A stretch of DNA of 64,000 bases. Source: Saprospiraceae bacterium (GTDB taxonomy: Bacteria; Bacteroidota; Bacteroidia; Chitinophagales; Saprospiraceae). The notes under the pieces were generated by a model, which saw only the letters and a program-made list of their open reading frames with translations, did not search any database and was not told the DNA's origin. The DNA lies in assembly GCA_019187225.1 (NCBI GenBank), contig JABAQQ010000018.1, positions 124,001-188,000 of the forward strand, written 5' to 3'. Below are positions 1 through 64,000 of the stretch, piece after piece; position 1 is the first letter of the stretch, and every line of letters begins with the position of its first letter. The position numbers and the translations under genes were made by a program.

Positions 1-551
1 GTCGCAAAAGTATAGTTGACTCCCGCGAAGCCGTACAGCAATCCTCCCAGACCCAATCCGGTGATACTCGCCACTTCCCAGGTGCTGCTGTTCCACGTAA
101 TGGCGTTGGGTAATAATTTTTTGTCCACCAACTGCGGTAAAAAAGCGAAATTGGTGGGGCTGAAAAAACCTCTGGAAATCCCTGTACAAAAGATAACTGC
201 GTAAATTCCCGACAGCAAGGTTCCCCTGGACAGCGAATCCCGGAAAGAGGCCAGCGCCAACAGTGCCAGCGAACACATCAACAACACCAGAATGCAGCCG
301 GCCAGTATGTTGCGCCGGTTGTATTTATCGGCAATGTGCCCCGCCCAGAGGCTGATGCTGATGGCTGGAATCGCTTCCGCCAGCCCGATAAAACCCAACA
401 TCAAAGGATCGTTCGTCAGGTCGTAGACGAAATAACCAACAGAAACGGACATGATCTGGATGGCCAGGGTAGTCATCATCCGCATCGCCAGGAAGCGGCG
501 GTAATCGGGGGTCCGGAGAGCGGCATAGGCGTCGCGGGAGCTTGTCGTCAT
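1..551 (-). CDS. MFS transporter, N-terminal half (runs off left edge)
   Basis: The first 183 residues of a major facilitator superfamily exporter, read from an ATG at 551-549; the rest lies outside the window. Seen: a hydrophilic start, a first helix near residues 28-45, then a helix leading into GHIADKYNRR (about 71-80), which fits the MFS loop 2-3 signature. A later stretch, GFFSPTNFAFLPQLV followed by LPNAITWNSS, is typical of the MFS_3 subfamily that includes enterobactin exporter EntS-like proteins (family knowledge). Substrate cannot be told. It is divergent from the fabG-like gene with about 175 bp between them. High confidence in family, low in substrate. Confidence 0.85.
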   Translation of the reverse strand, partial: MTTSSRDAYAALRTPDYRRFLAMRMMTTLAIQIMSVSVGYFVYDLTNDPLMLGFIGLAEAIPAISISLWAGHIADKYNRRNILAGCILVLLMCSLALLALASFRDSLSRGTLLSGIYAVIFCTGISRGFFSPTNFAFLPQLVDKKLLPNAITWNSSTWEVASITGLGLGGLLYGFAGVNYTFA

Positions 552-726
552 TGAGTCGTATTAGTCATTGCGCCATCAGGTGCTTTTTGTCGTCAGCGCA
601 AAGGAACAAAGGGCAGGGTACTGGAAGTTCAATAGCTGCTGATTTTTCCGTATTATCAAAATTGAAGCAGTTTTTTCAACTTTGCCCCGCATCAACAAAT
701 CCCCGCATCAACAAATCCACAACAAA

Positions 727-1467
727 ATGAAATTACTCGAAGGAAAAGTCGCTCTAATCACGGGCGGGTCGCGCGGCATCGGCGAAGCGCTGGTGCGCAA
801 ATTTGCCGAACACGGCGCGTCGGTGGCATTCACTTATGTCTCTCCGTCTTCAAAAGGGCGAGCGGATAAATTAGCTGCTGAACTCGGTGAAAACGTAAAA
901 GCCTATCAAAGTGACGCGGGCAACTATGCACAAGCGGAAAACCTTGTCGGTCAGGTTGTTAAAGACCTCGGCAAGTTGGATATTCTCATCAACAACGCGG
1001 GCATTACCCGCGATACGCTGATGCTCCGCATGACCGAGCAGCAATGGGACGAAGTGATCCAAACCAACCTCAAATCGGTTTTCAACCTAACCAAACACGC
1101 CCTCAAACCCATGATCCGCACCGGCGGCAGCATCATCAACATGAGCTCGGTGGTGGGGGTATTCGGCCAGGCGGGGCAGGCGAACTACGCCGCATCCAAG
1201 GCCGGCATCATCGGTTTTTCAAAATCCATTGCGAAGGAATACGGCTCGCGCGGCATCCGCTGCAACGCCGTGGCGCCGGGCTTTATCGCCACCGAAATGA
1301 CCGACGCGCTCGACGAAAAAACGAAGGAAAATTACCTGAATTCTATCCCTATGAAGCGCCTCGGTACAGGCGACGACGTAGCGAATACCTGCGTTTTTCT
1401 GGCTTCCGAAATGGGCGGATATATCAGTGGGCAGGTGATCTCGGTGTGTGGGGCGCTGAATTGCTGA
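727..1467 (+). CDS. fabG: 3-oxoacyl-ACP reductase (FabG-type SDR)
   Basis: A 246-residue classical short-chain dehydrogenase, probably the NADPH-dependent 3-oxoacyl-ACP reductase of fatty acid elongation in the cytoplasm. Seen: cofactor loop TGGSRGIG at residues 12-19, NNAG at 89-92, and the catalytic set N114, S141, Y154 and K158 (YAASK). The tail GQVISVCGALNC replaces the more usual DGG ending, a variant common in Bacteroidota. The ATG at 727 is chosen over an upstream in-frame start because the alignment with FabG begins there. Upstream, CAACTTTG near 678 is one base off the TAnnTTTG promoter box. Other SDR substrates remain possible, since no other fab gene is next to it. Confidence 0.85.
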   Translation: MKLLEGKVALITGGSRGIGEALVRKFAEHGASVAFTYVSPSSKGRADKLAAELGENVKAYQSDAGNYAQAENLVGQVVKDLGKLDILINNAGITRDTLMLRMTEQQWDEVIQTNLKSVFNLTKHALKPMIRTGGSIINMSSVVGVFGQAGQANYAASKAGIIGFSKSIAKEYGSRGIRCNAVAPGFIATEMTDALDEKTKENYLNSIPMKRLGTGDDVANTCVFLASEMGGYISGQVISVCGALNC

Positions 1468-1515
1468 TAGCTGGTGATTGGGGAAATTGGTGTCTCCACC
1501 AATCACCAATTCCCT

Positions 1516-2292
1516 TCAAAACGGCAATGGGAAATCATCATCCCGGTAGTCATTGCCGGTCTCCCAATCAAAGTCGTCAAAATCCTCCGGTGAAGGTTCC
1601 GGTTCGTCGCCCTGTAGTTCCGCATTCACGTCGGGGCGGTAGAAATAGAGCCATGCCATTGCGTCTTCTTCAGCGACAAATTGTTGCCACACTATCCGGT
1701 CATCGTCAATATCCCAATCGAATTCGCTGGGCTCGTCCGCGCGGAGCCATTGATAAAACTCCTGAACGGGTGAGATCCTGGCATTTTCTTGTTCCTGCCG
1801 GTGGAATTCTTCCCAGGCCTCCACGTCGTGTCGGGCAATATCCTCCACTTCTTTGCAAAAACAATTGCCCGTATTGCCCATCGGGCATTTGCCTTCATCG
1901 CGATAGCAGCAAAAATCAATTTCAGCGCCGAAATCGTGGTGGTAACGCACCGTCTCGCGGTACATCCACTCCACCATCAGCGTATATCGCGGGCGGGCAG
2001 TAAGACGCGCCGGGCACTCCCAATTGATGCGCCATGCTTTCCAAAGGTTTTCCAATGCATTTAACAGATCGGCTACTTGTACTTTGGTCAACCTTTCCAC
2101 CGGTGGAAAGGCATCGGGAGGCAATCCAAACAAATCGCTGAGCCGCACATATCGCGCGTGCAATCCATCGCTGCGCGTATCATCATCTTCCTCATCGCGA
2201 AACGGAGAGCGAAATGCATACGAACTTGGTTCCGGCGCGTGTCGGGCGGCCGTTTCCAAATCGGCAAGCAGATGAGCGATATAGCGTTTCAT
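1516..2292 (-). CDS. Hypothetical acidic protein with a Cys cluster
   Basis: A 258-residue soluble protein I do not recognise. There is no signal peptide or membrane segment. The N-terminal half is helical with a Trp-rich stretch (NLWKAWRINWEC). Residues about 128-146 hold a cysteine cluster of the form CCYRDEGKCPMGNTGNCFC, spaced like a metal or Fe-S site. The last 80 residues are very acidic (DDFDDFDWETG, DYRDDDF). It stands alone: it is convergent with fabG and divergent from the DUF3089 lipoprotein gene. The cysteine spacing suggests metal binding; any activity is unknown. A structural or zinc-finger role is as likely as an enzymatic one. Confidence 0.7.
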   Translation of the reverse strand: MKRYIAHLLADLETAARHAPEPSSYAFRSPFRDEEDDDTRSDGLHARYVRLSDLFGLPPDAFPPVERLTKVQVADLLNALENLWKAWRINWECPARLTARPRYTLMVEWMYRETVRYHHDFGAEIDFCCYRDEGKCPMGNTGNCFCKEVEDIARHDVEAWEEFHRQEQENARISPVQEFYQWLRADEPSEFDWDIDDDRIVWQQFVAEEDAMAWLYFYRPDVNAELQGDEPEPSPEDFDDFDWETGNDYRDDDFPLPF

Positions 2293-2449
2293 GATGTGCG
2301 CATTGGATTTTTGGATGTTGTCTGATTCCGACGTTCAAAGTTGTTTCAAAAAAATGAAAAAAACGCAAGCCCAGCATATTTTTTTTAAAAAAAATTTGAA
2401 CCGGATCGGAGGTTTCGCCGTAGGTTTTGGCCTGATACAAAATTTTCAC

Positions 2450-3481
2450 ATGAACAAGGCCCTTACTCTCTGGCTGGCGCTGCTCGGCGCCGCGTGTATT
2501 TCCAGTTGTTCCGTCCGCCCGAAGAAATCTTTTGATCCTTCCCTGGCGCCAGCTGCTCCCGACTACTCCCGACTGGAAAACTGGGCCTCGCATCCGGATA
2601 TAACAGACCCGGCCGATCGAACTCCCTGCCCCAATCTGAAAGACGAACAGCCTGGCTCGGCAGTAGATGTATTTTTCTTGTACCCAACTACTTATACAGG
2701 CGCCAGTTGCGACCAGCGCCATTGGAATGCTGCGGTGGACGATGCAAAGACCAACAAAAAAACAGACGGGGGGACCATCCTTTTTCAGGCGTCCATTTTC
2801 AATGGCGCGGGCCGCGTGTTTGCGCCGCGCTACCGCCAGGCACATCTCTCTGTTTTTTTCAGGAATGACGACAAGGTTTCTGCGCAAAAAGCGCTCGACC
2901 TCGCTTATGCCGATACAAAAGCGGCTTTCGAATATTATTTGACTCATTGGAACCAGGGGCGACCCTTCATCATCGCATCGCACAGCCAGGGCGCGCGTCA
3001 TGCGCTTTTTTTATTGCGCGAACTGGTGGAGGGGAAGCCCTTGCAAGAGCAATTAGTGGCTGCTTATCTTGTGGGGTGGCCGGTGAAAGAGCATTATTTC
3101 AAACAGATCAAACCCTGCCGGACGCCCGATGAAACAGGTTGTTATTGCACCTGGCGTACCTGGAACCGCGATTTTGCCCTGAAAAAAGGATTCAAGCGCG
3201 ACAGCGTCGTTTGCACCAACCCGCTTACCTGGACGACGACCGAACACCAATATGCACCCAAAACCGCCAATGCAGGCGGCGTGGTACGCCCGTTTTGCGC
3301 CATTCGCCCGCACATCGTTGACGCTGAAGTACACGAGGGCATTCTGCTCGCATCCAGGCCAAAGTTTCCCGGCAGCTTCTTTTTCCGCCGGAAAAACTAC
3401 CATGTCGGCGATTTGAATCTGTTTTATATGAACGTGCGGGAAAATGCGCAATTCAGGGTTAATGCCTATTTGAGGCGATAA
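2450..3481 (+). CDS. DUF3089 alpha/beta-hydrolase-like lipoprotein
   Basis: A 343-residue envelope lipoprotein. The ATG at 2450 is chosen because it gives a clean type II signal peptide ending in a lipobox (CISSC); the open frame upstream has no coding character. The mature part fits the DUF3089 family: DVFFLYPTTY near the start, a nucleophile-elbow-like SHSQGARHALFLL in the middle (Ser within S-x-S-x-G), and a later HIVDAEVHEG stretch. DUF3089 proteins are predicted serine esterases with no known substrate. No operon partner is evident, and the next gene has its own start 120 bp downstream. Confidence 0.8.
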   Translation: MNKALTLWLALLGAACISSCSVRPKKSFDPSLAPAAPDYSRLENWASHPDITDPADRTPCPNLKDEQPGSAVDVFFLYPTTYTGASCDQRHWNAAVDDAKTNKKTDGGTILFQASIFNGAGRVFAPRYRQAHLSVFFRNDDKVSAQKALDLAYADTKAAFEYYLTHWNQGRPFIIASHSQGARHALFLLRELVEGKPLQEQLVAAYLVGWPVKEHYFKQIKPCRTPDETGCYCTWRTWNRDFALKKGFKRDSVVCTNPLTWTTTEHQYAPKTANAGGVVRPFCAIRPHIVDAEVHEGILLASRPKFPGSFFFRRKNYHVGDLNLFYMNVRENAQFRVNAYLRR

Positions 3482-3600
3482 AAGTGCTAATCCAGCCCAT
3501 TGGGTCGTCAAAATGAGGCTTTAATTCGGGCTTTGCTTGTTTTCCCGCCCGCTGTTGCCAATCTTTGGCCGGCAAAATCAAATACCAAACTTTCAATCTT

Positions 3601-4524
3601 ATGCTGATTTACATCATTCCAGTCCTGTTGCTTTTGCTCGTTCTGACAGTCGTTACCGTCCAACAGGGTACCGTCGCCATCACGACCATTTTCGGGAAAT
3701 ACAGCCGTACGCTCTACCCCGGTCTCAACTTCCGCATTCCGCTCATCGAAGCCATTTTCAAGCGCATTTCCGTGCAAAACCGCGCGGTGGAACTCACCTT
3801 CCAGGCGGTCACCATTGACCAGGCCAATGTGCATTTCACCGCTTTGCTGCTTTTTTCTGTGATGGACAATGCCGAAGAAACGGTAAAAAAAGTAGCTTTT
3901 CGTTTTGTCAGCGACCGCGACTTCATGGCGACGCTCACCCGCACGGTGGAAGGCAATATCCGCTCGTACGTCGCTACCAAAAAACAACAGGAAATTCTCG
4001 GCCTGCGCCGCGAGATCACCGAAGCCGTCAAAACCAACGTGGACCACATGCTCGAAGACTGGGGCTTCCACCTCATTGACCTCCAGATCAACGACATCAC
4101 GTTCGACGAGGAGGTGATGCGCTCCATGTCGAAGATCGTAGCGGCCAACAACCTGAAAGCCGCCGCCGAAAACGAAGGCCAGGCGCTGCTCATCACCAAG
4201 ACCAAAGCCGCCGAGGCCGAAGGCAACGCCATCAAAATCGCCGCCGAAGCCGAGCGCGAAGCTGCCAAAATGCGCGGCCAGGCTGTGGCCTTGTTCCGCG
4301 AAGAAGTGGCGCGCGGTATGAGTCATGCGGCCAAAGAAATGCAAACGGCCAATCTCGATACTTCGGTTATCCTCTTCTCCATGTGGACCGAAGCCATCAA
4401 GAACTTTACCGAACACGGCAAAGGCAACATCATTTTCCTCGACGGTTCGGTGGATGGCATGCAAAAAACGCTGAAGGAGCTGATGGCGCTGAACAGCACG
4501 GATTTTTCGGATAGGCGGAAGTAA
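3601..4524 (+). CDS. SPFH/band-7 (stomatin/prohibitin-like) membrane protein
   Basis: A 307-residue protein with one N-terminal membrane helix (LIYIIPVLLLLLVLTVVTV, about residues 2-20), then an SPFH domain (VQQGTVAITTIFGKYSRTLYPGLNF onward) and an Ala/Glu-rich coiled coil (TKAAEAEGNAIKIAAEAERE, about 200-225). Such proteins form large inner-membrane oligomers that organise membrane microdomains or control proteases (family knowledge). The ATG at 3601 is preferred to an in-frame TTG 36 bp upstream. No NfeD-like partner is adjacent, so a stand-alone role is likely. It is convergent with the radical SAM gene across a long inverted repeat. Confidence 0.85.
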   Translation: MLIYIIPVLLLLLVLTVVTVQQGTVAITTIFGKYSRTLYPGLNFRIPLIEAIFKRISVQNRAVELTFQAVTIDQANVHFTALLLFSVMDNAEETVKKVAFRFVSDRDFMATLTRTVEGNIRSYVATKKQQEILGLRREITEAVKTNVDHMLEDWGFHLIDLQINDITFDEEVMRSMSKIVAANNLKAAAENEGQALLITKTKAAEAEGNAIKIAAEAEREAAKMRGQAVALFREEVARGMSHAAKEMQTANLDTSVILFSMWTEAIKNFTEHGKGNIIFLDGSVDGMQKTLKELMALNSTDFSDRRK

Positions 4525-4562
4525 TGTCGTGCTAATAACGCTCAAAGAAGAAGCGCTGCACT

Positions 4563-4674
4563 TTCCCACCCGCGGTGTCATTCTGAGCGCAGCGAAGAAT
4601 CTGGCCATGAGTAACTGACGTTCAATATCTTAGCCAGATTCTTCGCTGCGCTCAGAATGACACGGTGGGTGGGG
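4563..4674. repeat. Long inverted repeat between convergent genes
   Basis: Two arms of about 42 nt (4563-4605 and 4633-4674) are reverse complements with only a few mismatches; the core cattctgagcgcagcgaaga occurs in both orientations. The loop is about 27 nt. It sits between the ends of the band-7 gene and the oppositely oriented radical SAM gene, so it may act as a bidirectional terminator. The core looks like a dispersed genomic repeat rather than a gene-specific structure. Confidence 0.8.
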
Positions 4675-4703
4675 AAACAAGATAATCTTTCCTTAGCCAA
4701 AAA

Positions 4704-5798
4704 CTAAAACAGCTTTAGTTGCGGTGACTTGAACTGATCGTGCAATTCAAGGTTGTAGGGCGGCATTTTTCTGTCTTTCAGAAACTTTTCTTTGGCCACG
4801 CGGAACTGATCGTGGATGATCCGGGCAATGTTGCCCTCTCCGCGCATCCGGTGGCCGAAGCGTTTTTCTTCCAATTTGCCGCCGTGCGTGTCGCGTATCC
4901 TGTTCAGCACGCGATCTGCGCGGTCGGGCATCGTTTTCCGGAGCCAGTCTTCAAAAATAACGCCGACATCGCCGTTGAGACGCACCATCGTGTGACCGAC
5001 GCCCAAAGCACCGCAGTCTGCGACGGTTTTTACCAGTGAAAAGATCTCGTGATCGTTCAGGCCCGGAATGATGGGCGCCATCATCACAAAAACCGGAATC
5101 CCTGCATTTGAAAGCGTCTCTACCGTGCGCAGGCGTTGTTTTACCGTAGCGGTGCGGGGTTCCAGAAATTGACGCAATTCCTCGTTCAGCGTGGTAATAC
5201 TCACAGCAACACCGACAAGACGTTCGGAGGCGAGTTTTTGGATGATATCGAGGTCGCGCAGCACGAGGCTGTTTTTGGTGATAATACCTACCGGGTGCCG
5301 GTATTTCCAGAAAACTTCGAGACAGGCGCGGGTGATCCTGAACCGGCGTTCAGCGGGCTGGTACACGTCGGTATTGCCGGCAAACATAATGGGAGACGCT
5401 TTCCAGGATTTCTTTTTTAATTCGTTTTCAAGCAGTTCTGCGGCATTGCGCTTCACCAGGATTTTCCGCTCGAAGTCCAGTCCGGCGCTATATCCCCAGT
5501 AGGGATGCGTATTGCGGGCATAACAATAGATGCAACCGTGCTCGCAGCCCTGATAAGGATTCATGCTCCATTCGAGCGGGATATCGGGGCTTTCCACCCG
5601 GTTGAGGATGGTTTTAGGGTGGGTTTCGAGGTATTCGGTTTTAAGGTTGCCGTCGTCCCATTCATCGGCGACGAGCGCCCAATCGAGCGGTTCGGCATCG
5701 CGCACCAGCTTTTCATAGGGCGACGGCGGATTGATTTGCGCGCCGCGACCCCGGATGGATTTCGGATTGCGGATATTGGATTGCAGATTGTCTGGCAC
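4704..5798 (-). CDS. PA0069-family radical SAM protein
   Basis: A radical SAM protein of the PA0069 / SplB-like group. Seen: GRGAQINPPSPYEKL near the N-terminus, a family hallmark, and the cluster-binding motif CEHGCIYCYARNTH (Cys-x3-Cys-x2-Cys binding a 4Fe-4S cluster). These resemble spore photoproduct lyase, but the substrate of the family is unknown. There is no ATG before residue 70 of the frame. I place the start at a GTG (5798) because a minus-strand TAATTTTG promoter box lies just upstream (5823-5816); a TTG at 5858 is the alternative. Codons just after the start overlap a GGATTTCGGATTGCGGATAT-type repeat, so the N-terminus may be repeat-derived. Confidence 0.85.
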   Translation of the reverse strand: MPDNLQSNIRNPKSIRGRGAQINPPSPYEKLVRDAEPLDWALVADEWDDGNLKTEYLETHPKTILNRVESPDIPLEWSMNPYQGCEHGCIYCYARNTHPYWGYSAGLDFERKILVKRNAAELLENELKKKSWKASPIMFAGNTDVYQPAERRFRITRACLEVFWKYRHPVGIITKNSLVLRDLDIIQKLASERLVGVAVSITTLNEELRQFLEPRTATVKQRLRTVETLSNAGIPVFVMMAPIIPGLNDHEIFSLVKTVADCGALGVGHTMVRLNGDVGVIFEDWLRKTMPDRADRVLNRIRDTHGGKLEEKRFGHRMRGEGNIARIIHDQFRVAKEKFLKDRKMPPYNLELHDQFKSPQLKLF

Positions 5799-5901
5799 GG
5801 TGGATAAATTTTGGACAAAATTAAAACAAATTGAGTTTTTAGGTGTGTTTTGAAACAAAAAGATTTGTTTTTGTTTTCCAAAATGCGCCGTACAGTTGTG
5901 G

Positions 5902-7182
5902 ATGGAAAAATTGCCAAACTGGATGAACCGGGGTTATTGCGTCCTCTTCGCCCTGCTCCCCTGGTCGCTCGAATGTTCGTTTGGCGCGTGGAAAATAAAC
6001 CTGCCCAGCGAGCCGATCATCGCTGCACTGGGCATCGGCCTGTTTGGGTTGGTATGGAAAAACCCCGGCATGTTCCGGGAGTTATTTTCCCATAGTCCTG
6101 TTTTGAAAATAAGTTTCGTCTGGATTGGCTGGCTTGGTGTAAGTGCCTGTTTTTCAACGTTGCCGACGGTGTCGTGGAAATATTGGGTCGTGGAAGCCGG
6201 CCATTGGTGGGTGTTCGCGGTCGGGATGTCGTTATTTCCGGGTCTGTGGCTGCGCGCCTTCCGGCTGTTCGCCTTTTCGATGGCGGGGGTAGTAGTTTAT
6301 ACGTTGATCCACCACGCTTTTTATCATTTTCGCGCCGACCAGGCCTTGCTGGCGCCGATGCCTTTTTTTCCTGAGAACACGTTGTATGCAGCGGTATTGA
6401 GCATGGTATTAATGGTTTTTTTGGGTTCCCTGTGTGCGGCCCCTCCCCCAAATGAAAAGGAGAACGCAGCGCATCCGGCGCCGCAACTTCCCTTTCATTT
6501 GACGACGAAATGGTGGCTGCTGCCGGGTCTGTTCGCCGCCGGATTATTTTTCTCCTTTTGCCGTGCCGCCTGGCTTTCGGTATTGATGGCAGGTGCTGTC
6601 GGGATGTTCCTGATTTTCAGAAAAAAATGGCTGTGGTTCGCACTGGTTGGCGGATCGATGCTTGTGGCAGGTTTTTTATTCAGAGGACAGATACTTGGCA
6701 AAATGGCTGCAGATGTGTCTTTCCTCGAACGCCTGAACAGGTACGCGTGCGCCTTGCGTATGGCAAATGACCGGCCGTGGGCGGGTTTCGGCCCCGGTAC
6801 TTTCCAGTTCCAATACATTCCTTTTCAAAAACCGGAAGAGATGACGCGTATCAGCGCGACTGCGCCGGTAACGGAACGCTCGCCTCGTACTTACGGCCGC
6901 GGCGGCGGGGCGCATTCGGAATATTTTCAGGCGCTGGCAGAGGCAGGCTGGCCGGGTCTGTTGTTGTGGCTGACCTTGGTTGCGGCAGTTTTATGGGCGG
7001 GATTCAGGAATGTTTTTTCTGAAAAAAACGAAGAAAATCAATGGTTTGCGCTGGCGCTTACGTTGAGTCTGCTCACTTTTTTTCTGCACGGATTGGTGAA
7101 TAATATGTTGCACGATGGAAGGGTGGGGGCGTTGGTGTGGGGGATGGTGGCAGTGAGCAGTGGCAGTAGCAGTAAGCAGTAG
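5902..7182 (+). CDS. O-antigen ligase family membrane protein
   Basis: A 426-residue polytopic membrane protein with about ten hydrophobic helices. The C-terminal part has the Wzy_C/O-antigen ligase pattern: SFCRAAWLSVLMAG, and later NDRPWAGFGPGTFQFQY ahead of a large loop that ends in GGGAHSEYFQALAEAGWPG (family consensus has RAHNxYL here). Members transfer or polymerise undecaprenyl-linked glycans at the periplasmic face. The ATG at 5902 is preferred to a TTG six bases upstream. No glycosyltransferase cluster surrounds it. The last codons (GSSSKQ, stop) are made of a cagtag-type simple repeat, so slippage there could change the C-terminus. Confidence 0.8.
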   Translation: MEKLPNWMNRGYCVLFALLPWSLECSFGAWKINLPSEPIIAALGIGLFGLVWKNPGMFRELFSHSPVLKISFVWIGWLGVSACFSTLPTVSWKYWVVEAGHWWVFAVGMSLFPGLWLRAFRLFAFSMAGVVVYTLIHHAFYHFRADQALLAPMPFFPENTLYAAVLSMVLMVFLGSLCAAPPPNEKENAAHPAPQLPFHLTTKWWLLPGLFAAGLFFSFCRAAWLSVLMAGAVGMFLIFRKKWLWFALVGGSMLVAGFLFRGQILGKMAADVSFLERLNRYACALRMANDRPWAGFGPGTFQFQYIPFQKPEEMTRISATAPVTERSPRTYGRGGGAHSEYFQALAEAGWPGLLLWLTLVAAVLWAGFRNVFSEKNEENQWFALALTLSLLTFFLHGLVNNMLHDGRVGALVWGMVAVSSGSSSKQ

Positions 7183-7197
7183 CAGTAGCAGTAGCGG
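7149..7197. repeat. Simple (cagtag)-type repeat at the O-antigen ligase stop codon
   Basis: Imperfect tandem units of cagtag/cagtgg span the last codons of the ligase-like gene and continue past its TAG stop. The stop codon is itself part of a repeat unit. Gain or loss of units not divisible by three would change the C-terminal residues. Confidence 0.7.
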
Positions 7198-7238
7198 CAA
7201 TATATTATAGCCATACAGCCCATAAGAAAATGAAAAAA

Positions 7239-7274
7239 TCCGCCCACAACTGGCATGTGCTCTGGGTGGGCGGG
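7239..7274. terminator. Hairpin in 7183-7464 gap
   Basis: The stem ccgcccac / gtgggcgg encloses a loop of about 18 nt, downstream of the O-antigen ligase-like gene and facing the end of the lipoprotein gene at 7465. A second GC-rich hairpin (cgccgg ... ccggcg) lies near 7373-7402. Neither has a strong U-tract, so termination is only inferred. Apart from these, I see no gene in the 282-bp gap. Confidence 0.4.
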
Positions 7275-7464
7275 CGACTGCGTTGTTCAAGTTTATATGT
7301 TTTGCTTGTGTCATTATTGGTGGTCCCCCACATGACACATTAAAGGCTACAAAGCATATATTATCTTAAAAAACCGCCGGCGCTTGTCGCCAAGCCCGGC
7401 GATGCGAAATTGGTTTTTAAATTCTTGTTTCCTTTCTTCAAGGCAGCGATTGCTTCAGCAAAAA

Positions 7465-8772
7465 TCAAAGATTGCCTATGGCTTTTTTCAAAGCACTGCA
7501 TCCGGGGTCGCTGAGATTGTTGTCGCAATTGAGGTGAGTGAAAATGGTTTGCAACTGTGATTTTAAGTTTGCGGGTGTGTAATTCAAACGCCCATGAAAA
7601 AAATCCTTCAATTCTGTGGAAGCCTGACCGGAAGAATCTATGACCCTAAAAAGGTCTGTGACTTCTTCACACGCCATGTTGCCGACCATCACCAGCATGT
7701 GCAGGATATCCGTTTTGGGGTTTTGGTCGCAGCTGTTCAAGTTGTTGGAAGGCCATTGCGCTAAATATTGCCAACATGGGATGCTTTTCTCGTTCCCTTT
7801 CAACCATGGTTTGACGTCTTCAATACAATGGTCAGACTGGTCGCACAAATGGTTTACCAAGAGATTTGAAAGCCACTCAAAGGGGCCGCAGGTTCCGGGA
7901 GAGACCATGTCGGGAGAACCTGCGGCTATCCCCGACGTTATCAATTTCCCATTGCTGTCGTACGTGCATTGCTGCCCGGCTTTTCCGCTGCTGACAGGCG
8001 TCCAGCGCACTTCGTAAGTCGCGCCATAGTGAAACCGCAGCGAAGCGTCGCCGCAAATCTTCCATTCCCCTTCGGGGCAGTCGGTTTTCCCCATTTTTTT
8101 GACCTCTTCATAAGTGCAGGGGCAGGCCGGCAGCCTCGAATACCATTCGGAAGTGGAGCCCACGATTTCGGAAAACCCATCTTGGTCATAGGCCACACGG
8201 CCCTCGCCCACGCCTATCCAGATGCCGGAGGGATCGCCATAATCGTCGAGCATAAAATTAGCAAGGTGCAAATCTTCGATGCCCTTTTCAATAAATGTGC
8301 CCGATATGACGTGGATCATCTTCGCCTTTGTCCCATTGGTGTTCATCGAGTTGATTTCGACGAAAACGGAAAATTTGCATTTGTCGCCCACGATATAGCA
8401 CCCAAGCCCAGTGCCGCTCTCCGGGCCGTTGAGGTAGTCTACTTTGATGGTCAGGTCATCGTTGTTTTGATCATAAAATGTGACCTCGTAGTCAGCAAAA
8501 GATTTGCCCGGAAAATCCCCCGGAACGTTGCTGCTCAACAAAATGAAGGGCGCAGCCAAGTAAGTGTTCTCAATGCTGGGTGGGTTATCTCCACCATGAA
8601 TCGGCATGCCAAGCGACTGCATCTGGTCTATGATAGACTGCGGCACCAAATCGTTGATGTCCTTGGTCAGGCCGTTCTCCTGAACCTTGGATTCGGGTTG
8701 TTTTTTTTCGCACCCGACAAGCATAACGCCGACAAGCAGCAAGAAAGTGAAGAAAGTTTTCGCTTTTATCAT
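7465..8772 (-). CDS. Hypothetical lipoprotein
   Basis: A 435-residue lipoprotein: the signal peptide ends in the lipobox LVGC (Cys21). No domain is recognised. The middle part is beta-rich and the C-terminal third has several Cys (CDQSDHCIEDV, CPCTYEEV, CDNNLSDPGC), which suggests disulfides in the periplasm or on the cell surface. It is followed on the same strand by the T9SS propeller and small-lipoprotein genes, but spacing of 83 bp or more means co-transcription is uncertain. Function unknown. Confidence 0.75.
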   Translation of the reverse strand: MIKAKTFFTFLLLVGVMLVGCEKKQPESKVQENGLTKDINDLVPQSIIDQMQSLGMPIHGGDNPPSIENTYLAAPFILLSSNVPGDFPGKSFADYEVTFYDQNNDDLTIKVDYLNGPESGTGLGCYIVGDKCKFSVFVEINSMNTNGTKAKMIHVISGTFIEKGIEDLHLANFMLDDYGDPSGIWIGVGEGRVAYDQDGFSEIVGSTSEWYSRLPACPCTYEEVKKMGKTDCPEGEWKICGDASLRFHYGATYEVRWTPVSSGKAGQQCTYDSNGKLITSGIAAGSPDMVSPGTCGPFEWLSNLLVNHLCDQSDHCIEDVKPWLKGNEKSIPCWQYLAQWPSNNLNSCDQNPKTDILHMLVMVGNMACEEVTDLFRVIDSSGQASTELKDFFHGRLNYTPANLKSQLQTIFTHLNCDNNLSDPGCSALKKAIGNL

Positions 8773-8855
8773 GGTTCGATGTTTTATGATGAATTAATCT
8801 AGGATATCCTTGAAAATTCAGAAAATGAGCGACTTCTTGAGGTCAAGGCATTTTT

Positions 8856-10466
8856 TCAGTGTGCTATTATGAGCGAAGCAGTTTTGACTATCTCTCCCTC
8901 TCGGTAAATTATAAGGCGATAGGTTCCGCCTGGTAAAGCGGCAGTGGATATTGTTGCGCGCTTTTGCAGGTCGTCTATTTTTTCAGAAGCGGCTCGACGC
9001 CCTAACATGTCAAACATTTCAAAAGCAATCCCTGTGGTTTGTTGATCAGTAATTTCAAGATGAACCGCTTCATTTGCCGGGTTGGGAAATAGCCGTACAG
9101 AAACCTTAGAGTTTACTTCGTCTAAACCAACCACTGTTGTATTGTCGAGGACAAGAACCATCCCATCATCGTCCAATATTGGACCACCGGACGGTGTGAA
9201 TGCGCCTACGAGATAAATTCTACTGCCATCTGTCAAGACCTTGTTCACTTCTGAATATTCTAAGCCAGGTGGAGGGATGTAAAAACCGTCATTGTCAAAT
9301 GTTGCATCGAGAGAGCCGTCATTTTTCACCCTGATCAGGCCAGCATCGAAATTAACATGACCGGCCAGTAATATTTTGCCGTCGGACTGAAAAGCCATCG
9401 AGAGACCGTACTCGTAGGAGCTCGACGAGATACCGTGGTACACTTTGTAACCATAGCTGGCAAATGAATTGTCAGAATTGCCATTTGTCAAAAAGCGGGC
9501 GAGGAAAAACTCATCTTCTCCAGAAACGACGACGTGACCGCCAACAACAATGCGGCCGGCTCCATCAATACCAACTGTACGTGCATATTGCTTGCTCACC
9601 GTAGCGCCAGAGACATAAAATATTTTTTTACCATCTCCATCTAAAGAAACATCCAGTACACCGCCTGTTGTGAGGCGGGCGACATAGGCGACATCTTCAC
9701 TGCCAGACTCTGTGTATCCGCAGATAACAATTTTGCCGTCGCTTTGGACAGCCAGTCCCAGCCCTGCGCCTTCATCTTCGTCACCACTTCCGATGCCTAC
9801 TTTAAAAATGTTGTATCCTCCATTGAATGTGACATCCAATTGCCCATTAGAGTTGTACCGGGCCGCGAGTGTGGCAAAGTCGCTGCTTGCATCAAAACCA
9901 AGCCCGCAGGCCACAATTTTGCCATTGGGCAAAACAGCCACATCGCGGAATCTGCCTACACTTGCCGTGAAGATGGCGCGCCCGCCCGTGCCAAAAGTGT
10001 TATCGGGTGTTCCGCTGGCGTTCAACCGGAACAGGGCGGGTCGAAGGATGCCATTCGCGTCGTCGGTCGAGCCAGCCAAAACAATTTTGCCGTCACTTTG
10101 CAGCGCCACGCCATATATTTCGTCACTGCTGTTCGGGTAGTCTATATGAACAGGCCCCCATACAGGTATGCCGTCGTAATTAAGTTTGACCACTATCCCG
10201 CGATAGTTTCCTCCTTCGTTTTCGTCATAATCCGTATGGCCTACGGCAATGATTTCTGTTCCATTTAAAACAGCATCATAGAACACTTCGGATGTTGTGC
10301 CGGGCGACCAGGGGTATATACCGTCGCCATTGGGGCCGTATGTATAATCTATGTTCTGCGCATTCGTGTGCAGAACCGGGGAAAATACCAGCGCCAATGT
10401 CAGATTTCTTAGAAAAATGAGGACAGACAAAGCGTTTTGTTTTTGTTCGAAGAAGCAGGACTTCAT
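8856..10466 (-). CDS. Delta-60 repeat beta-propeller protein with T9SS type A sorting domain
   Basis: A 536-residue exported protein. The ATG at 10466 is chosen because a signal peptide follows (LTLALVFSPVLHTNAQ); the frame stays open upstream into the neighbouring gene but without coding character. It contains about seven delta-60 repeats (units such as LQSDGKIVLAGST and VLPNGKIVACG, each followed by an F-G-x-G-G-type turn). The last 80 residues form a T9SS type A sorting domain (VRLFPNPANEAVHLEI ... GTYRLIIY). The protein should cross the outer membrane by type IX secretion and be attached to or released from the surface. The ligand is unknown. A second protein of this design is at 40735-42291. 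Confidence 0.88.
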   Translation of the reverse strand: MKSCFFEQKQNALSVLIFLRNLTLALVFSPVLHTNAQNIDYTYGPNGDGIYPWSPGTTSEVFYDAVLNGTEIIAVGHTDYDENEGGNYRGIVVKLNYDGIPVWGPVHIDYPNSSDEIYGVALQSDGKIVLAGSTDDANGILRPALFRLNASGTPDNTFGTGGRAIFTASVGRFRDVAVLPNGKIVACGLGFDASSDFATLAARYNSNGQLDVTFNGGYNIFKVGIGSGDEDEGAGLGLAVQSDGKIVICGYTESGSEDVAYVARLTTGGVLDVSLDGDGKKIFYVSGATVSKQYARTVGIDGAGRIVVGGHVVVSGEDEFFLARFLTNGNSDNSFASYGYKVYHGISSSSYEYGLSMAFQSDGKILLAGHVNFDAGLIRVKNDGSLDATFDNDGFYIPPPGLEYSEVNKVLTDGSRIYLVGAFTPSGGPILDDDGMVLVLDNTTVVGLDEVNSKVSVRLFPNPANEAVHLEITDQQTTGIAFEMFDMLGRRAASEKIDDLQKRATISTAALPGGTYRLIIYREGEIVKTASLIIAH

Positions 10467-10557
10467 AGATAGGTGTTGTTTTAGTGAATGTTTGTCAGCG
10501 TATGCTGAAAAAAGGTTTTCATTTGATTCTTCGAGGTTCTTCTCCTCCAGCCGCCTT

Positions 10558-11073
10558 TTATTCTCTTGGAATAGAAAACGACCCTTGTACGGTTCTTTCT
10601 TTGAAGTCCTCATATATATCTGTGCCTTTAAACTCGTACTCGCCTTCAATGATGTCCTCCGTCAGGTTGTTGATTTGCACATACCCCAGTTGCCCGGAGC
10701 CCCAGATTTGCGAATAGAAGAAGATATCTGAGCTCGTATCCCGCCAGTAGTCACCGGAGGCGGTGGTTTGCATCTGTTCGAATGAGTACAACTTGGGCAC
10801 TTCATTGGTGAAACCTGCACCAAACAGGATTTCAAGTTCTGTTTTGGTGTTGACTGAGCCGGCGGTGAACTTGAAAGTGCCCGCGTCGAGGTCAATTTCA
10901 ATCCGCCCGTTGCCTACTTTTTCCGTGCTCCAGGAACCAACTTTGACCTTGGTCTCGCCACCTGCATAGACGTGCTTGCCTTTCAGGCTGGGTTCTCCAA
11001 AGAGTTCTTCCGTTTTTTCACAGGAAGCGAACAGGAGTGAGAGCGCGAAAAACGCTGTGATGATCTTTTTCAT
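10558..11073 (-). CDS. Small hypothetical lipoprotein
   Basis: A 171-residue lipoprotein with signal peptide and lipobox FASC (Cys18). The remainder is predicted beta-sheet with charged turns (EPSLKGKHVYAGGETKVKVG; NLTEDIIEGEYEFKGTDIYE), resembling the small calycin-like lipoproteins common in Bacteroidota, though I cannot assign a family. It ends 91 bp upstream of the delta-60 protein gene on the same strand and may be transcribed with it. Confidence 0.7.
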   Translation of the reverse strand: MKKIITAFFALSLLFASCEKTEELFGEPSLKGKHVYAGGETKVKVGSWSTEKVGNGRIEIDLDAGTFKFTAGSVNTKTELEILFGAGFTNEVPKLYSFEQMQTTASGDYWRDTSSDIFFYSQIWGSGQLGYVQINNLTEDIIEGEYEFKGTDIYEDFKERTVQGSFSIPRE

Positions 11074-11218
11074 AATGACATATTTTTAGTGGTGAATAGT
11101 TATGGCAATAAGATACCTGCTCGTAGTCATCATCTGACTATCAAGCAATTGAATTCAGTCTGTACTAAAAAACCTGGCAGTTAGAACTACGGTAATCGCG
11201 ACCTGCAGAAGTTCCCGC

Positions 11219-12175
11219 TTACTTCACGATGAGTGCCTGTAATATAGTATCGCTTTTTCCATAGTAAGCCTTGGCGATCTCTTTGTATGCTTCGATGCGG
11301 AGTTTCTCCAGTTCCTTTTCGTCGGAATATGCCTTGAGCATGAAGTCCAAACGCTCGCGGTATCGCGCCTCCACTTTGGGAGCGATTGACTGGATGAGCG
11401 CCAGGGCTTCGGCCCGACAAGGCGAACCAGGATCTACAAGCGCCAATATGGACAAGGCATTTTGGTATTTCAGAGCGGCTGACTCGGCTGTTGCGGCCTG
11501 CACCATGCGCGCGCAACGGTCTTTTTGAAAAGCGAGGAAGACGGGCTGAAGTTGCTGTTGGGCTTTTGTATAACACTCGCCCGCTTCGCGGGGTACTTGC
11601 AGCAGCAGTTGCAGCGCGAGCGCGTGCTGCTGTAACTGTGTGCTTTTATTGTTGGCATCGGCAATGATAATGGCGCAATTACGCTGGTAATAGGTGACAA
11701 CTTTTTGTTGCACCGATTTAAAAAAACTCTGGTATTGCGGTCCGCTTGTCGGCAGGTTGCTGATGGCATTGGTAAGGGCGGCTTCACGGGTGGCCCCGCT
11801 TCCCGTCACTGTTTGTGCACAAGATGCGACTACCAGGCCATTGCTGACTTGCTTGGCGACCAGCGAGAGCTCGCCTTTGACAACAAGCATCTTTGACAAC
11901 CCTTCCATCTGCGTTTCTTCATAGACTGCGAATTTGGGGAATATCCCGAAGTTGTGGGCATCCTGCGATGCGACATAACCGTAGCGATCGAGCAGGAGGG
12001 TGATTTTACGCCCGGCCATCTCGGTTTGTGTTTCATTCAGTTCTTTCCCCATTTCAGAGGCATAGAGGGTGAATGCGATGGGGGCGCTGGCGGTAGTATC
12101 CTGAGCGTACAGTGATCCGTTTAATAAAACGGCAAACGTAACCGCAATCAGCAGTTTGCTTTCAAATGAAATCAT
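11219..12175 (-). CDS. Hypothetical secreted protein, fourth gene of CsgG-like operon
   Basis: A 318-residue protein with a Sec signal peptide ending at LYAQ. The N-terminal half is alpha/beta (FTLYASEMGKELNE; GRKITLLLDRYGYVAS) and includes an ATREAALTNAISNL segment like the helix found after the strand in LPP20/CsgG-type modules. The C-terminal half is helical with repeated Ala/Leu/Gln patterns (QHALALQLLLQVP; KYQNALSILALVDPGSPC), suggestive of TPR-like hairpins. It starts 4 bp after the preceding gene. Function unknown; co-occurrence points to an envelope complex. Confidence 0.75.
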   Translation of the reverse strand: MISFESKLLIAVTFAVLLNGSLYAQDTTASAPIAFTLYASEMGKELNETQTEMAGRKITLLLDRYGYVASQDAHNFGIFPKFAVYEETQMEGLSKMLVVKGELSLVAKQVSNGLVVASCAQTVTGSGATREAALTNAISNLPTSGPQYQSFFKSVQQKVVTYYQRNCAIIIADANNKSTQLQQHALALQLLLQVPREAGECYTKAQQQLQPVFLAFQKDRCARMVQAATAESAALKYQNALSILALVDPGSPCRAEALALIQSIAPKVEARYRERLDFMLKAYSDEKELEKLRIEAYKEIAKAYYGKSDTILQALIVK

Positions 12176-12179
12176 GGTA

Positions 12180-13112
12180 TCATTGCATAATGGTGATGAT
12201 GAGTTTGTTTCCTCTGATTAACTCTTCCAATTTGAACTTGTCTCTTTTGTCGGTCTTGTCACCCATGCTTCGTATTGCCTTGCGCATGATGCGCGAGAAA
12301 TTGTTGATGTCGTAATTATTGCCTTCGGCATCACGTAAAGGGATTTTGATATAAGTAAAATCCATCAGACTGGCGGTTTTCCCTTTCAATTTGTAGTTGT
12401 TCTTGTAAGCGTTCTTTTTCACCCAGTCCGTGATCAGGTCGGACACATAGTCGCCATCTTCTCCGACTTCGGTCTGCAAATTGAATGGGCATCCTTCTTT
12501 GACTTCCACCCTGACAGCGATGCTTCTGCCATTTTTTTGGACCATTTCAGTGAACTTGTTCTGCATAGAGTTCAGGAATTTGCCGATAGCATCGTCTTTT
12601 TCAAGCGCTTTTTTGGCTAATAGCGCGTAGTCGGTGGTGTTGACCGGTTCGGAGCTGATCATGCCGGAATTGGCAATAGACTCCCCGGAGTATTTGTCAT
12701 TGGCGGCCAACAGGATATTGACCTTATTGCCGTACTTTTCCGGTTGGATATAAATTTCTGTCAACACTTCAATTTCTGCAGGCGAATTGTCTATAACGTC
12801 TTTAAAAAGGTCGCGCCAGTTTTGCATTCCGGTGATACGGTCGGTCGCAGCGATCTTTAGTGCTTCTACAAAATCTATGGTCGTAAAATCGCGTTTGTCG
12901 AAAGCCGCCCGCACCTCGTTGAGGACAGCGCGATAGGCGAAATCACTCTCTAATTTTTTGCGCATATCTTCATCCTGGCTTGTCCAGGGAACGACCATGA
13001 TGGTGGGTTGTATCTGGAGCACTTCCGTATTAGCCGGTTCTTGAGCCGTGAGTATAACGGGCAGGCATAATGCATACCCGATGAGCGATATAGCATGCAG
13101 TAATTTTTTCAT
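12180..13112 (-). CDS. DUF6175-like secreted protein
   Basis: A 310-residue exported protein (signal peptide ending LTAQ). Seen: IMVVPWTSQDEDMRKKLESD early, then an alternating alpha/beta body containing EVLTEIYIQPE and AVRVEVKEGCPFNL. This resembles DUF6175, a Bacteroidota family of unknown role; the assignment is from memory and moderate. Its start overlaps the end of the upstream lipoprotein gene by 4 bp (ATGA), which indicates translational coupling. Confidence 0.7.
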   Translation of the reverse strand: MKKLLHAISLIGYALCLPVILTAQEPANTEVLQIQPTIMVVPWTSQDEDMRKKLESDFAYRAVLNEVRAAFDKRDFTTIDFVEALKIAATDRITGMQNWRDLFKDVIDNSPAEIEVLTEIYIQPEKYGNKVNILLAANDKYSGESIANSGMISSEPVNTTDYALLAKKALEKDDAIGKFLNSMQNKFTEMVQKNGRSIAVRVEVKEGCPFNLQTEVGEDGDYVSDLITDWVKKNAYKNNYKLKGKTASLMDFTYIKIPLRDAEGNNYDINNFSRIMRKAIRSMGDKTDKRDKFKLEELIRGNKLIITIMQ

Positions 13113-13582
13113 CGAAGACCTAATTTTCGTGTGAGGTTTTGCCGTTCCAGTTCGCGGCGTAAGTTGATTACGTTGACTTGCATCGTTACCAGTGCCGTTT
13201 TTTGTCCGGTGCGCTTGTCTTTACCGACTTTGTCGGGTACGCCGGGGACGGCCAAATAGCTCCGGTAACCTTGTTCGTCGAGCAGCTTTTTGAAATAATC
13301 TTTTCGGGTTTGCCGGGCATTAGGGTCATTCACCATGGGATATTGAACGGAAGACCCGCTCAGACCCGAGAACAGCAGGGTTTCAAAGACTCGGCGTTCG
13401 GCATCGGCAATGATGGCTCGCTCGTTGCCCCCGTATCCTCTGGCGGATACCTCCATCAGATCGCCCTGGTTGGAAGTGCTGATATACCTGACTTCTCCCG
13501 AAGTCACTGCCGTACTCTTGCAAGCTATTGAAGCGTTGATTGCGAAGCCGACAGCAAAAAGCAGTATTGTTTGTATTTTCAT
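13109..13582 (-). CDS. LPP20-like small lipoprotein
   Basis: A 157-residue protein with an N-terminal signal and a candidate lipidation Cys21 (SIAC). The body includes VSARGYGGNERAIIADAERR, a strand-helix unit like that in LPP20/LpoB-type lipoproteins, followed by a basic C-terminus (LRRELERQNLTRKLGLR). It is second in a four-gene operon: 4 bp after the CsgG-like gene and overlapping the DUF6175-like gene by 4 bp. It is probably part of the same envelope assembly. Confidence 0.7.
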   Translation of the reverse strand: MKIQTILLFAVGFAINASIACKSTAVTSGEVRYISTSNQGDLMEVSARGYGGNERAIIADAERRVFETLLFSGLSGSSVQYPMVNDPNARQTRKDYFKKLLDEQGYRSYLAVPGVPDKVGKDKRTGQKTALVTMQVNVINLRRELERQNLTRKLGLR

Positions 13583-13586
13583 GGCA

Positions 13587-14459
13587 TTAATTTTTACTGG
13601 TTATCACGAGTTTGGTACCGGGCTGGCTCATTTTGGTGAAAATCTCTTTTCCTCCTTTTGTGACTTTTGCCGTCGAAATACCCTTGCCGTTGACTTCCTC
13701 GATTTCCACCTCACCTACCAATTCGTAGTAGGGTTCCCCTTCGACGAGCGATTTTTCCTTGACTAAGAATTTTTGCTTTTTCTGCACGCCGCTGTCGCTG
13801 CCTATACCGACCAATACGAGAACAGCTTTGTCTTTGGACGATTCTTTTAATTTAACTACTGAGGCTTCGACGGGGAAATAAGAGTCCATGAACTTTTTAA
13901 TGTCTTTATCCAATTTTTTGACAGCGGCCTGGATCGCTTCGGAAGGGGTGGATTTGTCGCCGTCGAGAATATTCCAATCGCTCAGCATCTTTTTTTCATT
14001 CTGCAGGGTGTATGATTGAGCCGTCACCCCCGTTTCCACATCAATGAGGCGCAATCCGACGTTGAGAAAGCATTCGTACGATACCGACAAACCGGTTGTG
14101 CTTGTTGACTTTTTTTCTTCCACTGTGCACGTGGCAACTTTGCCCACGAGCAGGAATTTCGCCCCTTTGGATTTCGTCTTGGACAGGGTTTCGCCATCTA
14201 CGAAGTCAATTTCGGAGGTCAGGAATTTTTCATTCTGCAGATCTCCAAAGAACTCGCGGTTGATGATTTCCGCCCTTTTGGAATTGGTGAAGTTGTCGTA
14301 CAACTGGTTGGTCACCTGATTTGCAGCATCTTGCTCTTTGCCTGATTGGTACTTGACCGGCAAAATGCCGATTTTCATAAGGCCGATCTCGGAGGATTGT
14401 GCCTGCGGGCGCACAAGACAGGTACATAAGAAGAGGAAGGGTAGAATTACTTGTCGCAT
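13587..14459 (-). CDS. CsgG/LpoB-like envelope protein
   Basis: A 290-residue exported protein heading a compact operon. The ATG at 14459 is chosen for its signal peptide (ILPFLFLCTCLVRPQAQ). The core matches the CsgG/LpoB fold: KIGILPVKYQSGK, NQLYDNFTNSKRAEIINREF, then KGAKFLLVGKVATCTVEEK (the nucleotide-binding-like sheet of the family). A C-terminal beta domain follows (LVLVGIGSDSGVQKKQKFLV). CsgG forms curli secretion pores and LpoB activates penicillin-binding proteins; here no curlin genes are near. A minus-strand promoter box TAGGTTTG lies at 14518-14511. It is divergent from the helical gene at 14640. Confidence 0.75.
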   Translation of the reverse strand: MRQVILPFLFLCTCLVRPQAQSSEIGLMKIGILPVKYQSGKEQDAANQVTNQLYDNFTNSKRAEIINREFFGDLQNEKFLTSEIDFVDGETLSKTKSKGAKFLLVGKVATCTVEEKKSTSTTGLSVSYECFLNVGLRLIDVETGVTAQSYTLQNEKKMLSDWNILDGDKSTPSEAIQAAVKKLDKDIKKFMDSYFPVEASVVKLKESSKDKAVLVLVGIGSDSGVQKKQKFLVKEKSLVEGEPYYELVGEVEIEEVNGKGISTAKVTKGGKEIFTKMSQPGTKLVITSKN

Positions 14460-14510
14460 AAAATCTGGTTGAAAAAATTTAGATGAATGACTTTTCTCTG
14501 AAAAACAAGG

Positions 14511-14518
14511 CAAACCTA
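14511..14518 (-). promoter_or_regulatory. Promoter box of the CsgG-like operon
   Basis: Reads TAGGTTTG on the minus strand, an exact TAnnTTTG match, about 50 bp upstream of the ATG at 14459. It supports the chosen start and a single promoter for the four-gene operon. A clear -33 element was not identified. Confidence 0.45.
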
Positions 14519-14639
14519 TCCCCCCCCTCCATTTCTTCACCACCCCTTTTTTTCGCAAAATCCCCGATTTTCCCCCACGCTTTTTGCGCGACCTTTGCCC
14601 CGGTTTTTTATTCAAAAGACACTCTTAAGGCACGAAAAA

Positions 14640-16058
14640 ATGGACAATACGCACACCGCCGCCCTGCTCAGCCTGCTCGATAAATCCGAACTGACTGCGT
14701 TGGGAAAATTTTTGAGATCGCCATTTTTTACAGCCAAAAAGCATCTTCCCCTGCTTTTCGCCGAACTGCGCGAAGCCGAACAGTGGACGATCAGCTCCCC
14801 AAAGGATGTTTTTCCCAAGCTGTTCGAAGGCGAAGCGTTCGACGATCACAAATGGAACAAAGCCCTTTCCGACCTGAACGGCTGCATTCGGGACTTTCTC
14901 GCCGTCCGCCAACTGCTCTCTGACCCGCAATTGCGCGCACAAGCCGACGTGAGCATCTTTTTCAAGCGCACCGACAAACGGGCTTTCAAGCACGCGGTTG
15001 ATACCGCTTTGGGGAACAAGACCCAAAAAACCAAACCCGAAACGGCAGACGGCTGGCAACTGCGCTTCTGGACGCTGAAACATGCCGCTTCTTACGCGCT
15101 TACCGACCGCACCAAATCCGCAGGCCAATTGCTGGACGATATGGGCGAAAGCGTCGAACTGTATTATCTCATCTCCAAATTGCAATTGGCTTGCAACCAC
15201 GCTTCCTCCACCCGTGTACTGGACATTAAAAGCGACCGGGACGGTTATCAGCAATTGCTGGAACAAACCGCACATTTCGATCATTCGGGCAAAAGCGCCA
15301 TGTTGACACTCTACCGGGCTCTGCTCAATCTGTTGACCACGCCGGATGCCCGGTTTGAGGCTTTTTTCGCCTTGCTTCAACACCAGGGACCTCGCCTCGA
15401 ACGCAGCGAGCTGGAGTCCGTCGTGCGGCTTGCGCTCAATTATTGCATCCATCGCTATCACGCAGGTAAAGCGGAGGCTTTCGAGTGGTACCGCCAGATG
15501 TTCGGCTGGGCAGATGGTCAGAAAACCTGGACGGTGTCGGCCGCATCCGAAGCCTTTTTTCTCAACGACGGCATGATGTTCGCCAAAAGCCGCGACGCAG
15601 CAGGGTTCGAAGCCTTTTTGGAAAAGGGCAAAAACGCTTTACCGAAAAAACAGCGCAAAAAGGCGATAACGCTGCTCCGGGCCTACTGGCATTTTTATCA
15701 GTCCGAATTTCGCACCGCTGCCATTTTGCTTCATCAGCTGGACTCCCGCCACCCGCTCCATTCCCTGCGTTTTCACATGCTCAACGTGTGCAACACCTAT
15801 GAAGAATGGCGCCAAGAGCAAGTCGAACCCGAAGATCTCGAACGGGCATTGAGGAGCTTCAGGGATTTTTTACAGGGTAATACGATTCTTTCCCAATCCA
15901 AGCGGCAGTCGTATCGCAACCTGGTTTGGTTTATCCAGAAAATGGCACAACACGGAAAAAAACGCTCGCTTTCCAAAGAACAACTTCAGGCAGAATTTGC
16001 GAAAAGGCAGTTCGCCGCGCCCGACTGGGTAGCAGCCAAAATCGGCGAACTGCTTTAA
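14640..16058 (+). CDS. Hypothetical helical protein
   Basis: A 472-residue cytoplasmic protein, almost entirely predicted alpha helix, without signal peptide or membrane segment. The N-terminus (LLSLLDKSELTALGKFLRSPFF) and repeated Leu/Ala patterns with F-x-x-Y turns suggest TPR-like or HEAT-like hairpins. I recall similar 450-500-residue proteins as conserved hypotheticals in Saprospiraceae but know no function. The ATG at 14640 follows a purine-rich stretch; an in-frame upstream start at 14595 is not an ATG. It lies just upstream of the first CHAT module, though a minus-strand gene intervenes. Confidence 0.7.
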   Translation: MDNTHTAALLSLLDKSELTALGKFLRSPFFTAKKHLPLLFAELREAEQWTISSPKDVFPKLFEGEAFDDHKWNKALSDLNGCIRDFLAVRQLLSDPQLRAQADVSIFFKRTDKRAFKHAVDTALGNKTQKTKPETADGWQLRFWTLKHAASYALTDRTKSAGQLLDDMGESVELYYLISKLQLACNHASSTRVLDIKSDRDGYQQLLEQTAHFDHSGKSAMLTLYRALLNLLTTPDARFEAFFALLQHQGPRLERSELESVVRLALNYCIHRYHAGKAEAFEWYRQMFGWADGQKTWTVSAASEAFFLNDGMMFAKSRDAAGFEAFLEKGKNALPKKQRKKAITLLRAYWHFYQSEFRTAAILLHQLDSRHPLHSLRFHMLNVCNTYEEWRQEQVEPEDLERALRSFRDFLQGNTILSQSKRQSYRNLVWFIQKMAQHGKKRSLSKEQLQAEFAKRQFAAPDWVAAKIGELL

Positions 16059-16075
16059 GGTTTTTCTGGAAAAGC

Positions 16076-16492
16076 CTACAATATATCTACGATGATCACG
16101 AACTCCGAGGCAGAACCACCCGGACACACCGAAGCGAGTACGCAGCGGTAAGTGGTGCCGGAAGCGAGACCGCTTAAGTATTTAGTCGTACCGTACTCGG
16201 TGTTGTCGAAAACCAGTTCGTTTGTGCTGAGATCGAATACCTTCAGGCGGTAGGCTCCCGCGTCGGTCACTGCGGCCCACGACAAGGAAGCGGTGGTGCT
16301 GCCCGTTCTTTCGCCGGAGAAGGATGCAGGAGCGGGGAGCGTACAGGTGAGGGCATTGGGGGCGGGTTGCGAGAGACTCGTTTTCGCTGTGTTCTGCGCC
16401 ATTTCTCCGGTTTGGAGTTTCGTGCCGAAGGCGGACAGCAGGTACGCGAGGGCGCCCGGGAGCAACAGCGTTGAAAAAAATGAATGCTTCAT
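16076..16492 (-). CDS. Small fibronectin type III domain protein
   Basis: A 138-residue exported protein made of a signal peptide, a short linker and one fibronectin type III domain (APASFSGERTGSTTASLSWA; AYRLKVFD; YLSGLASGTTYRCVLASVC). Fn3 domains mediate surface adhesion or carbohydrate contact. The ATG at 16492 is preferred to one 33 bp upstream because the hydrophobic segment then sits at the usual distance. No T9SS tail is visible. It is convergent with the helical gene (17 bp between stops). Confidence 0.7.
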   Translation of the reverse strand: MKHSFFSTLLLPGALAYLLSAFGTKLQTGEMAQNTAKTSLSQPAPNALTCTLPAPASFSGERTGSTTASLSWAAVTDAGAYRLKVFDLSTNELVFDNTEYGTTKYLSGLASGTTYRCVLASVCPGGSASEFVIIVDIL

Positions 16493-16593
16493 AGACGGAT
16501 GATTTTCAAGAATGAAAAATTTCATGTTCTACCTGGTTAGTAGCTATCATCCGGGCATCCATCACGCGAAAAGCGATTTTTTTTGAAAAAAAA

Positions 16594-16623
16594 TTTTGCC
16601 CCCCACTTCGGGCAGTATTTTTG
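16594..16623 (+). promoter_or_regulatory. Promoter of the first CHAT gene
   Basis: TTTTG (16594-16598), 17 bp, then TATTTTTG (16616-16623): a full match to the Bacteroidota housekeeping promoter. The expected transcript start is near 16630, 17 nt ahead of the ATG at 16647, which fixes that start codon. Confidence 0.65.
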
Positions 16624-16646
16624 GCCGCATCAAATTGGAAAAACAC

Positions 16647-19328
16647 ATGAAAACATTCGTTTTTTCTTTGCTCTTCTACCTCGTCGCTTTATTCCCCGTC
16701 ACAGGGCAGAATTTTGACCTGCCAAAGGCAGTAGCCTGTTTGGACAAATGCGAATCTTTCTTTCAGGCCCAGCCATACACCCCACTGCCCGATAGCCTGG
16801 CGCTTTGCCTTGCAGAAGCTGTAAAAAATTTGAAATCAACTGGCCAGGTTTTCATTGCACTTTACCTCCGGAGCATGTATTCCCACGCCAATCAAATGGC
16901 GAATATTGGCTCTCTGCGCCAAGCGGCCAATGAGTTTCGGGTCATCGACTCTATTTTGCAGTCATTTCCCGCGACAACATTAGTAGTACGCAATATTGCT
17001 CAGACCCAAAACCAGATGTCTATCGTTTTAATGCACCTTTTCGAGTTGGATGAAGCCAGGTTGTACAATGCGAAAGCCCTGGCCAACTTTGAAAAAGGAA
17101 ATCTTCCGGAAGGAGTATTTCTCGCATTGGTTAGTAAGAGTGTGCTTGCACAATCAAGCGGAAACATCAGTGAAGGATTGTACTGGGCGGAACAAGCGCT
17201 TGCCCATTGGCGGACGATTCCCGATATCCCACCCGCCCGGCGCCTCGACCGGCTTAGCGCCGAAAGACTGAAATACGCTTATTTACTTGACTTGGCCGAC
17301 AGCATTGCTCATGAAGACGGTCAACAATCAGCGTTGCCTCAATTCCGTGCAGCACTTCAGGGCCTGCAAAATGTGCTTGTTGAAACAACTCAATACGACA
17401 GCCTGAGTGAGGATGTTAAAACTGCTGCAGCGTCCCTTGTCTTTAGCATTCAGCAATGTTTTTCAAATCTCTGCGCCGTCGAACCTGCCTGGGCCGATAG
17501 TGTCCTGCGTTATCAGCAGTACTTAACTGAAAAAGGTGTGAATGCCGGTAATGCGGTGCCCTACTTCGGTTTGACGGAGGCATTATCGGCGCTGGCATAT
17601 GCTGAAAAAGGAGAATGGGCAGATGCTTACAGATTAAGTCTACAAAGTTGCAGACATTATGGTTATCCTGCTTTCGATATCTTTTACGATAAACCGTTGA
17701 GCCCTATACAAATCCAGCAAATACAGGAAAAATATGCTATTATCCAAACGTTGCGCTTTCAAGCCAGGATACTTCAAATGCATGAAGGCGACCTGCGTGC
17801 TCATAGGCAGGCGTTGTTCGTATATGAACAAATCTTTCGGGTGCTCAACGAACTGCGCTTGAGCTTCCTCTCGGAAAGCAGCATGGAACTGTCTACCGAA
17901 CGCTTCGCCTCCATTTACCATGAAGCTGCTTTGGCTGCCATTGATTTGTACAGGCAGTCAGGACGGGCTGAATATTTTGAAAAGGCTTTTAATTACGCTG
18001 AAAAAGGTAAAAGCTTTGCGTTGCGCAGCGCTCTCCGCCGCCGCGTGGAAGACAATACCGTGTTCGAAGAAGAGCGGAAGCTTCGCGATAAATTAAGAGG
18101 GGCGGGATTGGTTTATCACAGAAATCCCAACTCGGCGCAGCTGGCCATTTTAGACAGCGTTTACAAGGAAATACAGAATTTGCGGGAAAAAGTTAAAAAG
18201 AACAACCCGCGCTACTACTCGGAGCAAATCGGCGAAGACGAAGTGACACTGGACTTGGCACGCCAGAAGTTGGTGAACGACGACTCGACGGCGCTCATAG
18301 AATTTTCTGTCGGGAACGATTCCACGCTCGTAATGGCAATTACCCGATCTCAAACCTACTGGAGCGTGGTCAAACACCCGAAAAACTGGTCGCAAACGCT
18401 CAATGAATACTGCCAGGCGATTTTCACGCAGAATGAAGATTTCGCCAAAGGCTACGACGTGTACAAGGTGTTGCTTTCTGAAATGCTGGAAAACCGCCTG
18501 CCGCCCCAAGTTGACCGCCTTATCATCGTCCCCGACGGAAATCTGCGAAAAGTGCTGTTCGAAAGCTTGCTCGACAAACCAATAAAGGCCAGTCAAGGCT
18601 ATGACCAATTATCATATTTATTGCGCCGCTACGCATTGTCTTACCAATACTCACTGACGGCCTACAAATATGCCGAAGAAATCAAGCGCAACCCAACCCA
18701 CTCCATCGGCGCTTTCATCGGAAAATACGAAGGAGAGAAACCCACATTTTTGCGTTGCGCAGACCACTCGATCCCCCATCTCGCAAACGCGGCACGCAAC
18801 GCGACGGATATGTGCGGAAAAAAGGCAGAGCCTTTTGAAGCCGCGGCCGAGGCCGATTTCATGCGGCAGGCAAGCCAATTTGACGAGTTGTTTTTTGCGA
18901 TGCATGGCTGCCTCCACTCTTCCGACCCCTTGGAGTCAAGCATATTGTTCACAAAAGACCCAAGCGGCGACGGACGACTCACAGTGAGCGAAGTGTTGAC
19001 CTTGCCGCAAAATCTGAACGCCCGACTGGTGGTCTTCGGTAGCTGCAACACCGCTAGCGGATTGCTCCTCAGGGGCGAGGGCATCATTTCTTTGGCGCGT
19101 GCTTTTGCCTATGCAGGTGTGCCCGCTACATTGGCGACTACTGCCGTGCTGCCAGATAAAAAGGAGACCTCGAATCTGCTGACTGCCTTTCACCAAAATT
19201 TGTGCAAAGGAATGAAAAAAGACCGGGCGCTGGCAGAAGCTAAAAGTGCGTTGATGAATGAAGAACACCCATACTACTGGGCCAATTTCATCCTCATCGG
19301 AGATCCCGCGCCGATGAACGAAAAGTGA
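16647..19328 (+). CDS. Secreted TPR-CHAT protease-like protein (module 1)
   Basis: An 893-residue protein: signal peptide (ending VTGQ), a helical TPR-type region (about 30-500), a coiled coil (LRDKLRGAGLVYHRN; NLREKVKKNN), and a C-terminal CHAT domain. CHAT is a caspase/separase-like fold (clan CD). Seen: the candidate dyad His753 in FFAMHGC and Cys800 in VVFGSCNTASG, then GEGIISLARAFAYAGVPAT, all in the expected order. Known TPR-CHAT proteins cleave partner proteins on a trigger. It faces tail-to-tail a membrane anti-sigma-like gene whose stop is 26 bp away. The signal peptide predicts action outside the cytoplasm. CHAT homologues can be inactive, so activity is inference. Confidence 0.85.
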   Translation: MKTFVFSLLFYLVALFPVTGQNFDLPKAVACLDKCESFFQAQPYTPLPDSLALCLAEAVKNLKSTGQVFIALYLRSMYSHANQMANIGSLRQAANEFRVIDSILQSFPATTLVVRNIAQTQNQMSIVLMHLFELDEARLYNAKALANFEKGNLPEGVFLALVSKSVLAQSSGNISEGLYWAEQALAHWRTIPDIPPARRLDRLSAERLKYAYLLDLADSIAHEDGQQSALPQFRAALQGLQNVLVETTQYDSLSEDVKTAAASLVFSIQQCFSNLCAVEPAWADSVLRYQQYLTEKGVNAGNAVPYFGLTEALSALAYAEKGEWADAYRLSLQSCRHYGYPAFDIFYDKPLSPIQIQQIQEKYAIIQTLRFQARILQMHEGDLRAHRQALFVYEQIFRVLNELRLSFLSESSMELSTERFASIYHEAALAAIDLYRQSGRAEYFEKAFNYAEKGKSFALRSALRRRVEDNTVFEEERKLRDKLRGAGLVYHRNPNSAQLAILDSVYKEIQNLREKVKKNNPRYYSEQIGEDEVTLDLARQKLVNDDSTALIEFSVGNDSTLVMAITRSQTYWSVVKHPKNWSQTLNEYCQAIFTQNEDFAKGYDVYKVLLSEMLENRLPPQVDRLIIVPDGNLRKVLFESLLDKPIKASQGYDQLSYLLRRYALSYQYSLTAYKYAEEIKRNPTHSIGAFIGKYEGEKPTFLRCADHSIPHLANAARNATDMCGKKAEPFEAAAEADFMRQASQFDELFFAMHGCLHSSDPLESSILFTKDPSGDGRLTVSEVLTLPQNLNARLVVFGSCNTASGLLLRGEGIISLARAFAYAGVPATLATTAVLPDKKETSNLLTAFHQNLCKGMKKDRALAEAKSALMNEEHPYYWANFILIGDPAPMNEK

Positions 19329-19354
19329 ACGGAGAGGATAGCGGCGTTCCCGCA

Positions 19355-20200
19355 TCACTTCACGCCGCAGCCATCGAGCCAGCGCAACAGATGAGCAGGC
19401 AGCAAGTATCTGACGTTTTCCTCTTGCATCACCTTTCGCGCTTCCTCGCACCTGCTATTGCAAGCATGGGCGAACACAAGCAAGGCCATTATTTGCTTTG
19501 TTTTGTAGCGAGGGTTCTGTCTCACTACTTCGAGATACCGCACAGCCAGTGTGGGGTCGCCTTCGGGCAGGCAAATGTTCAACGCCCCGATGACTAAACA
19601 CCGCCGGGGATACTTCGCTAAAACAGAGTCATGCTCCGACAAGAATTGATTCCCGATACGAAGTGCCTCTGAGTATCCGGCGTAGTCTCCTCTTGCAAAA
19701 TTGTTTTCAATCTCCTCCCCTTCTCTGCCGGCTATCGGTTCTTTGGGAATATAACGCAGCCATAAAGTGTCACGTATGCAAGGGATAGGTATAGACGGGG
19801 ATGTTAGAGACATTCTCCGCCATGGTAAAACGATATCAAAGGTGTCGGGCAGGCGCGGCTGTAAAAGTTTGAGTTCATCCACTTCCCTTTGTCTTTCGGC
19901 CTTCCGTTTTTCCATCTTTTGGTAGGCCAAGCTTACCATCCAAAATAATCCCAATAACCCCAAACCAATCAATACCACCTGGCGGCGCAACCGCTGCCTG
20001 TGTTGATATCTCTTTTTTATCTCCTCTTTTTCCACCGTGCGGGCGCGATGAAACGCATCGGCTTCGGCCAGGCGTAGCGCCACTTCTTGAGCGAAGGCAT
20101 CGTCGGTACGCACCAAATCTTCGAAGACCTCTTTGTCGTCTTCGGATAGCGCTCCAGCGAGGAAATTTTCGAGCAGAATGTTTTTTTCGTTTTGGCTCAT
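19355..20200 (-). CDS. Membrane anti-sigma-like protein (module 1)
   Basis: A 281-residue single-pass protein. The cytoplasmic N-terminal 70 residues (LLENFLAGALSEDDKEVFEDLV ...) resemble the zinc-free anti-sigma helix bundle. A membrane helix spans about 74-93 (VVLIGLGLLGLFWMVSLAY), followed by a periplasmic part with TPR-like helices and two Cys-containing hairpins (VFAHACNSRCEEARK). It overlaps the sigma gene by 4 bp, so the two are translationally coupled. The pairing with a sigma factor makes anti-sigma the best reading; the periplasmic domain could be the target of the neighbouring CHAT protein (inference). Confidence 0.75.
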   Translation of the reverse strand: MSQNEKNILLENFLAGALSEDDKEVFEDLVRTDDAFAQEVALRLAEADAFHRARTVEKEEIKKRYQHRQRLRRQVVLIGLGLLGLFWMVSLAYQKMEKRKAERQREVDELKLLQPRLPDTFDIVLPWRRMSLTSPSIPIPCIRDTLWLRYIPKEPIAGREGEEIENNFARGDYAGYSEALRIGNQFLSEHDSVLAKYPRRCLVIGALNICLPEGDPTLAVRYLEVVRQNPRYKTKQIMALLVFAHACNSRCEEARKVMQEENVRYLLPAHLLRWLDGCGVK

Positions 20201-20943
20201 GGCCTCGCTTGGTTTGGGTTTTTAAATCGTTCAATCAGTGCGTTCAATTCTTTTCGACACTCGGAGGCGATGTTTCTCACGGTGTCTGGATTGTTGAAGT
20301 TCAATTTTTTCTGTTCCGATTCAATGACTTCGATCAATTCTTCCAGTTTGAAGGCATAACCATCTTCTGACCGCTGGTATACGCGTTCTTTTGTAAAATC
20401 AACAATCGCTTCGTAGGGAAACCCCATATCGTCCCGAAGACTCAGCACATAATAGCATCGGTAGTTGGAAAGACGAAACTGATTCAACGCCTCATCGAGC
20501 AAGCCGTTGGAATACTGCGACATCAGGCCGTTCAGTTTATCGTGAACATCTGAGGCAAATCCTTTAAGCAATTCGTCAGAGGGCGCGTTTTCATTGGGTT
20601 TGTCCGGTTTGCTCTTATTAGTAGCGTTTCGGCGAGCATATCTCACGCAGGTATAAAGAAAAATTTTGTTAAAATAAGTTTTCACGCTGCTTTTTTCATC
20701 GAATCGCCCAGCCTTGATGTTGCTCACAAGCACCCAACAAGCATCCAAATAAGCCTCCTCCCTGTCGCGCTTGTCTGGAAGTATCCAAATAAAAGGATTC
20801 TTGTCTGTCAGATCGCGGTATGCTTCAAATAAACGATTTTCAGTCCTTCGCACCTCTGCTTCCTTTCCGTTTTGAAGTACGGCGGCAATCGTTTGGTCTG
20901 AATGACTTGGGCTCCCGGTAAGAAATGCCACCAATCGTTTCAT
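20197..20943 (-). CDS. ECF-like RNA polymerase sigma factor (module 1)
   Basis: A 248-residue sigma-70-type protein. The sigma2-like part runs about 35-105 (RLFEAYRDLTDKNPF; AYLDACWVLVSNIKAG; SVKTYFNKIFLYTCVRYARR). The C-terminal part has a weak sigma4-like HTH (RLSNYRCYYVLSLRDDMGFPYEAIVDF). It is longer than usual ECF factors (about 170-200). Coupled by ATGA to the anti-sigma-like gene. The minus-strand promoter TTG-18-TATGTTTG at 20997-20969 is a clean housekeeping match, so expression need not be autoregulated. High divergence in region 4 makes promoter specificity unpredictable. Confidence 0.75.
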   Translation of the reverse strand: MKRLVAFLTGSPSHSDQTIAAVLQNGKEAEVRRTENRLFEAYRDLTDKNPFIWILPDKRDREEAYLDACWVLVSNIKAGRFDEKSSVKTYFNKIFLYTCVRYARRNATNKSKPDKPNENAPSDELLKGFASDVHDKLNGLMSQYSNGLLDEALNQFRLSNYRCYYVLSLRDDMGFPYEAIVDFTKERVYQRSEDGYAFKLEELIEVIESEQKKLNFNNPDTVRNIASECRKELNALIERFKNPNQARP

Positions 20944-20968
20944 GTGGAAAGAAATCTGGTTATCAGGA

Positions 20969-20997
20969 CAAACATAAGAATTTCTTCCTCATGCCAA
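20969..20997 (-). promoter_or_regulatory. Promoter of sigma/anti-sigma operon 1
   Basis: On the minus strand: TTG (20997-20995), 18 bp, TATGTTTG (20976-20969). It is a close match to the Bacteroidota consensus and lies 26 bp upstream of the sigma gene ATG. Confidence 0.6.
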
Positions 20998-21042
20998 GCA
21001 CAGGAATATTCTTAACTCCACTCGTAAGTCTTATATCGTAAA

Positions 21043-22233
21043 TCACACACCCCTTCTCCTCACCTCTTCCAATATCAGCGCCAACTCCCTCCCCGCGTCC
21101 CCCGTGACGGAAGTATTCTCCTGGGCCCGGCGGATGAGGTAAGGGATCACTTCCCGGATCTGACCGTAAGGGACGTATTTGCCTACGCGGAAGCCGGCGG
21201 CGGCGAGGTTGAAAGTCACGTTGTCGCTCATGCCGAAAAGTTGGCTGAACAAGGTGTGGGGGTGATCATGGGCAATGCCTTTTTTGTCCATGATCTCTAC
21301 CTGGAGCATGGCGCTTTCGGCGTTGTGGCTGGCGTTGCAAAAGGCCATCGTATCGAGGTGGTCGAGGCAGAAGCGGACAGCGGTATTGTAATGATCGTCA
21401 GTAGCATTTTTATCCGGGTTGATGGGGTTATCGTAGCCGAACTCAGCGGCATAATGGGCTTCCTTCTCCATGTAAGCGCCGCGCACGAGTTTGGCGCCGA
21501 GCATAAAGCCCGCCTTCCTGGCACGGTCGTAACTCTCGATGAGGAATTGCAGGCGGTCTTTGCGGTACATCTGAAAGGTATTGTACACGACCACCCGTTT
21601 TTTATTGTAGCGTTTCATCATGAGCCATACCAGGTGATCAATCGTATCCTGGATCCAGCTTTCCTCGGCGTCAATAAAAACGGCTACTCCTTTGTTGGCG
21701 GCGTGGTAACACACAGCATCTATACGCTTCAGCACATTGCGGTACTCGCTCAGCTCGTCGCGGGTGAGGGTTGGGCGGTGCTGTACTTTTTCGAGCAGAT
21801 GGAAACGCGCCAGCCCGGTCACTTTGGTACTGACGACCGGTATGTGTTGCGAGCGGGATGCGTAGTCAATGGCGCGGATGTTCTCGTTCATCGTGTGATT
21901 GAAATCGAGTTCCATCTCTTTGCCCTCCGCGCCGTAGTCGAGGATGGTCAGGACATTGTGCGCTGCAAGCCGGTCGATGTTTTTCTGGCTGTCAAGTAAA
22001 GTGGTGCCGCCGCAGAACTGTTCGAATACGGTGTTTTTTACGATGGTTTCGGCAGTAGGGATACGGTTTTCCACTGCCCACAGGGCTAGTTGGGATCCAT
22101 ATTTTACCAGCCAGGGCTTGTTCATCATGCGGAACAACCAGGCAGATTTTTTCAGTTCGCGGTTGGTGAGGTGCGAAAAGGCGATTTCGGTGTTGGAAAA
22201 GTCAACTGCGGGCATAAAAGATATTGTTGTCAT
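21043..22233 (-). CDS. Proline dehydrogenase
   Basis: A 396-residue FAD enzyme that oxidises proline to pyrroline-5-carboxylate, the first step of proline catabolism. Seen: the barrel strands ISTKVTGLARF-type region (VVSTKVTGL), AVFIDAEESWIQ, GAKLVRGAYMEKE (a family hallmark) and the C-terminal substrate-binding helix YLIRRAQENTSV (R-R-x-x-E-N). Length fits stand-alone PRODH rather than bifunctional PutA. It lies alone between the sigma operon and aroE, with a tandem repeat just upstream of its start. Confidence 0.92.
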   Translation of the reverse strand: MTTISFMPAVDFSNTEIAFSHLTNRELKKSAWLFRMMNKPWLVKYGSQLALWAVENRIPTAETIVKNTVFEQFCGGTTLLDSQKNIDRLAAHNVLTILDYGAEGKEMELDFNHTMNENIRAIDYASRSQHIPVVSTKVTGLARFHLLEKVQHRPTLTRDELSEYRNVLKRIDAVCYHAANKGVAVFIDAEESWIQDTIDHLVWLMMKRYNKKRVVVYNTFQMYRKDRLQFLIESYDRARKAGFMLGAKLVRGAYMEKEAHYAAEFGYDNPINPDKNATDDHYNTAVRFCLDHLDTMAFCNASHNAESAMLQVEIMDKKGIAHDHPHTLFSQLFGMSDNVTFNLAAAGFRVGKYVPYGQIREVIPYLIRRAQENTSVTGDAGRELALILEEVRRRGV

Positions 22234-22335
22234 TAGAGGTCATTAAGGGTCACTGGAGGGTCATTAAAGGTCATTATAGAGGTAATTAAGAGACATTGGA
22301 GGGTGCGGAAATTACTATAAATTACCCTTAATGAC
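22231..22335. repeat. Degenerate ggtcattaa tandem repeats
   Basis: Units such as ggtcattaa, gggtcactggag, ggtcattaa, aggtcattatag, aggtaattaa and gagacattggag alternate over about 100 bp, from the proline dehydrogenase start to the aroE stop. They occupy the whole intergenic gap. Confidence 0.7.
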
Positions 22336-22336
22336 T

Positions 22337-23134
22337 TCAACTACCCCAGATTTCCCATGCTGCTTCGGCTTGTAAGTGCAACATTTCCAAGCCGTTTTTT
22401 ACGGTGCAGCCCCGGGCTTTGGCGCGCTGCAAAAGTAAGGTTTCGGCGGGATTGTAAACGAGGTCGTACACGAAATGTTGGGAGCTTAGTCGCTCGAACG
22501 GCAAATCGGGGCAAGTACCGGTGTGCGGCGACATTCCGAGCGGGGTGGTGTTGATGATGAGGTGGTAGACGGTGGACGGTAGACGGTGGACGGTTTCATA
22601 AGAAATCTGGTTTTCACTATCGGGATTACGCGAAACGAACCGATATGGGATACCGAGTTTTTTCAAAACGTAAGCGACGGCTTTGGAGGCTCCGCCTGTA
22701 CCTAAGATCAATGCTCCCACCCACCCTTCACCGCCCCCCGTCCACCATCCACTGTCCCCCCCCCGCCGTTCACCGTCCACCGTCCACCGTCCGCCATCTA
22801 CCGCTTTCAGTGACTTTTCAAAACCTGTTACATCCGTATTGTATCCTTTAAGTTGCTGATTTTCAATTTTTATACAATTCACTGCCCCTACGGCGCGGGC
22901 GGTCTCATCCAACTCGTGCAGAAAGGGAATGACCGTTTCCTTGTGCGGGATCGTCACATTGAGGCCGCACAGGTCGGGATGTTGGGCTAACAATGCCGGC
23001 AGGTCGGCGATATTTTCCAGGGGAAAAAGTTCATAACGTGCATCGGCAATGCCTTCGCGGGCGAATTTTTCCGAAAAATATTTTTGCGAGAACGAATGCC
23101 CAAGCGGGAAGCCGATAAGTCCGAAAAGGCGCAT
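22337..23134 (-). CDS. aroE: Shikimate dehydrogenase
   Basis: A 265-residue enzyme that reduces 3-dehydroshikimate with NADPH in aromatic amino acid synthesis. Seen: GFPLGHSFSQKYFSEKF (shikimate-binding Ser pair), NVTIPHKETVIPF (catalytic Lys), the nucleotide loop GTGGASKAV, NTTPLGM, YDLVYNP, and the C-terminal GLEMLHLQAEAAWEIW. Unusual: between the catalytic and nucleotide domains it carries a low-complexity insertion (AVDGGRWTVDGE, GGDSGWWTGGGEGW) encoded by a (ccaccgtc)-type repeat, and a second copy of the repeat encodes VHRLPSTVYH near the C-terminal part. The frame is intact, so the enzyme is probably active. Confidence 0.9.
   Translation of the reverse strand: MRLFGLIGFPLGHSFSQKYFSEKFAREGIADARYELFPLENIADLPALLAQHPDLCGLNVTIPHKETVIPFLHELDETARAVGAVNCIKIENQQLKGYNTDVTGFEKSLKAVDGGRWTVDGERRGGDSGWWTGGGEGWVGALILGTGGASKAVAYVLKKLGIPYRFVSRNPDSENQISYETVHRLPSTVYHLIINTTPLGMSPHTGTCPDLPFERLSSQHFVYDLVYNPAETLLLQRAKARGCTVKNGLEMLHLQAEAAWEIWGS
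22562..22600. repeat. gacggtggacggt repeat inside aroE (copy 1)
   Basis: Tandem ggtagacggtggacggt units lie within the coding frame of aroE, encoding roughly TVHRLPSTVYH. The same unit recurs at 22719-22803. Confidence 0.75.
22719..22803. repeat. ccaccgtccaccgt repeat inside aroE (copy 2)
   Basis: About 85 bp of C-rich tandem units (caccgtccaccgtccacc and variants) are inserted in frame between the two AroE domains and encode a Gly/Trp/Asp-rich linker. Confidence 0.75.
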
Positions 23135-23270
23135 GTGCAGTTTTTGGGCAAAATTCGTCTTTACCGGGACATTAAGGCGTCGCTGCGAAGGGATTTGCAG
23201 ATTTTTTGAGGCTTAAATGTTGATTTTCTGGATTTTTTACACAAAACTTTGCACAAACAAAAATGAGAGA

Positions 23271-23301
23271 GCCTTTCCGACGCGTTCGGGAAGGCTTTTT
23301 T
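23271..23301 (+). terminator. Terminator-like hairpin upstream of LOG gene
   Basis: The arms gcctttccga and tcgggaaggc enclose a 5-nt loop, followed by six T. The U-tract is on the plus strand, ahead of the LOG gene start at 23328. It would therefore end a short upstream transcript or attenuate LOG expression. A similar stem occurs at 24590-24621. Confidence 0.6.
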
Positions 23302-23327
23302 ATCCTAACATTTTAATATTGTGCAAT

Positions 23328-24086
23328 ATGGATAATCACGTAAAAGAAGCGAGCGAATCCGCCTTACATACGCCGGAGAACGGCGCTGCCCCCAAACGCA
23401 AAATGAAAGAATGGAAAAGTTTGCGCGGCGAAAACGCCTGGACGATGTTCAAAGTCATGGCAGAATTTGTAGACGGCTTCGAGACACTGAACAAGATCGG
23501 CCCCTGTATTTCGATTTTCGGCTCGGCCCGCACCAAACCCGGAACGCATTACTACGAACTGGCCGTCAAAGTCGCCAGCCGCCTCACAGAGGAAGGTTAC
23601 GGCATCATTACGGGTGGCGGACCGGGCATCATGGAAGCGGGCAACAAAGGCGCCTGGATGAAAGGAGGGCCGTCGGTGGGATTGAACATTGACTTGCCGT
23701 TCGAGCAAAATCACAATACGTTCATTGCTCCCGACAAAAACCTCACGCACCGGTACTTTTTTGTACGCAAGGTCATGTTCGTCAAATACGCGCAAGGCTT
23801 TGTGGTCATGCCCGGCGGTTTCGGCACGCTCGACGAGCTCTTCGAGGTGCTGACGCTCGTTCAGACCAAAAAAATATCGCCCGTGCCGATCGTACTGGTC
23901 GGAAAGGAGTTTTGGGAGGGCCTGAAAAACTGGATCGTAGAGATCATGCTCGAGCGCCACAAAAACATCAACGCCGAAGACCTCAACCTGTTCCTCGTGA
24001 CCGACGATCCCGACGAAGTGGCGCAGTACATCAACCGCTTCTATGCCGACAACGTGGAAGAACTTTCTCCCAATTACGCGTTGTGA
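23328..24086 (+). CDS. LOG family protein (cytokinin riboside phosphorylase-like)
   Basis: A 252-residue LOG/TIGR00730 family protein. Seen: the Rossmann start ISIFGSARTKPG, GYGIITGGGPGIMEAGNKGA, and the signature PGGFGTLDELFEVLT (family motif PGGxGTxxE). Members hydrolyse nucleotide 5'-monophosphates to free base and ribose phosphate; in plants this makes cytokinins. The ATG at 23328 is chosen because the upstream open frame runs through a terminator-like hairpin. The N-terminal 30 residues are charged and not conserved. It stands alone, followed by a hairpin-rich gap. Confidence 0.88.
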   Translation: MDNHVKEASESALHTPENGAAPKRKMKEWKSLRGENAWTMFKVMAEFVDGFETLNKIGPCISIFGSARTKPGTHYYELAVKVASRLTEEGYGIITGGGPGIMEAGNKGAWMKGGPSVGLNIDLPFEQNHNTFIAPDKNLTHRYFFVRKVMFVKYAQGFVVMPGGFGTLDELFEVLTLVQTKKISPVPIVLVGKEFWEGLKNWIVEIMLERHKNINAEDLNLFLVTDDPDEVAQYINRFYADNVEELSPNYAL

Positions 24087-24092
24087 TCAACC

Positions 24093-24184
24093 GGATATTG
24101 GATTTTTTGATATTGGACGTTGGATTTTAAGACTTGTGGAGCACTCATTCAGTCTGATGTCCAATGTCAGAAAATCCAAGATCC
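24093..24184. repeat. Inverted ggatattggatt repeat
   Basis: The arms 24093-24120 and 24157-24184 are 28 nt each with four mismatches. The 12-mer ggatattggatt is also present at 5771-5782, at the start of the radical SAM gene, so it is a dispersed element. Confidence 0.75.
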
Positions 24185-24216
24185 AGAAACCTGCAAACAA
24201 TTGATTTTCAATAAAA

Positions 24217-24256
24217 AACAGGCTTCGGAAGGGCGACCTTGAAGCCTGTTTTTATT
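24217..24256 (+). terminator. Intrinsic terminator
   Basis: A perfect 10-bp stem (aacaggcttc / gaagcctgtt) with a 14-nt loop, followed by a T-rich run. It lies 130 bp after the LOG gene stop and is probably its terminator. Confidence 0.75.
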
Positions 24257-24508
24257 TTTTTGAAATTTTTTTCAGGAAACCTGATAACGTTTCCGGTAAT
24301 TCCGACATAAATAAGCAAACACCAAATGAAAACGCGGATTGGAGATAACTAAAAACCTCCGCCGGATGCGCATAAACTTATGCAAATCTGCAATAGCGGC
24401 GACGACTCCAACCAAATTGAAAACACCCGATTAACCACCTCCTGAAAACCAAATCCCAGAAGCCGCCCCGGAGACCACCCCTCAAACCACCCATCCCAGA
24501 GCGCCAAC

Positions 24509-24557
24509 ATTCGCCGGGAAGCCAAGTCCAACCTCAATCGAGGCTTCCCCGGCGAAT
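24509..24557. repeat. GC-rich hairpin
   Basis: The arms attcgccgggaagcc and ggcttccccggcgaat pair with a single bulged base around an 18-nt loop. There is no U-tract. Confidence 0.65.
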
Positions 24558-24589
24558 ATGGCGAAACAGCCAAAGAGAAAACAACGCGA

Positions 24590-24621
24590 GCCTTTCCGAT
24601 TCCCCCGGAAAGGCTTTTTTT
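24590..24621 (+). terminator. Intrinsic terminator without an obvious gene
   Basis: The stem gcctttccg / cggaaaggc is followed by seven T on the plus strand. No plus-strand gene ends nearby, so it implies an unannotated short transcript from the preceding 300 bp or a stray element. It resembles the stem at 23271. Confidence 0.6.
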
Positions 24622-24654
24622 ATTGGCGTCAGCAATACAAGCCTGGTAAAATGA

Positions 24655-24708
24655 ATCCCGAATTTTTGGAATATCCGCTCAGAAGACGCTTTCTCCAAAA
24701 ATTCGGGA
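24655..24708. repeat. Perfect 16-bp inverted repeat
   Basis: atcccgaatttttgga (24655-24670) and its exact reverse complement (24693-24708) have 22 nt between them, 32 bp from the stop of the anti-sigma-like gene on the minus strand. It may serve as that gene's terminator. Confidence 0.7.
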
Positions 24709-24739
24709 TGAACTCAGGTTTATGCAAAAGGAAAAGTCG

Positions 24740-25687
24740 CTACTGCGGCAATTTCTGCAACATATTCTCCGCCAAAACCTTGAATTGGCGGTTGTTGGGC
24801 GCATCGAGATAGGCCTGAAATGCCTGACGTGCCGCCTGGTATTGGCCGGTTCCGGTGTTTGATAGCCCCAGGTAGAATTTCGCCTGAGTCTGATAATTGC
24901 CGGTTTGCGAGGAAACCTGCTGAAAAACTTTTGCAGCTGCTTCGTATTCCCGGTTGCCGAGCAACGAGACGCCGTAATAGAATTGATATTCCATGTTGCC
25001 GGGAGCGCTTGCCACAACGGGTTTGAAGGCCTTTACTGCTTTTGCATAATCTTTTTGGTCGTAGAGAATAAAAGCGTTCATGGCCATTTCTTTTTCCTCA
25101 TCAATACCTCCGGCGCTGTTGAATTCTGTTTTGTTGTTGAAGTGACGGAAATTGGCGATCACATCGAGGCGAAGCGAGTCGCGTAAAGCGCGTTGTTTTC
25201 TTTGCTGATCCCGTTGTTGTTGGAGCGCTTTTTCGGCTTGTTGTTTGTCTTGCTCGTCTGGGTGCTGTGGTTTCGTATTTTCGGCAGGGAAGGAGTCGCG
25301 CAAAGGAGGGGGCGCCTGAGGTATGAAGCCGGGGTTTTCCTGGGTATCCTGAGTTGCGGCGATGGGGCTATCGCTACCGTATGGCAGGTCGGGCCGGTTG
25401 ATAAACCAAACAGCTACGAGAAGGGCCAAAATGACGGCAGCCAGGGCGGTAAGTTGCAGCATTATCCGTCTGAACCGAAACCGGCGCTCCGCTTCGCGCA
25501 GTTTGACCCTGATCGCTTCCGTTTCTAATGAAGCGTTTCGAACGGCATGAGAAAGGGATTGTTGCCAGGCGAATTCCGCTGCAGCTTCGGGGTCATTCGC
25601 CAGGATTTGGCGGAGTTCGGCAGCTTCGGCTTCGGAAAGCGAGTGGGCGAACCAGGATTCAATCAAATGTTCAGTGCGGGTGTTCAT
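24740..25687 (-). CDS. Membrane anti-sigma-like TPR protein (module 2)
   Basis: A 315-residue single-pass protein laid out like the module 1 protein: N-terminal helical anti-sigma-like part (HLIESWFAHSLSEAEAAELRQIL), a membrane helix at about 75-95 (MLQLTALAAVILALLVAVWF), a Pro/Gln-rich periplasmic linker with a Gln/Arg coiled coil (QQQRDQQRKQRAL), then three TPR-like repeats (AFILYDQKDYAKAVKAF; YEAAAKVFQQV; QYQAARQAFQAYL). It starts 27 bp after the sigma gene. The TPR repeats could bind the TPR region of the CHAT protein. Anti-sigma function is inferred from pairing and architecture. Confidence 0.78.
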   Translation of the reverse strand: MNTRTEHLIESWFAHSLSEAEAAELRQILANDPEAAAEFAWQQSLSHAVRNASLETEAIRVKLREAERRFRFRRIMLQLTALAAVILALLVAVWFINRPDLPYGSDSPIAATQDTQENPGFIPQAPPPLRDSFPAENTKPQHPDEQDKQQAEKALQQQRDQQRKQRALRDSLRLDVIANFRHFNNKTEFNSAGGIDEEKEMAMNAFILYDQKDYAKAVKAFKPVVASAPGNMEYQFYYGVSLLGNREYEAAAKVFQQVSSQTGNYQTQAKFYLGLSNTGTGQYQAARQAFQAYLDAPNNRQFKVLAENMLQKLPQ

Positions 25688-25714
25688 TGCGTTGCATTTT
25701 GCAGGGATTAAGGG

Positions 25715-26254
25715 TTAGGATTTTCGCATTTTGTCGAGACAGCGTTTCCGGAGTTGCCGCACCACTTCGGCACTGGCGTAGCCAAGAATGTCGGCGATCT
25801 CCTGGCTGCTCAAACCTTCTTTGTACGTCAGGATTATGATGCTGCGGCAAGGTTCTCCAAGCGCATCCACTGCTGCCCAAAGCCGGTCATTGTCTTGTTG
25901 TTCAATCATTTGCGTTTCAGTGCCCGGGTCGTTTTCATCAGAATGGGGCATTTTTTCATCCCCCGGCATATCCATGCGTTTTTGTTTTCGAAGGAAAGCC
26001 TGCATGAGGTTTTTTCCGATGCCAAAGACATAGGTACACAAGGTGCCGGCCAGAGTGGTAAGTCTGCCCGATTCGATGTTGAGCAACATGATGACCACTG
26101 CATTTTGAAAAATATCAGTGAGATCGTGCGCCCTGATGCCGTAATTGTCTTTGCCCCAGCGGAGGAACTTCGGTCGGCAGCCGGCATATATTCCGGCCAA
26201 AGCCCGGTTCTGGTCGCGTTGGAACTCCTGCAGTTCGTCCCTTTTTTCATCCAT
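25715..26254 (-). CDS. ECF RNA polymerase sigma factor (module 2)
   Basis: A 179-residue ECF sigma factor. Region 2: HDLTDIFQNAVVIMLLNI ... GTLCTYVFGIGKNLMQAFLRK; region 4: AVDALGEPCRSIIILTYKEGLSSQEIADILGY-like HTH followed by VRQLRKRCLDKMRK. The ATG at 26254 is chosen; the upstream frame lacks an ATG. The minus-strand box TACTTTTG (26319-26312) lies 58 bp upstream. It is divergent from the membrane protein/CHAT operon across a 215-bp region that holds promoters in both directions. Confidence 0.88.
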   Translation of the reverse strand: MDEKRDELQEFQRDQNRALAGIYAGCRPKFLRWGKDNYGIRAHDLTDIFQNAVVIMLLNIESGRLTTLAGTLCTYVFGIGKNLMQAFLRKQKRMDMPGDEKMPHSDENDPGTETQMIEQQDNDRLWAAVDALGEPCRSIIILTYKEGLSSQEIADILGYASAEVVRQLRKRCLDKMRKS

Positions 26255-26311
26255 AGATTTTGTCAGCCGAAGGCCTGCCGTTTTTGGATTATTTTGCGGC
26301 AGCGTGGCGGG

Positions 26312-26319
26312 CAAAAGTA
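26312..26319 (-). promoter_or_regulatory. Promoter box of sigma/anti-sigma operon 2
   Basis: Minus-strand TACTTTTG, an exact TAnnTTTG match, 58 bp upstream of the sigma gene ATG. No clear -33 element is seen. Confidence 0.45.
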
Positions 26320-26412
26320 GAGACGGGGTTTTGGCAGTTTATGCCGTTGAGCAAAAAAATGTTAACAACAGCGCACTATTTTTTTAAAAAATACATTTTG
26401 TTTCGCAGCTTC

Positions 26413-26420
26413 TACATTTG
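26413..26420 (+). promoter_or_regulatory. Promoter box of the CHAT operon 2
   Basis: Plus-strand TACATTTG about 50 bp upstream of the ATG at 26470. An upstream TTTTG ends at 26400, closer than usual, so the -33 assignment is uncertain. Confidence 0.45.
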
Positions 26421-26469
26421 CGGACTTTTATCCCATTCAGGGCGTTTTTTCACCAAAAAAAATTTTTAA

Positions 26470-28161
26470 ATGAAGGCAACTCTGCGATTCAGCACACACA
26501 CGCTCCCTTTTTTCCTGTTCTTTTTCTGCGTCCTGCCGATGCTTTCCGGGCAAAACACCGGCCAGCGCATCCGTGTATACCAGGGTGAGGCGATACGCGG
26601 CAGTTTCGACAGCGCGGGCGGCACCCTTATCATTCAAAACGAGGTCCCCCTCACTTTTCAGGTATTTGATTCGTTGGGTACCGTTCCCAACCAGGCCTGC
26701 GAGGGAGAGCTGGACCAGGATTGCGGCTGGTACAAAGGGTTCTGGCTCATGGGCGACGGCAATTACATGAAATTCGAAGAAAACCTGCGCACGCTCGACG
26801 CCGACTCCCGCATCATCAGAAATTACAGCTACCCGCAGGCTGGTACTTATCAACCTGTGGTCTACCTGACTGAAAAATACCACAATGACAATCCGCCGGA
26901 AGCAGCCCGCGTGACCATCAACAAGACGGCAGGCGCCGGGAACTTTTCTGAAACGCCCATCCGACTGGCAGCTCCTGAGCGCAAAGTTGACATTGATTTC
27001 AACCACGCCCCGCGCGTCAAATACCCGACTAATTTCGTCGTGTCGTATCGAAATGACGATAATAATGCACGCGTGTTGTTTTATTACAATGCCCTTGGAA
27101 GGGCGGGCTCCGCATCTATCGCACCTGTCAGTCTGATGCGGCACCGCGTCAGTGAATACGCCAATTATCACAATACGGGTGTAGGGCCTGTGGTCACCGA
27201 GGATATATTATCTTCTGCTACAGGCGCCTCACCGCTGTATACGGGCACAATACTCGATGCCTTGAACAGCAAATTCAAAAGCTTTTTGGCGTACAATGTG
27301 GACCAGGTGGATTCCGACATCACGCCGGGGCGTACGGAACTGCGCGTGTTTCCCGTTTTGGAATCGTTCGCGATGACGGATCTGCCCGGCGATTCACTGC
27401 CCGGCAAACCGATGTTGTTTGCCGCCGTTTTGATCGGAACGTCTCCCGTATCCACGGATGATCCTGCTTACAGCAAACTGGTAGGCACTGCGAAGGGATT
27501 ACTGGGAGATACCATACCGGACAACCTTCAGTTGTCGCCCAACAGCGATTTGTTCATTCGCGGCATCGAGATGCTGGAATTGAACATGCTGCGCAGTCAC
27601 GACCCAAACAGTCTTACCGTAACGGACATCCGGGATCTGGGCAACGGCCAATACAGGGCTTTTTTCCGCATGATCATATGCAATGAAGGCTCAGCGCCGG
27701 AAACAAAAATCTCCCTGATTTTCAATGACCTCACCGGAGGGAAATACGGCGCGCGTCCCGACATCACGAACGTAACCGCCGGAACCTGGACCGGTGGCTC
27801 CAATGGAGCGCCGTGGGAGGTGCCCCTGCTCAATTTTCAAATTTCCGGTGTGCCTGAAAATTACAAGCCATCCTGCAAAAGCGTGCTGTTCTCCATTGAT
27901 ACGGACCTGGACGGAATACAAAGGCTCTACCAGGAAACCCCGAGGGCTTTAAATGTGTGCGTCCGTTTTTCTTCCGGCGCCGGTGAGTGCAGCGAAAATG
28001 AACCCCTGCCTTCGGGCACCTACCAGGACAATGGCAAATATCTGCCGGCGGAAGAAGAACCCTGCGATCTGCTGACACTGATCTTAGCGGCACTTGCCGC
28101 GCTCGGCATTATCGGATTATTGTTCGGCTACCTGCTCAAAAAGAAAAAGCAAGCGTCGTAA
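26470..28161 (+). CDS. Exported single-pass protein upstream of CHAT gene (module 2)
   Basis: A 563-residue protein with a signal peptide (ending MLSGQ), a long beta-rich extracytoplasmic region including a PKD-like start (GTLIIQNEVPLTFQVFDSLG; YSYPQAGTYQPVVYL), and a C-terminal membrane helix (LLTLILAALAALGIIGLLFGYLL) with a Lys-rich tail. It is thus anchored with its bulk in the periplasm or outside. It is first in an operon with the TPR-CHAT gene 64 bp downstream. It could be the sensor or substrate of the CHAT protein; no known family is recognised for the body. Confidence 0.72.
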   Translation: MKATLRFSTHTLPFFLFFFCVLPMLSGQNTGQRIRVYQGEAIRGSFDSAGGTLIIQNEVPLTFQVFDSLGTVPNQACEGELDQDCGWYKGFWLMGDGNYMKFEENLRTLDADSRIIRNYSYPQAGTYQPVVYLTEKYHNDNPPEAARVTINKTAGAGNFSETPIRLAAPERKVDIDFNHAPRVKYPTNFVVSYRNDDNNARVLFYYNALGRAGSASIAPVSLMRHRVSEYANYHNTGVGPVVTEDILSSATGASPLYTGTILDALNSKFKSFLAYNVDQVDSDITPGRTELRVFPVLESFAMTDLPGDSLPGKPMLFAAVLIGTSPVSTDDPAYSKLVGTAKGLLGDTIPDNLQLSPNSDLFIRGIEMLELNMLRSHDPNSLTVTDIRDLGNGQYRAFFRMIICNEGSAPETKISLIFNDLTGGKYGARPDITNVTAGTWTGGSNGAPWEVPLLNFQISGVPENYKPSCKSVLFSIDTDLDGIQRLYQETPRALNVCVRFSSGAGECSENEPLPSGTYQDNGKYLPAEEEPCDLLTLILAALAALGIIGLLFGYLLKKKKQAS

Positions 28162-28187
28162 AAACAACTGCATCATCAACTCTTAAT

Positions 28188-28224
28188 AACCCGGATCGGA
28201 TAAAACCTTCCGGGTTTTCATTTT
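28188..28224 (+). terminator. Attenuator-like hairpin before CHAT gene 2
   Basis: The stem aacccgg / ccgggtt with a 15-nt loop is followed by a T-rich run ending at the CHAT ATG (28226). It may reduce CHAT expression relative to the upstream gene. Confidence 0.5.
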
Positions 28225-28225
28225 T

Positions 28226-31024
28226 ATGGGCAAACAATTCATTTTTCTCGTCTCCTTCCTCGTACTCGCCGCCCCCGTTCGCGCACAAAAAGATTCATTG
28301 GGAGCAGAACAATTTGTTGTTCGCGCCAAAATGTTCCTGAAACAAGGCAATTTGGACAGCGCCGTTCACTACCATTCGCAAGCGTTGAAGTTTTTCAGGG
28401 AAAAAGACCTCCTGATGCCCTGGCTCCGGAGTTTCACCATACTTGCCTACACCTGGGCCGGCGATCTGAAACAACCGTTCAGGGCTGTGGAACTGGTCGA
28501 AACGGGATTGCGCGACCAATGGCGCGAACCCGTCAGTCATAAGGAATGGGAACAACTGGCAATGAATTACCTCGCTGCAGGGCATGTTTTGCGTTCGAAT
28601 GCGGGTGATTTTAATGGAGCCAAAGCGTATTACGAAAAAGCGAACGCCGTCTTTATGGGCCCGATGGAAGAAAAAGGCGACAAGGTGGCCCGTTACCTGT
28701 ATCACAATCTCGCGAATATTTACTCCCGTCACGGCGATTACGAACGGGCGATCAGCCTGCTGAAGCGAAGCCTGGAATACAATCGCCGCTTTCCGGCTGC
28801 CAGGGTAATTGACCACGGTGACCTTGCCATAGCGCTCAACGACACGGAACGCCATGCGGAAGCGCTGGCCATCGTTCGGCAGGGGTTGGCAACAGAAGGT
28901 CTCAGCAGCGAATTAAAGATCAGCCTGTATCAAAATGAAGCGAGCTCTCTTTTTGAATTGAAACAGCCGGAAGCAGCACTGGTTTCCCTGGAAAACATCC
29001 CTGCCCTGGTACCAAAGATGGTGGAGGAAAAAGGTAGTTTGGATGAACAATATTATCTGATGCAATACCACGCCTCAAAGGCCGAAATCCTTGCAGCGTT
29101 GAAACGATACGACCAGGCCCTGGAGAATTATCAAAAGGCCATCGAAATAGGCACAGAATATTGGGGCACAGAAAAGCGCCGGGAGATTGCCAAAGTATTC
29201 ATTCAGATCGGGAATATCAGGTTGGAGCAGGAGCGTTACGAGGCAGCGTTGGCGGATTTTCACCATGGATTGCAGTGTTTACCCATCCGTTTCAAGGGCG
29301 ACGACAGCACTCAACTTCCCGAAGCCGGATCATTTATCAGTGAAAATGCCATAATAGAGGGATTAGAAGGGAAAGCGCGCTGTTTTTCGGCCCTCGCCAA
29401 TCCGGTCAAAGCCCTCGAATGCTACGAACTCATTCCCTTTGCCGAGGCACGGCTTCTTTCCACCCATGCTTATGAATCTTCCTCTTTGCGTGCCCTCGAT
29501 GAAAGTCGTCCGCGTTTGGAACAGGCCATAGATATTGCCTGGGGGTTGTTCGCAAAAACAGGCGACCCGCAATACGCACAACGCGCATTCCGCCTGACCG
29601 AACAGGCGCGCGGGATTTTGTTGCTGCAAACCATGACGAAAGCGCAGGCCGATTACAAACTCGACGACAGCATACGCAGCCGGGAAAATGCCCTGCACGC
29701 AAAAAAGGTATGGTGCGAACAGCAAATCGCGGCAGAAAGGATAAAAGGCACGGCAGGCGATTCCATGCGTTTGGAAAAGTTACAAAGCGATCTCTGGAAG
29801 ATGGTCGAGGAAGAAAACCGTTTCCGGGCGCAACTGAAAAAAGATAATCCCGGCTATGAAAAATTGCTCGACGGGATCCGGTTCCGGTCTGCGTCCGATG
29901 TGCCGGCGTTGTTGCGCCCCAGGCAAGCCTTCATCAATTATTTTTTGACGGAAAATGCCGTGTACGTATTTACCATTGGCCACGATGGCGTACTCTTCTG
30001 GCACAAAGCGGAGCTGCCTGTACATTTCCGCGACTCCACTGTTCAAAAATTCATCGAGTATTTAGCCGGAGGCGAGGGAAAAGGCGACGAAGCGGCAATG
30101 GCCGCAGACCGTTGGTTCAAACGCACAGCCGCCGATCTGTACCAACTTTTAATGGCGCCCGTATTACCGGCAGTGAACAGGAATACGGATGCAGTGGTCA
30201 TTGCTCCGGATGATGTGCTGGCTTTTCTTCCCTTCGAACTGTTGTTGTCAGAGCCGTCGCAGGCAACATGGCCGGAACTGCCTTTTCTGATCAAAAAATA
30301 CAGCGTCAGTTACGCGTATTCCGCCACCCTCCTCGACCGGCAACAGGCCAATATGCGCGAGCACAGCGCCGCAAACCGCATACCCTTTGCGGGTTTTGCC
30401 CCGGCCTATAAAAACGCCCGCGACCCGCAAACCGGGAATTTGCTGTATCCCATATCGGGTATGGAAAGCATGGTGCAAAAAGTGTACGCCCTGCTGGGCG
30501 GAAAAGTATTCAGGGAGGACGAAGCGAACGAAACGGAGTTCGGTCGTACGGCGCCTGTGTGCCGGGTATTGTTGCTGGCCATGCACGGCTTCGCCAATGA
30601 AAACGAACCGGCTTTGTCGCGACTGCTTTTCGGCCATCCTTCCAGAACCGGCACGCCAGATAATGTGCTTTATACCAATGAGTTGCAAATCTCTTATCTT
30701 CCCGTTGATCTCGTAGTGCTGAATGCTTGCTATACCGGTTTCGGCAAACTGCACCGCGGTGAAGGGGTCTACAGCCTGACCCGCGCGCTCACCGCCGCGG
30801 GGGTGCCGGCCACTGTGATGAGCATCTGGCAACTCAGCGGATTCTCTTCTCCGGTTTTGATCGAGGCTTTTTTTCAAAACCTGAAAAATGGAATGCCGAA
30901 GGATGTTGCCCTGCAACAGGCAAAAATAGAGCTGCTCCGCAACCCTGAATACGATGCCGTCGTGCATCCCGCTTTTTGGGGCGGCTTGCTGGCCACCGGA
31001 GATATGTCGTCGTTGCAATTTTGA
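28226..31024 (+). CDS. Secreted TPR-CHAT protease-like protein (module 2)
   Basis: A 932-residue protein: signal peptide (ending VRAQ), multiple TPR repeats (for example NLDSAVHYHSQALKF, DYERAISLLKRSLEYN, RYDQALENYQKAIEI, RYEAALADFHHGLQC), a helical linker, and a C-terminal CHAT domain. The candidate dyad is His787 (LLLAMHGFANE) and Cys835 (VVLNACYTGFGKLHRGEG), followed by SLTRALTAAGVPATVMSIWQ. Architecture matches the module 1 protein, but sequence identity looks modest, so this is an old duplication or independent recruitment. It is probably in one operon with the anchored protein upstream and regulated from the divergent region shared with sigma 2. Confidence 0.87.
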   Translation: MGKQFIFLVSFLVLAAPVRAQKDSLGAEQFVVRAKMFLKQGNLDSAVHYHSQALKFFREKDLLMPWLRSFTILAYTWAGDLKQPFRAVELVETGLRDQWREPVSHKEWEQLAMNYLAAGHVLRSNAGDFNGAKAYYEKANAVFMGPMEEKGDKVARYLYHNLANIYSRHGDYERAISLLKRSLEYNRRFPAARVIDHGDLAIALNDTERHAEALAIVRQGLATEGLSSELKISLYQNEASSLFELKQPEAALVSLENIPALVPKMVEEKGSLDEQYYLMQYHASKAEILAALKRYDQALENYQKAIEIGTEYWGTEKRREIAKVFIQIGNIRLEQERYEAALADFHHGLQCLPIRFKGDDSTQLPEAGSFISENAIIEGLEGKARCFSALANPVKALECYELIPFAEARLLSTHAYESSSLRALDESRPRLEQAIDIAWGLFAKTGDPQYAQRAFRLTEQARGILLLQTMTKAQADYKLDDSIRSRENALHAKKVWCEQQIAAERIKGTAGDSMRLEKLQSDLWKMVEEENRFRAQLKKDNPGYEKLLDGIRFRSASDVPALLRPRQAFINYFLTENAVYVFTIGHDGVLFWHKAELPVHFRDSTVQKFIEYLAGGEGKGDEAAMAADRWFKRTAADLYQLLMAPVLPAVNRNTDAVVIAPDDVLAFLPFELLLSEPSQATWPELPFLIKKYSVSYAYSATLLDRQQANMREHSAANRIPFAGFAPAYKNARDPQTGNLLYPISGMESMVQKVYALLGGKVFREDEANETEFGRTAPVCRVLLLAMHGFANENEPALSRLLFGHPSRTGTPDNVLYTNELQISYLPVDLVVLNACYTGFGKLHRGEGVYSLTRALTAAGVPATVMSIWQLSGFSSPVLIEAFFQNLKNGMPKDVALQQAKIELLRNPEYDAVVHPAFWGGLLATGDMSSLQF

Positions 31025-31060
31025 AAAAGCCGGCATTGAATCAGTCTAAAAAATATACAC

Positions 31061-31094
31061 TTGTACGGAAAGCGAATACCCCGCCGTATTTTTG
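31061..31094 (+). promoter_or_regulatory. pckA promoter
   Basis: TTG (31061-31063), 23 bp, TATTTTTG (31087-31094). The spacer is slightly long. It predicts a leader of about 100 nt before the ATG at 31203. Confidence 0.5.
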
Positions 31095-31153
31095 CCCGCC
31101 GTTTGCGACCACCACGACCCCCGTCCTTCGCCGCTCAACGGTGTTTTTTTGGC

Positions 31154-31175
31154 GGCTACACCTGTAGCCATTTTT
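31154..31175 (+). promoter_or_regulatory. Terminator-like hairpin in the pckA leader
   Basis: ggctaca / tgtagcc with a 2-nt loop is followed by a five-T run, inside the predicted pckA leader and 28 nt ahead of the start codon. The form is that of an attenuator; whether it works as one is inference. Confidence 0.45.
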
Positions 31176-31202
31176 GCCTAACCAATTTAAAACTAACATT
31201 TT

Positions 31203-32828
31203 ATGCAAGAATTTGGACTTAAGAATCCCTCAACCAGCCTCGAAGAAATTGGTCTGAAAAACCTTAAGAATGTTTATTGGAACCTCTCGCCTGAAGAACT
31301 TGTGGAGCATTCTCTCTGCAAGGGTATGGGGCAATTGGCTGATTCCGGCGCATTGGTCGTCAATACGGGAGAATTCACCGGCCGCTCCCCCGACGACCGC
31401 TTTATCGTCAAAGACAGCATCACAGCCAATAAGGTCAACTGGGGAAAGGTCAACATCCCTTTCAGCAGCCGCAAATTCGACGCCCTGTGGCGCCGCTGCT
31501 GCAATTACCTGAAAAAGAAAGACGTCTATGTGCGGGACGTTCGTGCCAATGCCAGCTCCAATCCCGATTTTCAACTGCGCACCCGCGTGGTGACCGAATA
31601 CCCATGGAGCAACCAGTTTGCCAACAATATGTTCCTGCGTCCCGACAGCGAGGAATTGCTCGGTTTCGACCCGCGCTGGACGGTACTTTGCGTACCCGGC
31701 TTCAAGGCCGATCCTGAGCGCGACGGCACCCGCCAGCACAATTTCGCCATCATCAATGTGAAAAAACGCCGCCTGCTCATTGGTGGCACCGGCTACACCG
31801 GAGAGATCAAAAAAGGCATTTTCTCCGTCATCAATTTTGTGTTGCCTACCCGCGCCAAAGATGCCCTGCCCATGCATTGCTCTGCCAATGTGGGTCATGA
31901 CGGCGACATCGCACTTTTCTTCGGCCTCTCCGGCACCGGAAAAACGACCCTCAGCGCTGACCCCAACCGCCCGCTGATCGGCGACGATGAACATGCCTGG
32001 GCATCAGGTGAAGTCTTCAACTTCGAGGGCGGTTGCTATGCCAAAACGATTGACCTGACCGCGGAAAAAGAACCCGATATCTACCGCGCCATTCGCCATG
32101 GGGCGATCCTCGAAAATGTCAAATTCTTCGAAGGCACGCGTAAGGTGGATTATTCCGACCGCAGCATCACAGAAAATACCCGCGTCTCTTATCCCATTCA
32201 TCACATCGAAAATGCCGTCAACCCCAGCCGAGCCAAAGGCGATCCGCAAAATATCTTCTTCCTCACCTGCGACGCTTACGGCATTCTTCCACCTATCTCC
32301 CGGCTCACACCGGAACAGGCAATGTACTACTTCATCAGCGGCTACACTGCCCGTGTAGCGGGTACTGAAATAGGCGTCAGAGAGCCCAAATCAACCTTTT
32401 CTGCTTGTTTCGGCGCGCCTTTCCTGCCCTTGCACCCCGCAAAATACGCCGACCTGCTGGGTAAAAAACTACGCAAAAGCAAAGCGAAAGTCTGGCTTAT
32501 CAATACCGGCTGGAGCGGCGGCGCTTACGGCGAAGGCAGTCGCATCAAACTTGCTTACACCCGCGCTATGATCACGGCAGCGCTCAACGGATACCTGGAG
32601 GGGGTTCATTATGAAACCCATGAGGTGTTCGGAATGGCAATACCAACCTCTTGCCCCGATGTGCCGAACGAAATTCTGAATCCGCGCAATACCTGGGCAA
32701 ACAAGAGTGCATACGACAAAAAAGCCAACCAATTGGCCGCGGAGTTTGTGAAAAACTTTGAGAAATACGCCGACCAGGCAAGTGCGGAAATTCTGAGCGC
32801 TGCACCGAAAGTACTGGAAAAAGTGTAG
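31203..32828 (+). CDS. pckA: Phosphoenolpyruvate carboxykinase (ATP)
   Basis: A 541-residue enzyme that converts oxaloacetate and ATP to phosphoenolpyruvate, the entry to gluconeogenesis. Seen: the substrate region NTGEFTGRSPDDRFIVKD, HCSANVGHDGDIALFFGLSG, the P-loop GLSGTGKTTLSAD starting at residue 241, the metal-binding LIGDDEHAW, and the C-terminal TRAMITAALNG region. All are typical of the ATP-dependent class and the length is standard. It is a monocistronic gene with its own promoter and a hairpin-bearing leader. Confidence 0.96.
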   Translation: MQEFGLKNPSTSLEEIGLKNLKNVYWNLSPEELVEHSLCKGMGQLADSGALVVNTGEFTGRSPDDRFIVKDSITANKVNWGKVNIPFSSRKFDALWRRCCNYLKKKDVYVRDVRANASSNPDFQLRTRVVTEYPWSNQFANNMFLRPDSEELLGFDPRWTVLCVPGFKADPERDGTRQHNFAIINVKKRRLLIGGTGYTGEIKKGIFSVINFVLPTRAKDALPMHCSANVGHDGDIALFFGLSGTGKTTLSADPNRPLIGDDEHAWASGEVFNFEGGCYAKTIDLTAEKEPDIYRAIRHGAILENVKFFEGTRKVDYSDRSITENTRVSYPIHHIENAVNPSRAKGDPQNIFFLTCDAYGILPPISRLTPEQAMYYFISGYTARVAGTEIGVREPKSTFSACFGAPFLPLHPAKYADLLGKKLRKSKAKVWLINTGWSGGAYGEGSRIKLAYTRAMITAALNGYLEGVHYETHEVFGMAIPTSCPDVPNEILNPRNTWANKSAYDKKANQLAAEFVKNFEKYADQASAEILSAAPKVLEKV

Positions 32829-32861
32829 GTCAGGCTATTTTCCCCCCGCGTCGTGCATGAG

Positions 32862-32998
32862 TCATGCGAATCAGGGGTTAAAACTCGCTTTTGATTTTCA
32901 GGTGTTTACGTTTACGAAACTTAAAAAGTTTCGTAAACGTGGCATCTAACGCCCTGATAGTCAGCAGCCATTTGCATTTTAACCCCTGATTCGCATGA
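32862..32998. repeat. Nested hairpin: 22-bp outer and 15-bp inner inverted repeats
   Basis: The outer arms are tcatgcgaatcaggggttaa followed by aa (32862-32883) and its exact reverse complement (32977-32998). The inner palindrome is acgtttacgaaactt / aagtttcgtaaacgt (32908-32922/32926-32940). The inner element recurs near 44581. It lies in the gene-free stretch 32829-33249, which otherwise holds only the palindrome at 33109. Confidence 0.85.
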
Positions 32999-33108
32999 GT
33001 CACCCCGAATTTTGTAACAATGCATAAACGATGCACGAGAGCCTTGTGCCGCTGTTGTCCGTCCCCGCCAACAGCAGATTTTCACCATAGCCAATAGGCA
33101 ACAGGAAC

Positions 33109-33141
33109 AGATTTGACAACTTTTGAAAAGTTGTCAAATCT
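33109..33141. repeat. Perfect 33-nt palindrome
   Basis: agatttgacaactttt, a central g, and aaaagttgtcaaatct. Every base of the two 16-nt arms pairs. It is between pckA and the SWIM gene. The form is that of a dispersed palindromic element. Confidence 0.85.
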
Positions 33142-33249
33142 CGCCCTACCCAAAGGCAACATGTTGGCCTCAGTATGACACGGTGTGAAAGGCAGTTCAG
33201 AACATATTTTGAATTGCAGGTTGCTGTGGGAAATGACCTCTGAAAACGG

Positions 33250-34581
33250 TCACAAGACTACAAACCGTTCCTCTGCAACCGCGCTGAGAGGCTTCAACTC
33301 CATGCCATCCCATTCGCCGAACACACCAATCGGGAAGCCTCCGCTCAAGGCTAAAAGTTGCCAGCCGGCAATTTCCCCGATCTTTAACGGGAGGGATTTT
33401 TTATCTGGATCTATCAGAAAGAACTTGCCGTTCCGGAAGTATGGAGTAACCTCACTGAATGCAGCCGGAAAAATTTGCAGCCAGGGCTGCAAAGCCAGGG
33501 CGGTCGAATAAGCTTCGGCAAAGGTTTCGAGATCGGGGAAACCCGGCAGTTTTTCCATCTTTTTTGGAATTGAAATGAAGTCGTCCACCACCAGCGCGCG
33601 TTGAGGAAAAGCCGATGAATAAAAAGCCAGCGTCCCCTGCTGAATGCCGCCCGGCTTAAAACCTGGTGGAAAACCAGCGCCGCCGAATGCGTAATCAAGT
33701 ATCAAGGCGTATTGCCTGGTTTTTCCTCCGATCAACCAGGTTCGGCGCGCCAATAATTTGTCTTCCACCGGTTCTTCGATCTGACCCGCTATTGCCCAGA
33801 TATCCTGTACCCGTTCACCGGAAGCGAGCACTTCTTCTTTTTTCGTATTGATGCCGATAAAATTTTGCAGGTCGCAGAGCAGGCTTTCCGGCAATGTGTC
33901 GCGTTTGCGAAAGGCCCGGATGGCAAGGTAACAATCGGCAACAACACCGGCTGCTTGTTCAGCCCAATCGGGTTCAGCTGAAGGAATTTGACCCAGCATA
34001 CGGAGCGCGCGACTCAGCCCGGACATAGAAGCATCGGCCATGCGCGCGGCAATGCCTTCGTACCATTTGGGGTCTTCGGAAACGACGGTGGCAAGACCTC
34101 TCCGGGTGGTGTCCAGCAGCCAGGCTTCGAGGTCGTCGAAGCCATTGGCAGTCCGTTCGAGGCGCTCGAAGCGGCGTTGGCGTTTGGTTCTGTCTGCCGT
34201 AGCACTGGCGCTCGTCTTCGCTAAAGCTACGGCGGGTACCCCCCCGGACAGTGCACCGGCCCATTCGGGTATTTCATTTACAGGAGTAAATATGGTCTCG
34301 CCTTTCCGGTCAAATAGCGTTTTCAATGCCAGCGCATGGGTGCAGGGTTTGGGGTAAAAAGGGCAGGTACAATAGAAGTTATGGTATTTCAGGTGAACGG
34401 CCACGCCATACACAACGTCTTCTCCGGCAGGCATTTCAGCAAAAATTATTTTTTCGGAAATAAATCGCTGCGGGAAAAATTCCACCTCGGCAAGCAGAGT
34501 CGCCCGGGCAGAGAATTCTGATTTATGGACCGTTTTTTCCAACAATAGTTCGAGGGAATCAGGAGGTGTATCTCCTGGCAT
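33250..34581 (-). CDS. SWIM zinc-finger protein
   Basis: A 443-residue protein with one recognisable domain: a SWIM zinc finger at about residues 69-86 (FYCTCPFYPKPCTHALAL, matching C-x-C ... C-x-H). SWIM domains bind DNA or protein partners. The remaining 350 residues are unassigned, with a Thr/Arg-rich segment (SATADRTKRQRRFERLERTA) and a later beta-rich part. In many bacteria such genes sit in clusters with a MoxR ATPase and VWA proteins, but none are present here. Confidence 0.85.
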   Translation of the reverse strand: MPGDTPPDSLELLLEKTVHKSEFSARATLLAEVEFFPQRFISEKIIFAEMPAGEDVVYGVAVHLKYHNFYCTCPFYPKPCTHALALKTLFDRKGETIFTPVNEIPEWAGALSGGVPAVALAKTSASATADRTKRQRRFERLERTANGFDDLEAWLLDTTRRGLATVVSEDPKWYEGIAARMADASMSGLSRALRMLGQIPSAEPDWAEQAAGVVADCYLAIRAFRKRDTLPESLLCDLQNFIGINTKKEEVLASGERVQDIWAIAGQIEEPVEDKLLARRTWLIGGKTRQYALILDYAFGGAGFPPGFKPGGIQQGTLAFYSSAFPQRALVVDDFISIPKKMEKLPGFPDLETFAEAYSTALALQPWLQIFPAAFSEVTPYFRNGKFFLIDPDKKSLPLKIGEIAGWQLLALSGGFPIGVFGEWDGMELKPLSAVAEERFVVL

Positions 34582-35113
34582 TATCTAATCTAGGACCAAC
34601 GCTATTTTCTTATGAATCACGCTCATCCATGAGGTAAGTATTCGTTGATGAAGATGTAAAGCTATATGTTATCGGATCAGAGAGAAGCAAGATTTCCCTT
34701 TGCCTGGCGGGTTTGCTGTTTTCAAGACTTCAGAGGGCTCTATTCGCCTTTATTTTCACACAAAAATATGCGATGTTGAGGAGATTTGCGCTTTATATTT
34801 AAGCGCTTATTGCCTCCCCCGGCAGCGTATCCGCCGGGCCCTATCAGGGCTTGTGCAGGGCAGGCGGTTTTTAAGGGATTTGGTTTTCCACAAGGCCAGT
34901 ATTTTTGGGCACGAACCGATTTATACCCGGATTCTTGTGATTTGCGAGTTACCCTGGCTGATTATCCTGATTTTCAATGATACAGAGGTGCAAATTTTCG
35001 CAAACTACTTTCCGTTGGGTATAACTGATAATGAATCCAACCGAGCACCAAGAGCATTGACCGTACAAGTGTTTATCCGGGAATTCCAGCTGCTGCCACA
35101 AACTAATTTACCG
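34582..35113. other. Gene-free 532-bp stretch upstream of AraC gene
   Basis: It contains a candidate promoter for the AraC gene (TTTG 34879-34882, 17 bp, TATTTTTG 34900-34907), which would give a 5' leader of about 200 nt, and a small palindrome gcgctt / aagcgc at 34783-34803. The AraC frame stays open across 34700-35113, but its translation lacks any family resemblance and I do not treat it as coding. Confidence 0.5.
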
Positions 35114-36007
35114 ATGCTTAATATTTACGATTTTATTTGCTCCCATTCGAAATATGCCAACCAGTTGCAATTTGGCAATCCGGAGAATTTATTTATCGAA
35201 TACGTATGCCCGCTTAAAGAGATGAAAGTCCGGGTTTGGTCGCACAAAAACCTCCTGGTTTACCCCTTGCAGGGTACAAAGGGTTATGCGGCTACAGATC
35301 AATATTACCAGTCCCGCGTGCAGCAGTTTTTTTTCATCCGGAAAGGAGGCTTCATTTCGCATCAGTATTTTGAGCAGCCATATCGTGCTATGATGTTCAT
35401 GTTCGATGATGCGGCCATCAAACAATTTCTCACCGAGTTTTCCATATTAGCTCCGGCGGGCAGGTACACGGCGACCGATTTTGCCCGGCAGCAGGTCGTC
35501 ACGGAATTAAAATCCTCTTCCTTCATCGAGGCCGTTTTTATGTCGTCGCTCGACTATTTAAAAGATCCGGGCCTGGAAAGCCGTATTTCCCTGGAAATCA
35601 AGTTTAAGGAATTAATCGTCAATATTTTGCGGGAAAAGGATTCAAATGCCTTCAGTGCCTATTTATCCTGGATCTGCAACGATACAGATGCAGCATTTAT
35701 CAAATTGATGCGTGAAAACAGCCATTTTAATTTTTCCTCGCCGGAACTGGCCAGGATTGCCTGCATGAGCCTGTCCACCTTTAAGCGGGAGTTTATCCGG
35801 TTGTTCGGCATGCCTCCTGGAAAATGGCTGCGCGAACAGCGAATTGCCCGGGCGGTCGCCATGCTTTCCAATTCAAACAAAACGATTTCTGAAATCGCCT
35901 TCGAATTGGGATACAGCGACATCGCCTCATTTTCCAAAGCATTTAAGCTGGCAACATCGTTCAATCCAACCGATTACCCCCAACGCAGCCCGAACAGACC
36001 AAAATGA
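35114..36007 (+). CDS. AraC family transcriptional regulator
   Basis: A 297-residue regulator. The N-terminal part fits the ExsA-like effector domain (LLVYPLQGTKGYA-type strand, RKGGFISHQYFEQPYRAMMFMFDD). The C-terminal double HTH is complete: LARIACMSLSTFKREFIRLFG, then ISEIAFELGYSDIASFSKAF. The ATG at 35114 is chosen because alignment with the family begins there. The DUF4242 gene follows 95 bp downstream on the same strand and is a candidate target. Confidence 0.88.
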   Translation: MLNIYDFICSHSKYANQLQFGNPENLFIEYVCPLKEMKVRVWSHKNLLVYPLQGTKGYAATDQYYQSRVQQFFFIRKGGFISHQYFEQPYRAMMFMFDDAAIKQFLTEFSILAPAGRYTATDFARQQVVTELKSSSFIEAVFMSSLDYLKDPGLESRISLEIKFKELIVNILREKDSNAFSAYLSWICNDTDAAFIKLMRENSHFNFSSPELARIACMSLSTFKREFIRLFGMPPGKWLREQRIARAVAMLSNSNKTISEIAFELGYSDIASFSKAFKLATSFNPTDYPQRSPNRPK

Positions 36008-36102
36008 CAAGGCTTTGGCCCTTTTTGACAACATCAGGGGTTGAATGGCGCCATAGGTTTGCAGTAAAATTTATTGCATCATTCACCTAAACAATTCAAA
36101 AA

Positions 36103-36375
36103 ATGCTGAAGTACATCATTGAAAGGAACATGCCCAATCTCGGGCAACTCACGGCCCAGGAAATACAGCTGGCCTCCCAGACATCGAACAACACGATACA
36201 AAGCATGTCGGGCCGGGTACAATGGCAGCAAAGCTATGTTACCGGCGATAAAATGTATTGCGTGTACCTTGCTGATAACAAGGAAGCCGTACTGGAGCAT
36301 GCTGCAAAAGCCGGTTTCCCGGCCGACCGTATCGAAGCGGTAAAAACGATCATTGACCCGACGACTGCGGGATGA
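36103..36375 (+). CDS. DUF4242 (SCO4226-like) protein
   Basis: A 90-residue cytoplasmic protein of the DUF4242 family: YIIERNMPNLGQLTAQEIQL at the start, then VQWQQSYVTGDKMYCVYLADN and AVLEHAAKAGFPADRI. The family has a ferredoxin-like fold; one member (SCO4226) binds nickel. Function here is unknown. It lies downstream of the AraC regulator and may be controlled by it. No gene is seen in the 257 bp that follow. Confidence 0.85.
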   Translation: MLKYIIERNMPNLGQLTAQEIQLASQTSNNTIQSMSGRVQWQQSYVTGDKMYCVYLADNKEAVLEHAAKAGFPADRIEAVKTIIDPTTAG

Positions 36376-36632
36376 GTTAAAACCGTTTGAGTTAGGCTGG
36401 AATGTTCAGGAGGCTGTCGCATCCTGGCAGCAGGGATTTTGCGCTCCGAATCGGTCTTCCATGACCATCATTTGAGCGGCGCGATCAATCCTGCTGCCGG
36501 TATACGAACAGCCTCCCGGCCATTTTCCACCAGCCCACCGGCGACCCTGCGATTCAATTTCCCGATTTATCGGAACATGCGTCGAAAGCAGGCGGGCTGG
36601 CGGAAAGTGGTTTGCAAAAACCTCATGTTTTT

Positions 36633-37664
36633 TCAACACCCGAACACCATCACAGCAAAAACCATTTGCCCTGAAACGGCCAAATGAAACATCTCCTTCT
36701 CGTCGGAGCGTGGGCGCATGAGTTCCCATGTTTTGCCCCCGTCAGAGGAACGGGAAATGCCTGCGTCGGTGCTGCAAAAGAGGTATTTACCTGCCTGAGC
36801 GATGTCGTAAATATCCCGGACCAACGGAAGCCCCGTATCTATGCGCTGCCAGTTTTTGCCCTCGTCGGTGGAGGTGCAGAGCCTGTTCGGCTTGCCTTCC
36901 TGCCATGCTCCGCCGTCGGTGACGGTAATGAAGCCCCCTTCGATGCGTTTTGTGCCAAAGGCTGAGCCATGCCCACTCAGCACCGAATCCCAATGCTCGC
37001 CGCCGTCAGTCGAGCGCAACAAGCCGCCATAGATACCACAGATCAGCACATCGCCCGACACAGCGAGGCTGTTGACTCCTCCTTCAGCATACACCTGTTT
37101 CCAACTGTTCCCGCCGTCGGATGATTTGTAAATGCCACTTTCGCAGCCGACAAAAATGGCGCCGTTCGGGACATCCAAAATGGTGCGCACCGTTTTGTCT
37201 TCCAACGCATGGTGCATGGGGGTCCAAATGCCGGTGGTTGGTATGCTTTTAAAAAAACCGTTCCCATAACTGCTGACATACAACCCGCTTTGCCCGGGAA
37301 AAATATTGGTGATCTTTTCGCCCAGAAAGGCCTCTTTGTCCCACACGGGGGCTACCAGGGCGGTACTCCGGTGGTATAAACCGCCTTCAGAAGCCAGATA
37401 AATTTCGCTGCCGTCGGCATAAACCCGCCCGACTGCGATGTTATCCGGTAATCCATTGCTGACATCCTGCCAGGTCTGCCCCCCGTCTACGGATTGAAAA
37501 ACAACGTTTGCTGCCGTTGGCAGGGCTTTTTGCGAGCATTGCTGGTTGCCCGGGGTGGACAAGAAAGCGAGGCTGGCCGTTACGGCTTGGTTTTTCCCCT
37601 GGTCCTGCTGACACGCGGCGAGGGATTGAAAAAAGAACAAAAGAGTGAGGATGTGGATTTGCAT
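36633..37664 (-). CDS. BNR-repeat (sialidase-like propeller) lipoprotein
   Basis: A 343-residue lipoprotein: the ATG at 37664 gives a signal peptide with lipobox LAAC. The body consists of repeated Asp-box motifs, S-x-D-x-G-x-T/S-W (SVDGGQTW, SSDGGNSW, STDGGEHW, STDEGKNW, SSDGGKTW), which form the turns of a beta-propeller. This fold is shared by sialidases and YCF48-type assembly factors; no sialidase active-site Arg triad is evident. It is probably a surface binding or assembly protein. Confidence 0.85.
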   Translation of the reverse strand: MQIHILTLLFFFQSLAACQQDQGKNQAVTASLAFLSTPGNQQCSQKALPTAANVVFQSVDGGQTWQDVSNGLPDNIAVGRVYADGSEIYLASEGGLYHRSTALVAPVWDKEAFLGEKITNIFPGQSGLYVSSYGNGFFKSIPTTGIWTPMHHALEDKTVRTILDVPNGAIFVGCESGIYKSSDGGNSWKQVYAEGGVNSLAVSGDVLICGIYGGLLRSTDGGEHWDSVLSGHGSAFGTKRIEGGFITVTDGGAWQEGKPNRLCTSTDEGKNWQRIDTGLPLVRDIYDIAQAGKYLFCSTDAGISRSSDGGKTWELMRPRSDEKEMFHLAVSGQMVFAVMVFGC

Positions 37665-37804
37665 GGCATTGTGTGTGTTTGGTGAAACAATGCGGCAAAT
37701 GTGCAGGCAGACGGGTCGCAGGCAGCTATTTTGGGTGTAAAAGGATGTAATGGATTTGTAAAAGGTTTTTTCCGACCTCCCGCATCGCAAAAAACCTTAC
37801 TGCG

Positions 37805-37881
37805 CATAAGTGTGGCATAACTATGCCCATGCATTGATAGCCGCTCATTTCAATCGGCGTACCACACTTAAGCGAACACCC
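37805..37881. repeat. Left bracket element of the ATPase unit
   Basis: A 62-nt element bounded by aagtgtgg (37808-37815) and ccacactt (37862-37869), with an internal gcattgata. Its reverse complement matches the element at 39236-39314 at roughly 70% by eye. Confidence 0.7.
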
Positions 37882-37915
37882 CTATAATTTTGGGCGCTTT
37901 AAGGAAACTTTATTT

Positions 37916-37964
37916 ATAAAGTATAACTTTGTGTAAAAATTTTTCGCAAAAAGTTATACTTTAT
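37916..37964 (+). promoter_or_regulatory. Palindrome overlapping promoter and start codon of the ATPase gene
   Basis: ataaagtataacttt (37916-37930) and its exact reverse complement (37950-37964) flank 19 nt. The left arm contains a TAACTTTG promoter box (37924-37931) and the right arm ends in the first two bases of the ATG. This suits a DNA operator for autoregulation better than an RNA hairpin, since transcription would begin inside the loop. Confidence 0.65.
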
Positions 37965-39144
37965 GCTACCGAGACGAATTTTCCCCGAATTAGAAGAGCA
38001 CCTTAACCAGCGATATATTACCGTTATCACCGGGATGCGACGCGTGGGAAAATCTACTGCGCTGAAATATTTGTTGGAAAAAGTGCCACACGAAAACAAA
38101 CTTTATCTCGACCTGGAGCGGGTGGAGAATCGCTTCATTTTCCAGCAGTTGACTTACAAAGACGTGCAGATTGACCTCGAGATTCAAGGGATTGACTTTT
38201 CTAAACCCTCGGTCATCGCCCTGGACGAAATTCAACTTGTCCCGGAGATAACGAGTATCCTCAAGTATTTTTATGACACCTACCCGGTCAAGTTTTTGGT
38301 GACGGGTTCGAGTTCGTTTTACCTGCGCAACCGCTTTTCGGAAAGCCTCGCCGGGCGAAAGCACATTTTCGAGATGTACCCGTTGGATTTTCTGGAGTTT
38401 TTACAATTCAGGGACGAGGATACTGTGGTGCTGGAACGGTTTGCATTTCAGCCATACCAGCAGGGTGTTTATCTGAAATTCAAAGATTTGTACGAAGAAT
38501 ACCTCCGTTATGGCGGCTTTCCCGAAGTGGTACTGGCGCAGCATGAAAAGGAAAAAACACGAACATTGAAAGACGTTATCAACGCCTACATTGACCTCGA
38601 CATCCGCCTGGTAGCCGATTTTGAGGTGAGCGGGGTGTTGTACAAACTCATCCGGATGTTGGCAGCCCGCGCAGGGTCGCTGCTGGAGGTTTCAAAAATA
38701 GCGGCCATCCTCGGCATTGACCGCACAAAGACAGCCGGTTATCTTGAACTTTTGGAAAAAACGTACTTCATCCACGCGATTTCGCCTTTTTCGCGCAGCG
38801 TAGACAAGGAGATTTCCAAACGTAAAAAAGTCTATTTCGCCGATGTGGGCATTTTGCAACAACTGGCGCAGGTGAGTGGTGGGCAAGTTTTTGAAAACCA
38901 GGTGTTTCTGCAACTGATGAAACTCGGGGAGGTGAATTATTACCAGAAAAAAACCGGGCAGGAAATTGATTTTATTTTCAAACAACAAACGGCTTGCGAG
39001 GTAAAAGAAACACCTCATGCAGGCGATCTGGCCGTTTTGCGCAACCGCGCCAATTCCCTCGGTTTGCCGGAGACATTGCTGGCCGGCAAACATCCGCCGG
39101 GCGACGGGTTCAAGGATTTTGTGTGGGCGGGTTCTATTTTTTGA
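37963..39144 (+). CDS. AAA (AAA_14/DUF4143) ATPase
   Basis: A 393-residue P-loop ATPase. Walker A GMRRVGKST at residues 24-32; Walker B-like VIALDEIQLVP; the sensor LVTGSSSFYLRNRFSESLAGR; then the C-terminal DUF4143 domain (LRYGGFPEVVL; EVSKIAAILGIDRTKTAGYLELLEKTYFI; PD-(D/E)xK-like GQEIDFIFKQQTACEVK). Members are numerous in Bacteroidota, and the C-terminal E-x-K-like residues suggest a nuclease fold. Cellular role unknown. The gene is bracketed by inverted elements and begins within a palindrome. Confidence 0.9.
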   Translation: MLPRRIFPELEEHLNQRYITVITGMRRVGKSTALKYLLEKVPHENKLYLDLERVENRFIFQQLTYKDVQIDLEIQGIDFSKPSVIALDEIQLVPEITSILKYFYDTYPVKFLVTGSSSFYLRNRFSESLAGRKHIFEMYPLDFLEFLQFRDEDTVVLERFAFQPYQQGVYLKFKDLYEEYLRYGGFPEVVLAQHEKEKTRTLKDVINAYIDLDIRLVADFEVSGVLYKLIRMLAARAGSLLEVSKIAAILGIDRTKTAGYLELLEKTYFIHAISPFSRSVDKEISKRKKVYFADVGILQQLAQVSGGQVFENQVFLQLMKLGEVNYYQKKTGQEIDFIFKQQTACEVKETPHAGDLAVLRNRANSLGLPETLLAGKHPPGDGFKDFVWAGSIF

Positions 39145-39235
39145 GGAGTTTGTTGGGAAAAAGAACAGGTTATGCTGCTGTCATCTTCACAATAGCACAC
39201 CGACTTTGCCGAAATCACCGATCGAATTGAGCGTG

Positions 39236-39314
39236 TCTGCTCAAGTGTGGCACACCTAATCGAACTGAATGGTTATCAATGCGTGGACTTAGGCGCGCCA
39301 CACTTACGTGAACA
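39236..39314. repeat. Right bracket element of the ATPase unit
   Basis: A 63-nt element bounded by aagtgtgg (39243-39250) and ccacactt (39298-39305), containing tatcaatgc, the reverse complement of the left element's gcattgata. With the left element it encloses about 1.4 kb that holds only the ATPase gene. Confidence 0.7.
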
Positions 39315-39353
39315 CTCCCGAAAAATATTCGGGCAAGTTTTGAAGGAGTGTAA

Positions 39354-39388
39354 TTTTTGCACTAACTTTGCATTTCAAAGTACTTTTG
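39354..39388 (+). promoter_or_regulatory. Promoter of the OmpA-family gene
   Basis: TTTTTG (39354-39359), 21 bp, TACTTTTG (39381-39388), 43 bp upstream of the ATG. A second box, TAACTTTG, lies at 39363-39370. Confidence 0.5.
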
Positions 39389-39430
39389 TAGTATATTAAA
39401 AATCACAACAACGCATTGAAACAAAGACAC

Positions 39431-40585
39431 ATGACTTCCTTGCGCTTTACTGCTTACGCCCTCGCGGCGGTTTTTTTCACCTCGGCGGGTTTGGTCCCGG
39501 CGAATTCCCAACAGGCGGGAAAACCGCCCATCACGATTGTGACCGACCCAAGCTGGGACGTCAGCGGCTCTAAGACGCAGTTCGGCGAATGGCCATTGTC
39601 GGCCGAACAGGTCGCCTCGGCAACGTCGCCCCTGTACGGCGGGACCTACAAGGCCGTGGCGGCAGAACACAACGAGCGTTCGAAGATCGTTCCCGGTTCC
39701 GTGCCGGTCTGGCGCAACCGCAGGGCCGATTCGGAAGGGGAGGCCTACCAATTTCGCAAGACTGTCCGGCTCGGCCCCGACCCCATCCGGAAGATCACCC
39801 TGGAGATCAATTGCGACGACGTGGCACGCGTATACATCAATAAGCGCCTGGTCAGTGTCGAGAAACGCGACGGCAAGCTGAAAGACGGGTACGACGACTG
39901 GTTTCTTTTCCGCAGCGTGAGCGGCTTCATGTACGACCGGATCTACACCTACGACGTGACGGATTACTTTTTTACCAACGTCACCAACACCATCCTGATC
40001 GAGGCCGTCAGCCTGGCGTTCGATGGCAGCCACGCTTACCTCAGCGCCAAAATCGCGATCGAACTGGCACCCATGCCGGAACCTGCGCGTCCCGCGAAGG
40101 AAGCGGCGCCGGCGAAACCCAAACCGGCATCCAAGCCGAAAGTGAAGGCAGATAAACCCGCCTCCGCTGAAGCGGCGGCGGGTAAAGAAAATACCGTATT
40201 CGAAGCGGGCAGAGATCCCGAAATCGAAAAACTGCGCGTCGGCAGCATTCTCGAACTCGGCCACGTGTACTTCAGGGCCGACGACTACCGGCCCGACACC
40301 GCATCCTTCCGCACGCTCGACGCCCTGGCGGCCTTCATGAAGCGCCATACCAACCTGAAGATCGAAATCGGCGGCCATACCAACCTGCGGCCCGGCGACC
40401 GCTTCGCCACCGAACTATCCACCAACCGCGCGCGCTCCGTCATGCGCTACCTGACCGACAACGGCGTGGCGGCCGACCGGGTCACGTATAAAGGTTATGG
40501 AAAATCCAGACCGCGCGTCGGTGCCGTTTCCAAAGAAGCCGACCGCATGAACCAACGGGTGGAGGTGAAGGTGCTGGAGAAATGA
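39431..40585 (+). CDS. OmpA-family cell-envelope protein
   Basis: A 384-residue exported protein: signal peptide (ending ANSQ), an N-terminal beta domain with a carbohydrate-binding-like layout (AYQFRKTVRLGPDPIRKITLEI; DDVARVYINKRLV), a Pro/Ala/Lys linker (about 215-250) and a C-terminal OmpA domain (HVYFRADDYR ... IEIGGHTNLRP ... NRARSVMRYLTDNGV ... YKGYGKSRP). OmpA domains bind peptidoglycan. The ATG at 39431 follows a promoter; an upstream TTG is not favoured. The delta-60 gene follows on the same strand. Confidence 0.87.
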   Translation: MTSLRFTAYALAAVFFTSAGLVPANSQQAGKPPITIVTDPSWDVSGSKTQFGEWPLSAEQVASATSPLYGGTYKAVAAEHNERSKIVPGSVPVWRNRRADSEGEAYQFRKTVRLGPDPIRKITLEINCDDVARVYINKRLVSVEKRDGKLKDGYDDWFLFRSVSGFMYDRIYTYDVTDYFFTNVTNTILIEAVSLAFDGSHAYLSAKIAIELAPMPEPARPAKEAAPAKPKPASKPKVKADKPASAEAAAGKENTVFEAGRDPEIEKLRVGSILELGHVYFRADDYRPDTASFRTLDALAAFMKRHTNLKIEIGGHTNLRPGDRFATELSTNRARSVMRYLTDNGVAADRVTYKGYGKSRPRVGAVSKEADRMNQRVEVKVLEK

Positions 40586-40734
40586 TGGGAGTGTGCAGCT
40601 GCGCGCAAATGCCCGGCATATACATGAGCGCACTCCGTTGCCTCCCACTGCAACCTCCCTCCACCCCGATCGTGTCTACCCCCCAACGCCCCGACCGGCC
40701 CCACCCGTCTTTCAAAATATCAACTACTCCCGCT

Positions 40735-42291
40735 ATGAACACAAAACACATGAGCGCCGTCGTGGGCGCTTCGCTTCTTCTGCATGCGCTCTCAGCACAA
40801 CCCGGCGCCTTAGACGAAACTTTCGGCGACGGCGGCAAAGTATTCGCCCCCATTGGCGCCGAAAACGACCTCGCACACGCGGCGGTGCTGCAACCCGACG
40901 GCCGTATTATCGCAGCGGGCTGGGCGAAAATGGGCGCGACCAATGATTTTGCTCTGGCACGCTTCACAGCCGATGGCGCGCCCGACCTCACTTTCGGCAC
41001 CGCAGGCAAATTGACGACCGACATCGGCAGCGGCGACGACCAGGCTATTGCGGTGGCCTTGCAACCCGACGGCTGCATCGTGGCCGCAGGCTGGACTTTC
41101 AACGGCGCCGACCTCGATTTCGCGCTGGTGCGCTATCTCCCCGATGGTACGGCGGACAGCAGTTTCGGTATCGCCGGAAAACAAACGACAGACCTCGGCG
41201 CGAGCGACTACATCGCTTCGGTAGCGGTTCAGCCCGACGGCAAGATTGTTGTCGCAGGACATACCAATACCCTCGGAACACTCGATTTCGCCCTTGCCCG
41301 CTATTTGCCCGACGGTACGCCCGACGGCGATTTCGGCACGGGCGGCACGGTTATCACCGATTTTTTTCAGAACAACGATTGGGCCGCGTCGGTCGCATTG
41401 CAAGCGGACGGTAAAATTGTCGTCGCAGGCTTGGCCATCACCGGCGCGGATTATGATTTCGCGCTGGCGCGTTACCACCCGAACGGTTCTTTGGACGACA
41501 GTTTCGGTACGGGCGGAAAAGTCACGACAGCTTTCGGTCCCAGCGACGACAAAGGCATTGCGGTGTTGCTGCAACCCGACGGCAAAATCCTGGCCGGCGG
41601 TTATTTGTACAACGGCGCGCATTACGACTTCGCCTTGGCGCGCTACGACACGGACGGCTCGCTGGACGAACATTTCGGCAATGCGGGAAAAACCGTTACG
41701 GATTTTGATGGCGAGGGCGATTTGATTGCCGCGCTGGCTTTACAACCCGACGGCAAAATCGTGGCGGCAGGGCGTTCGTCGAACGGACAGCATTACGACT
41801 TCGCGCTGGCGCGTTACCTGCCCAGCGGCATTTTGGACAACAGTTTCGGCGCCGAAGGAAGGGTGGTCACACCGGTGAGCACAGGGCAGAATTCCGCCTT
41901 CGCCGCCCTCATACAGCCTGGCGGCAACATCGTTTTGGCCGGGTATGCATACGACGGCCCGGCGGAGGATTTCGCATTGGCGCGTTATGTCTCCGGCCTG
42001 AGCGTCGGCGCCCATGATGTCTTTTCCCCTGTCATCGAAGCTTCCGTGTTTCCCAATCCGGCGCGACAGAACACGACTACTTTGGAATACACCTTGCAGG
42101 CTCCGGCTTCGGTTTCTGTACGGCTGTTCGATATCCGGGGCCGAGTCGTACAGACATTTTCGGAAGGAAGACCGGATACCGCCGGAACTCACCAGCGGAC
42201 GTTATCGCTGTCTGCGGATTTGCCGCCGGGGGTGTATCTGGTTGTGATAACGGCCGGTAATGGCAGCGCGACGCTGGAGTTGGTGAAGTAA
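40735..42291 (+). CDS. Delta-60 repeat protein with T9SS type A sorting domain
   Basis: A 518-residue exported protein: a short signal peptide (ending ALSAQ), eight delta-60 repeats of about 52 residues (core LQPDGKIVAAG ... YDFALARY ... LDDSFGTGGK), and a C-terminal sorting domain (VFPNPARQNTTTLEY ... PPGVYLVVITAG). Repeats are nearly identical in places, which may favour recombination. The ATG at 40735 is chosen for the signal peptide; the upstream frame is Pro-rich and unlikely to be coding. Its stop is 4 bp from the stop of the convergent oxidoreductase gene. Probably a surface propeller of unknown ligand. Confidence 0.88.
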   Translation: MNTKHMSAVVGASLLLHALSAQPGALDETFGDGGKVFAPIGAENDLAHAAVLQPDGRIIAAGWAKMGATNDFALARFTADGAPDLTFGTAGKLTTDIGSGDDQAIAVALQPDGCIVAAGWTFNGADLDFALVRYLPDGTADSSFGIAGKQTTDLGASDYIASVAVQPDGKIVVAGHTNTLGTLDFALARYLPDGTPDGDFGTGGTVITDFFQNNDWAASVALQADGKIVVAGLAITGADYDFALARYHPNGSLDDSFGTGGKVTTAFGPSDDKGIAVLLQPDGKILAGGYLYNGAHYDFALARYDTDGSLDEHFGNAGKTVTDFDGEGDLIAALALQPDGKIVAAGRSSNGQHYDFALARYLPSGILDNSFGAEGRVVTPVSTGQNSAFAALIQPGGNIVLAGYAYDGPAEDFALARYVSGLSVGAHDVFSPVIEASVFPNPARQNTTTLEYTLQAPASVSVRLFDIRGRVVQTFSEGRPDTAGTHQRTLSLSADLPPGVYLVVITAGNGSATLELVK

Positions 42292-42295
42292 AGAT

Positions 42296-44551
42296 TTACC
42301 CCCCCTGTGTTTCCGACAGCTCCTTCGAAAACGGCTGCCGGTAATACCGCTTCCCCGTTGCCCGGTACAACGCGTTGGCCAGCGCGCCGAAAACAGGCGG
42401 GAAAGGCGGCTCTCCCAAACCAGTCGGGTCTATGTCATTTTCAACGAAATGCACTTCAATGTGCTTCGGAATTTCGTGGTGGCGGATGATCCGGTAGGTG
42501 TTAAAATTGCTTTGTTCCGGCACGCCGTCTTTCAGCGTCAGAACGCCGTAGAGGGCATTTCCGATACCGTCTATCACGGCGCCCTCCACCATGTTGGAGG
42601 CCGCGTCGGGATTGACGACAATGCCGCAATCCATCGCGCTGTACACATTCTGAACCACCGGTTGTCCATCCTGCATTTTCATATCAATGACATGGGCCGC
42701 ATAGGAGTTGTGGCAGAAATAGGCGGCGACGCCCCGGTGCAGGTCGCGTTTTTCAGGCGAACCCCAACCGGATTTTTCTTTTACCAGGTTTAAAACCCCC
42801 GCATAGCGGTCTGCGTCGTAGTCGTTGTTGGCGCCCACCGGATTTTCTTTGGCGCGTTTCAGCAGTTCGAGCCGGAACTCGATTGGGTCTTTACCCATTG
42901 CCTCCGCCAGTTCGTCGAGGAAAGATTGTTCCGCACCTGCAATAAAATTGGATCGTGGCGCGCGGAATGCGCCGATGGTGATGTTGGACGGGATTTCCCA
43001 GCCTTCGGCGAGGTAGTTGTCTATGGCGCCTGCCGGAAAGCGATTGGCGTGCACTGCATGTTCGGGAATACCGCCGCCTTTTACGTGAAAACCGATGAGA
43101 TTTTTGTTGGCATCCAAAGCGGCGCGGTAAGTGACCGTGTAAGTGGGCCGGTAAATACCGTAGGTCATGTCGTCTTCCCGGGTATAGATCAGTTTGACGG
43201 GCACTTTGGCTTTTCGGGAGATCAGGGCTGCCTCGACGAGATAATGCCCGTAAGCACGGCGCCCGAAACCTCCGCCCATACGGGTCATCTGAATATCAAT
43301 TTTTTCAACGGGCAGTCCCAGCCTTTTGGCAAGCGTTTTTTCGGCAAATTCGGGCGCCTGCAGGGGCGCCACAAGCAAAGCTTCCGTATCGGTCACATGG
43401 GCGAAGCAATTCATGGGCTCCATGGTGTTGTGCGCCAAAAACGGGGCCGTGTAGGTGCGCTCGATGATCCGGGCCGCATTTTGAAAGGCGGCCTCCGGGT
43501 CGCCGTCTTTTCGCAGTTGTTTGGCCGGTTTTTGGGCCATTTCCTGCATTTTGGAATAGTGGCTCTCCGTGCTTTCCAGACCTGCCGGAATCACATTTTC
43601 TCTTTTTTGCCCCCAGGCAACAACGGTTTCTTTGGTCTCGGAAGCAGGTTCCCACTCGATCTTCAACTTTTTCCGCGCATTCATCACCTCCCAGGTGGTT
43701 TTGCCCAGCACCACGACAGCATCGTTGAACGTCCGGGTGTCGAAAGCTGCCATCTCTTCGCCCTCTTCAAAAAGTTTGATCGTAAACACGTCTTTTATAC
43801 CCGGCATCCCGAGCGCCTCTTTGGCATCGTACGATTTCAGTTTCAGACCGAAAGCGGGCGGATGCTGTATCATGGCGATCAGCATTCCCTCTTTCCGGTA
43901 GTCCAGACCGAACAGAGGCTTCCCGGTTACGATATTCAGTCCATCCACATTTTTTTGGGAATGGCGCACGATTTTAAACTCCTTTACTCCTTTCAACTGC
44001 ACATCTTTCGGAATGGGAATCGCAGCCGCTTTGGAAGCCAGTTCGCCGTATTTGGCCGATTTTCCGCTTTTTTCATGGTACAAAACGCCTGTCTTGGTGG
44101 TCACTTCCTCTACCGGCACATTCCACACTTGGGCGGCTGCTTCCCGCAACATCTGACGGGCGGAAGCGCCGGCAGTGCGCAGGGGTTTCCAGGTCGTCCG
44201 CACGGACTGGCTGCCGCCTGCCATCTGGCGCACAAAAAGCGAGGTGTCATAAGACGCTTGCTCCACTACGACAGATTTCCAATCCGCATCGAGTTCTTCC
44301 GCCACGATCATGGGCAGGGAAGTTTTTACATTTTGCCCGAATTCGGGATTGGGCGCCATGATCTTGATGACGTTGTCGCCGGTGATCTTGATGTAGCCGT
44401 TCATCTCGACCCATTCGGGGGGAATGTCATTGCCTTTCGACAGGATTTCGGCGGGTTTGGCTTTTACAAACCAATTGAAACCGAGCATCATACCTCCGCC
44501 CGAAATGGCCGATACTTTTATGAAGGAACGTCTGCTGTATGTATTTTTCAT
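42296..44551 (-). CDS. Molybdenum hydroxylase large subunit (IorB-like)
   Basis: A 751-residue xanthine-oxidase-family subunit that would bind the molybdopterin cytosine dinucleotide cofactor. The N-terminus carries a twin-arginine signal (YSRRSFIKVSAISGG), predicting periplasmic export. Seen: TRMGGGFGRRAYGHYLVEAAL, IGAFRAPRSNFIAGAEQSFLDELA and GLGEPPFPPVFGALANALY near the C-terminus (Glu as the active-site base in GLGEP). This matches isoquinoline 1-oxidoreductase beta-type or aldehyde-oxidising relatives; the substrate is not assignable. It is downstream of the 2Fe-2S subunit gene. Confidence 0.9.
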   Translation of the reverse strand: MKNTYSRRSFIKVSAISGGGMMLGFNWFVKAKPAEILSKGNDIPPEWVEMNGYIKITGDNVIKIMAPNPEFGQNVKTSLPMIVAEELDADWKSVVVEQASYDTSLFVRQMAGGSQSVRTTWKPLRTAGASARQMLREAAAQVWNVPVEEVTTKTGVLYHEKSGKSAKYGELASKAAAIPIPKDVQLKGVKEFKIVRHSQKNVDGLNIVTGKPLFGLDYRKEGMLIAMIQHPPAFGLKLKSYDAKEALGMPGIKDVFTIKLFEEGEEMAAFDTRTFNDAVVVLGKTTWEVMNARKKLKIEWEPASETKETVVAWGQKRENVIPAGLESTESHYSKMQEMAQKPAKQLRKDGDPEAAFQNAARIIERTYTAPFLAHNTMEPMNCFAHVTDTEALLVAPLQAPEFAEKTLAKRLGLPVEKIDIQMTRMGGGFGRRAYGHYLVEAALISRKAKVPVKLIYTREDDMTYGIYRPTYTVTYRAALDANKNLIGFHVKGGGIPEHAVHANRFPAGAIDNYLAEGWEIPSNITIGAFRAPRSNFIAGAEQSFLDELAEAMGKDPIEFRLELLKRAKENPVGANNDYDADRYAGVLNLVKEKSGWGSPEKRDLHRGVAAYFCHNSYAAHVIDMKMQDGQPVVQNVYSAMDCGIVVNPDAASNMVEGAVIDGIGNALYGVLTLKDGVPEQSNFNTYRIIRHHEIPKHIEVHFVENDIDPTGLGEPPFPPVFGALANALYRATGKRYYRQPFSKELSETQGG

Positions 44552-44580
44552 GGCAGATGATTTTAGGTTTCCACGCTTCC

Positions 44581-44614
44581 ACGTTTACGAAACCTTCGAG
44601 GTTTTCGTAAACGT
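44581..44614. repeat. acgtttacgaaa palindrome between the two subunit genes
   Basis: acgtttacgaaacct (44581-44595) and aggttttcgtaaacgt (44599-44614) pair with one bulge. It is the same family as the inner palindrome at 32908-32940. It lies in the 72-bp spacer of the oxidoreductase operon and could tune the subunit ratio. Confidence 0.75.
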
Positions 44615-44623
44615 AATCGTGGA

Positions 44624-45079
44624 CTATTGTTTCGCAGCGGTTTTGATGGCGGCCTTTATCCTCGAATAGGTGCCGCAACGGCAGATATTGCCGCTCATAA
44701 AGGCCTCGATGTCTTCGTCGCTGGGATTGGGGTTGTTTTTGAGTAGCGACACCGCGCTCATGATCTGCCCCGACTGGCAATAACCGCATTGCGCCACGTC
44801 GTGCTCCAGCCAGGCTTGTTGCACCGGATGGTCGCCGTTGGGGGACAATCCCTCTATGGTCGTAATTTCCTGATTCTCGGCTGCCGAAACCGGCAATACG
44901 CAGGAACGCATAGCCGTACCGTTCAAATGCACCGTGCAGGCGCCGCAAAGGGCCATGCCGCAGCCGTATTTGGTGCCTTGAAGGTCGAGGTGGTCGCGCA
45001 AGACCCAAAGCATGGGAGTAGAGGGATCCACATCCACCCGGTGGATTTTTCCGTTGATTTTCAAATTAAATTTGGCCAT
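44624..45079 (-). CDS. 2Fe-2S subunit of molybdenum hydroxylase (IorA-like)
   Basis: A 151-residue small subunit with two 2Fe-2S sites: a plant-ferredoxin-type cluster (Cys40, 45, 48, 60 in [13 protein letters not shown] and the following strand) and the helical cluster (Cys98, 101, 133, 135 in QCGYCQSGQ and NICRCGTY). It passes electrons from the molybdenum site of the neighbouring large subunit. It has no signal peptide, so it would be exported with its Tat-bearing partner. It is the first gene of the operon; no cytochrome subunit is adjacent. Confidence 0.93.
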
Positions 45080-45184
45080 AGATGCGACAATTTAAACGTG
45101 GCAAAATTACCATGTCTTTTTGGGTCAAACTTCCATTTTTCAAACAATAAGATACGAAAATCAAATAAGTTTATGGTCTTCGAC

Positions 45185-45700
45185 CTAAATGCGTTTCACT
45201 TCGATAGAAGACAAATTTTTGACATGCCGCCTGCCTGTGTTGAAATCTTTGGTCGAGATCGTCAAAATCCGGTTGGAGCTGTCGGTCAGGTATTTGCCGT
45301 CGGCCTCTGTCACGATGTACAAGGATCTTCCGATTTCTGTATTGAAGATTTCGTTCCAGGAAAAGACCACTGCATAGCCATCGGATGCTTTGAAAATCAG
45401 GTAGCATTCGTTCAGTTCTCTCGGCTTTTCCACCTTGATTTTTATTTTTTCCAGGATTTTCAACAGCTCCACGCCTTTGACATTCCTGAGTTCTTTTTTG
45501 AATTCGCCCCGGTGATTGGCTACCCTGAAATTGCCCAGGTCGGATTGGTCGGCCTGTACAATTTCTTCAAAAGAAATCACAAAAGCACTATCAACCATCC
45601 CAAAAATCCGGATGGAATCTGTCGGAATAAAGGGCCGTTGAGCATGGAGTCCACATGAGAAGAGGAGAGAAAACAATACTATTGCCGCGGATTCTTTCAT
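45185..45700 (-). CDS. Exported molybdopterin-binding-fold-like protein
   Basis: A 171-residue exported protein (signal peptide ending LHAQ). The body resembles the small sulfite-oxidase-type molybdopterin-fold domain: DSAFVISFEEIVQ, NVKGVELLKILEKI, GYAVVFSWNEIFN and RHVKNLSSIEV. The conserved molybdenum-ligating Cys is not evident, so it may have lost cofactor binding. It lies next to the molybdenum hydroxylase operon, on the same strand, with 105 bp between. Assignment is from pattern memory and moderate. Confidence 0.6.
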   Translation of the reverse strand: MKESAAIVLFSLLFSCGLHAQRPFIPTDSIRIFGMVDSAFVISFEEIVQADQSDLGNFRVANHRGEFKKELRNVKGVELLKILEKIKIKVEKPRELNECYLIFKASDGYAVVFSWNEIFNTEIGRSLYIVTEADGKYLTDSSNRILTISTKDFNTGRRHVKNLSSIEVKRI

Positions 45701-45723
45701 CGGGTTTAAATTTTTTGTAAAGT

Positions 45724-46197
45724 TCAAGAATTGGGCTTATTCACCCCCAGATTTTCGCGAACATATTTTTCAGGTGATTGGATCATCTCCGCAATCAGGG
45801 TTGCCAGACTCTTTTGGGAAATCACCGAACCCCGCTCCGGCTCGCCTTTCCGGGTCATGACGTTTTTCATTAGCAGCATTAATTTTTCATTTGTCAAGTC
45901 AATACACCGTCCGCTGCCATCAGCACCTGGTTTCCATTCGAACTTCGTGGCAATCACCACCTCGCCTTTGAACGGAGCAAGGGCTTCGCCCACAAGTTCT
46001 TCATTGGTGAATGGGCCATAAACTTCAGCAGTATCGAAAAAAGTCACGCCCTGCTCGACGGCGGCGCGGATGACTTTTATCATTTCCGATTTTTCTCCGG
46101 CGGGGCCGTAGCCGAAACTCATGCCCATGCAGCCGAGGCCGATGGCGGACACTTCAAGGGTGTTGCCCAATTTGCGTTTTTGCATTGCTGTGTTCAT
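45724..46197 (-). pseudogene. Chimeric remnant of an aldo/keto reductase
   Basis: The first 85 residues are a clear aldo/keto reductase start (KRKLGNTLEVSAIGLGCMGM; FFDTAEVYGPFTNEELVGEAL; EVVIATKFEW), including the catalytic Asp and Tyr. The family needs about 320 residues, but this frame ends at 157, and the last 60 residues (NEKLMLLMKNVMTRKGE; SLATLIAEMIQSPEKYV) show no resemblance to the rest of an aldo/keto reductase. They recall the end of a different NAD(P)-binding oxidoreductase. An internal deletion joining two genes is the simplest explanation. It cannot be a working barrel enzyme. Confidence 0.7.
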
Positions 46198-46431
46198 AAT
46201 TTTGAATTTACAATTATGAAACAAAGGTCAGTGTACAAATGGCCTTCAGGGTAACGAAAAGCAAACGGCAATTTACACAATTCAAACATTCCTGAATTTA
46301 GAAGAACTATACTTCAAACCAGCATAGGGATTGACGCTGCAAACCTGAACCAGCAGGGGAGACTGTCGAGGTGAAAATTCGTGAAAACTTGAGGATGCAG
46401 GCTATCTTTCGCCTTCTAAATTTTCAAACCC

Positions 46432-47202
46432 ATGAAGGGACAAGACAGTGTTCAGGACATCTTTTTCAAATTCCTGATGGAATATAAATATGATGAAAAA
46501 GATTTGGACTATTCCTTAGTAGAGAAACACATCAGTGTGCTGCAAACCTTGTCAAGCATTGGCAATTCCGGTTTTAGCCTGTTTGATATTCATAAGCGTC
46601 AGGTGTTATTTTATTCTTCCAATTTTGGGCAGTTGTTGGGCTATAAACGATCGGACTATGAAAAAATCGGACAGCAATTTTTTATTGACAGAATTCATCC
46701 GGAGGATGCCTTGAATTTAAGCATGTTAAGTGTTTCCATTTTTAAAATATTCAATGCCATGTCGAGTGAAGACAAACTGAGTCACAAAACAATAAGTGAA
46801 TATAGAATGCTCAATGCCCATGGTAAATATACCCGACTCATCGAGCAATATCAAATGGTAGAGCTGGACAAAAAAGGGCAGTTATGGCTCATGTTGGGCG
46901 TAGTAGATATATCATCGAATCAGGATGAAGAGAGCAACAGTAAAAGCCAATTGTTAAATTTCAAAACCGGACAATTCATTCCCTTAGATGTTCCTCTGAA
47001 AGCGCAGGTTGAATTGACCAAAAGAGAGCTGGAAGTTTTAAGACTTGTAAAAGTAGGCCTGTTAAGCAAAGAAATATCTACAAAACTCTCCATCAGTTTG
47101 CATACCGTAAACACGCACCGGCAAAGATTTTTGGAAAAACTGGGCGCCAACAATTCCTTCGAGGCAGTGAATTTTGCTTCGAGATTTGGCCTCCTGGAAT
47201 AG
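46432..47202 (+). CDS. PAS-LuxR transcriptional regulator
   Basis: A 256-residue regulator: an N-terminal PAS-like domain (about 40-160; GFSLFDIHKRQVLFYSSNFG, FIDRIHPEDALNL) and a C-terminal LuxR-type HTH (LTKRELEVLRLVKVGLLSKEI, LSISLHTVNTHRQRFLEKLG). It probably senses a small ligand or redox signal in the cytoplasm. No histidine kinase is near. A TATCTTTC box near 46403 is one base off the promoter consensus. Confidence 0.88.
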   Translation: MKGQDSVQDIFFKFLMEYKYDEKDLDYSLVEKHISVLQTLSSIGNSGFSLFDIHKRQVLFYSSNFGQLLGYKRSDYEKIGQQFFIDRIHPEDALNLSMLSVSIFKIFNAMSSEDKLSHKTISEYRMLNAHGKYTRLIEQYQMVELDKKGQLWLMLGVVDISSNQDEESNSKSQLLNFKTGQFIPLDVPLKAQVELTKRELEVLRLVKVGLLSKEISTKLSISLHTVNTHRQRFLEKLGANNSFEAVNFASRFGLLE

Positions 47203-47276
47203 GGGTACTGATAAATCAGTATTGTGCAGGGTTTAGATCCGGGGGACTTTTGTGCCATCAAAAAAATCTAAACAAC

Positions 47277-47405
47277 ATGATACGATTTACCCTACGTGCA
47301 TTCCTTGTGGCGATTGCATTACTTGTTTTCGCCCATCGTACACAACCCATCAAATGTCCGGTTGAACTTCAAAATTGTCCTATCATACCCATACTTGCCC
47401 ACTAG
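47277..47405 (+). CDS. Small open reading frame with signal-like start
   Basis: A 42-residue frame starting at an ATG: IRFTLRAFLVAIALLVFAH then a Cys-containing tail (CPVELQNCPIIPILAH). The hydrophobic start looks like a signal peptide or small membrane protein. After the TAG the frame stays open for another 40 codons, so it may be a decayed longer gene. The rest of the 371-bp gap 47203-47573 holds nothing else I can support. Confidence 0.3.
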   Translation: MIRFTLRAFLVAIALLVFAHRTQPIKCPVELQNCPIIPILAH

Positions 47406-47573
47406 TACCTTTGGGCAGGATTTGCTGCTGAGGGTCAGGATGTAGCACTTGTAGCTTCTGCTATACGTTTTTCACTTCAATTTCTTCATAAATCATCGCT
47501 AACCGGGAATATGCCATTCACCGGAAGGTGACACCTATTCCACTCAAACTCTTCACATCCATTTTCGTGCATC

Positions 47574-48467
47574 ATGAAAGCAGTTGTTTATAAAAAATAT
47601 GGTTCTCCGGATGTTTTGGAACTAACGGATATTCCAAAGCCCAGCCCCCAAAAAAACGAAGTGCTGATAAAAATTCATGCCACCACGGTAACAGCAGGAG
47701 ACTGGCGTTTGCGCAAGGCAGACCCCTTCCTGGCCAGGATTTTTAATGGCCTTTTTAGACCGACAAGAGTGAATATTCTGGGGTTTGAACTGGCCGGCGT
47801 CGTTGAGGAGGTCGGAGAAAAAGTGACATCGCTTAAAAAGGGGGATACTGTTTTTGCCTCCTGCGGGCTCCGGTTTGGAGGATATGCAGAATACACCTGT
47901 TTGCCTGAGAATGAGCTGATTGCCATAAAACCTTCCAACATATCCTTCGAAGAGGCGGCTACGGTTCCGATCGGAGGATTGACAGCATTACGCCTGCTGA
48001 AACAAGCCGGTATTAAACCGGGCGACCAGGTCTTGATATACGGCGCATCCGGAAGTGTGGGAACTTTTGCCGTTCAAATCGCCCGTGCTTATGGTGCGGA
48101 GGTCACGGCCGTTTGCGGCACTTCCAATGTGGACATGGTTGCTCAACTCGGCGCAAACCAGGTCATTGATTATAAAAAAGGCGATTTCACGGCAACTGAG
48201 CGCCGTTTCAATATCATTTTGGATGCCGTGGGGAAAACATCCAAATCTGCAACAAGGCATTTATTGAAGTCCGGTGGAAAATACGTGTCCGTTACGGGAT
48301 CACCCAAGTCCGCTCCGGATGACATGCTTGTATTGAAAGAGCTCCTCGAATCCGGGAAATTAGTGCCTGTCATAGACCGGAAATATCCCCTTGAACAAAT
48401 CAGGGAAGCGCACACCTACGTAGAGTCTTTCCGCAAAAAGGGCAATGTGGTTATTAACGTGATATAA
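47574..48467 (+). CDS. Zinc-free MDR-family oxidoreductase (quinone oxidoreductase-like)
   Basis: A 297-residue medium-chain dehydrogenase/reductase. Seen: the GroES-like N-terminal domain (VLIKIHATTVTAGDWRLRK; GFELAGVVEEVGEKV), then the Rossmann domain with VLIYGASGSVGTFAVQIARAYGAEVT and LGANQVIDYKKGDF. Structural-zinc cysteines are absent, as in the quinone oxidoreductase/enone reductase branch. It uses NAD(P)H; the substrate is unknown. It sits between a PAS-LuxR regulator and a TonB receptor. Confidence 0.9.
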   Translation: MKAVVYKKYGSPDVLELTDIPKPSPQKNEVLIKIHATTVTAGDWRLRKADPFLARIFNGLFRPTRVNILGFELAGVVEEVGEKVTSLKKGDTVFASCGLRFGGYAEYTCLPENELIAIKPSNISFEEAATVPIGGLTALRLLKQAGIKPGDQVLIYGASGSVGTFAVQIARAYGAEVTAVCGTSNVDMVAQLGANQVIDYKKGDFTATERRFNIILDAVGKTSKSATRHLLKSGGKYVSVTGSPKSAPDDMLVLKELLESGKLVPVIDRKYPLEQIREAHTYVESFRKKGNVVINVI

Positions 48468-48527
48468 CCCATTGGTTCCCCAATAATTGTCTTCGAACAA
48501 CCCAACATCTTTAAGTCTGTCAATTTT

Positions 48528-50855
48528 ATGAAAAACGCTCTGGCTTTTCTCTTTCTATACTGGACAAGCATAGTTTGTGCTCAAAATGCTGCAAAATTTA
48601 CCCTGAGTGGCACCGTAACGGACGGCGTCACCGGCGAAACGCTTATCGGAGTAACCGTACATGCCACAAACGGCGATGGAGTCATTTCCAATGAGTACGG
48701 GTTTTATTCCCTGACCCTGCCAGGCGGTCAGCACACATTCCGTTTTACATACCTGGGTTATGTTAACGCTACTTATAACATCACCTTAAACCAAAATCAG
48801 AAACTCGACATTGCACTTTTCGAGAACACAACCACACTTGGAGAAGTAGAAATCAGTGCGCATAAAAGCGATGAATTCGTTAGTCAACCTGTTATGGGTG
48901 TTGAAAAAATCAACATGGCTGAATGGAAATCATTGCCGATGCTCATGGGGGAACGCGATGTTTTAAAAACCATTCAACTACTGCCTGGCGTAAAATCCGC
49001 AGGCGAAGGCAATTCCGGGTTTTATGTGCGCGGTGGCGCTTCAGATCAAAACCTGATCCTGCTGGATGAGGCGCCGGTGTACAACGCCAGCCATTTGCTC
49101 GGTTTTTTCAGCACCTTCAATGCGGATGCCGTAAAAGATGCAACCCTTTACAAGGGCAGTATGCCGCCACAATACGGCGGGCGCGTATCCTCCGTATTGG
49201 ATATTAAAATGAATGACGGGAATAACCAGGCATACAATGTAAGTGGCGGTATTGGAGTGATTTCCAGTAAGCTGAATGTGGAAGGCCCGCTTCAAAAAGG
49301 AAAAAGCTCTTTTCTGATCACCGGGCGTCGTACCTACCTCGACCTTTTACTCCTGGCATCGCCCAAGCCAGAAAACCAGTCCAACACCTTGTACTTTTAT
49401 GACCTGAATGCCAAGCTGAATTACCAGATAGACAGCCGTAACCGTTTGTTTTTAAGTGGCTATTTTGGCCGGGATGTATTGAAATTCGGCAATAACACAT
49501 TTGGCGTTGATTGGGGGAATACCACCGCGACGATGCGATGGAACCACTTGTTCAGCGACCGGCTGTTTTCCAACACCTCCCTGATTTATAGCAATTACGA
49601 TAACCGGATCGCGATAAAATTCGGTGCGAACGACTTTCTCATTTCATCCCGGATCAAGGACCTTAACTTCAAACAGGATTTTCAGTGGTTTCGTCATGCC
49701 AACCATACTGTAAAATTTGGTTTTCAAATTATCCATCACACCATTACACCCAGCAGTGTAGATGCCAGTGAGTCTTCAGACCTTGTCGGCGATAATGAGG
49801 CGCAAAAAAGGTTTGGCCTGGAAAGCGCGGCCTTTTTCAGTAATGAGTGGAAAATAAGTAGAAACCTGAAGATTCTGCATGGTATTCGGTTATCAGATTT
49901 TGCCGTGCTTGGAGCAGGCGATTTTTATACCTACGATACAGAAGGTCAAATTACCTCAACCACCCGGTATGGAAAAGGAGCGTTGGTGAAGCAGTATCTT
50001 ATTCCGGAGCCCCGCCTGGCGGCCAGCTATCAACTGACAAAGCAAAGCTCCTTCAAATTGGGCTATGCACGCAGTTCGCAATTCCTGCACTTGCTTTCCA
50101 ATAGCACCGCGTCCAATCCAACTGATTTGTGGATGCCCAGCACCAACAATGTCAAGGCTGAAATTGCCGACCAGGTTTCGCTGGGGTGGTTTCGAAATTT
50201 CGGGAATGAATTCTCTTTCGAATTTTCCATGGAAACCTACTATAAAAGCATGCAAAATCAAATTGACTATCGGAATGGCGCAGAAATTCAAGGGAGCGCC
50301 AATCCGGAAGCAGATCTGCTTTATGGTTCAGGAAGATCTTATGGCCTGGAGTTGTTGTTAAAAAAGAAAGTGGGGAAGCTCAAAGGTTGGATTGGTTATA
50401 CCCTGGCCCGTACGGAACGCAAAATTCCGGGGATCAACAACGGGCATTATTATCCGGCCAAACAGGACCGAACGCACGACTTGAGCGTGGTTGCCATATA
50501 CCAATTAAGCTCCCGTTGGCAGCTGAGCGGCACCTGGATATATTACACAGGCAATGCGGTTACATTTCCAGGTGGAAAATATGAGGTCAATGGCGCAACC
50601 ACTTACTATTACAGTGAACGCAACGGCCACCGGATGCCCAACTATCACCGACTCGACCTGGGTGCCACTTACCAGGTTCAAAAATCGAAACGTTTTGAAT
50701 CCGAATGGGCATTTTCCATCTTTAACGCGTACAATCGGATGAATGCTTATTCCATCGAATTCCGCGATTCGGAAGCCAACCCTGGCACTACCGAGGCGGT
50801 AAAAACGGCGCTGTTTGGTATCATACCCAGCGCGTCCTGGAATTTCAAATTCTAA
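48528..50855 (+). CDS. TonB-dependent receptor with carboxypeptidase-like N-domain
   Basis: A 775-residue outer-membrane receptor. Signal peptide, then a carboxypeptidase-D-like regulatory domain (about 22-105; FTLSGTVTDGVTGETLIGVTV; FTYLGYVNATYNI), the plug domain (VKSAGEGNSGFYVRGGASDQN; YNASHLLGFFSTFNADAV; YGGRVSSVLDIKMND), and a 22-strand barrel region ending in ASWNFKF with a terminal Phe. The long N-terminal domain and partner DUF4249 lipoprotein fit a common Bacteroidota pair of unknown ligand. The DUF4249 gene begins 26 bp after the stop. Confidence 0.93.
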   Translation: MKNALAFLFLYWTSIVCAQNAAKFTLSGTVTDGVTGETLIGVTVHATNGDGVISNEYGFYSLTLPGGQHTFRFTYLGYVNATYNITLNQNQKLDIALFENTTTLGEVEISAHKSDEFVSQPVMGVEKINMAEWKSLPMLMGERDVLKTIQLLPGVKSAGEGNSGFYVRGGASDQNLILLDEAPVYNASHLLGFFSTFNADAVKDATLYKGSMPPQYGGRVSSVLDIKMNDGNNQAYNVSGGIGVISSKLNVEGPLQKGKSSFLITGRRTYLDLLLLASPKPENQSNTLYFYDLNAKLNYQIDSRNRLFLSGYFGRDVLKFGNNTFGVDWGNTTATMRWNHLFSDRLFSNTSLIYSNYDNRIAIKFGANDFLISSRIKDLNFKQDFQWFRHANHTVKFGFQIIHHTITPSSVDASESSDLVGDNEAQKRFGLESAAFFSNEWKISRNLKILHGIRLSDFAVLGAGDFYTYDTEGQITSTTRYGKGALVKQYLIPEPRLAASYQLTKQSSFKLGYARSSQFLHLLSNSTASNPTDLWMPSTNNVKAEIADQVSLGWFRNFGNEFSFEFSMETYYKSMQNQIDYRNGAEIQGSANPEADLLYGSGRSYGLELLLKKKVGKLKGWIGYTLARTERKIPGINNGHYYPAKQDRTHDLSVVAIYQLSSRWQLSGTWIYYTGNAVTFPGGKYEVNGATTYYYSERNGHRMPNYHRLDLGATYQVQKSKRFESEWAFSIFNAYNRMNAYSIEFRDSEANPGTTEAVKTALFGIIPSASWNFKF

Positions 50856-50881
50856 TTTACTTTTTCAAATCTGTCAACATC

Positions 50882-51685
50882 ATGAAACTTCTCTCTCAAT
50901 ACATTTTCTTTTATATAGCGCCTGCCTTGCTCCTTTTCTCCTGCAACAAGGAAGAAGTCATTCACCTGGATCTGAGCAACGCTCCTGCACAATACGTCAT
51001 TGAAGGTTGTATAACAGATGAAGCCAAGCCCTATTCCGTCCGTATTACACAATCCGTGAATTTCGATCAACTCAATGATTTTCCGGCAGTTCGCGGGGCC
51101 CTTGTCGTCATTTCGGACAACGCCGGCCAAATGGATACCCTGGTTGAAAAATCGCCTGGATGGTACGAAACCCCGGAAGCGAAATCCGGAGTCTATGGCC
51201 GGACCTACACGCTGCAGGTTTGGATAAACGGAAACCTGTTTACGGCAAAATCAACCATGCCTCATGTTGTTCCCTTCGATGTTTTGAGGGTAATAAACTT
51301 GCCATTTGGCGGGGAGAACACACTGGTGCTTTCGCCCTTATTCAAGGATCCTGCCGGGCTTGGAAACAACTATCAATTTGTTCAAAGTAATAATGGAAAG
51401 CGCCAGCCTTATATTTTTGTCATGGATGACAGAAACAATGACGGGTCTCAGGTCAGCAACTTGCTCATAGCGCCCGATTTAAAAACAAACCCAGGCGATA
51501 CCATCACGGTTGAAATGCGGAATATTGATCGCGCCACCTATAAATACTTCGTAGCATTGGATGCATCTAATGGCAATGGCCCCAACGCGAGCGTACCGGC
51601 TAATCCCAACAATAATTTTGAAGGCGCATGCCTGGGTTATTTTTCCGCTCATACCGTCCAACGGCGCACGCTGATTGTAGAATAA
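50882..51685 (+). CDS. DUF4249 lipoprotein
   Basis: A 267-residue lipoprotein (lipobox LFSC) of the DUF4249 family: YVIEGCITDEAKPYSVRITQS, then ALVVISDNAGQMDTLVEK, YGRTYTLQVWINGNLFTAKSTMP and a Tyr/Asn-rich C-terminal part. DUF4249 proteins are encoded directly after TonB receptors and probably form the surface lid or ligand-binding partner (context-based inference). It is coupled to the receptor gene 26 bp upstream. Confidence 0.9.
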   Translation: MKLLSQYIFFYIAPALLLFSCNKEEVIHLDLSNAPAQYVIEGCITDEAKPYSVRITQSVNFDQLNDFPAVRGALVVISDNAGQMDTLVEKSPGWYETPEAKSGVYGRTYTLQVWINGNLFTAKSTMPHVVPFDVLRVINLPFGGENTLVLSPLFKDPAGLGNNYQFVQSNNGKRQPYIFVMDDRNNDGSQVSNLLIAPDLKTNPGDTITVEMRNIDRATYKYFVALDASNGNGPNASVPANPNNNFEGACLGYFSAHTVQRRTLIVE

Positions 51686-51746
51686 ACAATCATTTTAGAG
51701 TGCATACCATAGCTCCATGAAATCCGGCGCATAGATATCCCCTGCT

Positions 51747-52049
51747 TCATTTTATCTTCATTCCCGGAATCAGCGGTATGGTCTCGACAAGTTCCAGAGA
51801 CTTGACCATTTCCTTTGTTCCGGCCTTGTATTTGATAAAATGCGGCGTTTGCAGATGTGCCTTGTAGGCGTTCGTATCTGCGTATATTTCCAGTATGGTG
51901 ACGTAGGTCGGGTTGTCTTTTTCAGCGACAGCGTATAAGGTCAGCACGCCTGGTTCGAGCCGCACAGAGGCTTCAATTTCCTCTTTGAGTGCAGCCGTGT
52001 AATTTTCCAACTGCGAGGAATCAATGACGAGTTTCGCCAATCGTACCAT
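51747..52049 (-). CDS. Antibiotic biosynthesis monooxygenase-like (ABM) protein
   Basis: A 100-residue dimeric alpha/beta barrel-type protein: VRLAKLVIDSSQLENYTAAL, EPGVLTLYAVAEKDNPTYVTILEIYADTNAY, HLQTPHFIKYKAG. It fits the ABM/LsrG-like family that acts on quinones or small aldehydes; the exact role is unknown. Its 5' end overlaps the truncated SnoaL-like frame by 29 bp. Confidence 0.87.
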   Translation of the reverse strand: MVRLAKLVIDSSQLENYTAALKEEIEASVRLEPGVLTLYAVAEKDNPTYVTILEIYADTNAYKAHLQTPHFIKYKAGTKEMVKSLELVETIPLIPGMKIK

Positions 52050-52284
52050 ATACTTCCGGTTTTGATGATTTAATCTCCCTGTCCTTGTTCCAGGTCCCGC
52101 TCATGTGGACAAATTTTGACTTGTCGTGGAAGAGATGGGCAAGCGTATCCACCTGCTTGTCCGCCATCCATTGCCACTTTTTTTTGGAGAGTTCGATGAC
52201 TTCCCGTCCGATGTCAGAATTTTGTGCGAAGGAGCATTGCGTACTTATGACGATTAGAAACAGTCCGATAATTGATTTTTTCAT
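52021..52284 (-). pseudogene. Truncated nuclear-transport-factor-2-like (DUF4440/SnoaL) gene
   Basis: The first 70 residues match an exported SnoaL-like protein (signal ending SFAQ; EVIELSKKKWQWMADKQVDTLAHLF; KFVHMSGTWNKDREI). The family normally continues for another 70-80 residues after this motif, but here the frame ends within 18 residues and runs into the start of the ABM gene. A deletion that removed the 3' half and placed the ABM gene next to it explains the arrangement. Confidence 0.7.
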
Positions 52285-52359
52285 TTTTATTGTTTTTTAA
52301 TATGCTGAACAATTTGCTGACTACTGAGGGCAATAGCTTTTCACACGGGCGTTTGGGGC

Positions 52360-53259
52360 TTATGCGTTTCTGAATTTCAACGGACTTTGCCCGACGTGTT
52401 TTTTGAAAAAATTATTGAAATGCGTCACCTCCGCAAAACCCAGCGCGTCTGAAATTTCCGACACATTCCAGTTGCTGTGCCGCAACATAATTTTCGCCTC
52501 CTGTAAAATACGTTCGCCAATGATTTGAGTGGTCGTTTTGTCGGTGATGGCTTTCACTGCGCGGTTCAGGTGGTTGACGTGGATGTTCAGTTGACTGGCA
52601 AAATCGGAGGCTGAACGGAGGGCTATTTTCGGGTGGTTTTCGTCAATGGGAAATTGCCTTTCGAGCAATTCCAAAAACAAGGTGGCGATGCGCTGCGAAG
52701 CGTTTATCTGCTGTTTTCCGGATGGTGCGGCCGGCTGTATTTTCATGGCAAAATGGAGGAGTTCGAACACGAGATTGCGCAGCACATCGTACTTGTGCAC
52801 ATAGTCCGATTGGATTTCATCAAACATTTTTTGGTAAACGGCGCTCACTTGTTCCACCTGCTCGTCCGACAATTCAAACACGTGGTTTCCAGTGGGTTGG
52901 AACACGGCATATTGATTCAAATTCCCAAACTTGTGGAAAAAGTGCTGATTGAAAATACAATAGATACCGGTTTTGATTCTTTCGAGATTATCGCACTTGT
53001 AAGGGATATGCGGGTTGGAGAAAAACAATGCCTGTTTTTTGACGGAAATCACCCTGTCTGCATAGTTCATATCTATGTCGCCAACCACCAGCATGATTTT
53101 GTAAAAATCTCTTCTTTTATATGGCAGGGGTCTGGTTTTGCCGGGTTCTACCGGCTCATGGCGAAACACGTTGAAATGCCCGATTTCATTTTTGATGTTG
53201 TCGGGTATCCAGTCAAACTTTCGTTTGTAAAACTCTTCTAATGATTCGATTTTGTCCAT
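52360..53259 (-). CDS. AraC family transcriptional regulator
   Basis: A 299-residue regulator with an N-terminal cupin-like sensing half (NVFRHEPVEPGKTRPLPYKRRDFYKIMLV) and a C-terminal AraC HTH pair (FASQLNIHVNHLNRAVKAITDK; NVSEISDALGFAEVTHFNNFFKKHVGQSPLKF). In Bacteroidota such genes control nearby oxidoreductases. The ABM/SnoaL-like genes lie directly downstream on the same strand. No gene is seen in the 263 bp upstream. Confidence 0.9.
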   Translation of the reverse strand: MDKIESLEEFYKRKFDWIPDNIKNEIGHFNVFRHEPVEPGKTRPLPYKRRDFYKIMLVVGDIDMNYADRVISVKKQALFFSNPHIPYKCDNLERIKTGIYCIFNQHFFHKFGNLNQYAVFQPTGNHVFELSDEQVEQVSAVYQKMFDEIQSDYVHKYDVLRNLVFELLHFAMKIQPAAPSGKQQINASQRIATLFLELLERQFPIDENHPKIALRSASDFASQLNIHVNHLNRAVKAITDKTTTQIIGERILQEAKIMLRHSNWNVSEISDALGFAEVTHFNNFFKKHVGQSPLKFRNA

Positions 53260-53522
53260 GCTCGCTGATTCAGGCTACAAAAGAACCGGGTATTTCAACC
53301 CGCATCAAATGGATTTCAAAGCGAAACTTACGATTTTCAAACAATTGCCGCCGCCCCACCAGGTTCCCAATCTTTATATACAACGATGGAGATCATGGCA
53401 CTGCCCTTGCCACCCCAGCCCTAGTATGCATACAATACTCTGCCCTGCCGTTGCTGGCGCCATCGTGAACAATAAGCGATGCGGCAAGAGGATTTTATGC
53501 CAAAAAATTGAAAATCAGGAGC

Positions 53523-54143
53523 TTATTCTCCCAACGCCGTCCGTATTTTCTCCAACTCCAGTTTCGTCGCAAAAGCGATTTCATCCTGCTCGGTGGCAAA
53601 GCCGTTGGTGCGGAGGGTGACCAGCGTCTGGCCCAAAGGGACCTGGATTTCCGTCGAGCGCGTTTTGTTGCCATTGCCGTCGTCCTGAATATCCGTCTTT
53701 GCAATAGCCCTGTTGGTTCCTATGCGCACACTCTTGTGGCCCTGACCCAACATACCCGGATTGGTGAGGTACATGTTCAACGTTGCCAGCATGGGCGAAT
53801 TGGCTAATATCTGAACTTCTGCGTCATTCTCCGGCTTTGTTTCGTTGCGGTACCTTTTGATGATTTGCATGCCGCCGCCAATCATTCCCATACCCGCATT
53901 GCTCACCTCGGCTTCTCCCTCCGCTTTCAGGCCGTTGATCTCGGCGGGCAGCGATTCGGCAACTTGTTTGGCAAGCGTCAGATTGATGTCGTTGATGGCA
54001 TCCTGGAGGCTGAGTATGGCCTGTTTGTACTCCTTTTTTGTCAAAAAGTCCTGGGCTTCTTTGATGAAGGTTTCTGCCTGACCCTGCCCGGTTAAAGGGA
54101 GACAAAACAAAACGGCAAGTGAGAAAAGAGCAAGTTTTTTCAT
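53523..54143 (-). CDS. Hypothetical secreted protein
   Basis: A 206-residue exported protein (signal ending LTGQ). An N-terminal helical part resembles a single TPR (EYKQAILSLQDAINDINLTL), then a beta region with a Gly-rich stretch (GMGMIGGGMQIIKRY) and a basic turn. No family is recognised. It lies next to the large inverted-repeat element at 54390-54640. Confidence 0.7.
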   Translation of the reverse strand: MKKLALFSLAVLFCLPLTGQGQAETFIKEAQDFLTKKEYKQAILSLQDAINDINLTLAKQVAESLPAEINGLKAEGEAEVSNAGMGMIGGGMQIIKRYRNETKPENDAEVQILANSPMLATLNMYLTNPGMLGQGHKSVRIGTNRAIAKTDIQDDGNGNKTRSTEIQVPLGQTLVTLRTNGFATEQDEIAFATKLELEKIRTALGE

Positions 54144-54389
54144 GGTAAGACCATTTTTGATGTTGACAGAAAGAAGGCGAAAGGCGGGCAGGATTGCGGT
54201 AAGGGCTCAAAAATAGAAATACTGCTTTAAAATTTATATAAAATCTTTAGGCGTTATAAAGTATTTAATTTCAATTAATGTAATCAAGGCAATATAATAT
54301 CTAATCTTGTCAATAAAATTGCAAGGTTATGGTATTTTCGCAAGGGTATTTATTTCTTTTTCCGATATTCTCAAAACGACCTGACCAAT

Positions 54390-54640
54390 GCAAAACTTCC
54401 GTCCTTGCGGAAATTAACTCAAGTTGTGACCTATTGTTTCACCCCGAAGGTTGTCATGTCGGAACGCAGTGAAGACATCTGCACAACATGCTTTATCCCG
54501 AAATCCTGCGCTTTTTTACAACATTTCGGATTACTTGAGTTGTGTAGTTTCCTTCACTGTGTTACGGAATGACAGTTTTCGGGAAAGGATAAGATAGGTC
54601 ACAACTTGCGTTAATTCCCCGTTCATCAAAGTTGTTGGCA
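54390..54640. repeat. MITE-like long inverted repeat
   Basis: The best arms are 54414-54434 and 54594-54614 (21 nt, one mismatch). The flanking and inner stretches continue as imperfect inverted repeats, so each arm is about 90 nt and the whole about 250 bp. The inner sequence (gtcattccg ... cagtgaagg) resembles the core of the repeat at 4563-4674. It fills most of the 515-bp gene-free stretch 54144-54658; the remainder is AT-rich with no gene seen. Confidence 0.75.
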
Positions 54641-54658
54641 GGAAAAAATTGAAAAAAC

Positions 54659-55135
54659 ATGAGTTTGACAGCACAAATCGCGAAACACCTGAGAGATGTT
54701 TATTTCGGAGGTAACTGGACTTCGGTGAACCTCCGGCAAAGTCTGGCAGACGTGACCTGGCAACAGGCTACTGCAAAAGTTCATTCCTTCAACACCATCG
54801 CTGTGCTCGTTTACCATCTGGGTTATTACGTGAGCGCAGTTACGAAGGTCTTACAGGGTGGCCCGCTCGATGCCCACGACAAATACAGTTTCGACTGCCC
54901 GCCCATCCGGTCGCAGGAAGACTGGGAGAAATTGCTCGAAAGAACCTGGACCGATGCCGAAAACTTTGCCCAACTGATCGGGCAGTTGCCGGATAGCAGG
55001 CTCGAAGAGCCCTTCACAGATGGAAAATACGGGAATTACTACCGCAACCTTTGCGGCATCATCGAGCATATTCATTATCATTTGGGGCAAATCGTCCTGA
55101 TAAAAAAATTGCTCTCGCAGGAGGATGTAAATTGA
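54659..55135 (+). CDS. DinB-like (DUF1572) protein
   Basis: A 158-residue four-helix protein of the DinB superfamily: HSFNTIAVLVYHLGYYVSAVTKVL with the metal-ligand His, and later IIEHIHYHLGQIVLIKKLL giving two further His. Related proteins bind a metal and some act as thiol-dependent transferases; the reaction here is unknown. It is first in a row of three plus-strand genes with an AraC regulator and a DUF1772-like protein. Confidence 0.85.
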   Translation: MSLTAQIAKHLRDVYFGGNWTSVNLRQSLADVTWQQATAKVHSFNTIAVLVYHLGYYVSAVTKVLQGGPLDAHDKYSFDCPPIRSQEDWEKLLERTWTDAENFAQLIGQLPDSRLEEPFTDGKYGNYYRNLCGIIEHIHYHLGQIVLIKKLLSQEDVN

Positions 55136-55165
55136 TGTGAAATAATGCGCGGCGGAAAATAATTG

Positions 55166-56065
55166 ATGGAAACCTTGCGGAGGAGGATTTGCCTCTTTTT
55201 TAAGCAACTTTTTTGCCTCTTACCCTGTCCAAATACAGAACAAAAACGACCGACGCATTTGAACAACAATCTTTCCATACCGCAAACCTCGCGTTTCAGC
55301 CATGTCATCCAGTCCATTTGGCAGGCCGAACGCCGCACGCCTTTGCACAGGGAAACCATCATACCCAAAGGTGTGGTGGAGATCATTTTTAACCTGAACG
55401 ACAAATTTCCCATTATTTCTCAAATCGGCAGCAAGCAATACCGCGTGTCGGATTGTTTTATCAATGGCTTCAACACCGTGCCGATACAACTCCAGCCTCC
55501 TGAACAACAGTTTTTTTTCGGAGTGCAATTCAAACCATTGGCCGTAAAGGAGATTTTCGGGATACCGGCACGCGAGTTTTCCAATACGATCGTGGACGCT
55601 ACCCTGCTCGATGCGGGTTTCCGTTCCCTTTGGCATCAGATCGGCGACCAAACCAGTTTTGACGCCAGGGTTTCCGTTTTTTTAAACTGGATAGAAAGAA
55701 AACGCACGGAGTCTCAGCCCCGGGAGAGCCTCATGAATGACTTTTTGATGGGCGAACATCAGCCCGATTTGTCAGTGACGGCACTTGCCGGTTCGCTGTT
55801 TTATTCACCGAGACATTTATCAAGAAAAATCATCGAGGCGACAGGGATGAATACCGAAGAAATGCTGCTTTATAAAAAATACCTTCATGCGGTTCATTTG
55901 ATGCACCATACCCACCTGACGCTGACGGAGATTGCCCACGACTGCCATTTTTCCGACCAGTCGCATTTTATCAAATCATTCAAGGCTTTCACGGGAATGA
56001 CGCCGGGAGCGTACAAGCGGACAAAAAGCGAGGTGCCGGGGCATGTTTTTGAAGATGTCCGTTAA
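55166..56065 (+). CDS. AraC family regulator with DUF6597-like sensor domain
   Basis: A 299-residue regulator. The N-terminal part has the DUF6597-type pattern (HRETIIPKGVVEIIFNLND; QQFFFGVQFKPLAVKEIFGIP). The C-terminal HTH pair is LAGSLFYSPRHLSRKIIEATG and LTEIAHDCHFSDQSHFIKSFKAF. The ATG at 55166 is used. It starts 30 bp after the DinB-like gene and probably shares its promoter, suggesting it controls the DinB and DUF1772-like neighbours. Confidence 0.87.
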   Translation: METLRRRICLFFKQLFCLLPCPNTEQKRPTHLNNNLSIPQTSRFSHVIQSIWQAERRTPLHRETIIPKGVVEIIFNLNDKFPIISQIGSKQYRVSDCFINGFNTVPIQLQPPEQQFFFGVQFKPLAVKEIFGIPAREFSNTIVDATLLDAGFRSLWHQIGDQTSFDARVSVFLNWIERKRTESQPRESLMNDFLMGEHQPDLSVTALAGSLFYSPRHLSRKIIEATGMNTEEMLLYKKYLHAVHLMHHTHLTLTEIAHDCHFSDQSHFIKSFKAFTGMTPGAYKRTKSEVPGHVFEDVR

Positions 56066-56071
56066 ATACAA

Positions 56072-56101
56072 TTTTTGCGCAGGGGAGGGCGGCCACCTTT
56101 G
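56072..56101 (+). promoter_or_regulatory. Promoter of the DUF1772-like gene
   Basis: TTTTTG (56072-56077), 16 bp, CACCTTTG (56094-56101). The box has one deviation from TAnnTTTG. It lies 19 bp upstream of the ATG at 56120. Confidence 0.4.
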
Positions 56102-56119
56102 CAGCAAAAATTCAGCATC

Positions 56120-56593
56120 ATGAAAAACATCATTTTATTTGCCTCCATCAGCGTAGCCGCCGGGCTGATGTTCGTCAACTTCTACAACTCTCTGGTGGAC
56201 GCCAAATCATGGGGAAGCGACATTCCCAACTCCATTTCCGCCGCAAGGGAATATTTCAAAACGGTCAATCCCGGAAATTTTTTCAGGGTGTATTCTCCTG
56301 TCAATCAGGTATTGGCGTTGTTGGCGCTGATACTGTTCTGGAAATCGGCCCCCGGTGCCCGGATTTATCTGGGTGCTGCCTTCGGGATGTATGTGGTGTC
56401 GGAAATGTTCACCTTCGCCTACTTCTTTCCCCGGAACGACATCATGTGGAAAACAGCCCTGCTGACCGACTTGGATACCCTCAGAAAAGCATGGTCGGAA
56501 TGGAGCGCTATGAACTGGTTGCGCACTTTTATGCTTTTAGTCGGACTCGTTTTTTCATTTCTTTCCCTCCACAAGATTTATTCGTTTCGATAA
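56120..56593 (+). CDS. DUF1772-like membrane protein
   Basis: A 157-residue protein with four hydrophobic helices (ILFASISVAAGLMFVNFYNSLV; VLALLALILFW; LGAAFGMYVVSEMFTFAYFF; TFMLLVGLVFSFLSL). The layout and the short Asn/Ser loop after helix 1 resemble DUF1772/anthrone-oxygenase-like proteins. Function unknown. It follows the AraC gene by 54 bp and has its own promoter candidate. Confidence 0.75.
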   Translation: MKNIILFASISVAAGLMFVNFYNSLVDAKSWGSDIPNSISAAREYFKTVNPGNFFRVYSPVNQVLALLALILFWKSAPGARIYLGAAFGMYVVSEMFTFAYFFPRNDIMWKTALLTDLDTLRKAWSEWSAMNWLRTFMLLVGLVFSFLSLHKIYSFR

Positions 56594-56614
56594 TAACAAC
56601 GCGACGCAGCGCCA

Positions 56615-56715
56615 TTTCCCGCAGATTTTCGCAGAAAAATGTCGCGGATTTTCGCAGATTGAGATCAAAATCTGCGGCTATCTGTGCAAAGTTTTCTGCG
56701 CAAATCTGCGGGAAA
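56615..56715. repeat. cgcagattttcgcag inverted repeat
   Basis: Two arms of about 50 nt, each beginning tttcccgcagatttt/g cgcag in opposite orientations, with internal cgcagatt copies. It is repeat-derived and fills most of the gap before the S9 peptidase promoter. Confidence 0.8.
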
Positions 56716-56847
56716 CACCATAAAAGGTCGCGTACTTGTTAGCCTCCGATTCGCCTGGCACATATCCTTTACGTGGCCGGGAACTGCTTTTTAAGTCGGG
56801 TCTTCTTGCCTCCGTCAGTTTTTCATGCCCACTTATTGCCGCCTCCG

Positions 56848-56855
56848 TACTTTTG
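56848..56855 (+). promoter_or_regulatory. Promoter box of the S9 peptidase gene
   Basis: TACTTTTG, an exact consensus match. The predicted transcript start near 56862 leaves 18 nt to the ATG at 56880 and so argues against the longer upstream frame. Confidence 0.55.
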
Positions 56856-56879
56856 CACGCCTTTACAACCGGCATTCGC

Positions 56880-59123
56880 ATGAAAAAAATGATACTACGT
56901 CATTCATTGTTCGTCATTCGACATTCACCCTTCGACATTCGTCCTTCGATATTTTCCCTGCCCGCCATAGTCCTGACGACGGTGGCTTTCTTGTTGCCCC
57001 TCATTCTTTTTTCCCAAAACAACAAACTTACCATGGCCGACGCGATCCAGAAAGGTCGCACGGCATTGGCGCCTTCCAACCTCTCCCAACTGCAATGGAT
57101 ACCCGGCACAGCGCAATTCACCCACGTTGTCAACAATAAAATTGTGCGGGTGAACGCACCCGACCTCGCGGTGGACACGCTGGACCTATTGCCCGCCATC
57201 AACGAATCGCTAGAGGCCCTGGGCAAAAAGCCGCTCGACGGCATGCCCAAAACGACCTGGGCCGACGGGGACAAATTGTGGTTCTCCACGGAAACCGAAG
57301 TGTTCACTTATTCGCTCACGGAAGGGCTCCGCTTGAAAAACAGCCGCCCAAAAGAGGCAGAAAATATTGATTTTCAGGAAAAAACGCTCGATATCGCCTA
57401 CGTCACGGGCGACGAACTCCGGGTCAATGTCAACAACAAGGAAATGCTCGTGGCCAAAAGCGAGGCAGAGGGCATCGTATACGGCAAGAGCGTTCACCGG
57501 GATGAATTTGGCATCTTTAAAGGCACGTTCTGGAGCCCGTCGGGGCGTTACTTGGCGTTTTATCGCATGGACGAGCGCATGGTGACCAAATACCCGATCT
57601 ATGTGCTCGACTCGATGCCGGCACAGGTGCGTGAAATTCGGTATCCTTACTCAGGCACAACGAGTCACCACGTCACAGTCGGCGTTTTCGATACTCAAAA
57701 CGGGAAAACGGTCTACCTGCAAACGGGCGAGCCGGCGGAGCAATACCTGACGAACATAGCCTGGTCGCCGGACGATCAGTTCGTTTTGATCGCTATCGTC
57801 AACCGCGCACAAAACCATATGTGGCTCCGGCAATTCGACGCCCGCACGGGCGCCCTGGTAAAGACCATCCTGGAAGAAGCGAACGACAAATGGGTGGAGC
57901 CGGAAGTGCCTGCGGCGTTCGTGCCGGGCAGCAACACGCAATTTGTCTGGCAAAGCGAGCGCGAGGGCTACAACCACCTCTACCTCTACGATCTTTCGGG
58001 GAAAATGCTGCGTCCGCTGAGCAAAGGCGCGATGCCGGTGACGCGATTTTACGGCTTTTCCGCCGACGGCACGCAGTGTTTTTACCAAATGGCCGATGAA
58101 ACCGGGCTCAACCGCTACGTTTTTTCGACTAACCTGACGACCGGCGTCATCACCCGCCTGAACGGCGAAGAGGGCGTGCACAGCGGGCTGATCAACAGCA
58201 CGGGCGATTGGTCGCTCGACGTTTTCAGCAATGCCGCCACGCCGCGTTTCATCTATGCCCAGCCGGTGGCCAACCCCACAGACCGGCGCATCGTATTCGG
58301 CGCGAAAAACCCGCTCGACGGCTATCAGATCGGCCTGACGCGCCTCGTCGAGATACCTTCCATCGGTGGTGCGGTGCTGAACGCCCGCATGATCCTGCCG
58401 CCCGATTTCGATTCCAAAAAACAATACTCGGTCATCGTCAATGTTTACAACGGGCCGCACGTTCAGTTGGTGACGAATTCCTGGCTCGGCGGCGGAGAAT
58501 TGTGGATGCACCGGCTGGCACAACAGGGTTACATCGTGTTTTCGCTCGACGGTCGCGGTTCTGCCAACCGCGGCTTCGCTTTCGAGAGCGCCATCCACCG
58601 GCGCATCGGCGACGTTGAAATAGAGGACCAGTTGACGGGCGTGAATTACCTGAAGGCGCAAACCTTCGTTGACCCCAAACGCATCGGCGTCTACGGCTGG
58701 AGTTACGGCGGTTTTATGACCACTTCGCTGATGACCCGGCCGGAAGCCAAAGGCGTATTCAAATGCGGCATCGCCGGCGGCCCTGTCATTGACTGGAAGA
58801 TGTACGAGATCATGTATACCGAGCGTTATATGGACACACCCGGGGAAAATCCCGAGGGCTACGCCAAAAACAACCTGTTCAACTACCTCGACAACCTCGA
58901 CGGCCGCCTGCTGATGATCCACGGCTCTTCGGACGATGTGGTGTTGTGGCAACATTCGCTGCGCTACATCCGCGAATGCGTGCGCAAAGGCAAACAGATC
59001 GACTATTTTGTGTACCCCGAACACCTGCACAACGTGATGGGCAAAGACCGGGTGCACCTGTTCGAGAAGATCGAAAAGTTTTTCAACGAAAACCTGCGTG
59101 ACGCCAAAACGGACAGGCCATGA
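56880..59123 (+). CDS. S9 family peptidase (dipeptidyl peptidase IV-like)
   Basis: A 747-residue exported serine peptidase. After the leader come an N-terminal eight-bladed DPP IV-type propeller (FWSPSGRYLAFYRMDERMV; NIAWSPDDQFVLIAIVNR; QSEREGYNHLYLYD) and the alpha/beta hydrolase domain. Catalytic Ser608 lies in YGWSYGGFMTTS, Asp in GSSDDVVLW (685 or 686), and His near 717 (EHLHNV). It probably removes dipeptides after Pro or Ala from periplasmic peptides. Unusual: the leader before the hydrophobic core is built from a gacattcgtccttcgatatt-type tandem repeat (RHSLFVIRHSPFDIRPSIF). Confidence 0.93.
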   Translation: MKKMILRHSLFVIRHSPFDIRPSIFSLPAIVLTTVAFLLPLILFSQNNKLTMADAIQKGRTALAPSNLSQLQWIPGTAQFTHVVNNKIVRVNAPDLAVDTLDLLPAINESLEALGKKPLDGMPKTTWADGDKLWFSTETEVFTYSLTEGLRLKNSRPKEAENIDFQEKTLDIAYVTGDELRVNVNNKEMLVAKSEAEGIVYGKSVHRDEFGIFKGTFWSPSGRYLAFYRMDERMVTKYPIYVLDSMPAQVREIRYPYSGTTSHHVTVGVFDTQNGKTVYLQTGEPAEQYLTNIAWSPDDQFVLIAIVNRAQNHMWLRQFDARTGALVKTILEEANDKWVEPEVPAAFVPGSNTQFVWQSEREGYNHLYLYDLSGKMLRPLSKGAMPVTRFYGFSADGTQCFYQMADETGLNRYVFSTNLTTGVITRLNGEEGVHSGLINSTGDWSLDVFSNAATPRFIYAQPVANPTDRRIVFGAKNPLDGYQIGLTRLVEIPSIGGAVLNARMILPPDFDSKKQYSVIVNVYNGPHVQLVTNSWLGGGELWMHRLAQQGYIVFSLDGRGSANRGFAFESAIHRRIGDVEIEDQLTGVNYLKAQTFVDPKRIGVYGWSYGGFMTTSLMTRPEAKGVFKCGIAGGPVIDWKMYEIMYTERYMDTPGENPEGYAKNNLFNYLDNLDGRLLMIHGSSDDVVLWQHSLRYIRECVRKGKQIDYFVYPEHLHNVMGKDRVHLFEKIEKFFNENLRDAKTDRP
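56896..56956. repeat. cattcgacattc tandem repeat encoding the peptidase leader
   Basis: Degenerate units cattcattgttcgt, cattcgacattcaccctt, cgacattcgtccttcg follow one another within the first 25 codons of the S9 peptidase gene and encode the variable leader before its hydrophobic core. Confidence 0.65.
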
Positions 59124-59129
59124 AAGTAG

Positions 59130-59203
59130 GCCGGAAGTCCGTTCCGGCCATGCACAACCGGAAGGGGCTTCGGACTATACGTTCGCCGGAACGGACTTCC
59201 GGC
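59130..59203. repeat. Perfect 19-bp inverted repeat after the S9 peptidase gene
   Basis: gccggaagtccgttccggc (59130-59148) and its exact reverse complement (59185-59203) with a 36-nt loop. It occupies the 94-bp gap before the dipeptidase gene; it may terminate or stabilise the upstream message. Confidence 0.85.
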
Positions 59204-59217
59204 TTACAAGATGAAAA

Positions 59218-60105
59218 ATGAAAAAAGCAATTGCACTGATATTTTATGTGCTTCTGTTGGGTGCTGCCTGCCGGAACGATAAGCCTGCGCCTCCAGGCCC
59301 GACGCCTCCGCCCCAGCAGGATTCCCTTGCAGCCATAGCGGAAAGAGACTCTTTAAGCCGGCAAGACACCCTCGAAGCATTGGCAAAAAGGGATTCTGTA
59401 AGAAAAAAGGTAGAGCCCCAAAGCGGTCAGCTGGAGGAAGAAATACAAGAATTGAAGGATCTTGTCAAAGGTGCGCCCATTCAAGCGGAACGCGCGCCGG
59501 CCACCCCTGCCCCGGCCCGGCAACCTTCCTTCACAGATGCAACCTCTTTCGCCCAACACGGTTTTACCGATGTAGCCGCGCTCGACCCAAGCATCGCATT
59601 GGATATCCGTTACGCCACGGCGGACAATTTTACCAAATCGAAGATCTACGACTGCCCGCGTTGCCTGTTGCGCCCGGAGGCGGCCAAAGCCCTCGTCAAA
59701 GCCCACAAAGCACTGCAAAAGAAAGGCCTGGGACTGAAAATGTACGACTGCTACCGCCCCCGGCCCTACCAGCAACGCCTGTGGGACAAAGTGCCCGATC
59801 CCGACTACGTGACGCCGCCCGCCAAAGGTTCCATGCACTCGCGCGGTGCAGCGGTGGATCTGACCATCGTGGACAAACAGGGCAGGGAACTCGACATGGG
59901 CACGCCTTACGACTTCTTCGGCAAGGAAGCGCACACCGATAATGTCAACCTGCCCCCCCGCGTTCTGGCCAACCGCCGCCAGCTCCGCGAGGCGCTCGAA
60001 GCGGTGGGTTTCAAAGGAATCCGCACCGAATGGTGGCATTTTTCCTACCAGGGTAAAAAATATCCGCTGTCGGATTATGTCTGGCCTTGTGAAGAAAAAA
60101 AGTAA
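59218..60105 (+). CDS. D-alanyl-D-alanine dipeptidase-like lipoprotein (M15D)
   Basis: A 295-residue lipoprotein (lipobox LGAAC) with a Pro-rich linker and a short coiled coil (LEEEIQELKDLVKG), followed by the VanX/DdpX-type M15 catalytic domain. Seen: LDIRYATADNFTKSKIYDCP, MYDCYRPRPYQQ, zinc ligands in SMHSRGAAVDL (His207, Asp214), and EWWHF (catalytic Glu271, His274). It should cleave D-Ala-D-Ala in the periplasm, most likely for wall recycling; no vancomycin-resistance genes are near. Two Cys-bearing stretches (CPRCLL; CEEKK end) are extra. Confidence 0.92.
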   Translation: MKKAIALIFYVLLLGAACRNDKPAPPGPTPPPQQDSLAAIAERDSLSRQDTLEALAKRDSVRKKVEPQSGQLEEEIQELKDLVKGAPIQAERAPATPAPARQPSFTDATSFAQHGFTDVAALDPSIALDIRYATADNFTKSKIYDCPRCLLRPEAAKALVKAHKALQKKGLGLKMYDCYRPRPYQQRLWDKVPDPDYVTPPAKGSMHSRGAAVDLTIVDKQGRELDMGTPYDFFGKEAHTDNVNLPPRVLANRRQLREALEAVGFKGIRTEWWHFSYQGKKYPLSDYVWPCEEKK

Positions 60106-60219
60106 TCCGGCAAAAGCGCATAAATATTAGTCGGGAAGCTCCGGAAGATGTAACGGCGCCAATCAAAAACCATTCTGTTGTTGGTAATCCAACCGCCCCC
60201 TATCTTCGTCGCGTCCCGT

Positions 60220-60272
60220 CAATCCGCAAACCCGTAAACCCGTAAACCCGCGAATCCGCAAACCCGCAAACC
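60220..60272. repeat. cccgtaaac-type tandem repeat before mnmE
   Basis: About six 9-nt units (aatccgcaaa, cccgtaaac, cccgtaaac, ccgcgaatc, cgcaaaccc, gcaaacc) fill the region directly upstream of the mnmE start. A TATCTTCG box at 60201-60208 is one base off the promoter consensus. Confidence 0.75.
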
Positions 60273-60277
60273 TTTCC

Positions 60278-61726
60278 ATGAGCACTCCCGACCTTTCCTC
60301 CACCATCGTCGCCCTCGCCACGCCGCCCGGCGTGGGCGCCATCGGCGTCGTCCGGCTGTCCGGCTCGCGCGCCATCATCATCGCCGATACGATCTTCAAG
60401 GGGAAAAGGCTTGAAAACCAGCCCAGCCACACCGCGCATTTCGGCAAGGTCGAGACCCCCGATGGCCGCGTCCTCGACGAGGTGCTGGTTACCATTTTCA
60501 AAGCGCCGCATTCGTACACGGGGGAAGACATCGCAGAGATCAGTTGCCATGGTTCGCCGTATATCCTCCAGCAAGTCATACAGTTGTGTCTGGAACACGG
60601 CGCCCGGCTGGCCGGGCCGGGCGAATTCACCTTCCGCGCTTTCCTCAACGGAAAAATGGACCTGAGTCAGGCCGAAGCTGTCGCCGACCTCATTGCCTCC
60701 GAAAGCGAAGCGGCGCATGAAGTAGCGATGCGGCAACTGCGCGGCGGGTTCAAAGAAGAAATTCACCGCCTGCGCGAAGAACTCATCCACTTCGCCAGCC
60801 TCGTGGAACTCGAACTCGACTTCGCCGAAGAAGACGTCGAATTCGCCGACCGTAGCGAACTAAAAGGACTGGTACAAAAAATCCGCAACTACATCCAGTC
60901 GTTGCTGCGTTCCTTCAGCCTCGGCAACGCCCTGAAAACGGGCGTGGCCACCGTCATCGCGGGCCGGCCCAACGCCGGTAAATCCACCCTGCTCAACGCC
61001 CTGCTCCAGGAAGAACGCGCCATCGTGTCGGACATCGCCGGCACCACCCGCGACACCATCGAAGAAGTGCTGAACATCAGCGGCGTACAGTTCCGGCTGA
61101 TTGATACGGCGGGCATCCGCGAAGCGCAGGACGCGATCGAGGCCATCGGCGTGCAGCGCACCATGGAAAAGATTCAGCAGGCATCCGTCCTGATGTACGT
61201 GTGGGACATTTCTTCCACCAGCATCCCCGAAGTGTACCAGGACCTCGAACAACTGCCAACGACCAACAGCCAACTGCTGATCGTGTGCAACAAAATGGAC
61301 AAAAACCCCTACTTCAGAACCGAATGGCTGCTCGACCCGACGCTGCCGGACGTTCATCCGTATCTGCTGCCCTCCCCCGCTCCGGAAAATGCATCGCTCA
61401 TCACGCACCGCCTGACAATTGTCCCCGTTTCCGCTAAAAACGCCCAGAACATAGAATACCTGAAAGAAAAACTCTTCGAAATCGCCGTGGGCGAAGACCT
61501 GAGTTTTGAAAGTACCATCGTCACCAACGCCCGCCACTACGACGCCCTGCGCCGCACCGACGAGGCACTGGCCGATGTCCTGAATGGCCTGGAAACCGGC
61601 GTGACCGGCGACTTCGTAGCGCAGGATATCCGGCGTTCGCTGGCATATCTGTCGGAGATCACGGGGGACATCGGGGTGGAGGATTTGCTGGGGACGATAT
61701 TTTCGAAGTTTTGTATTGGAAAGTAA
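60278..61726 (+). CDS. mnmE: tRNA modification GTPase MnmE
   Basis: A 482-residue GTPase that, with MnmG, adds the 5-carboxymethylaminomethyl group to wobble U34 of certain tRNAs. Seen: the N-terminal formyl-THF domain (TIVALATPPGVGAIGVVRLSG), G1 GRPNAGKS at residues 229-236, G2 GTTRD, G3 DTAGI at 276, G4 NKMD at 338, and the C-terminal FCIGK whose Cys is catalytic. The length is standard and the gene is monocistronic. Confidence 0.96.
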   Translation: MSTPDLSSTIVALATPPGVGAIGVVRLSGSRAIIIADTIFKGKRLENQPSHTAHFGKVETPDGRVLDEVLVTIFKAPHSYTGEDIAEISCHGSPYILQQVIQLCLEHGARLAGPGEFTFRAFLNGKMDLSQAEAVADLIASESEAAHEVAMRQLRGGFKEEIHRLREELIHFASLVELELDFAEEDVEFADRSELKGLVQKIRNYIQSLLRSFSLGNALKTGVATVIAGRPNAGKSTLLNALLQEERAIVSDIAGTTRDTIEEVLNISGVQFRLIDTAGIREAQDAIEAIGVQRTMEKIQQASVLMYVWDISSTSIPEVYQDLEQLPTTNSQLLIVCNKMDKNPYFRTEWLLDPTLPDVHPYLLPSPAPENASLITHRLTIVPVSAKNAQNIEYLKEKLFEIAVGEDLSFESTIVTNARHYDALRRTDEALADVLNGLETGVTGDFVAQDIRRSLAYLSEITGDIGVEDLLGTIFSKFCIGK

Positions 61727-62037
61727 GTTGGAAAAATACTCAATGAGCGACCTAGAATCCTCAAGGCCGGTTTATGCACAGTTCCGCCGTTTAGAGTGCG
61801 ATGGATAAGCGGCAAACGGAATCAAAAAAGTGGTAGTTGGTGAGCAGTTTCTTCGATATGCACGACATTCAGGCAGCACGAGCTCTCCACAATTAGCGCG
61901 AAAAGTCGCCGGGCAGTCTAAAAATGACTGTTTTGGGCATTACTGCCAAAAATTTAGTCGTTTTTTATTTAAATTTTATTTTTAAGTGAAATAACGAAAG
62001 GAAAATGTCGTTACATTTGCCCAAATTTCAGTTGTAA
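61727..62037. other. Gene-free 311-bp boundary before the TAC operon
   Basis: No gene is seen. The right half is markedly AT-rich and ends in a promoter box TACATTTG (62012-62019) for the toxin-antitoxin operon. The composition shift marks the left edge of a probably acquired segment. Confidence 0.5.
62012..62019 (+). promoter_or_regulatory. Promoter box of the TAC operon
   Basis: TACATTTG, an exact TAnnTTTG match, 18 bp upstream of the toxin GTG; the leader would be very short. Confidence 0.5.
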
Positions 62038-62553
62038 GTGAAATTTGAGATTGTTAAATTGGACAGGTTTTGTGGTAAACGCGCTACTGTTTATTCCGTA
62101 ATCCTGAATGACGAAGGGCAAACGCTGTTCGACCAATTCATCGTCGAAAATCAAGTCGGTTACAAGAGAGAATTAGGAAACATTTTAGACCAAATCTTGA
62201 CCATATCTAAAAGCACTGGGATAAGGGAAAATTTTTTTTACAAACCTGAAGGTAAAATCGGCCAAGATATTTGGGCGCTGTATGACAAACCAGAGGCACA
62301 ACTGAGGCTTTATTGTATGCAGTTAGGACATGCTGTCATTATTCTTGGTGGCGGGGGGCCAAAACCTAAAAATATTCGCGCTTTGCAAGAAGACCCTAAA
62401 TTGAAACTTGAAAATGACTTGATGAGAATGGTTTCCGATGCTTTAACCAAAAGAATGATAAGAGATAAAGAAATTGAATGGTCAAAAGACAAAACAGAAC
62501 TAATTGGCGATTTGAAATTCAATACCATTGAGGATTTAGATGGTGATGACTGA
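62038..62553 (+). CDS. RelE/HigB-like toxin of a TAC operon
   Basis: A 171-residue protein beginning with GTG. The core AQLRLYCMQLGHAVIILGGGG (then PKPKNIRALQEDPKL) resembles RelE/HigB-fold toxins that pair with XRE antitoxins in Bacteroidota. The C-terminal helix (LMRMVSDALTKRMIRD) fits the same group. As a RelE-type protein it would cleave mRNA on the ribosome; activity is inference. Gene order toxin-antitoxin-SecB-like defines the TAC type. The antitoxin starts 57 bp downstream. Confidence 0.75.
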   Translation: MKFEIVKLDRFCGKRATVYSVILNDEGQTLFDQFIVENQVGYKRELGNILDQILTISKSTGIRENFFYKPEGKIGQDIWALYDKPEAQLRLYCMQLGHAVIILGGGGPKPKNIRALQEDPKLKLENDLMRMVSDALTKRMIRDKEIEWSKDKTELIGDLKFNTIEDLDGDD

Positions 62554-62610
62554 CTTTTTAATCTGGTAATCCGCATCTCAAAGACTTCCAAACCAAAATT
62601 GCGTCAACAC

Positions 62611-63072
62611 ATGAAAAAGCAGACTCGCCAACCAGCCAGAACTTACCACAGTGATGTTCTGGAGGATTTTTTATCGTTCTCAACACCAGAGCAGTATGCC
62701 CGCACTGAAAGTCGGATGATGCTTGCTGCCAAAATCCAAGACGCAATGACGGCAAAGGGAATCGGCAAAAAGCAGTTGGCAGAGATGATGGGGCAAAGGC
62801 CGTCGGTCATTACCAAATGGTTGAGTGGCGGACATAATTTTACCTCTGATACGCTTACTGATATTCAGCGTGTTTTAGGTGTACGATTGTTGGATGTGGG
62901 CGAAAAACCAGCCATTCAAAAAACTTATCAAATTTCTGTCACGGTTGTTTTGTCCACACCTGAGACAATTCCCCACCCAACAGGAGGGCAGCCTTATAGT
63001 TACCCATCCCATCAAACGGATAAGGTACTTGCACCGGTCAGCACCTTTGACAGAAAAATACCATGCGCTTAA
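62611..63072 (+). CDS. XRE-family antitoxin with chaperone-dependence tail
   Basis: A 153-residue protein: a central XRE HTH (AMTAKGIGKKQLAEMMGQRP, VITKWLSGGHNFTSDTLTDI) and a C-terminal 55-residue tail rich in Pro, Thr and Tyr. In TAC systems this tail (chaperone addiction region) makes the antitoxin depend on the SecB-like chaperone; here that is inferred from position. The ATG at 62611 is preferred to a TTG 12 bp upstream. Its stop is 3 bp before the chaperone gene start, so translation is coupled. Confidence 0.8.
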   Translation: MKKQTRQPARTYHSDVLEDFLSFSTPEQYARTESRMMLAAKIQDAMTAKGIGKKQLAEMMGQRPSVITKWLSGGHNFTSDTLTDIQRVLGVRLLDVGEKPAIQKTYQISVTVVLSTPETIPHPTGGQPYSYPSHQTDKVLAPVSTFDRKIPCA

Positions 63073-63075
63073 ACT

Positions 63076-63507
63076 ATGGAAAACAGCATTGCTTTTGGTA
63101 TAAAAGGAATCGAAGTTGTTAATACCGTTATTAAAGCTCCCGCAGAAGCCGGTACGGTATCGAAATTCAATTTTGAGATGCAATTTCGGGCAATCGCCAA
63201 CCCGAAAGAAAAAGTTGTGACCATCTTTTCCGATGTGGTCATCAAAGATGAGGAACGAAATGTCCAAATAGGGCAGTATTCAGCACTTTTTCATTATGGA
63301 GTAGATGACTTGGATAATTTGATTGTGGGGAATGGACACAATCAAATTGAAATCCCTCAACCTTTGTTAACCACTCTCTTAGGTATTTCTGTTTCGACAC
63401 TTCGGGGGATGATGTTTGAAGCCTTTAGAGGTACATTCTTGCATGGTGGAATATTGCCAGTTGTAGATATTATGGCGATTCAACCTTTAGTACCCATGCC
63501 AAACTAA
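63076..63507 (+). CDS. SecB-like chaperone of a TAC operon
   Basis: A 143-residue SecB-fold protein: a central beta-sheet region (KFNFEMQFRAIANPKEKVVTIF; EERNVQIGQYSALFHYGV) and C-terminal helix-strand motif (SVSTLRGMMFEAFRGTFLHG, ILPVVDIMAIQPLVPMP) as in SecB proteins. Stand-alone SecB-like chaperones coded after an antitoxin, as in Mycobacterium tuberculosis Rv1957, protect the antitoxin from degradation (established knowledge). A 117-bp gap separates it from the restriction gene. Confidence 0.82.
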   Translation: MENSIAFGIKGIEVVNTVIKAPAEAGTVSKFNFEMQFRAIANPKEKVVTIFSDVVIKDEERNVQIGQYSALFHYGVDDLDNLIVGNGHNQIEIPQPLLTTLLGISVSTLRGMMFEAFRGTFLHGGILPVVDIMAIQPLVPMPN

Positions 63508-63624
63508 GAGGCGGGCTATTTAGGTGCAATGAGATAGCATTTTTGCAAAACCATTTTCTTTCTGGCTGATTTTAGCCTGATTGCGATATTTGCCACTCGC
63601 TCACTTACCTAATCGCCTTACCCT

Positions 63625-64000
63625 ATGCCCCTGAGTTGGAATGAAATCAAAGCCCGCGCCCTCGCTTTCTCGAAAGAATGGGAACACGAAAGCAGCGAAG
63701 ATGCAGAGGCAAAATCTTTTTGGGATGACTTCTTTAACGTGTTCGGAATATCGCGCCGGAGGGTTGCGACTTTTGAGGAAGCCGTGAAAAAAGGCGACAG
63801 CAAACAGGGCTTTATTGACCTGCTTTGGAAAGGCGTTATTTTGGTGGAACACAAGTCGAGGGGCAGGGATTTGGACAAAGCCTTTCGGCAGGCCAAAGAC
63901 TATTTTCCCGGCCTCAAAGAACACGAACTGCCCCGCTATATTCTCGTTTCCGACTTCCAACGTTTCCGGCTTTACGACCTCGACGACGACGCGATGGCTG
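63625..64000 (+). CDS. MmeI-like type IIL restriction-modification enzyme, N-terminal part (runs off right edge)
   Basis: The first 125 residues of a large fused nuclease-methyltransferase; the gene leaves the window. Seen: WNEIKARALAFSKEWEHE, SFWDDFFNVFGISRRRVATFE, then the nuclease core FIDLLWKGVILVEHKSRG with Asp and the E-x-K pair, and YFPGLKEHELPRYILVSDF. This matches the N-terminal domain of MmeI-type enzymes, in which one protein both cuts and methylates. Next to the TAC operon it suggests a defence island. Confidence in family is high. Confidence 0.88.
   Translation, partial: MPLSWNEIKARALAFSKEWEHESSEDAEAKSFWDDFFNVFGISRRRVATFEEAVKKGDSKQGFIDLLWKGVILVEHKSRGRDLDKAFRQAKDYFPGLKEHELPRYILVSDFQRFRLYDLDDDAMA

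Follow-up and report, generated by a model that had tools for sequence, protein, structure and literature searches.

Can a bacterium use an exported caspase-like protease to free a sigma factor held at its inner membrane? This question is raised by a stretch of 64,000 nucleotides from a Saprospiraceae bacterium (hereafter the window; it lies on contig C15, and the whole genome comprises 7.18 Mb in 73 contigs). An original prediction, made from the letters alone, had placed two modules within 15 kb of this stretch, each combining an ECF-like sigma factor, a single-pass membrane protein with an anti-sigma-like N-terminus and a secreted TPR-CHAT protein. In the analysis reported here, an exported protease of caspase-like type was repeatedly found beside a sigma factor and its presumed membrane blocker, in this bacterium and in many of its relatives across Bacteroidota, which suggests a CRISPR-free relay from protease to sigma factor that operates outside the cell.

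Layout of the two modules

The list of open reading frames (ORFs), Pfam and TIGR02937 located the genes of both modules at the positions and in the arrangement originally read, tail-to-tail in module 1 and head-to-head in module 2:

16647..19328 (+): CHAT1, secreted CHAT protease of 893 aa with signal peptide; Pfam CHAT 1e-41; His753/Cys800
19355..20200 (-): module 1 single-TM anti-sigma-like protein, TM about 71-93; tail-to-tail with CHAT1
20197..20943 (-): module 1 divergent ECF sigma-like factor; TIGR02937 2.8e-5, below the curated cut-off; in alignment A6
24740..25687 (-): module 2 anti-sigma-like protein with TPR; single TM about 75-93
25715..26254 (-): module 2 ECF sigma factor; TIGR02937 1.6e-19; a longer ORF with a TTG start ends at 26314
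26255..26469 (no strand): divergent intergenic region of module 2; conserved blocks in aligned loci
26470..28161 (+): protein with signal peptide and C-terminal TM, distant PKD-type match; just 5' of CHAT2; candidate sensor or second substrate
28226..31024 (+): CHAT2, secreted TPR-CHAT protease of 932 aa; Pfam CHAT 3.8e-46; His787/Cys835

The ORFs of the anti-sigma-like protein and the sigma-like factor of module 1 share 4 bases. In module 2, the sigma/TPR-protein pair (-) stands head-to-head with a two-gene stretch (+) composed of 26470-28161 and CHAT2; the first of these two genes had gone unmentioned, though it lies inside the module 2 coordinates.

As had been thought likely, modules 1 and 2 are not recent duplicates, because CHAT1 and CHAT2 are 22% identical and the layouts differ. 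Recent tandem duplication is further ruled out by the synteny of module 2, without module 1, in genomes G007 and G009, in both of which neither sigma nor CHAT1 was present in the roughly 1.2 kb examined beyond proline dehydrogenase. G007 lacks a match to CHAT1 at E up to 1e-60; in G009 there is one, 34% identical and about 250 kb away.

Several other features were observed around the modules. A four-gene cluster at 11219-14615 (-), about 2 kb before module 1, encodes a DUF6175 protein (3.3e-56) and a CsgG-like protein whose score, 20.4 bits, is borderline against a cut-off of 20.8. A small protein at 16076-16525 (-), divergent from CHAT1, weakly matches fibronectin-III (0.012). T9SS sorting tails are carried by two beta-propeller proteins of the DUF5122 type, which lie about 30 kb apart (8856-10466 and 40609-42291). 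Four CHAT genes of the source genome each have, no more than about 6 kb away, a protein of roughly 464-487 aa whose start is alike by eye (L..F..FL.SPFF; window 14595-16058; L010 11033-12478; L019 11627-13021; L029 682-2109), and the window copy had no convincing Pfam match.

Catalytic residues, export and fold of the CHAT proteins

Both CHAT proteins belong to the Pfam CHAT family (PF12770; 143.7 bits for CHAT1 and 158.3 bits for CHAT2, against a gathering score of 24). Their His/Cys pairs are located exactly where they had been predicted, and both proteins pass a rough signal-peptide test, in agreement with the predicted export. The His and Cys columns are invariant in alignment A4 as well as in alignment A1 of the own-genome CHATs, which omits two of the 26 matches (a contig-end fragment and a short one). 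A simple regular expression for the catalytic pair matched 146 of 164 long CHAT ORFs; the misses were not taken as dead enzymes, because at least one of them, L046, belongs to A4, where both residues are invariant. Many CHATs also carry a C-terminal TM. TM and signal-peptide calls follow rough rules whose false-positive rate was gauged only on sigma/anti-sigma ORFs, and non-module CHATs pass nearly as often as module CHATs (54/66).

The structure model of CHAT2 (mean pLDDT 90.5, pTM 0.89) has as its closest folds the Craspase TPR-CHAT protein Csx29 and then separase (3.3 A over 317 residues), and displays a TPR-CHAT fold with a separase-like protease region, as in type III-E Csx29.

Sigma factors and their membrane partners

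The prediction of an ECF-like sigma factor in both modules held in full for module 2, whose protein scores 70.1 bits with TIGR02937 (cut-off 42.9) and is an ECF sigma factor by this measure; its 179 aa form matches at 1.2e-19. The module 1 factor, with 23.8 bits, falls below the same cut-off; it is a member of alignment A6, in which 32 of the 33 proteins match TIGR02937 at E up to 0.01.

The anti-sigma-like protein of module 2 consists of a helical cytoplasmic N-terminus, a largely disordered linker with one helix, and a periplasmic TPR part; for the anti-sigma-like protein, AF2 gives two short helices and then a single long one extending through the TM. The anti-sigma family zf-HC2 was matched weakly, in seven of the 16 members of alignment A2 (best 7.8e-4) and in two of the 40 of alignment A5. 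A fold comparison that covered mainly residues 190-315, the TPR half, returned no known anti-sigma domain, the A2 profile searched against PDB sequences gave no entry named Csx30 among the 60 listed of 126 matches, and with Pfam, up to E 1, FecR matched neither 19355-20200 nor 24740-25687.

Sigma pairs and CHAT genes are associated across Bacteroidota

The source genome holds 26 CHAT matches and 53 TIGR02937 matches, and 15 of these CHAT genes have a TIGR02937 match no more than 5 kb away where 2.5 would be expected (P about 1e-9). The enrichment is about seven-fold; in this genome, with the profiles built here, a sigma factor is near 17 of 25 long CHAT ORFs, and 16 sigma pairs adjoin CHAT genes. 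When five congeners were included, a sigma factor was located within 5 kb of 44 of 61 long CHAT ORFs (>550 aa; 5.9 expected) and an anti-sigma-like gene near 39 of them (16+3+5+6+6+3), although these 61 are not independent cases since G007 and G009 are closely related. Because the sigma profile had been seeded from CHAT neighbourhoods, the expectation was also calculated with the sigma density doubled and tripled, and P was still 4e-12 in the tripled case.

In a scan of GTDB contigs, 80 CHAT loci were named (the best 80 of 540), of which 77 have a long ORF; 39 of these 77 have a sigma factor within 5 kb, many loci being truncated. Both partners are present at loci of Flavobacterium, Kordia, Winogradskyella, Moheibacter, Aquimarina, Fulvivirga, Roseivirga, Runella, Agaribacillus and Flavilitoribacter, as well as at further Saprospiraceae and Bacteroidales loci. 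The modules share a common plan, in which an ECF sigma gene stands just upstream of the gene of a single-TM protein; this protein has a helical head in the cytoplasm and, on the periplasmic side, a linker and in most cases TPR. Close to this pair is a TPR-CHAT with a signal peptide, invariant His/Cys and often a C-terminal membrane anchor, and in several modules an exported PKD-like protein comes before it. Relative to the nearest sigma gene, 93 CHATs (one locus, L068/L121, entered twice) are arranged tail-to-tail in 32 cases, head-to-head in 26, and with the sigma gene co-directional upstream in 24 or downstream in 11. No fusion of CHAT, anti-sigma and sigma of the Rosetta-stone kind was found among the 7813 ORFs of the examined loci.

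The families also co-occur among genomes. CHAT is present in 37 of 119 Bacteroidia genomes, and the anti-sigma profile is matched strongly and over its full length (E below 1e-24, >200 positions) in 14, 12 of which have CHAT (Fisher P 1e-5 with the source genome, 3e-5 without it; the exceptions are G074 and G090). Some CHAT genes are without a nearby sigma pair, and some sigma/anti-sigma pairs are without CHAT in the examined stretch. A tandem array of at least six CHAT genes on the contig of a Bacteroidia MAG (L109 1-19955) had no detected sigma pair.

One could argue that the pairing has no functional link behind it and simply arises where large Bacteroidota genomes have gene-rich variable regions, all the more as both families are expanded in the source genome. 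The enrichment, the varied layouts, the spread over the class, the phyletic co-occurrence and the synteny of module 2, which congeners retain with a protein identity of about 43%, leave this explanation strongly disfavoured and, in our estimate, very improbable. The conserved neighbourhood on which the original prediction depended was looked for and found, both in congeners and at Bacteroidota loci, and the repeated association that it had taken as a sign of function is far above chance.

Additional proteins of the modules

The protein encoded by 26470-28161 matches none of the Pfam families up to E 1, but weakly matches the profile of the PKD/DUF7619 partners (7e-8). Its orthologues adjoin the CHAT2 orthologue in five congeners (G006, G007, G009, G010 and G012), and PKD/DUF7619/DUF7849 proteins (Pfam) occupy the same place beside CHAT at other loci. 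One alternative is that the CHAT cuts its PKD-like membrane or surface neighbour and the anti-sigma TPR senses the product, so that CHAT and anti-sigma would never touch directly. TPR domains do bind peptides, G012 retains the PKD-like protein/CHAT pair without a sigma pair, and 17 of the 23 PKD/DUF7619 profile matches have a same-strand CHAT no more than 400 bp away, a count that is biased because eight of the 17 had seeded the profile and only loci around CHAT/anti-sigma genes were searched. Module 1, however, has no match to this profile, and the conserved linker Arg and the periplasm-specific covariation described below would be left unexplained; we consider this alternative unlikely.

Further proteases were observed at some loci. 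At six loci, from Flavobacterium, Aquimarina and a further genome (L088 12481-12918, L091 12454-12891, L098 12329-12766, L100 11698-12135, L103 12457-12894, L189 1979-2449), CHAT is directly followed or overlapped by a retropepsin-like aspartic protease of 145-156 aa, as identified by Pfam for L088 (7.7e-14) and by profile for the other five; at L085, also a Flavobacterium locus, no retropepsin follows CHAT. From its place, the retropepsin is a possible later step of a proteolytic relay. C14 caspase-domain proteins with a signal peptide are encoded in two modules of the source genome (L018 3969-5924 and L021 4328-6232), and another C14 caspase-domain protein lies near a CHAT that has no sigma pair (L015 6089-8079). 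M50 protease genes are also encoded in the source genome.

A conserved arginine in the periplasmic linker

In the alignment of 40 anti-sigmas (A5), the best conserved column of the linker holds Arg in 34 sequences and Lys in three, and is followed by Ser (16), Gly (13) or Asp (4). When the linkers were shuffled and realigned, no column ever held more than 10 Arg, versus 31 in the real sequences with the same settings; the alignment-free excess of the motif is modest. This Arg is not merely a TPR residue, because it was also seen by eye ahead of non-TPR periplasmic domains (L009, L020 and L023). The motif also occurs in anti-sigmas without CHAT in the examined stretch. In module 2 of the window, the position is occupied by Asn, with a Lys four residues earlier, and in the orthologues of module 2 by Asn in two of four and Lys in two of four. 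Five loci (L175, L177, L178, L182 and L159; four from G020, one from the source genome) carry Met-Gly-[Ala/Gly] near the place of the Arg, a variant that may reflect another cleavage specificity.

Judged from the alignment, the linker Arg is a candidate scissile site. Separase is known to cleave after Arg. Orthocaspases are likewise described as cleaving after basic residues (PMC6426788). Craspase cleavage sites are described as not conserved; this, the motif in anti-sigmas without CHAT, the modest alignment-free excess, the Met-Gly variant and the Asn of module 2 count against the linker Arg as the site of cleavage.

The periplasmic half of the anti-sigma covaries with CHAT

Covariation was analyzed with 40 sigma/anti-sigma/CHAT triples from the G genomes, taking one CHAT per anti-sigma and omitting the named loci and the second copy of one C26 gene; this gave 137 within-genome pairs (105 from the source genome), which were permuted within genomes; ten pairwise comparisons were made. 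The distances of the periplasmic half of the anti-sigma and of the CHAT domain were correlated (rho 0.32, p 0.001); for the cytoplasmic half there was no such correlation (rho 0.10, p 0.10). The periplasmic signal was 0.40 without close pairs (p 0.0005), without beta-type anti-sigmas (p 0.0005) or without the source genome (p 0.0085). A first test on 16 own-genome triples had given a weaker value for the periplasmic half (rho 0.25, p 0.013) and also, counter to a periplasmic contact, one for the anti-sigma head (rho 0.27, p 0.009), which faded to 0.10 in the larger test. The expected coupling between sigma and anti-sigma head was not recovered in the full set.

Two modules on contig C26 amount to a natural partial swap: their CHATs are 72% and the periplasmic parts of their anti-sigmas 71% identical, with values of 50% for the anti-sigma heads (over 74 gapped positions) and 26% for the sigmas. 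Since it is the periplasmic half that covaries with the CHAT domain, these comparisons point to a periplasmic contact between anti-sigma and CHAT.

In the main rival explanation, the CHAT is an output: the sigma/anti-sigma pair would sense envelope stress on its own, as other ECF pairs do, and turn on a nearby secreted protease and a surface protein directed against envelope debris, phage or other cells. Adjacent genes are often under the control of ECF sigma factors, some pairs have no CHAT in the examined stretch, surface-type or T9SS-tailed proteins stand beside some CHATs, and blocks are conserved between the divergent genes of module 2 orthologues, all of which speak for an output. Indeed, GGCAAAAGTAG and AAAAAATGT.AACA are kept in four of four aligned module 2 loci, two of them near-identical, and the palindromic TGTTAACA in three of the four rows; TACTTTTG, the reverse strand of GGCAAAAGTAG, fits the TAnnTTTG -7 element of Bacteroidota. 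A comparison of words 5' of 41 sigma genes with 409 control upstream regions (about 3200 to 5900 words) gave no convincing motif common to the paralogous modules, TGTTAAC being present in 3/41 versus 3/409. Against an output, the tail-to-tail layout, with 32 of the 93 CHATs, would require a separate promoter, the C-terminal TM keeps many CHATs at a membrane, and covariation concerns the periplasmic rather than the cytoplasmic half of the anti-sigma. We regard the output explanation as possible, if doubtful.

A proposed relay across the envelope

The simplest reading of anatomy plus evolution is that the CHAT is a dedicated periplasmic site-1 protease for the membrane anti-sigma, with later steps carried out by M50 proteases or, in some flavobacteria, the retropepsin; we give this reading an even chance. 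The TM protein would act as an anti-sigma factor that holds the sigma factor at the membrane. The CHAT would be activated when a signal is sensed by its TPR, by the PKD-like protein or by both, and would then cut the juxtamembrane linker on the periplasmic side, in many modules after the conserved Arg. Intramembrane and cytosolic proteases (M50, and in some flavobacteria the retropepsin encoded after CHAT) would then finish the stump and free the sigma factor. This relay would be akin to both Csx29/Csx30/CASP-sigma and DegS/RseA, but located in the periplasm, operated by a dedicated caspase-fold enzyme, and without CRISPR.

The analogue of Csx29/Csx30/sigma across the inner membrane that had originally been proposed is supported in part: it is in line with the export signals, the intact dyad, the Csx29-like fold, the ECF sigma and the single-TM partner; it fits less well with zf-HC2 matches that are only weak, with CHATs that have no pair, with pairs that have no CHAT in the examined stretch and with a module 2 that lacks the linker Arg. 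A broader scenario can be offered tentatively, as one less likely than not. Bacteroidota would possess a large family of insulated trans-envelope relays, in each of which a dedicated, often tethered, separase/Csx29-like periplasmic CHAT serves as site-1 protease for its own anti-sigma, in many cases cutting after the conserved Arg. Secreted C14 caspases in some modules and the retropepsin in some flavobacteria would be cascade steps, and type III-E Csx29/Csx30/sigma would be a cytoplasmic, RNA-triggered offshoot of this older switch.

If true, the site-1 reading would provide a function for a large class of exported CHAT proteases, a new route by which dedicated site-1 proteases of caspase fold switch on ECF sigma factors, and a plausible origin of the Csx29/Csx30/sigma relay that RNA activates. 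With cognate pairs, the catalytic Cys and a candidate scissile Arg named, and with the C26 modules as a partial swap ready to use, the reading lends itself to a direct test.

Comparison with known systems

A search of the open literature by titles and the starts of abstracts, with subscription papers mostly outside its reach, returned no description of a sigma/membrane anti-sigma/CHAT module in Bacteroidota. FecI/FecR cell-surface signalling also relies on an ECF sigma factor and an inner-membrane regulator, as found in the window modules, but by Pfam the window anti-sigmas have no FecR domain and the seven module genes include no TonB-dependent receptor. In the Calp system (CalpL/CalpT/CalpS), a protease frees an ECF sigma factor from its inhibitor; the effector there is a Lon-type CRISPR protease, whereas the CHAT here is exported. 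Separase shares the protease fold, and its cut after Arg matches the linker Arg, but it is a eukaryotic cohesin protease.

In RseA/DegS/RseP/sigma-E and RsiW-type proteolysis, a single-pass anti-sigma receives a periplasmic site-1 cut and an ECF sigma factor is released. DegS-type enzymes are cell-wide PDZ serine proteases, whereas the site-1 enzyme proposed here is a caspase-fold CHAT encoded beside each anti-sigma. EACC2-caspase neighbourhoods combine a caspase domain, an ECF sigma and a DUF1822 TPR as neighbours (PMC8195603); their adaptors and effectors are other ones, and the part of that account considered here describes no CHAT with a membrane anti-sigma.

The type III-E CASP system is composed of the TPR-CHAT protein Csx29, the inhibitor Csx30 and CASP-sigma (PMC10028731, PMC11106740), and a parallel with DegS/RseA is drawn in the Csx29-system paper itself (PMC10028731). 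The window CHATs differ in carrying a signal peptide, the candidate inhibitor crosses the membrane once and bears a periplasmic TPR, and 16 sigma pairs stand beside CHATs in one genome. The RAMP-family genes of the source genome lie on another contig than the modules: three matches within 6.4 kb on C36 (20287-26671; open frames of 344, 625 and 364 aa), perhaps an ordinary type III CRISPR locus, are the only ones, and C36 has no CHAT match; judged from these RAMP genes, CRISPR linkage is rejected for this genome. As type III-E requires a neighbouring Cas7-11, a fused RAMP effector, and no RAMP match lies with the modules, the window modules are not type III-E by membership; by analogy, they would rather resemble Csx29/Csx30/CASP-sigma in function.
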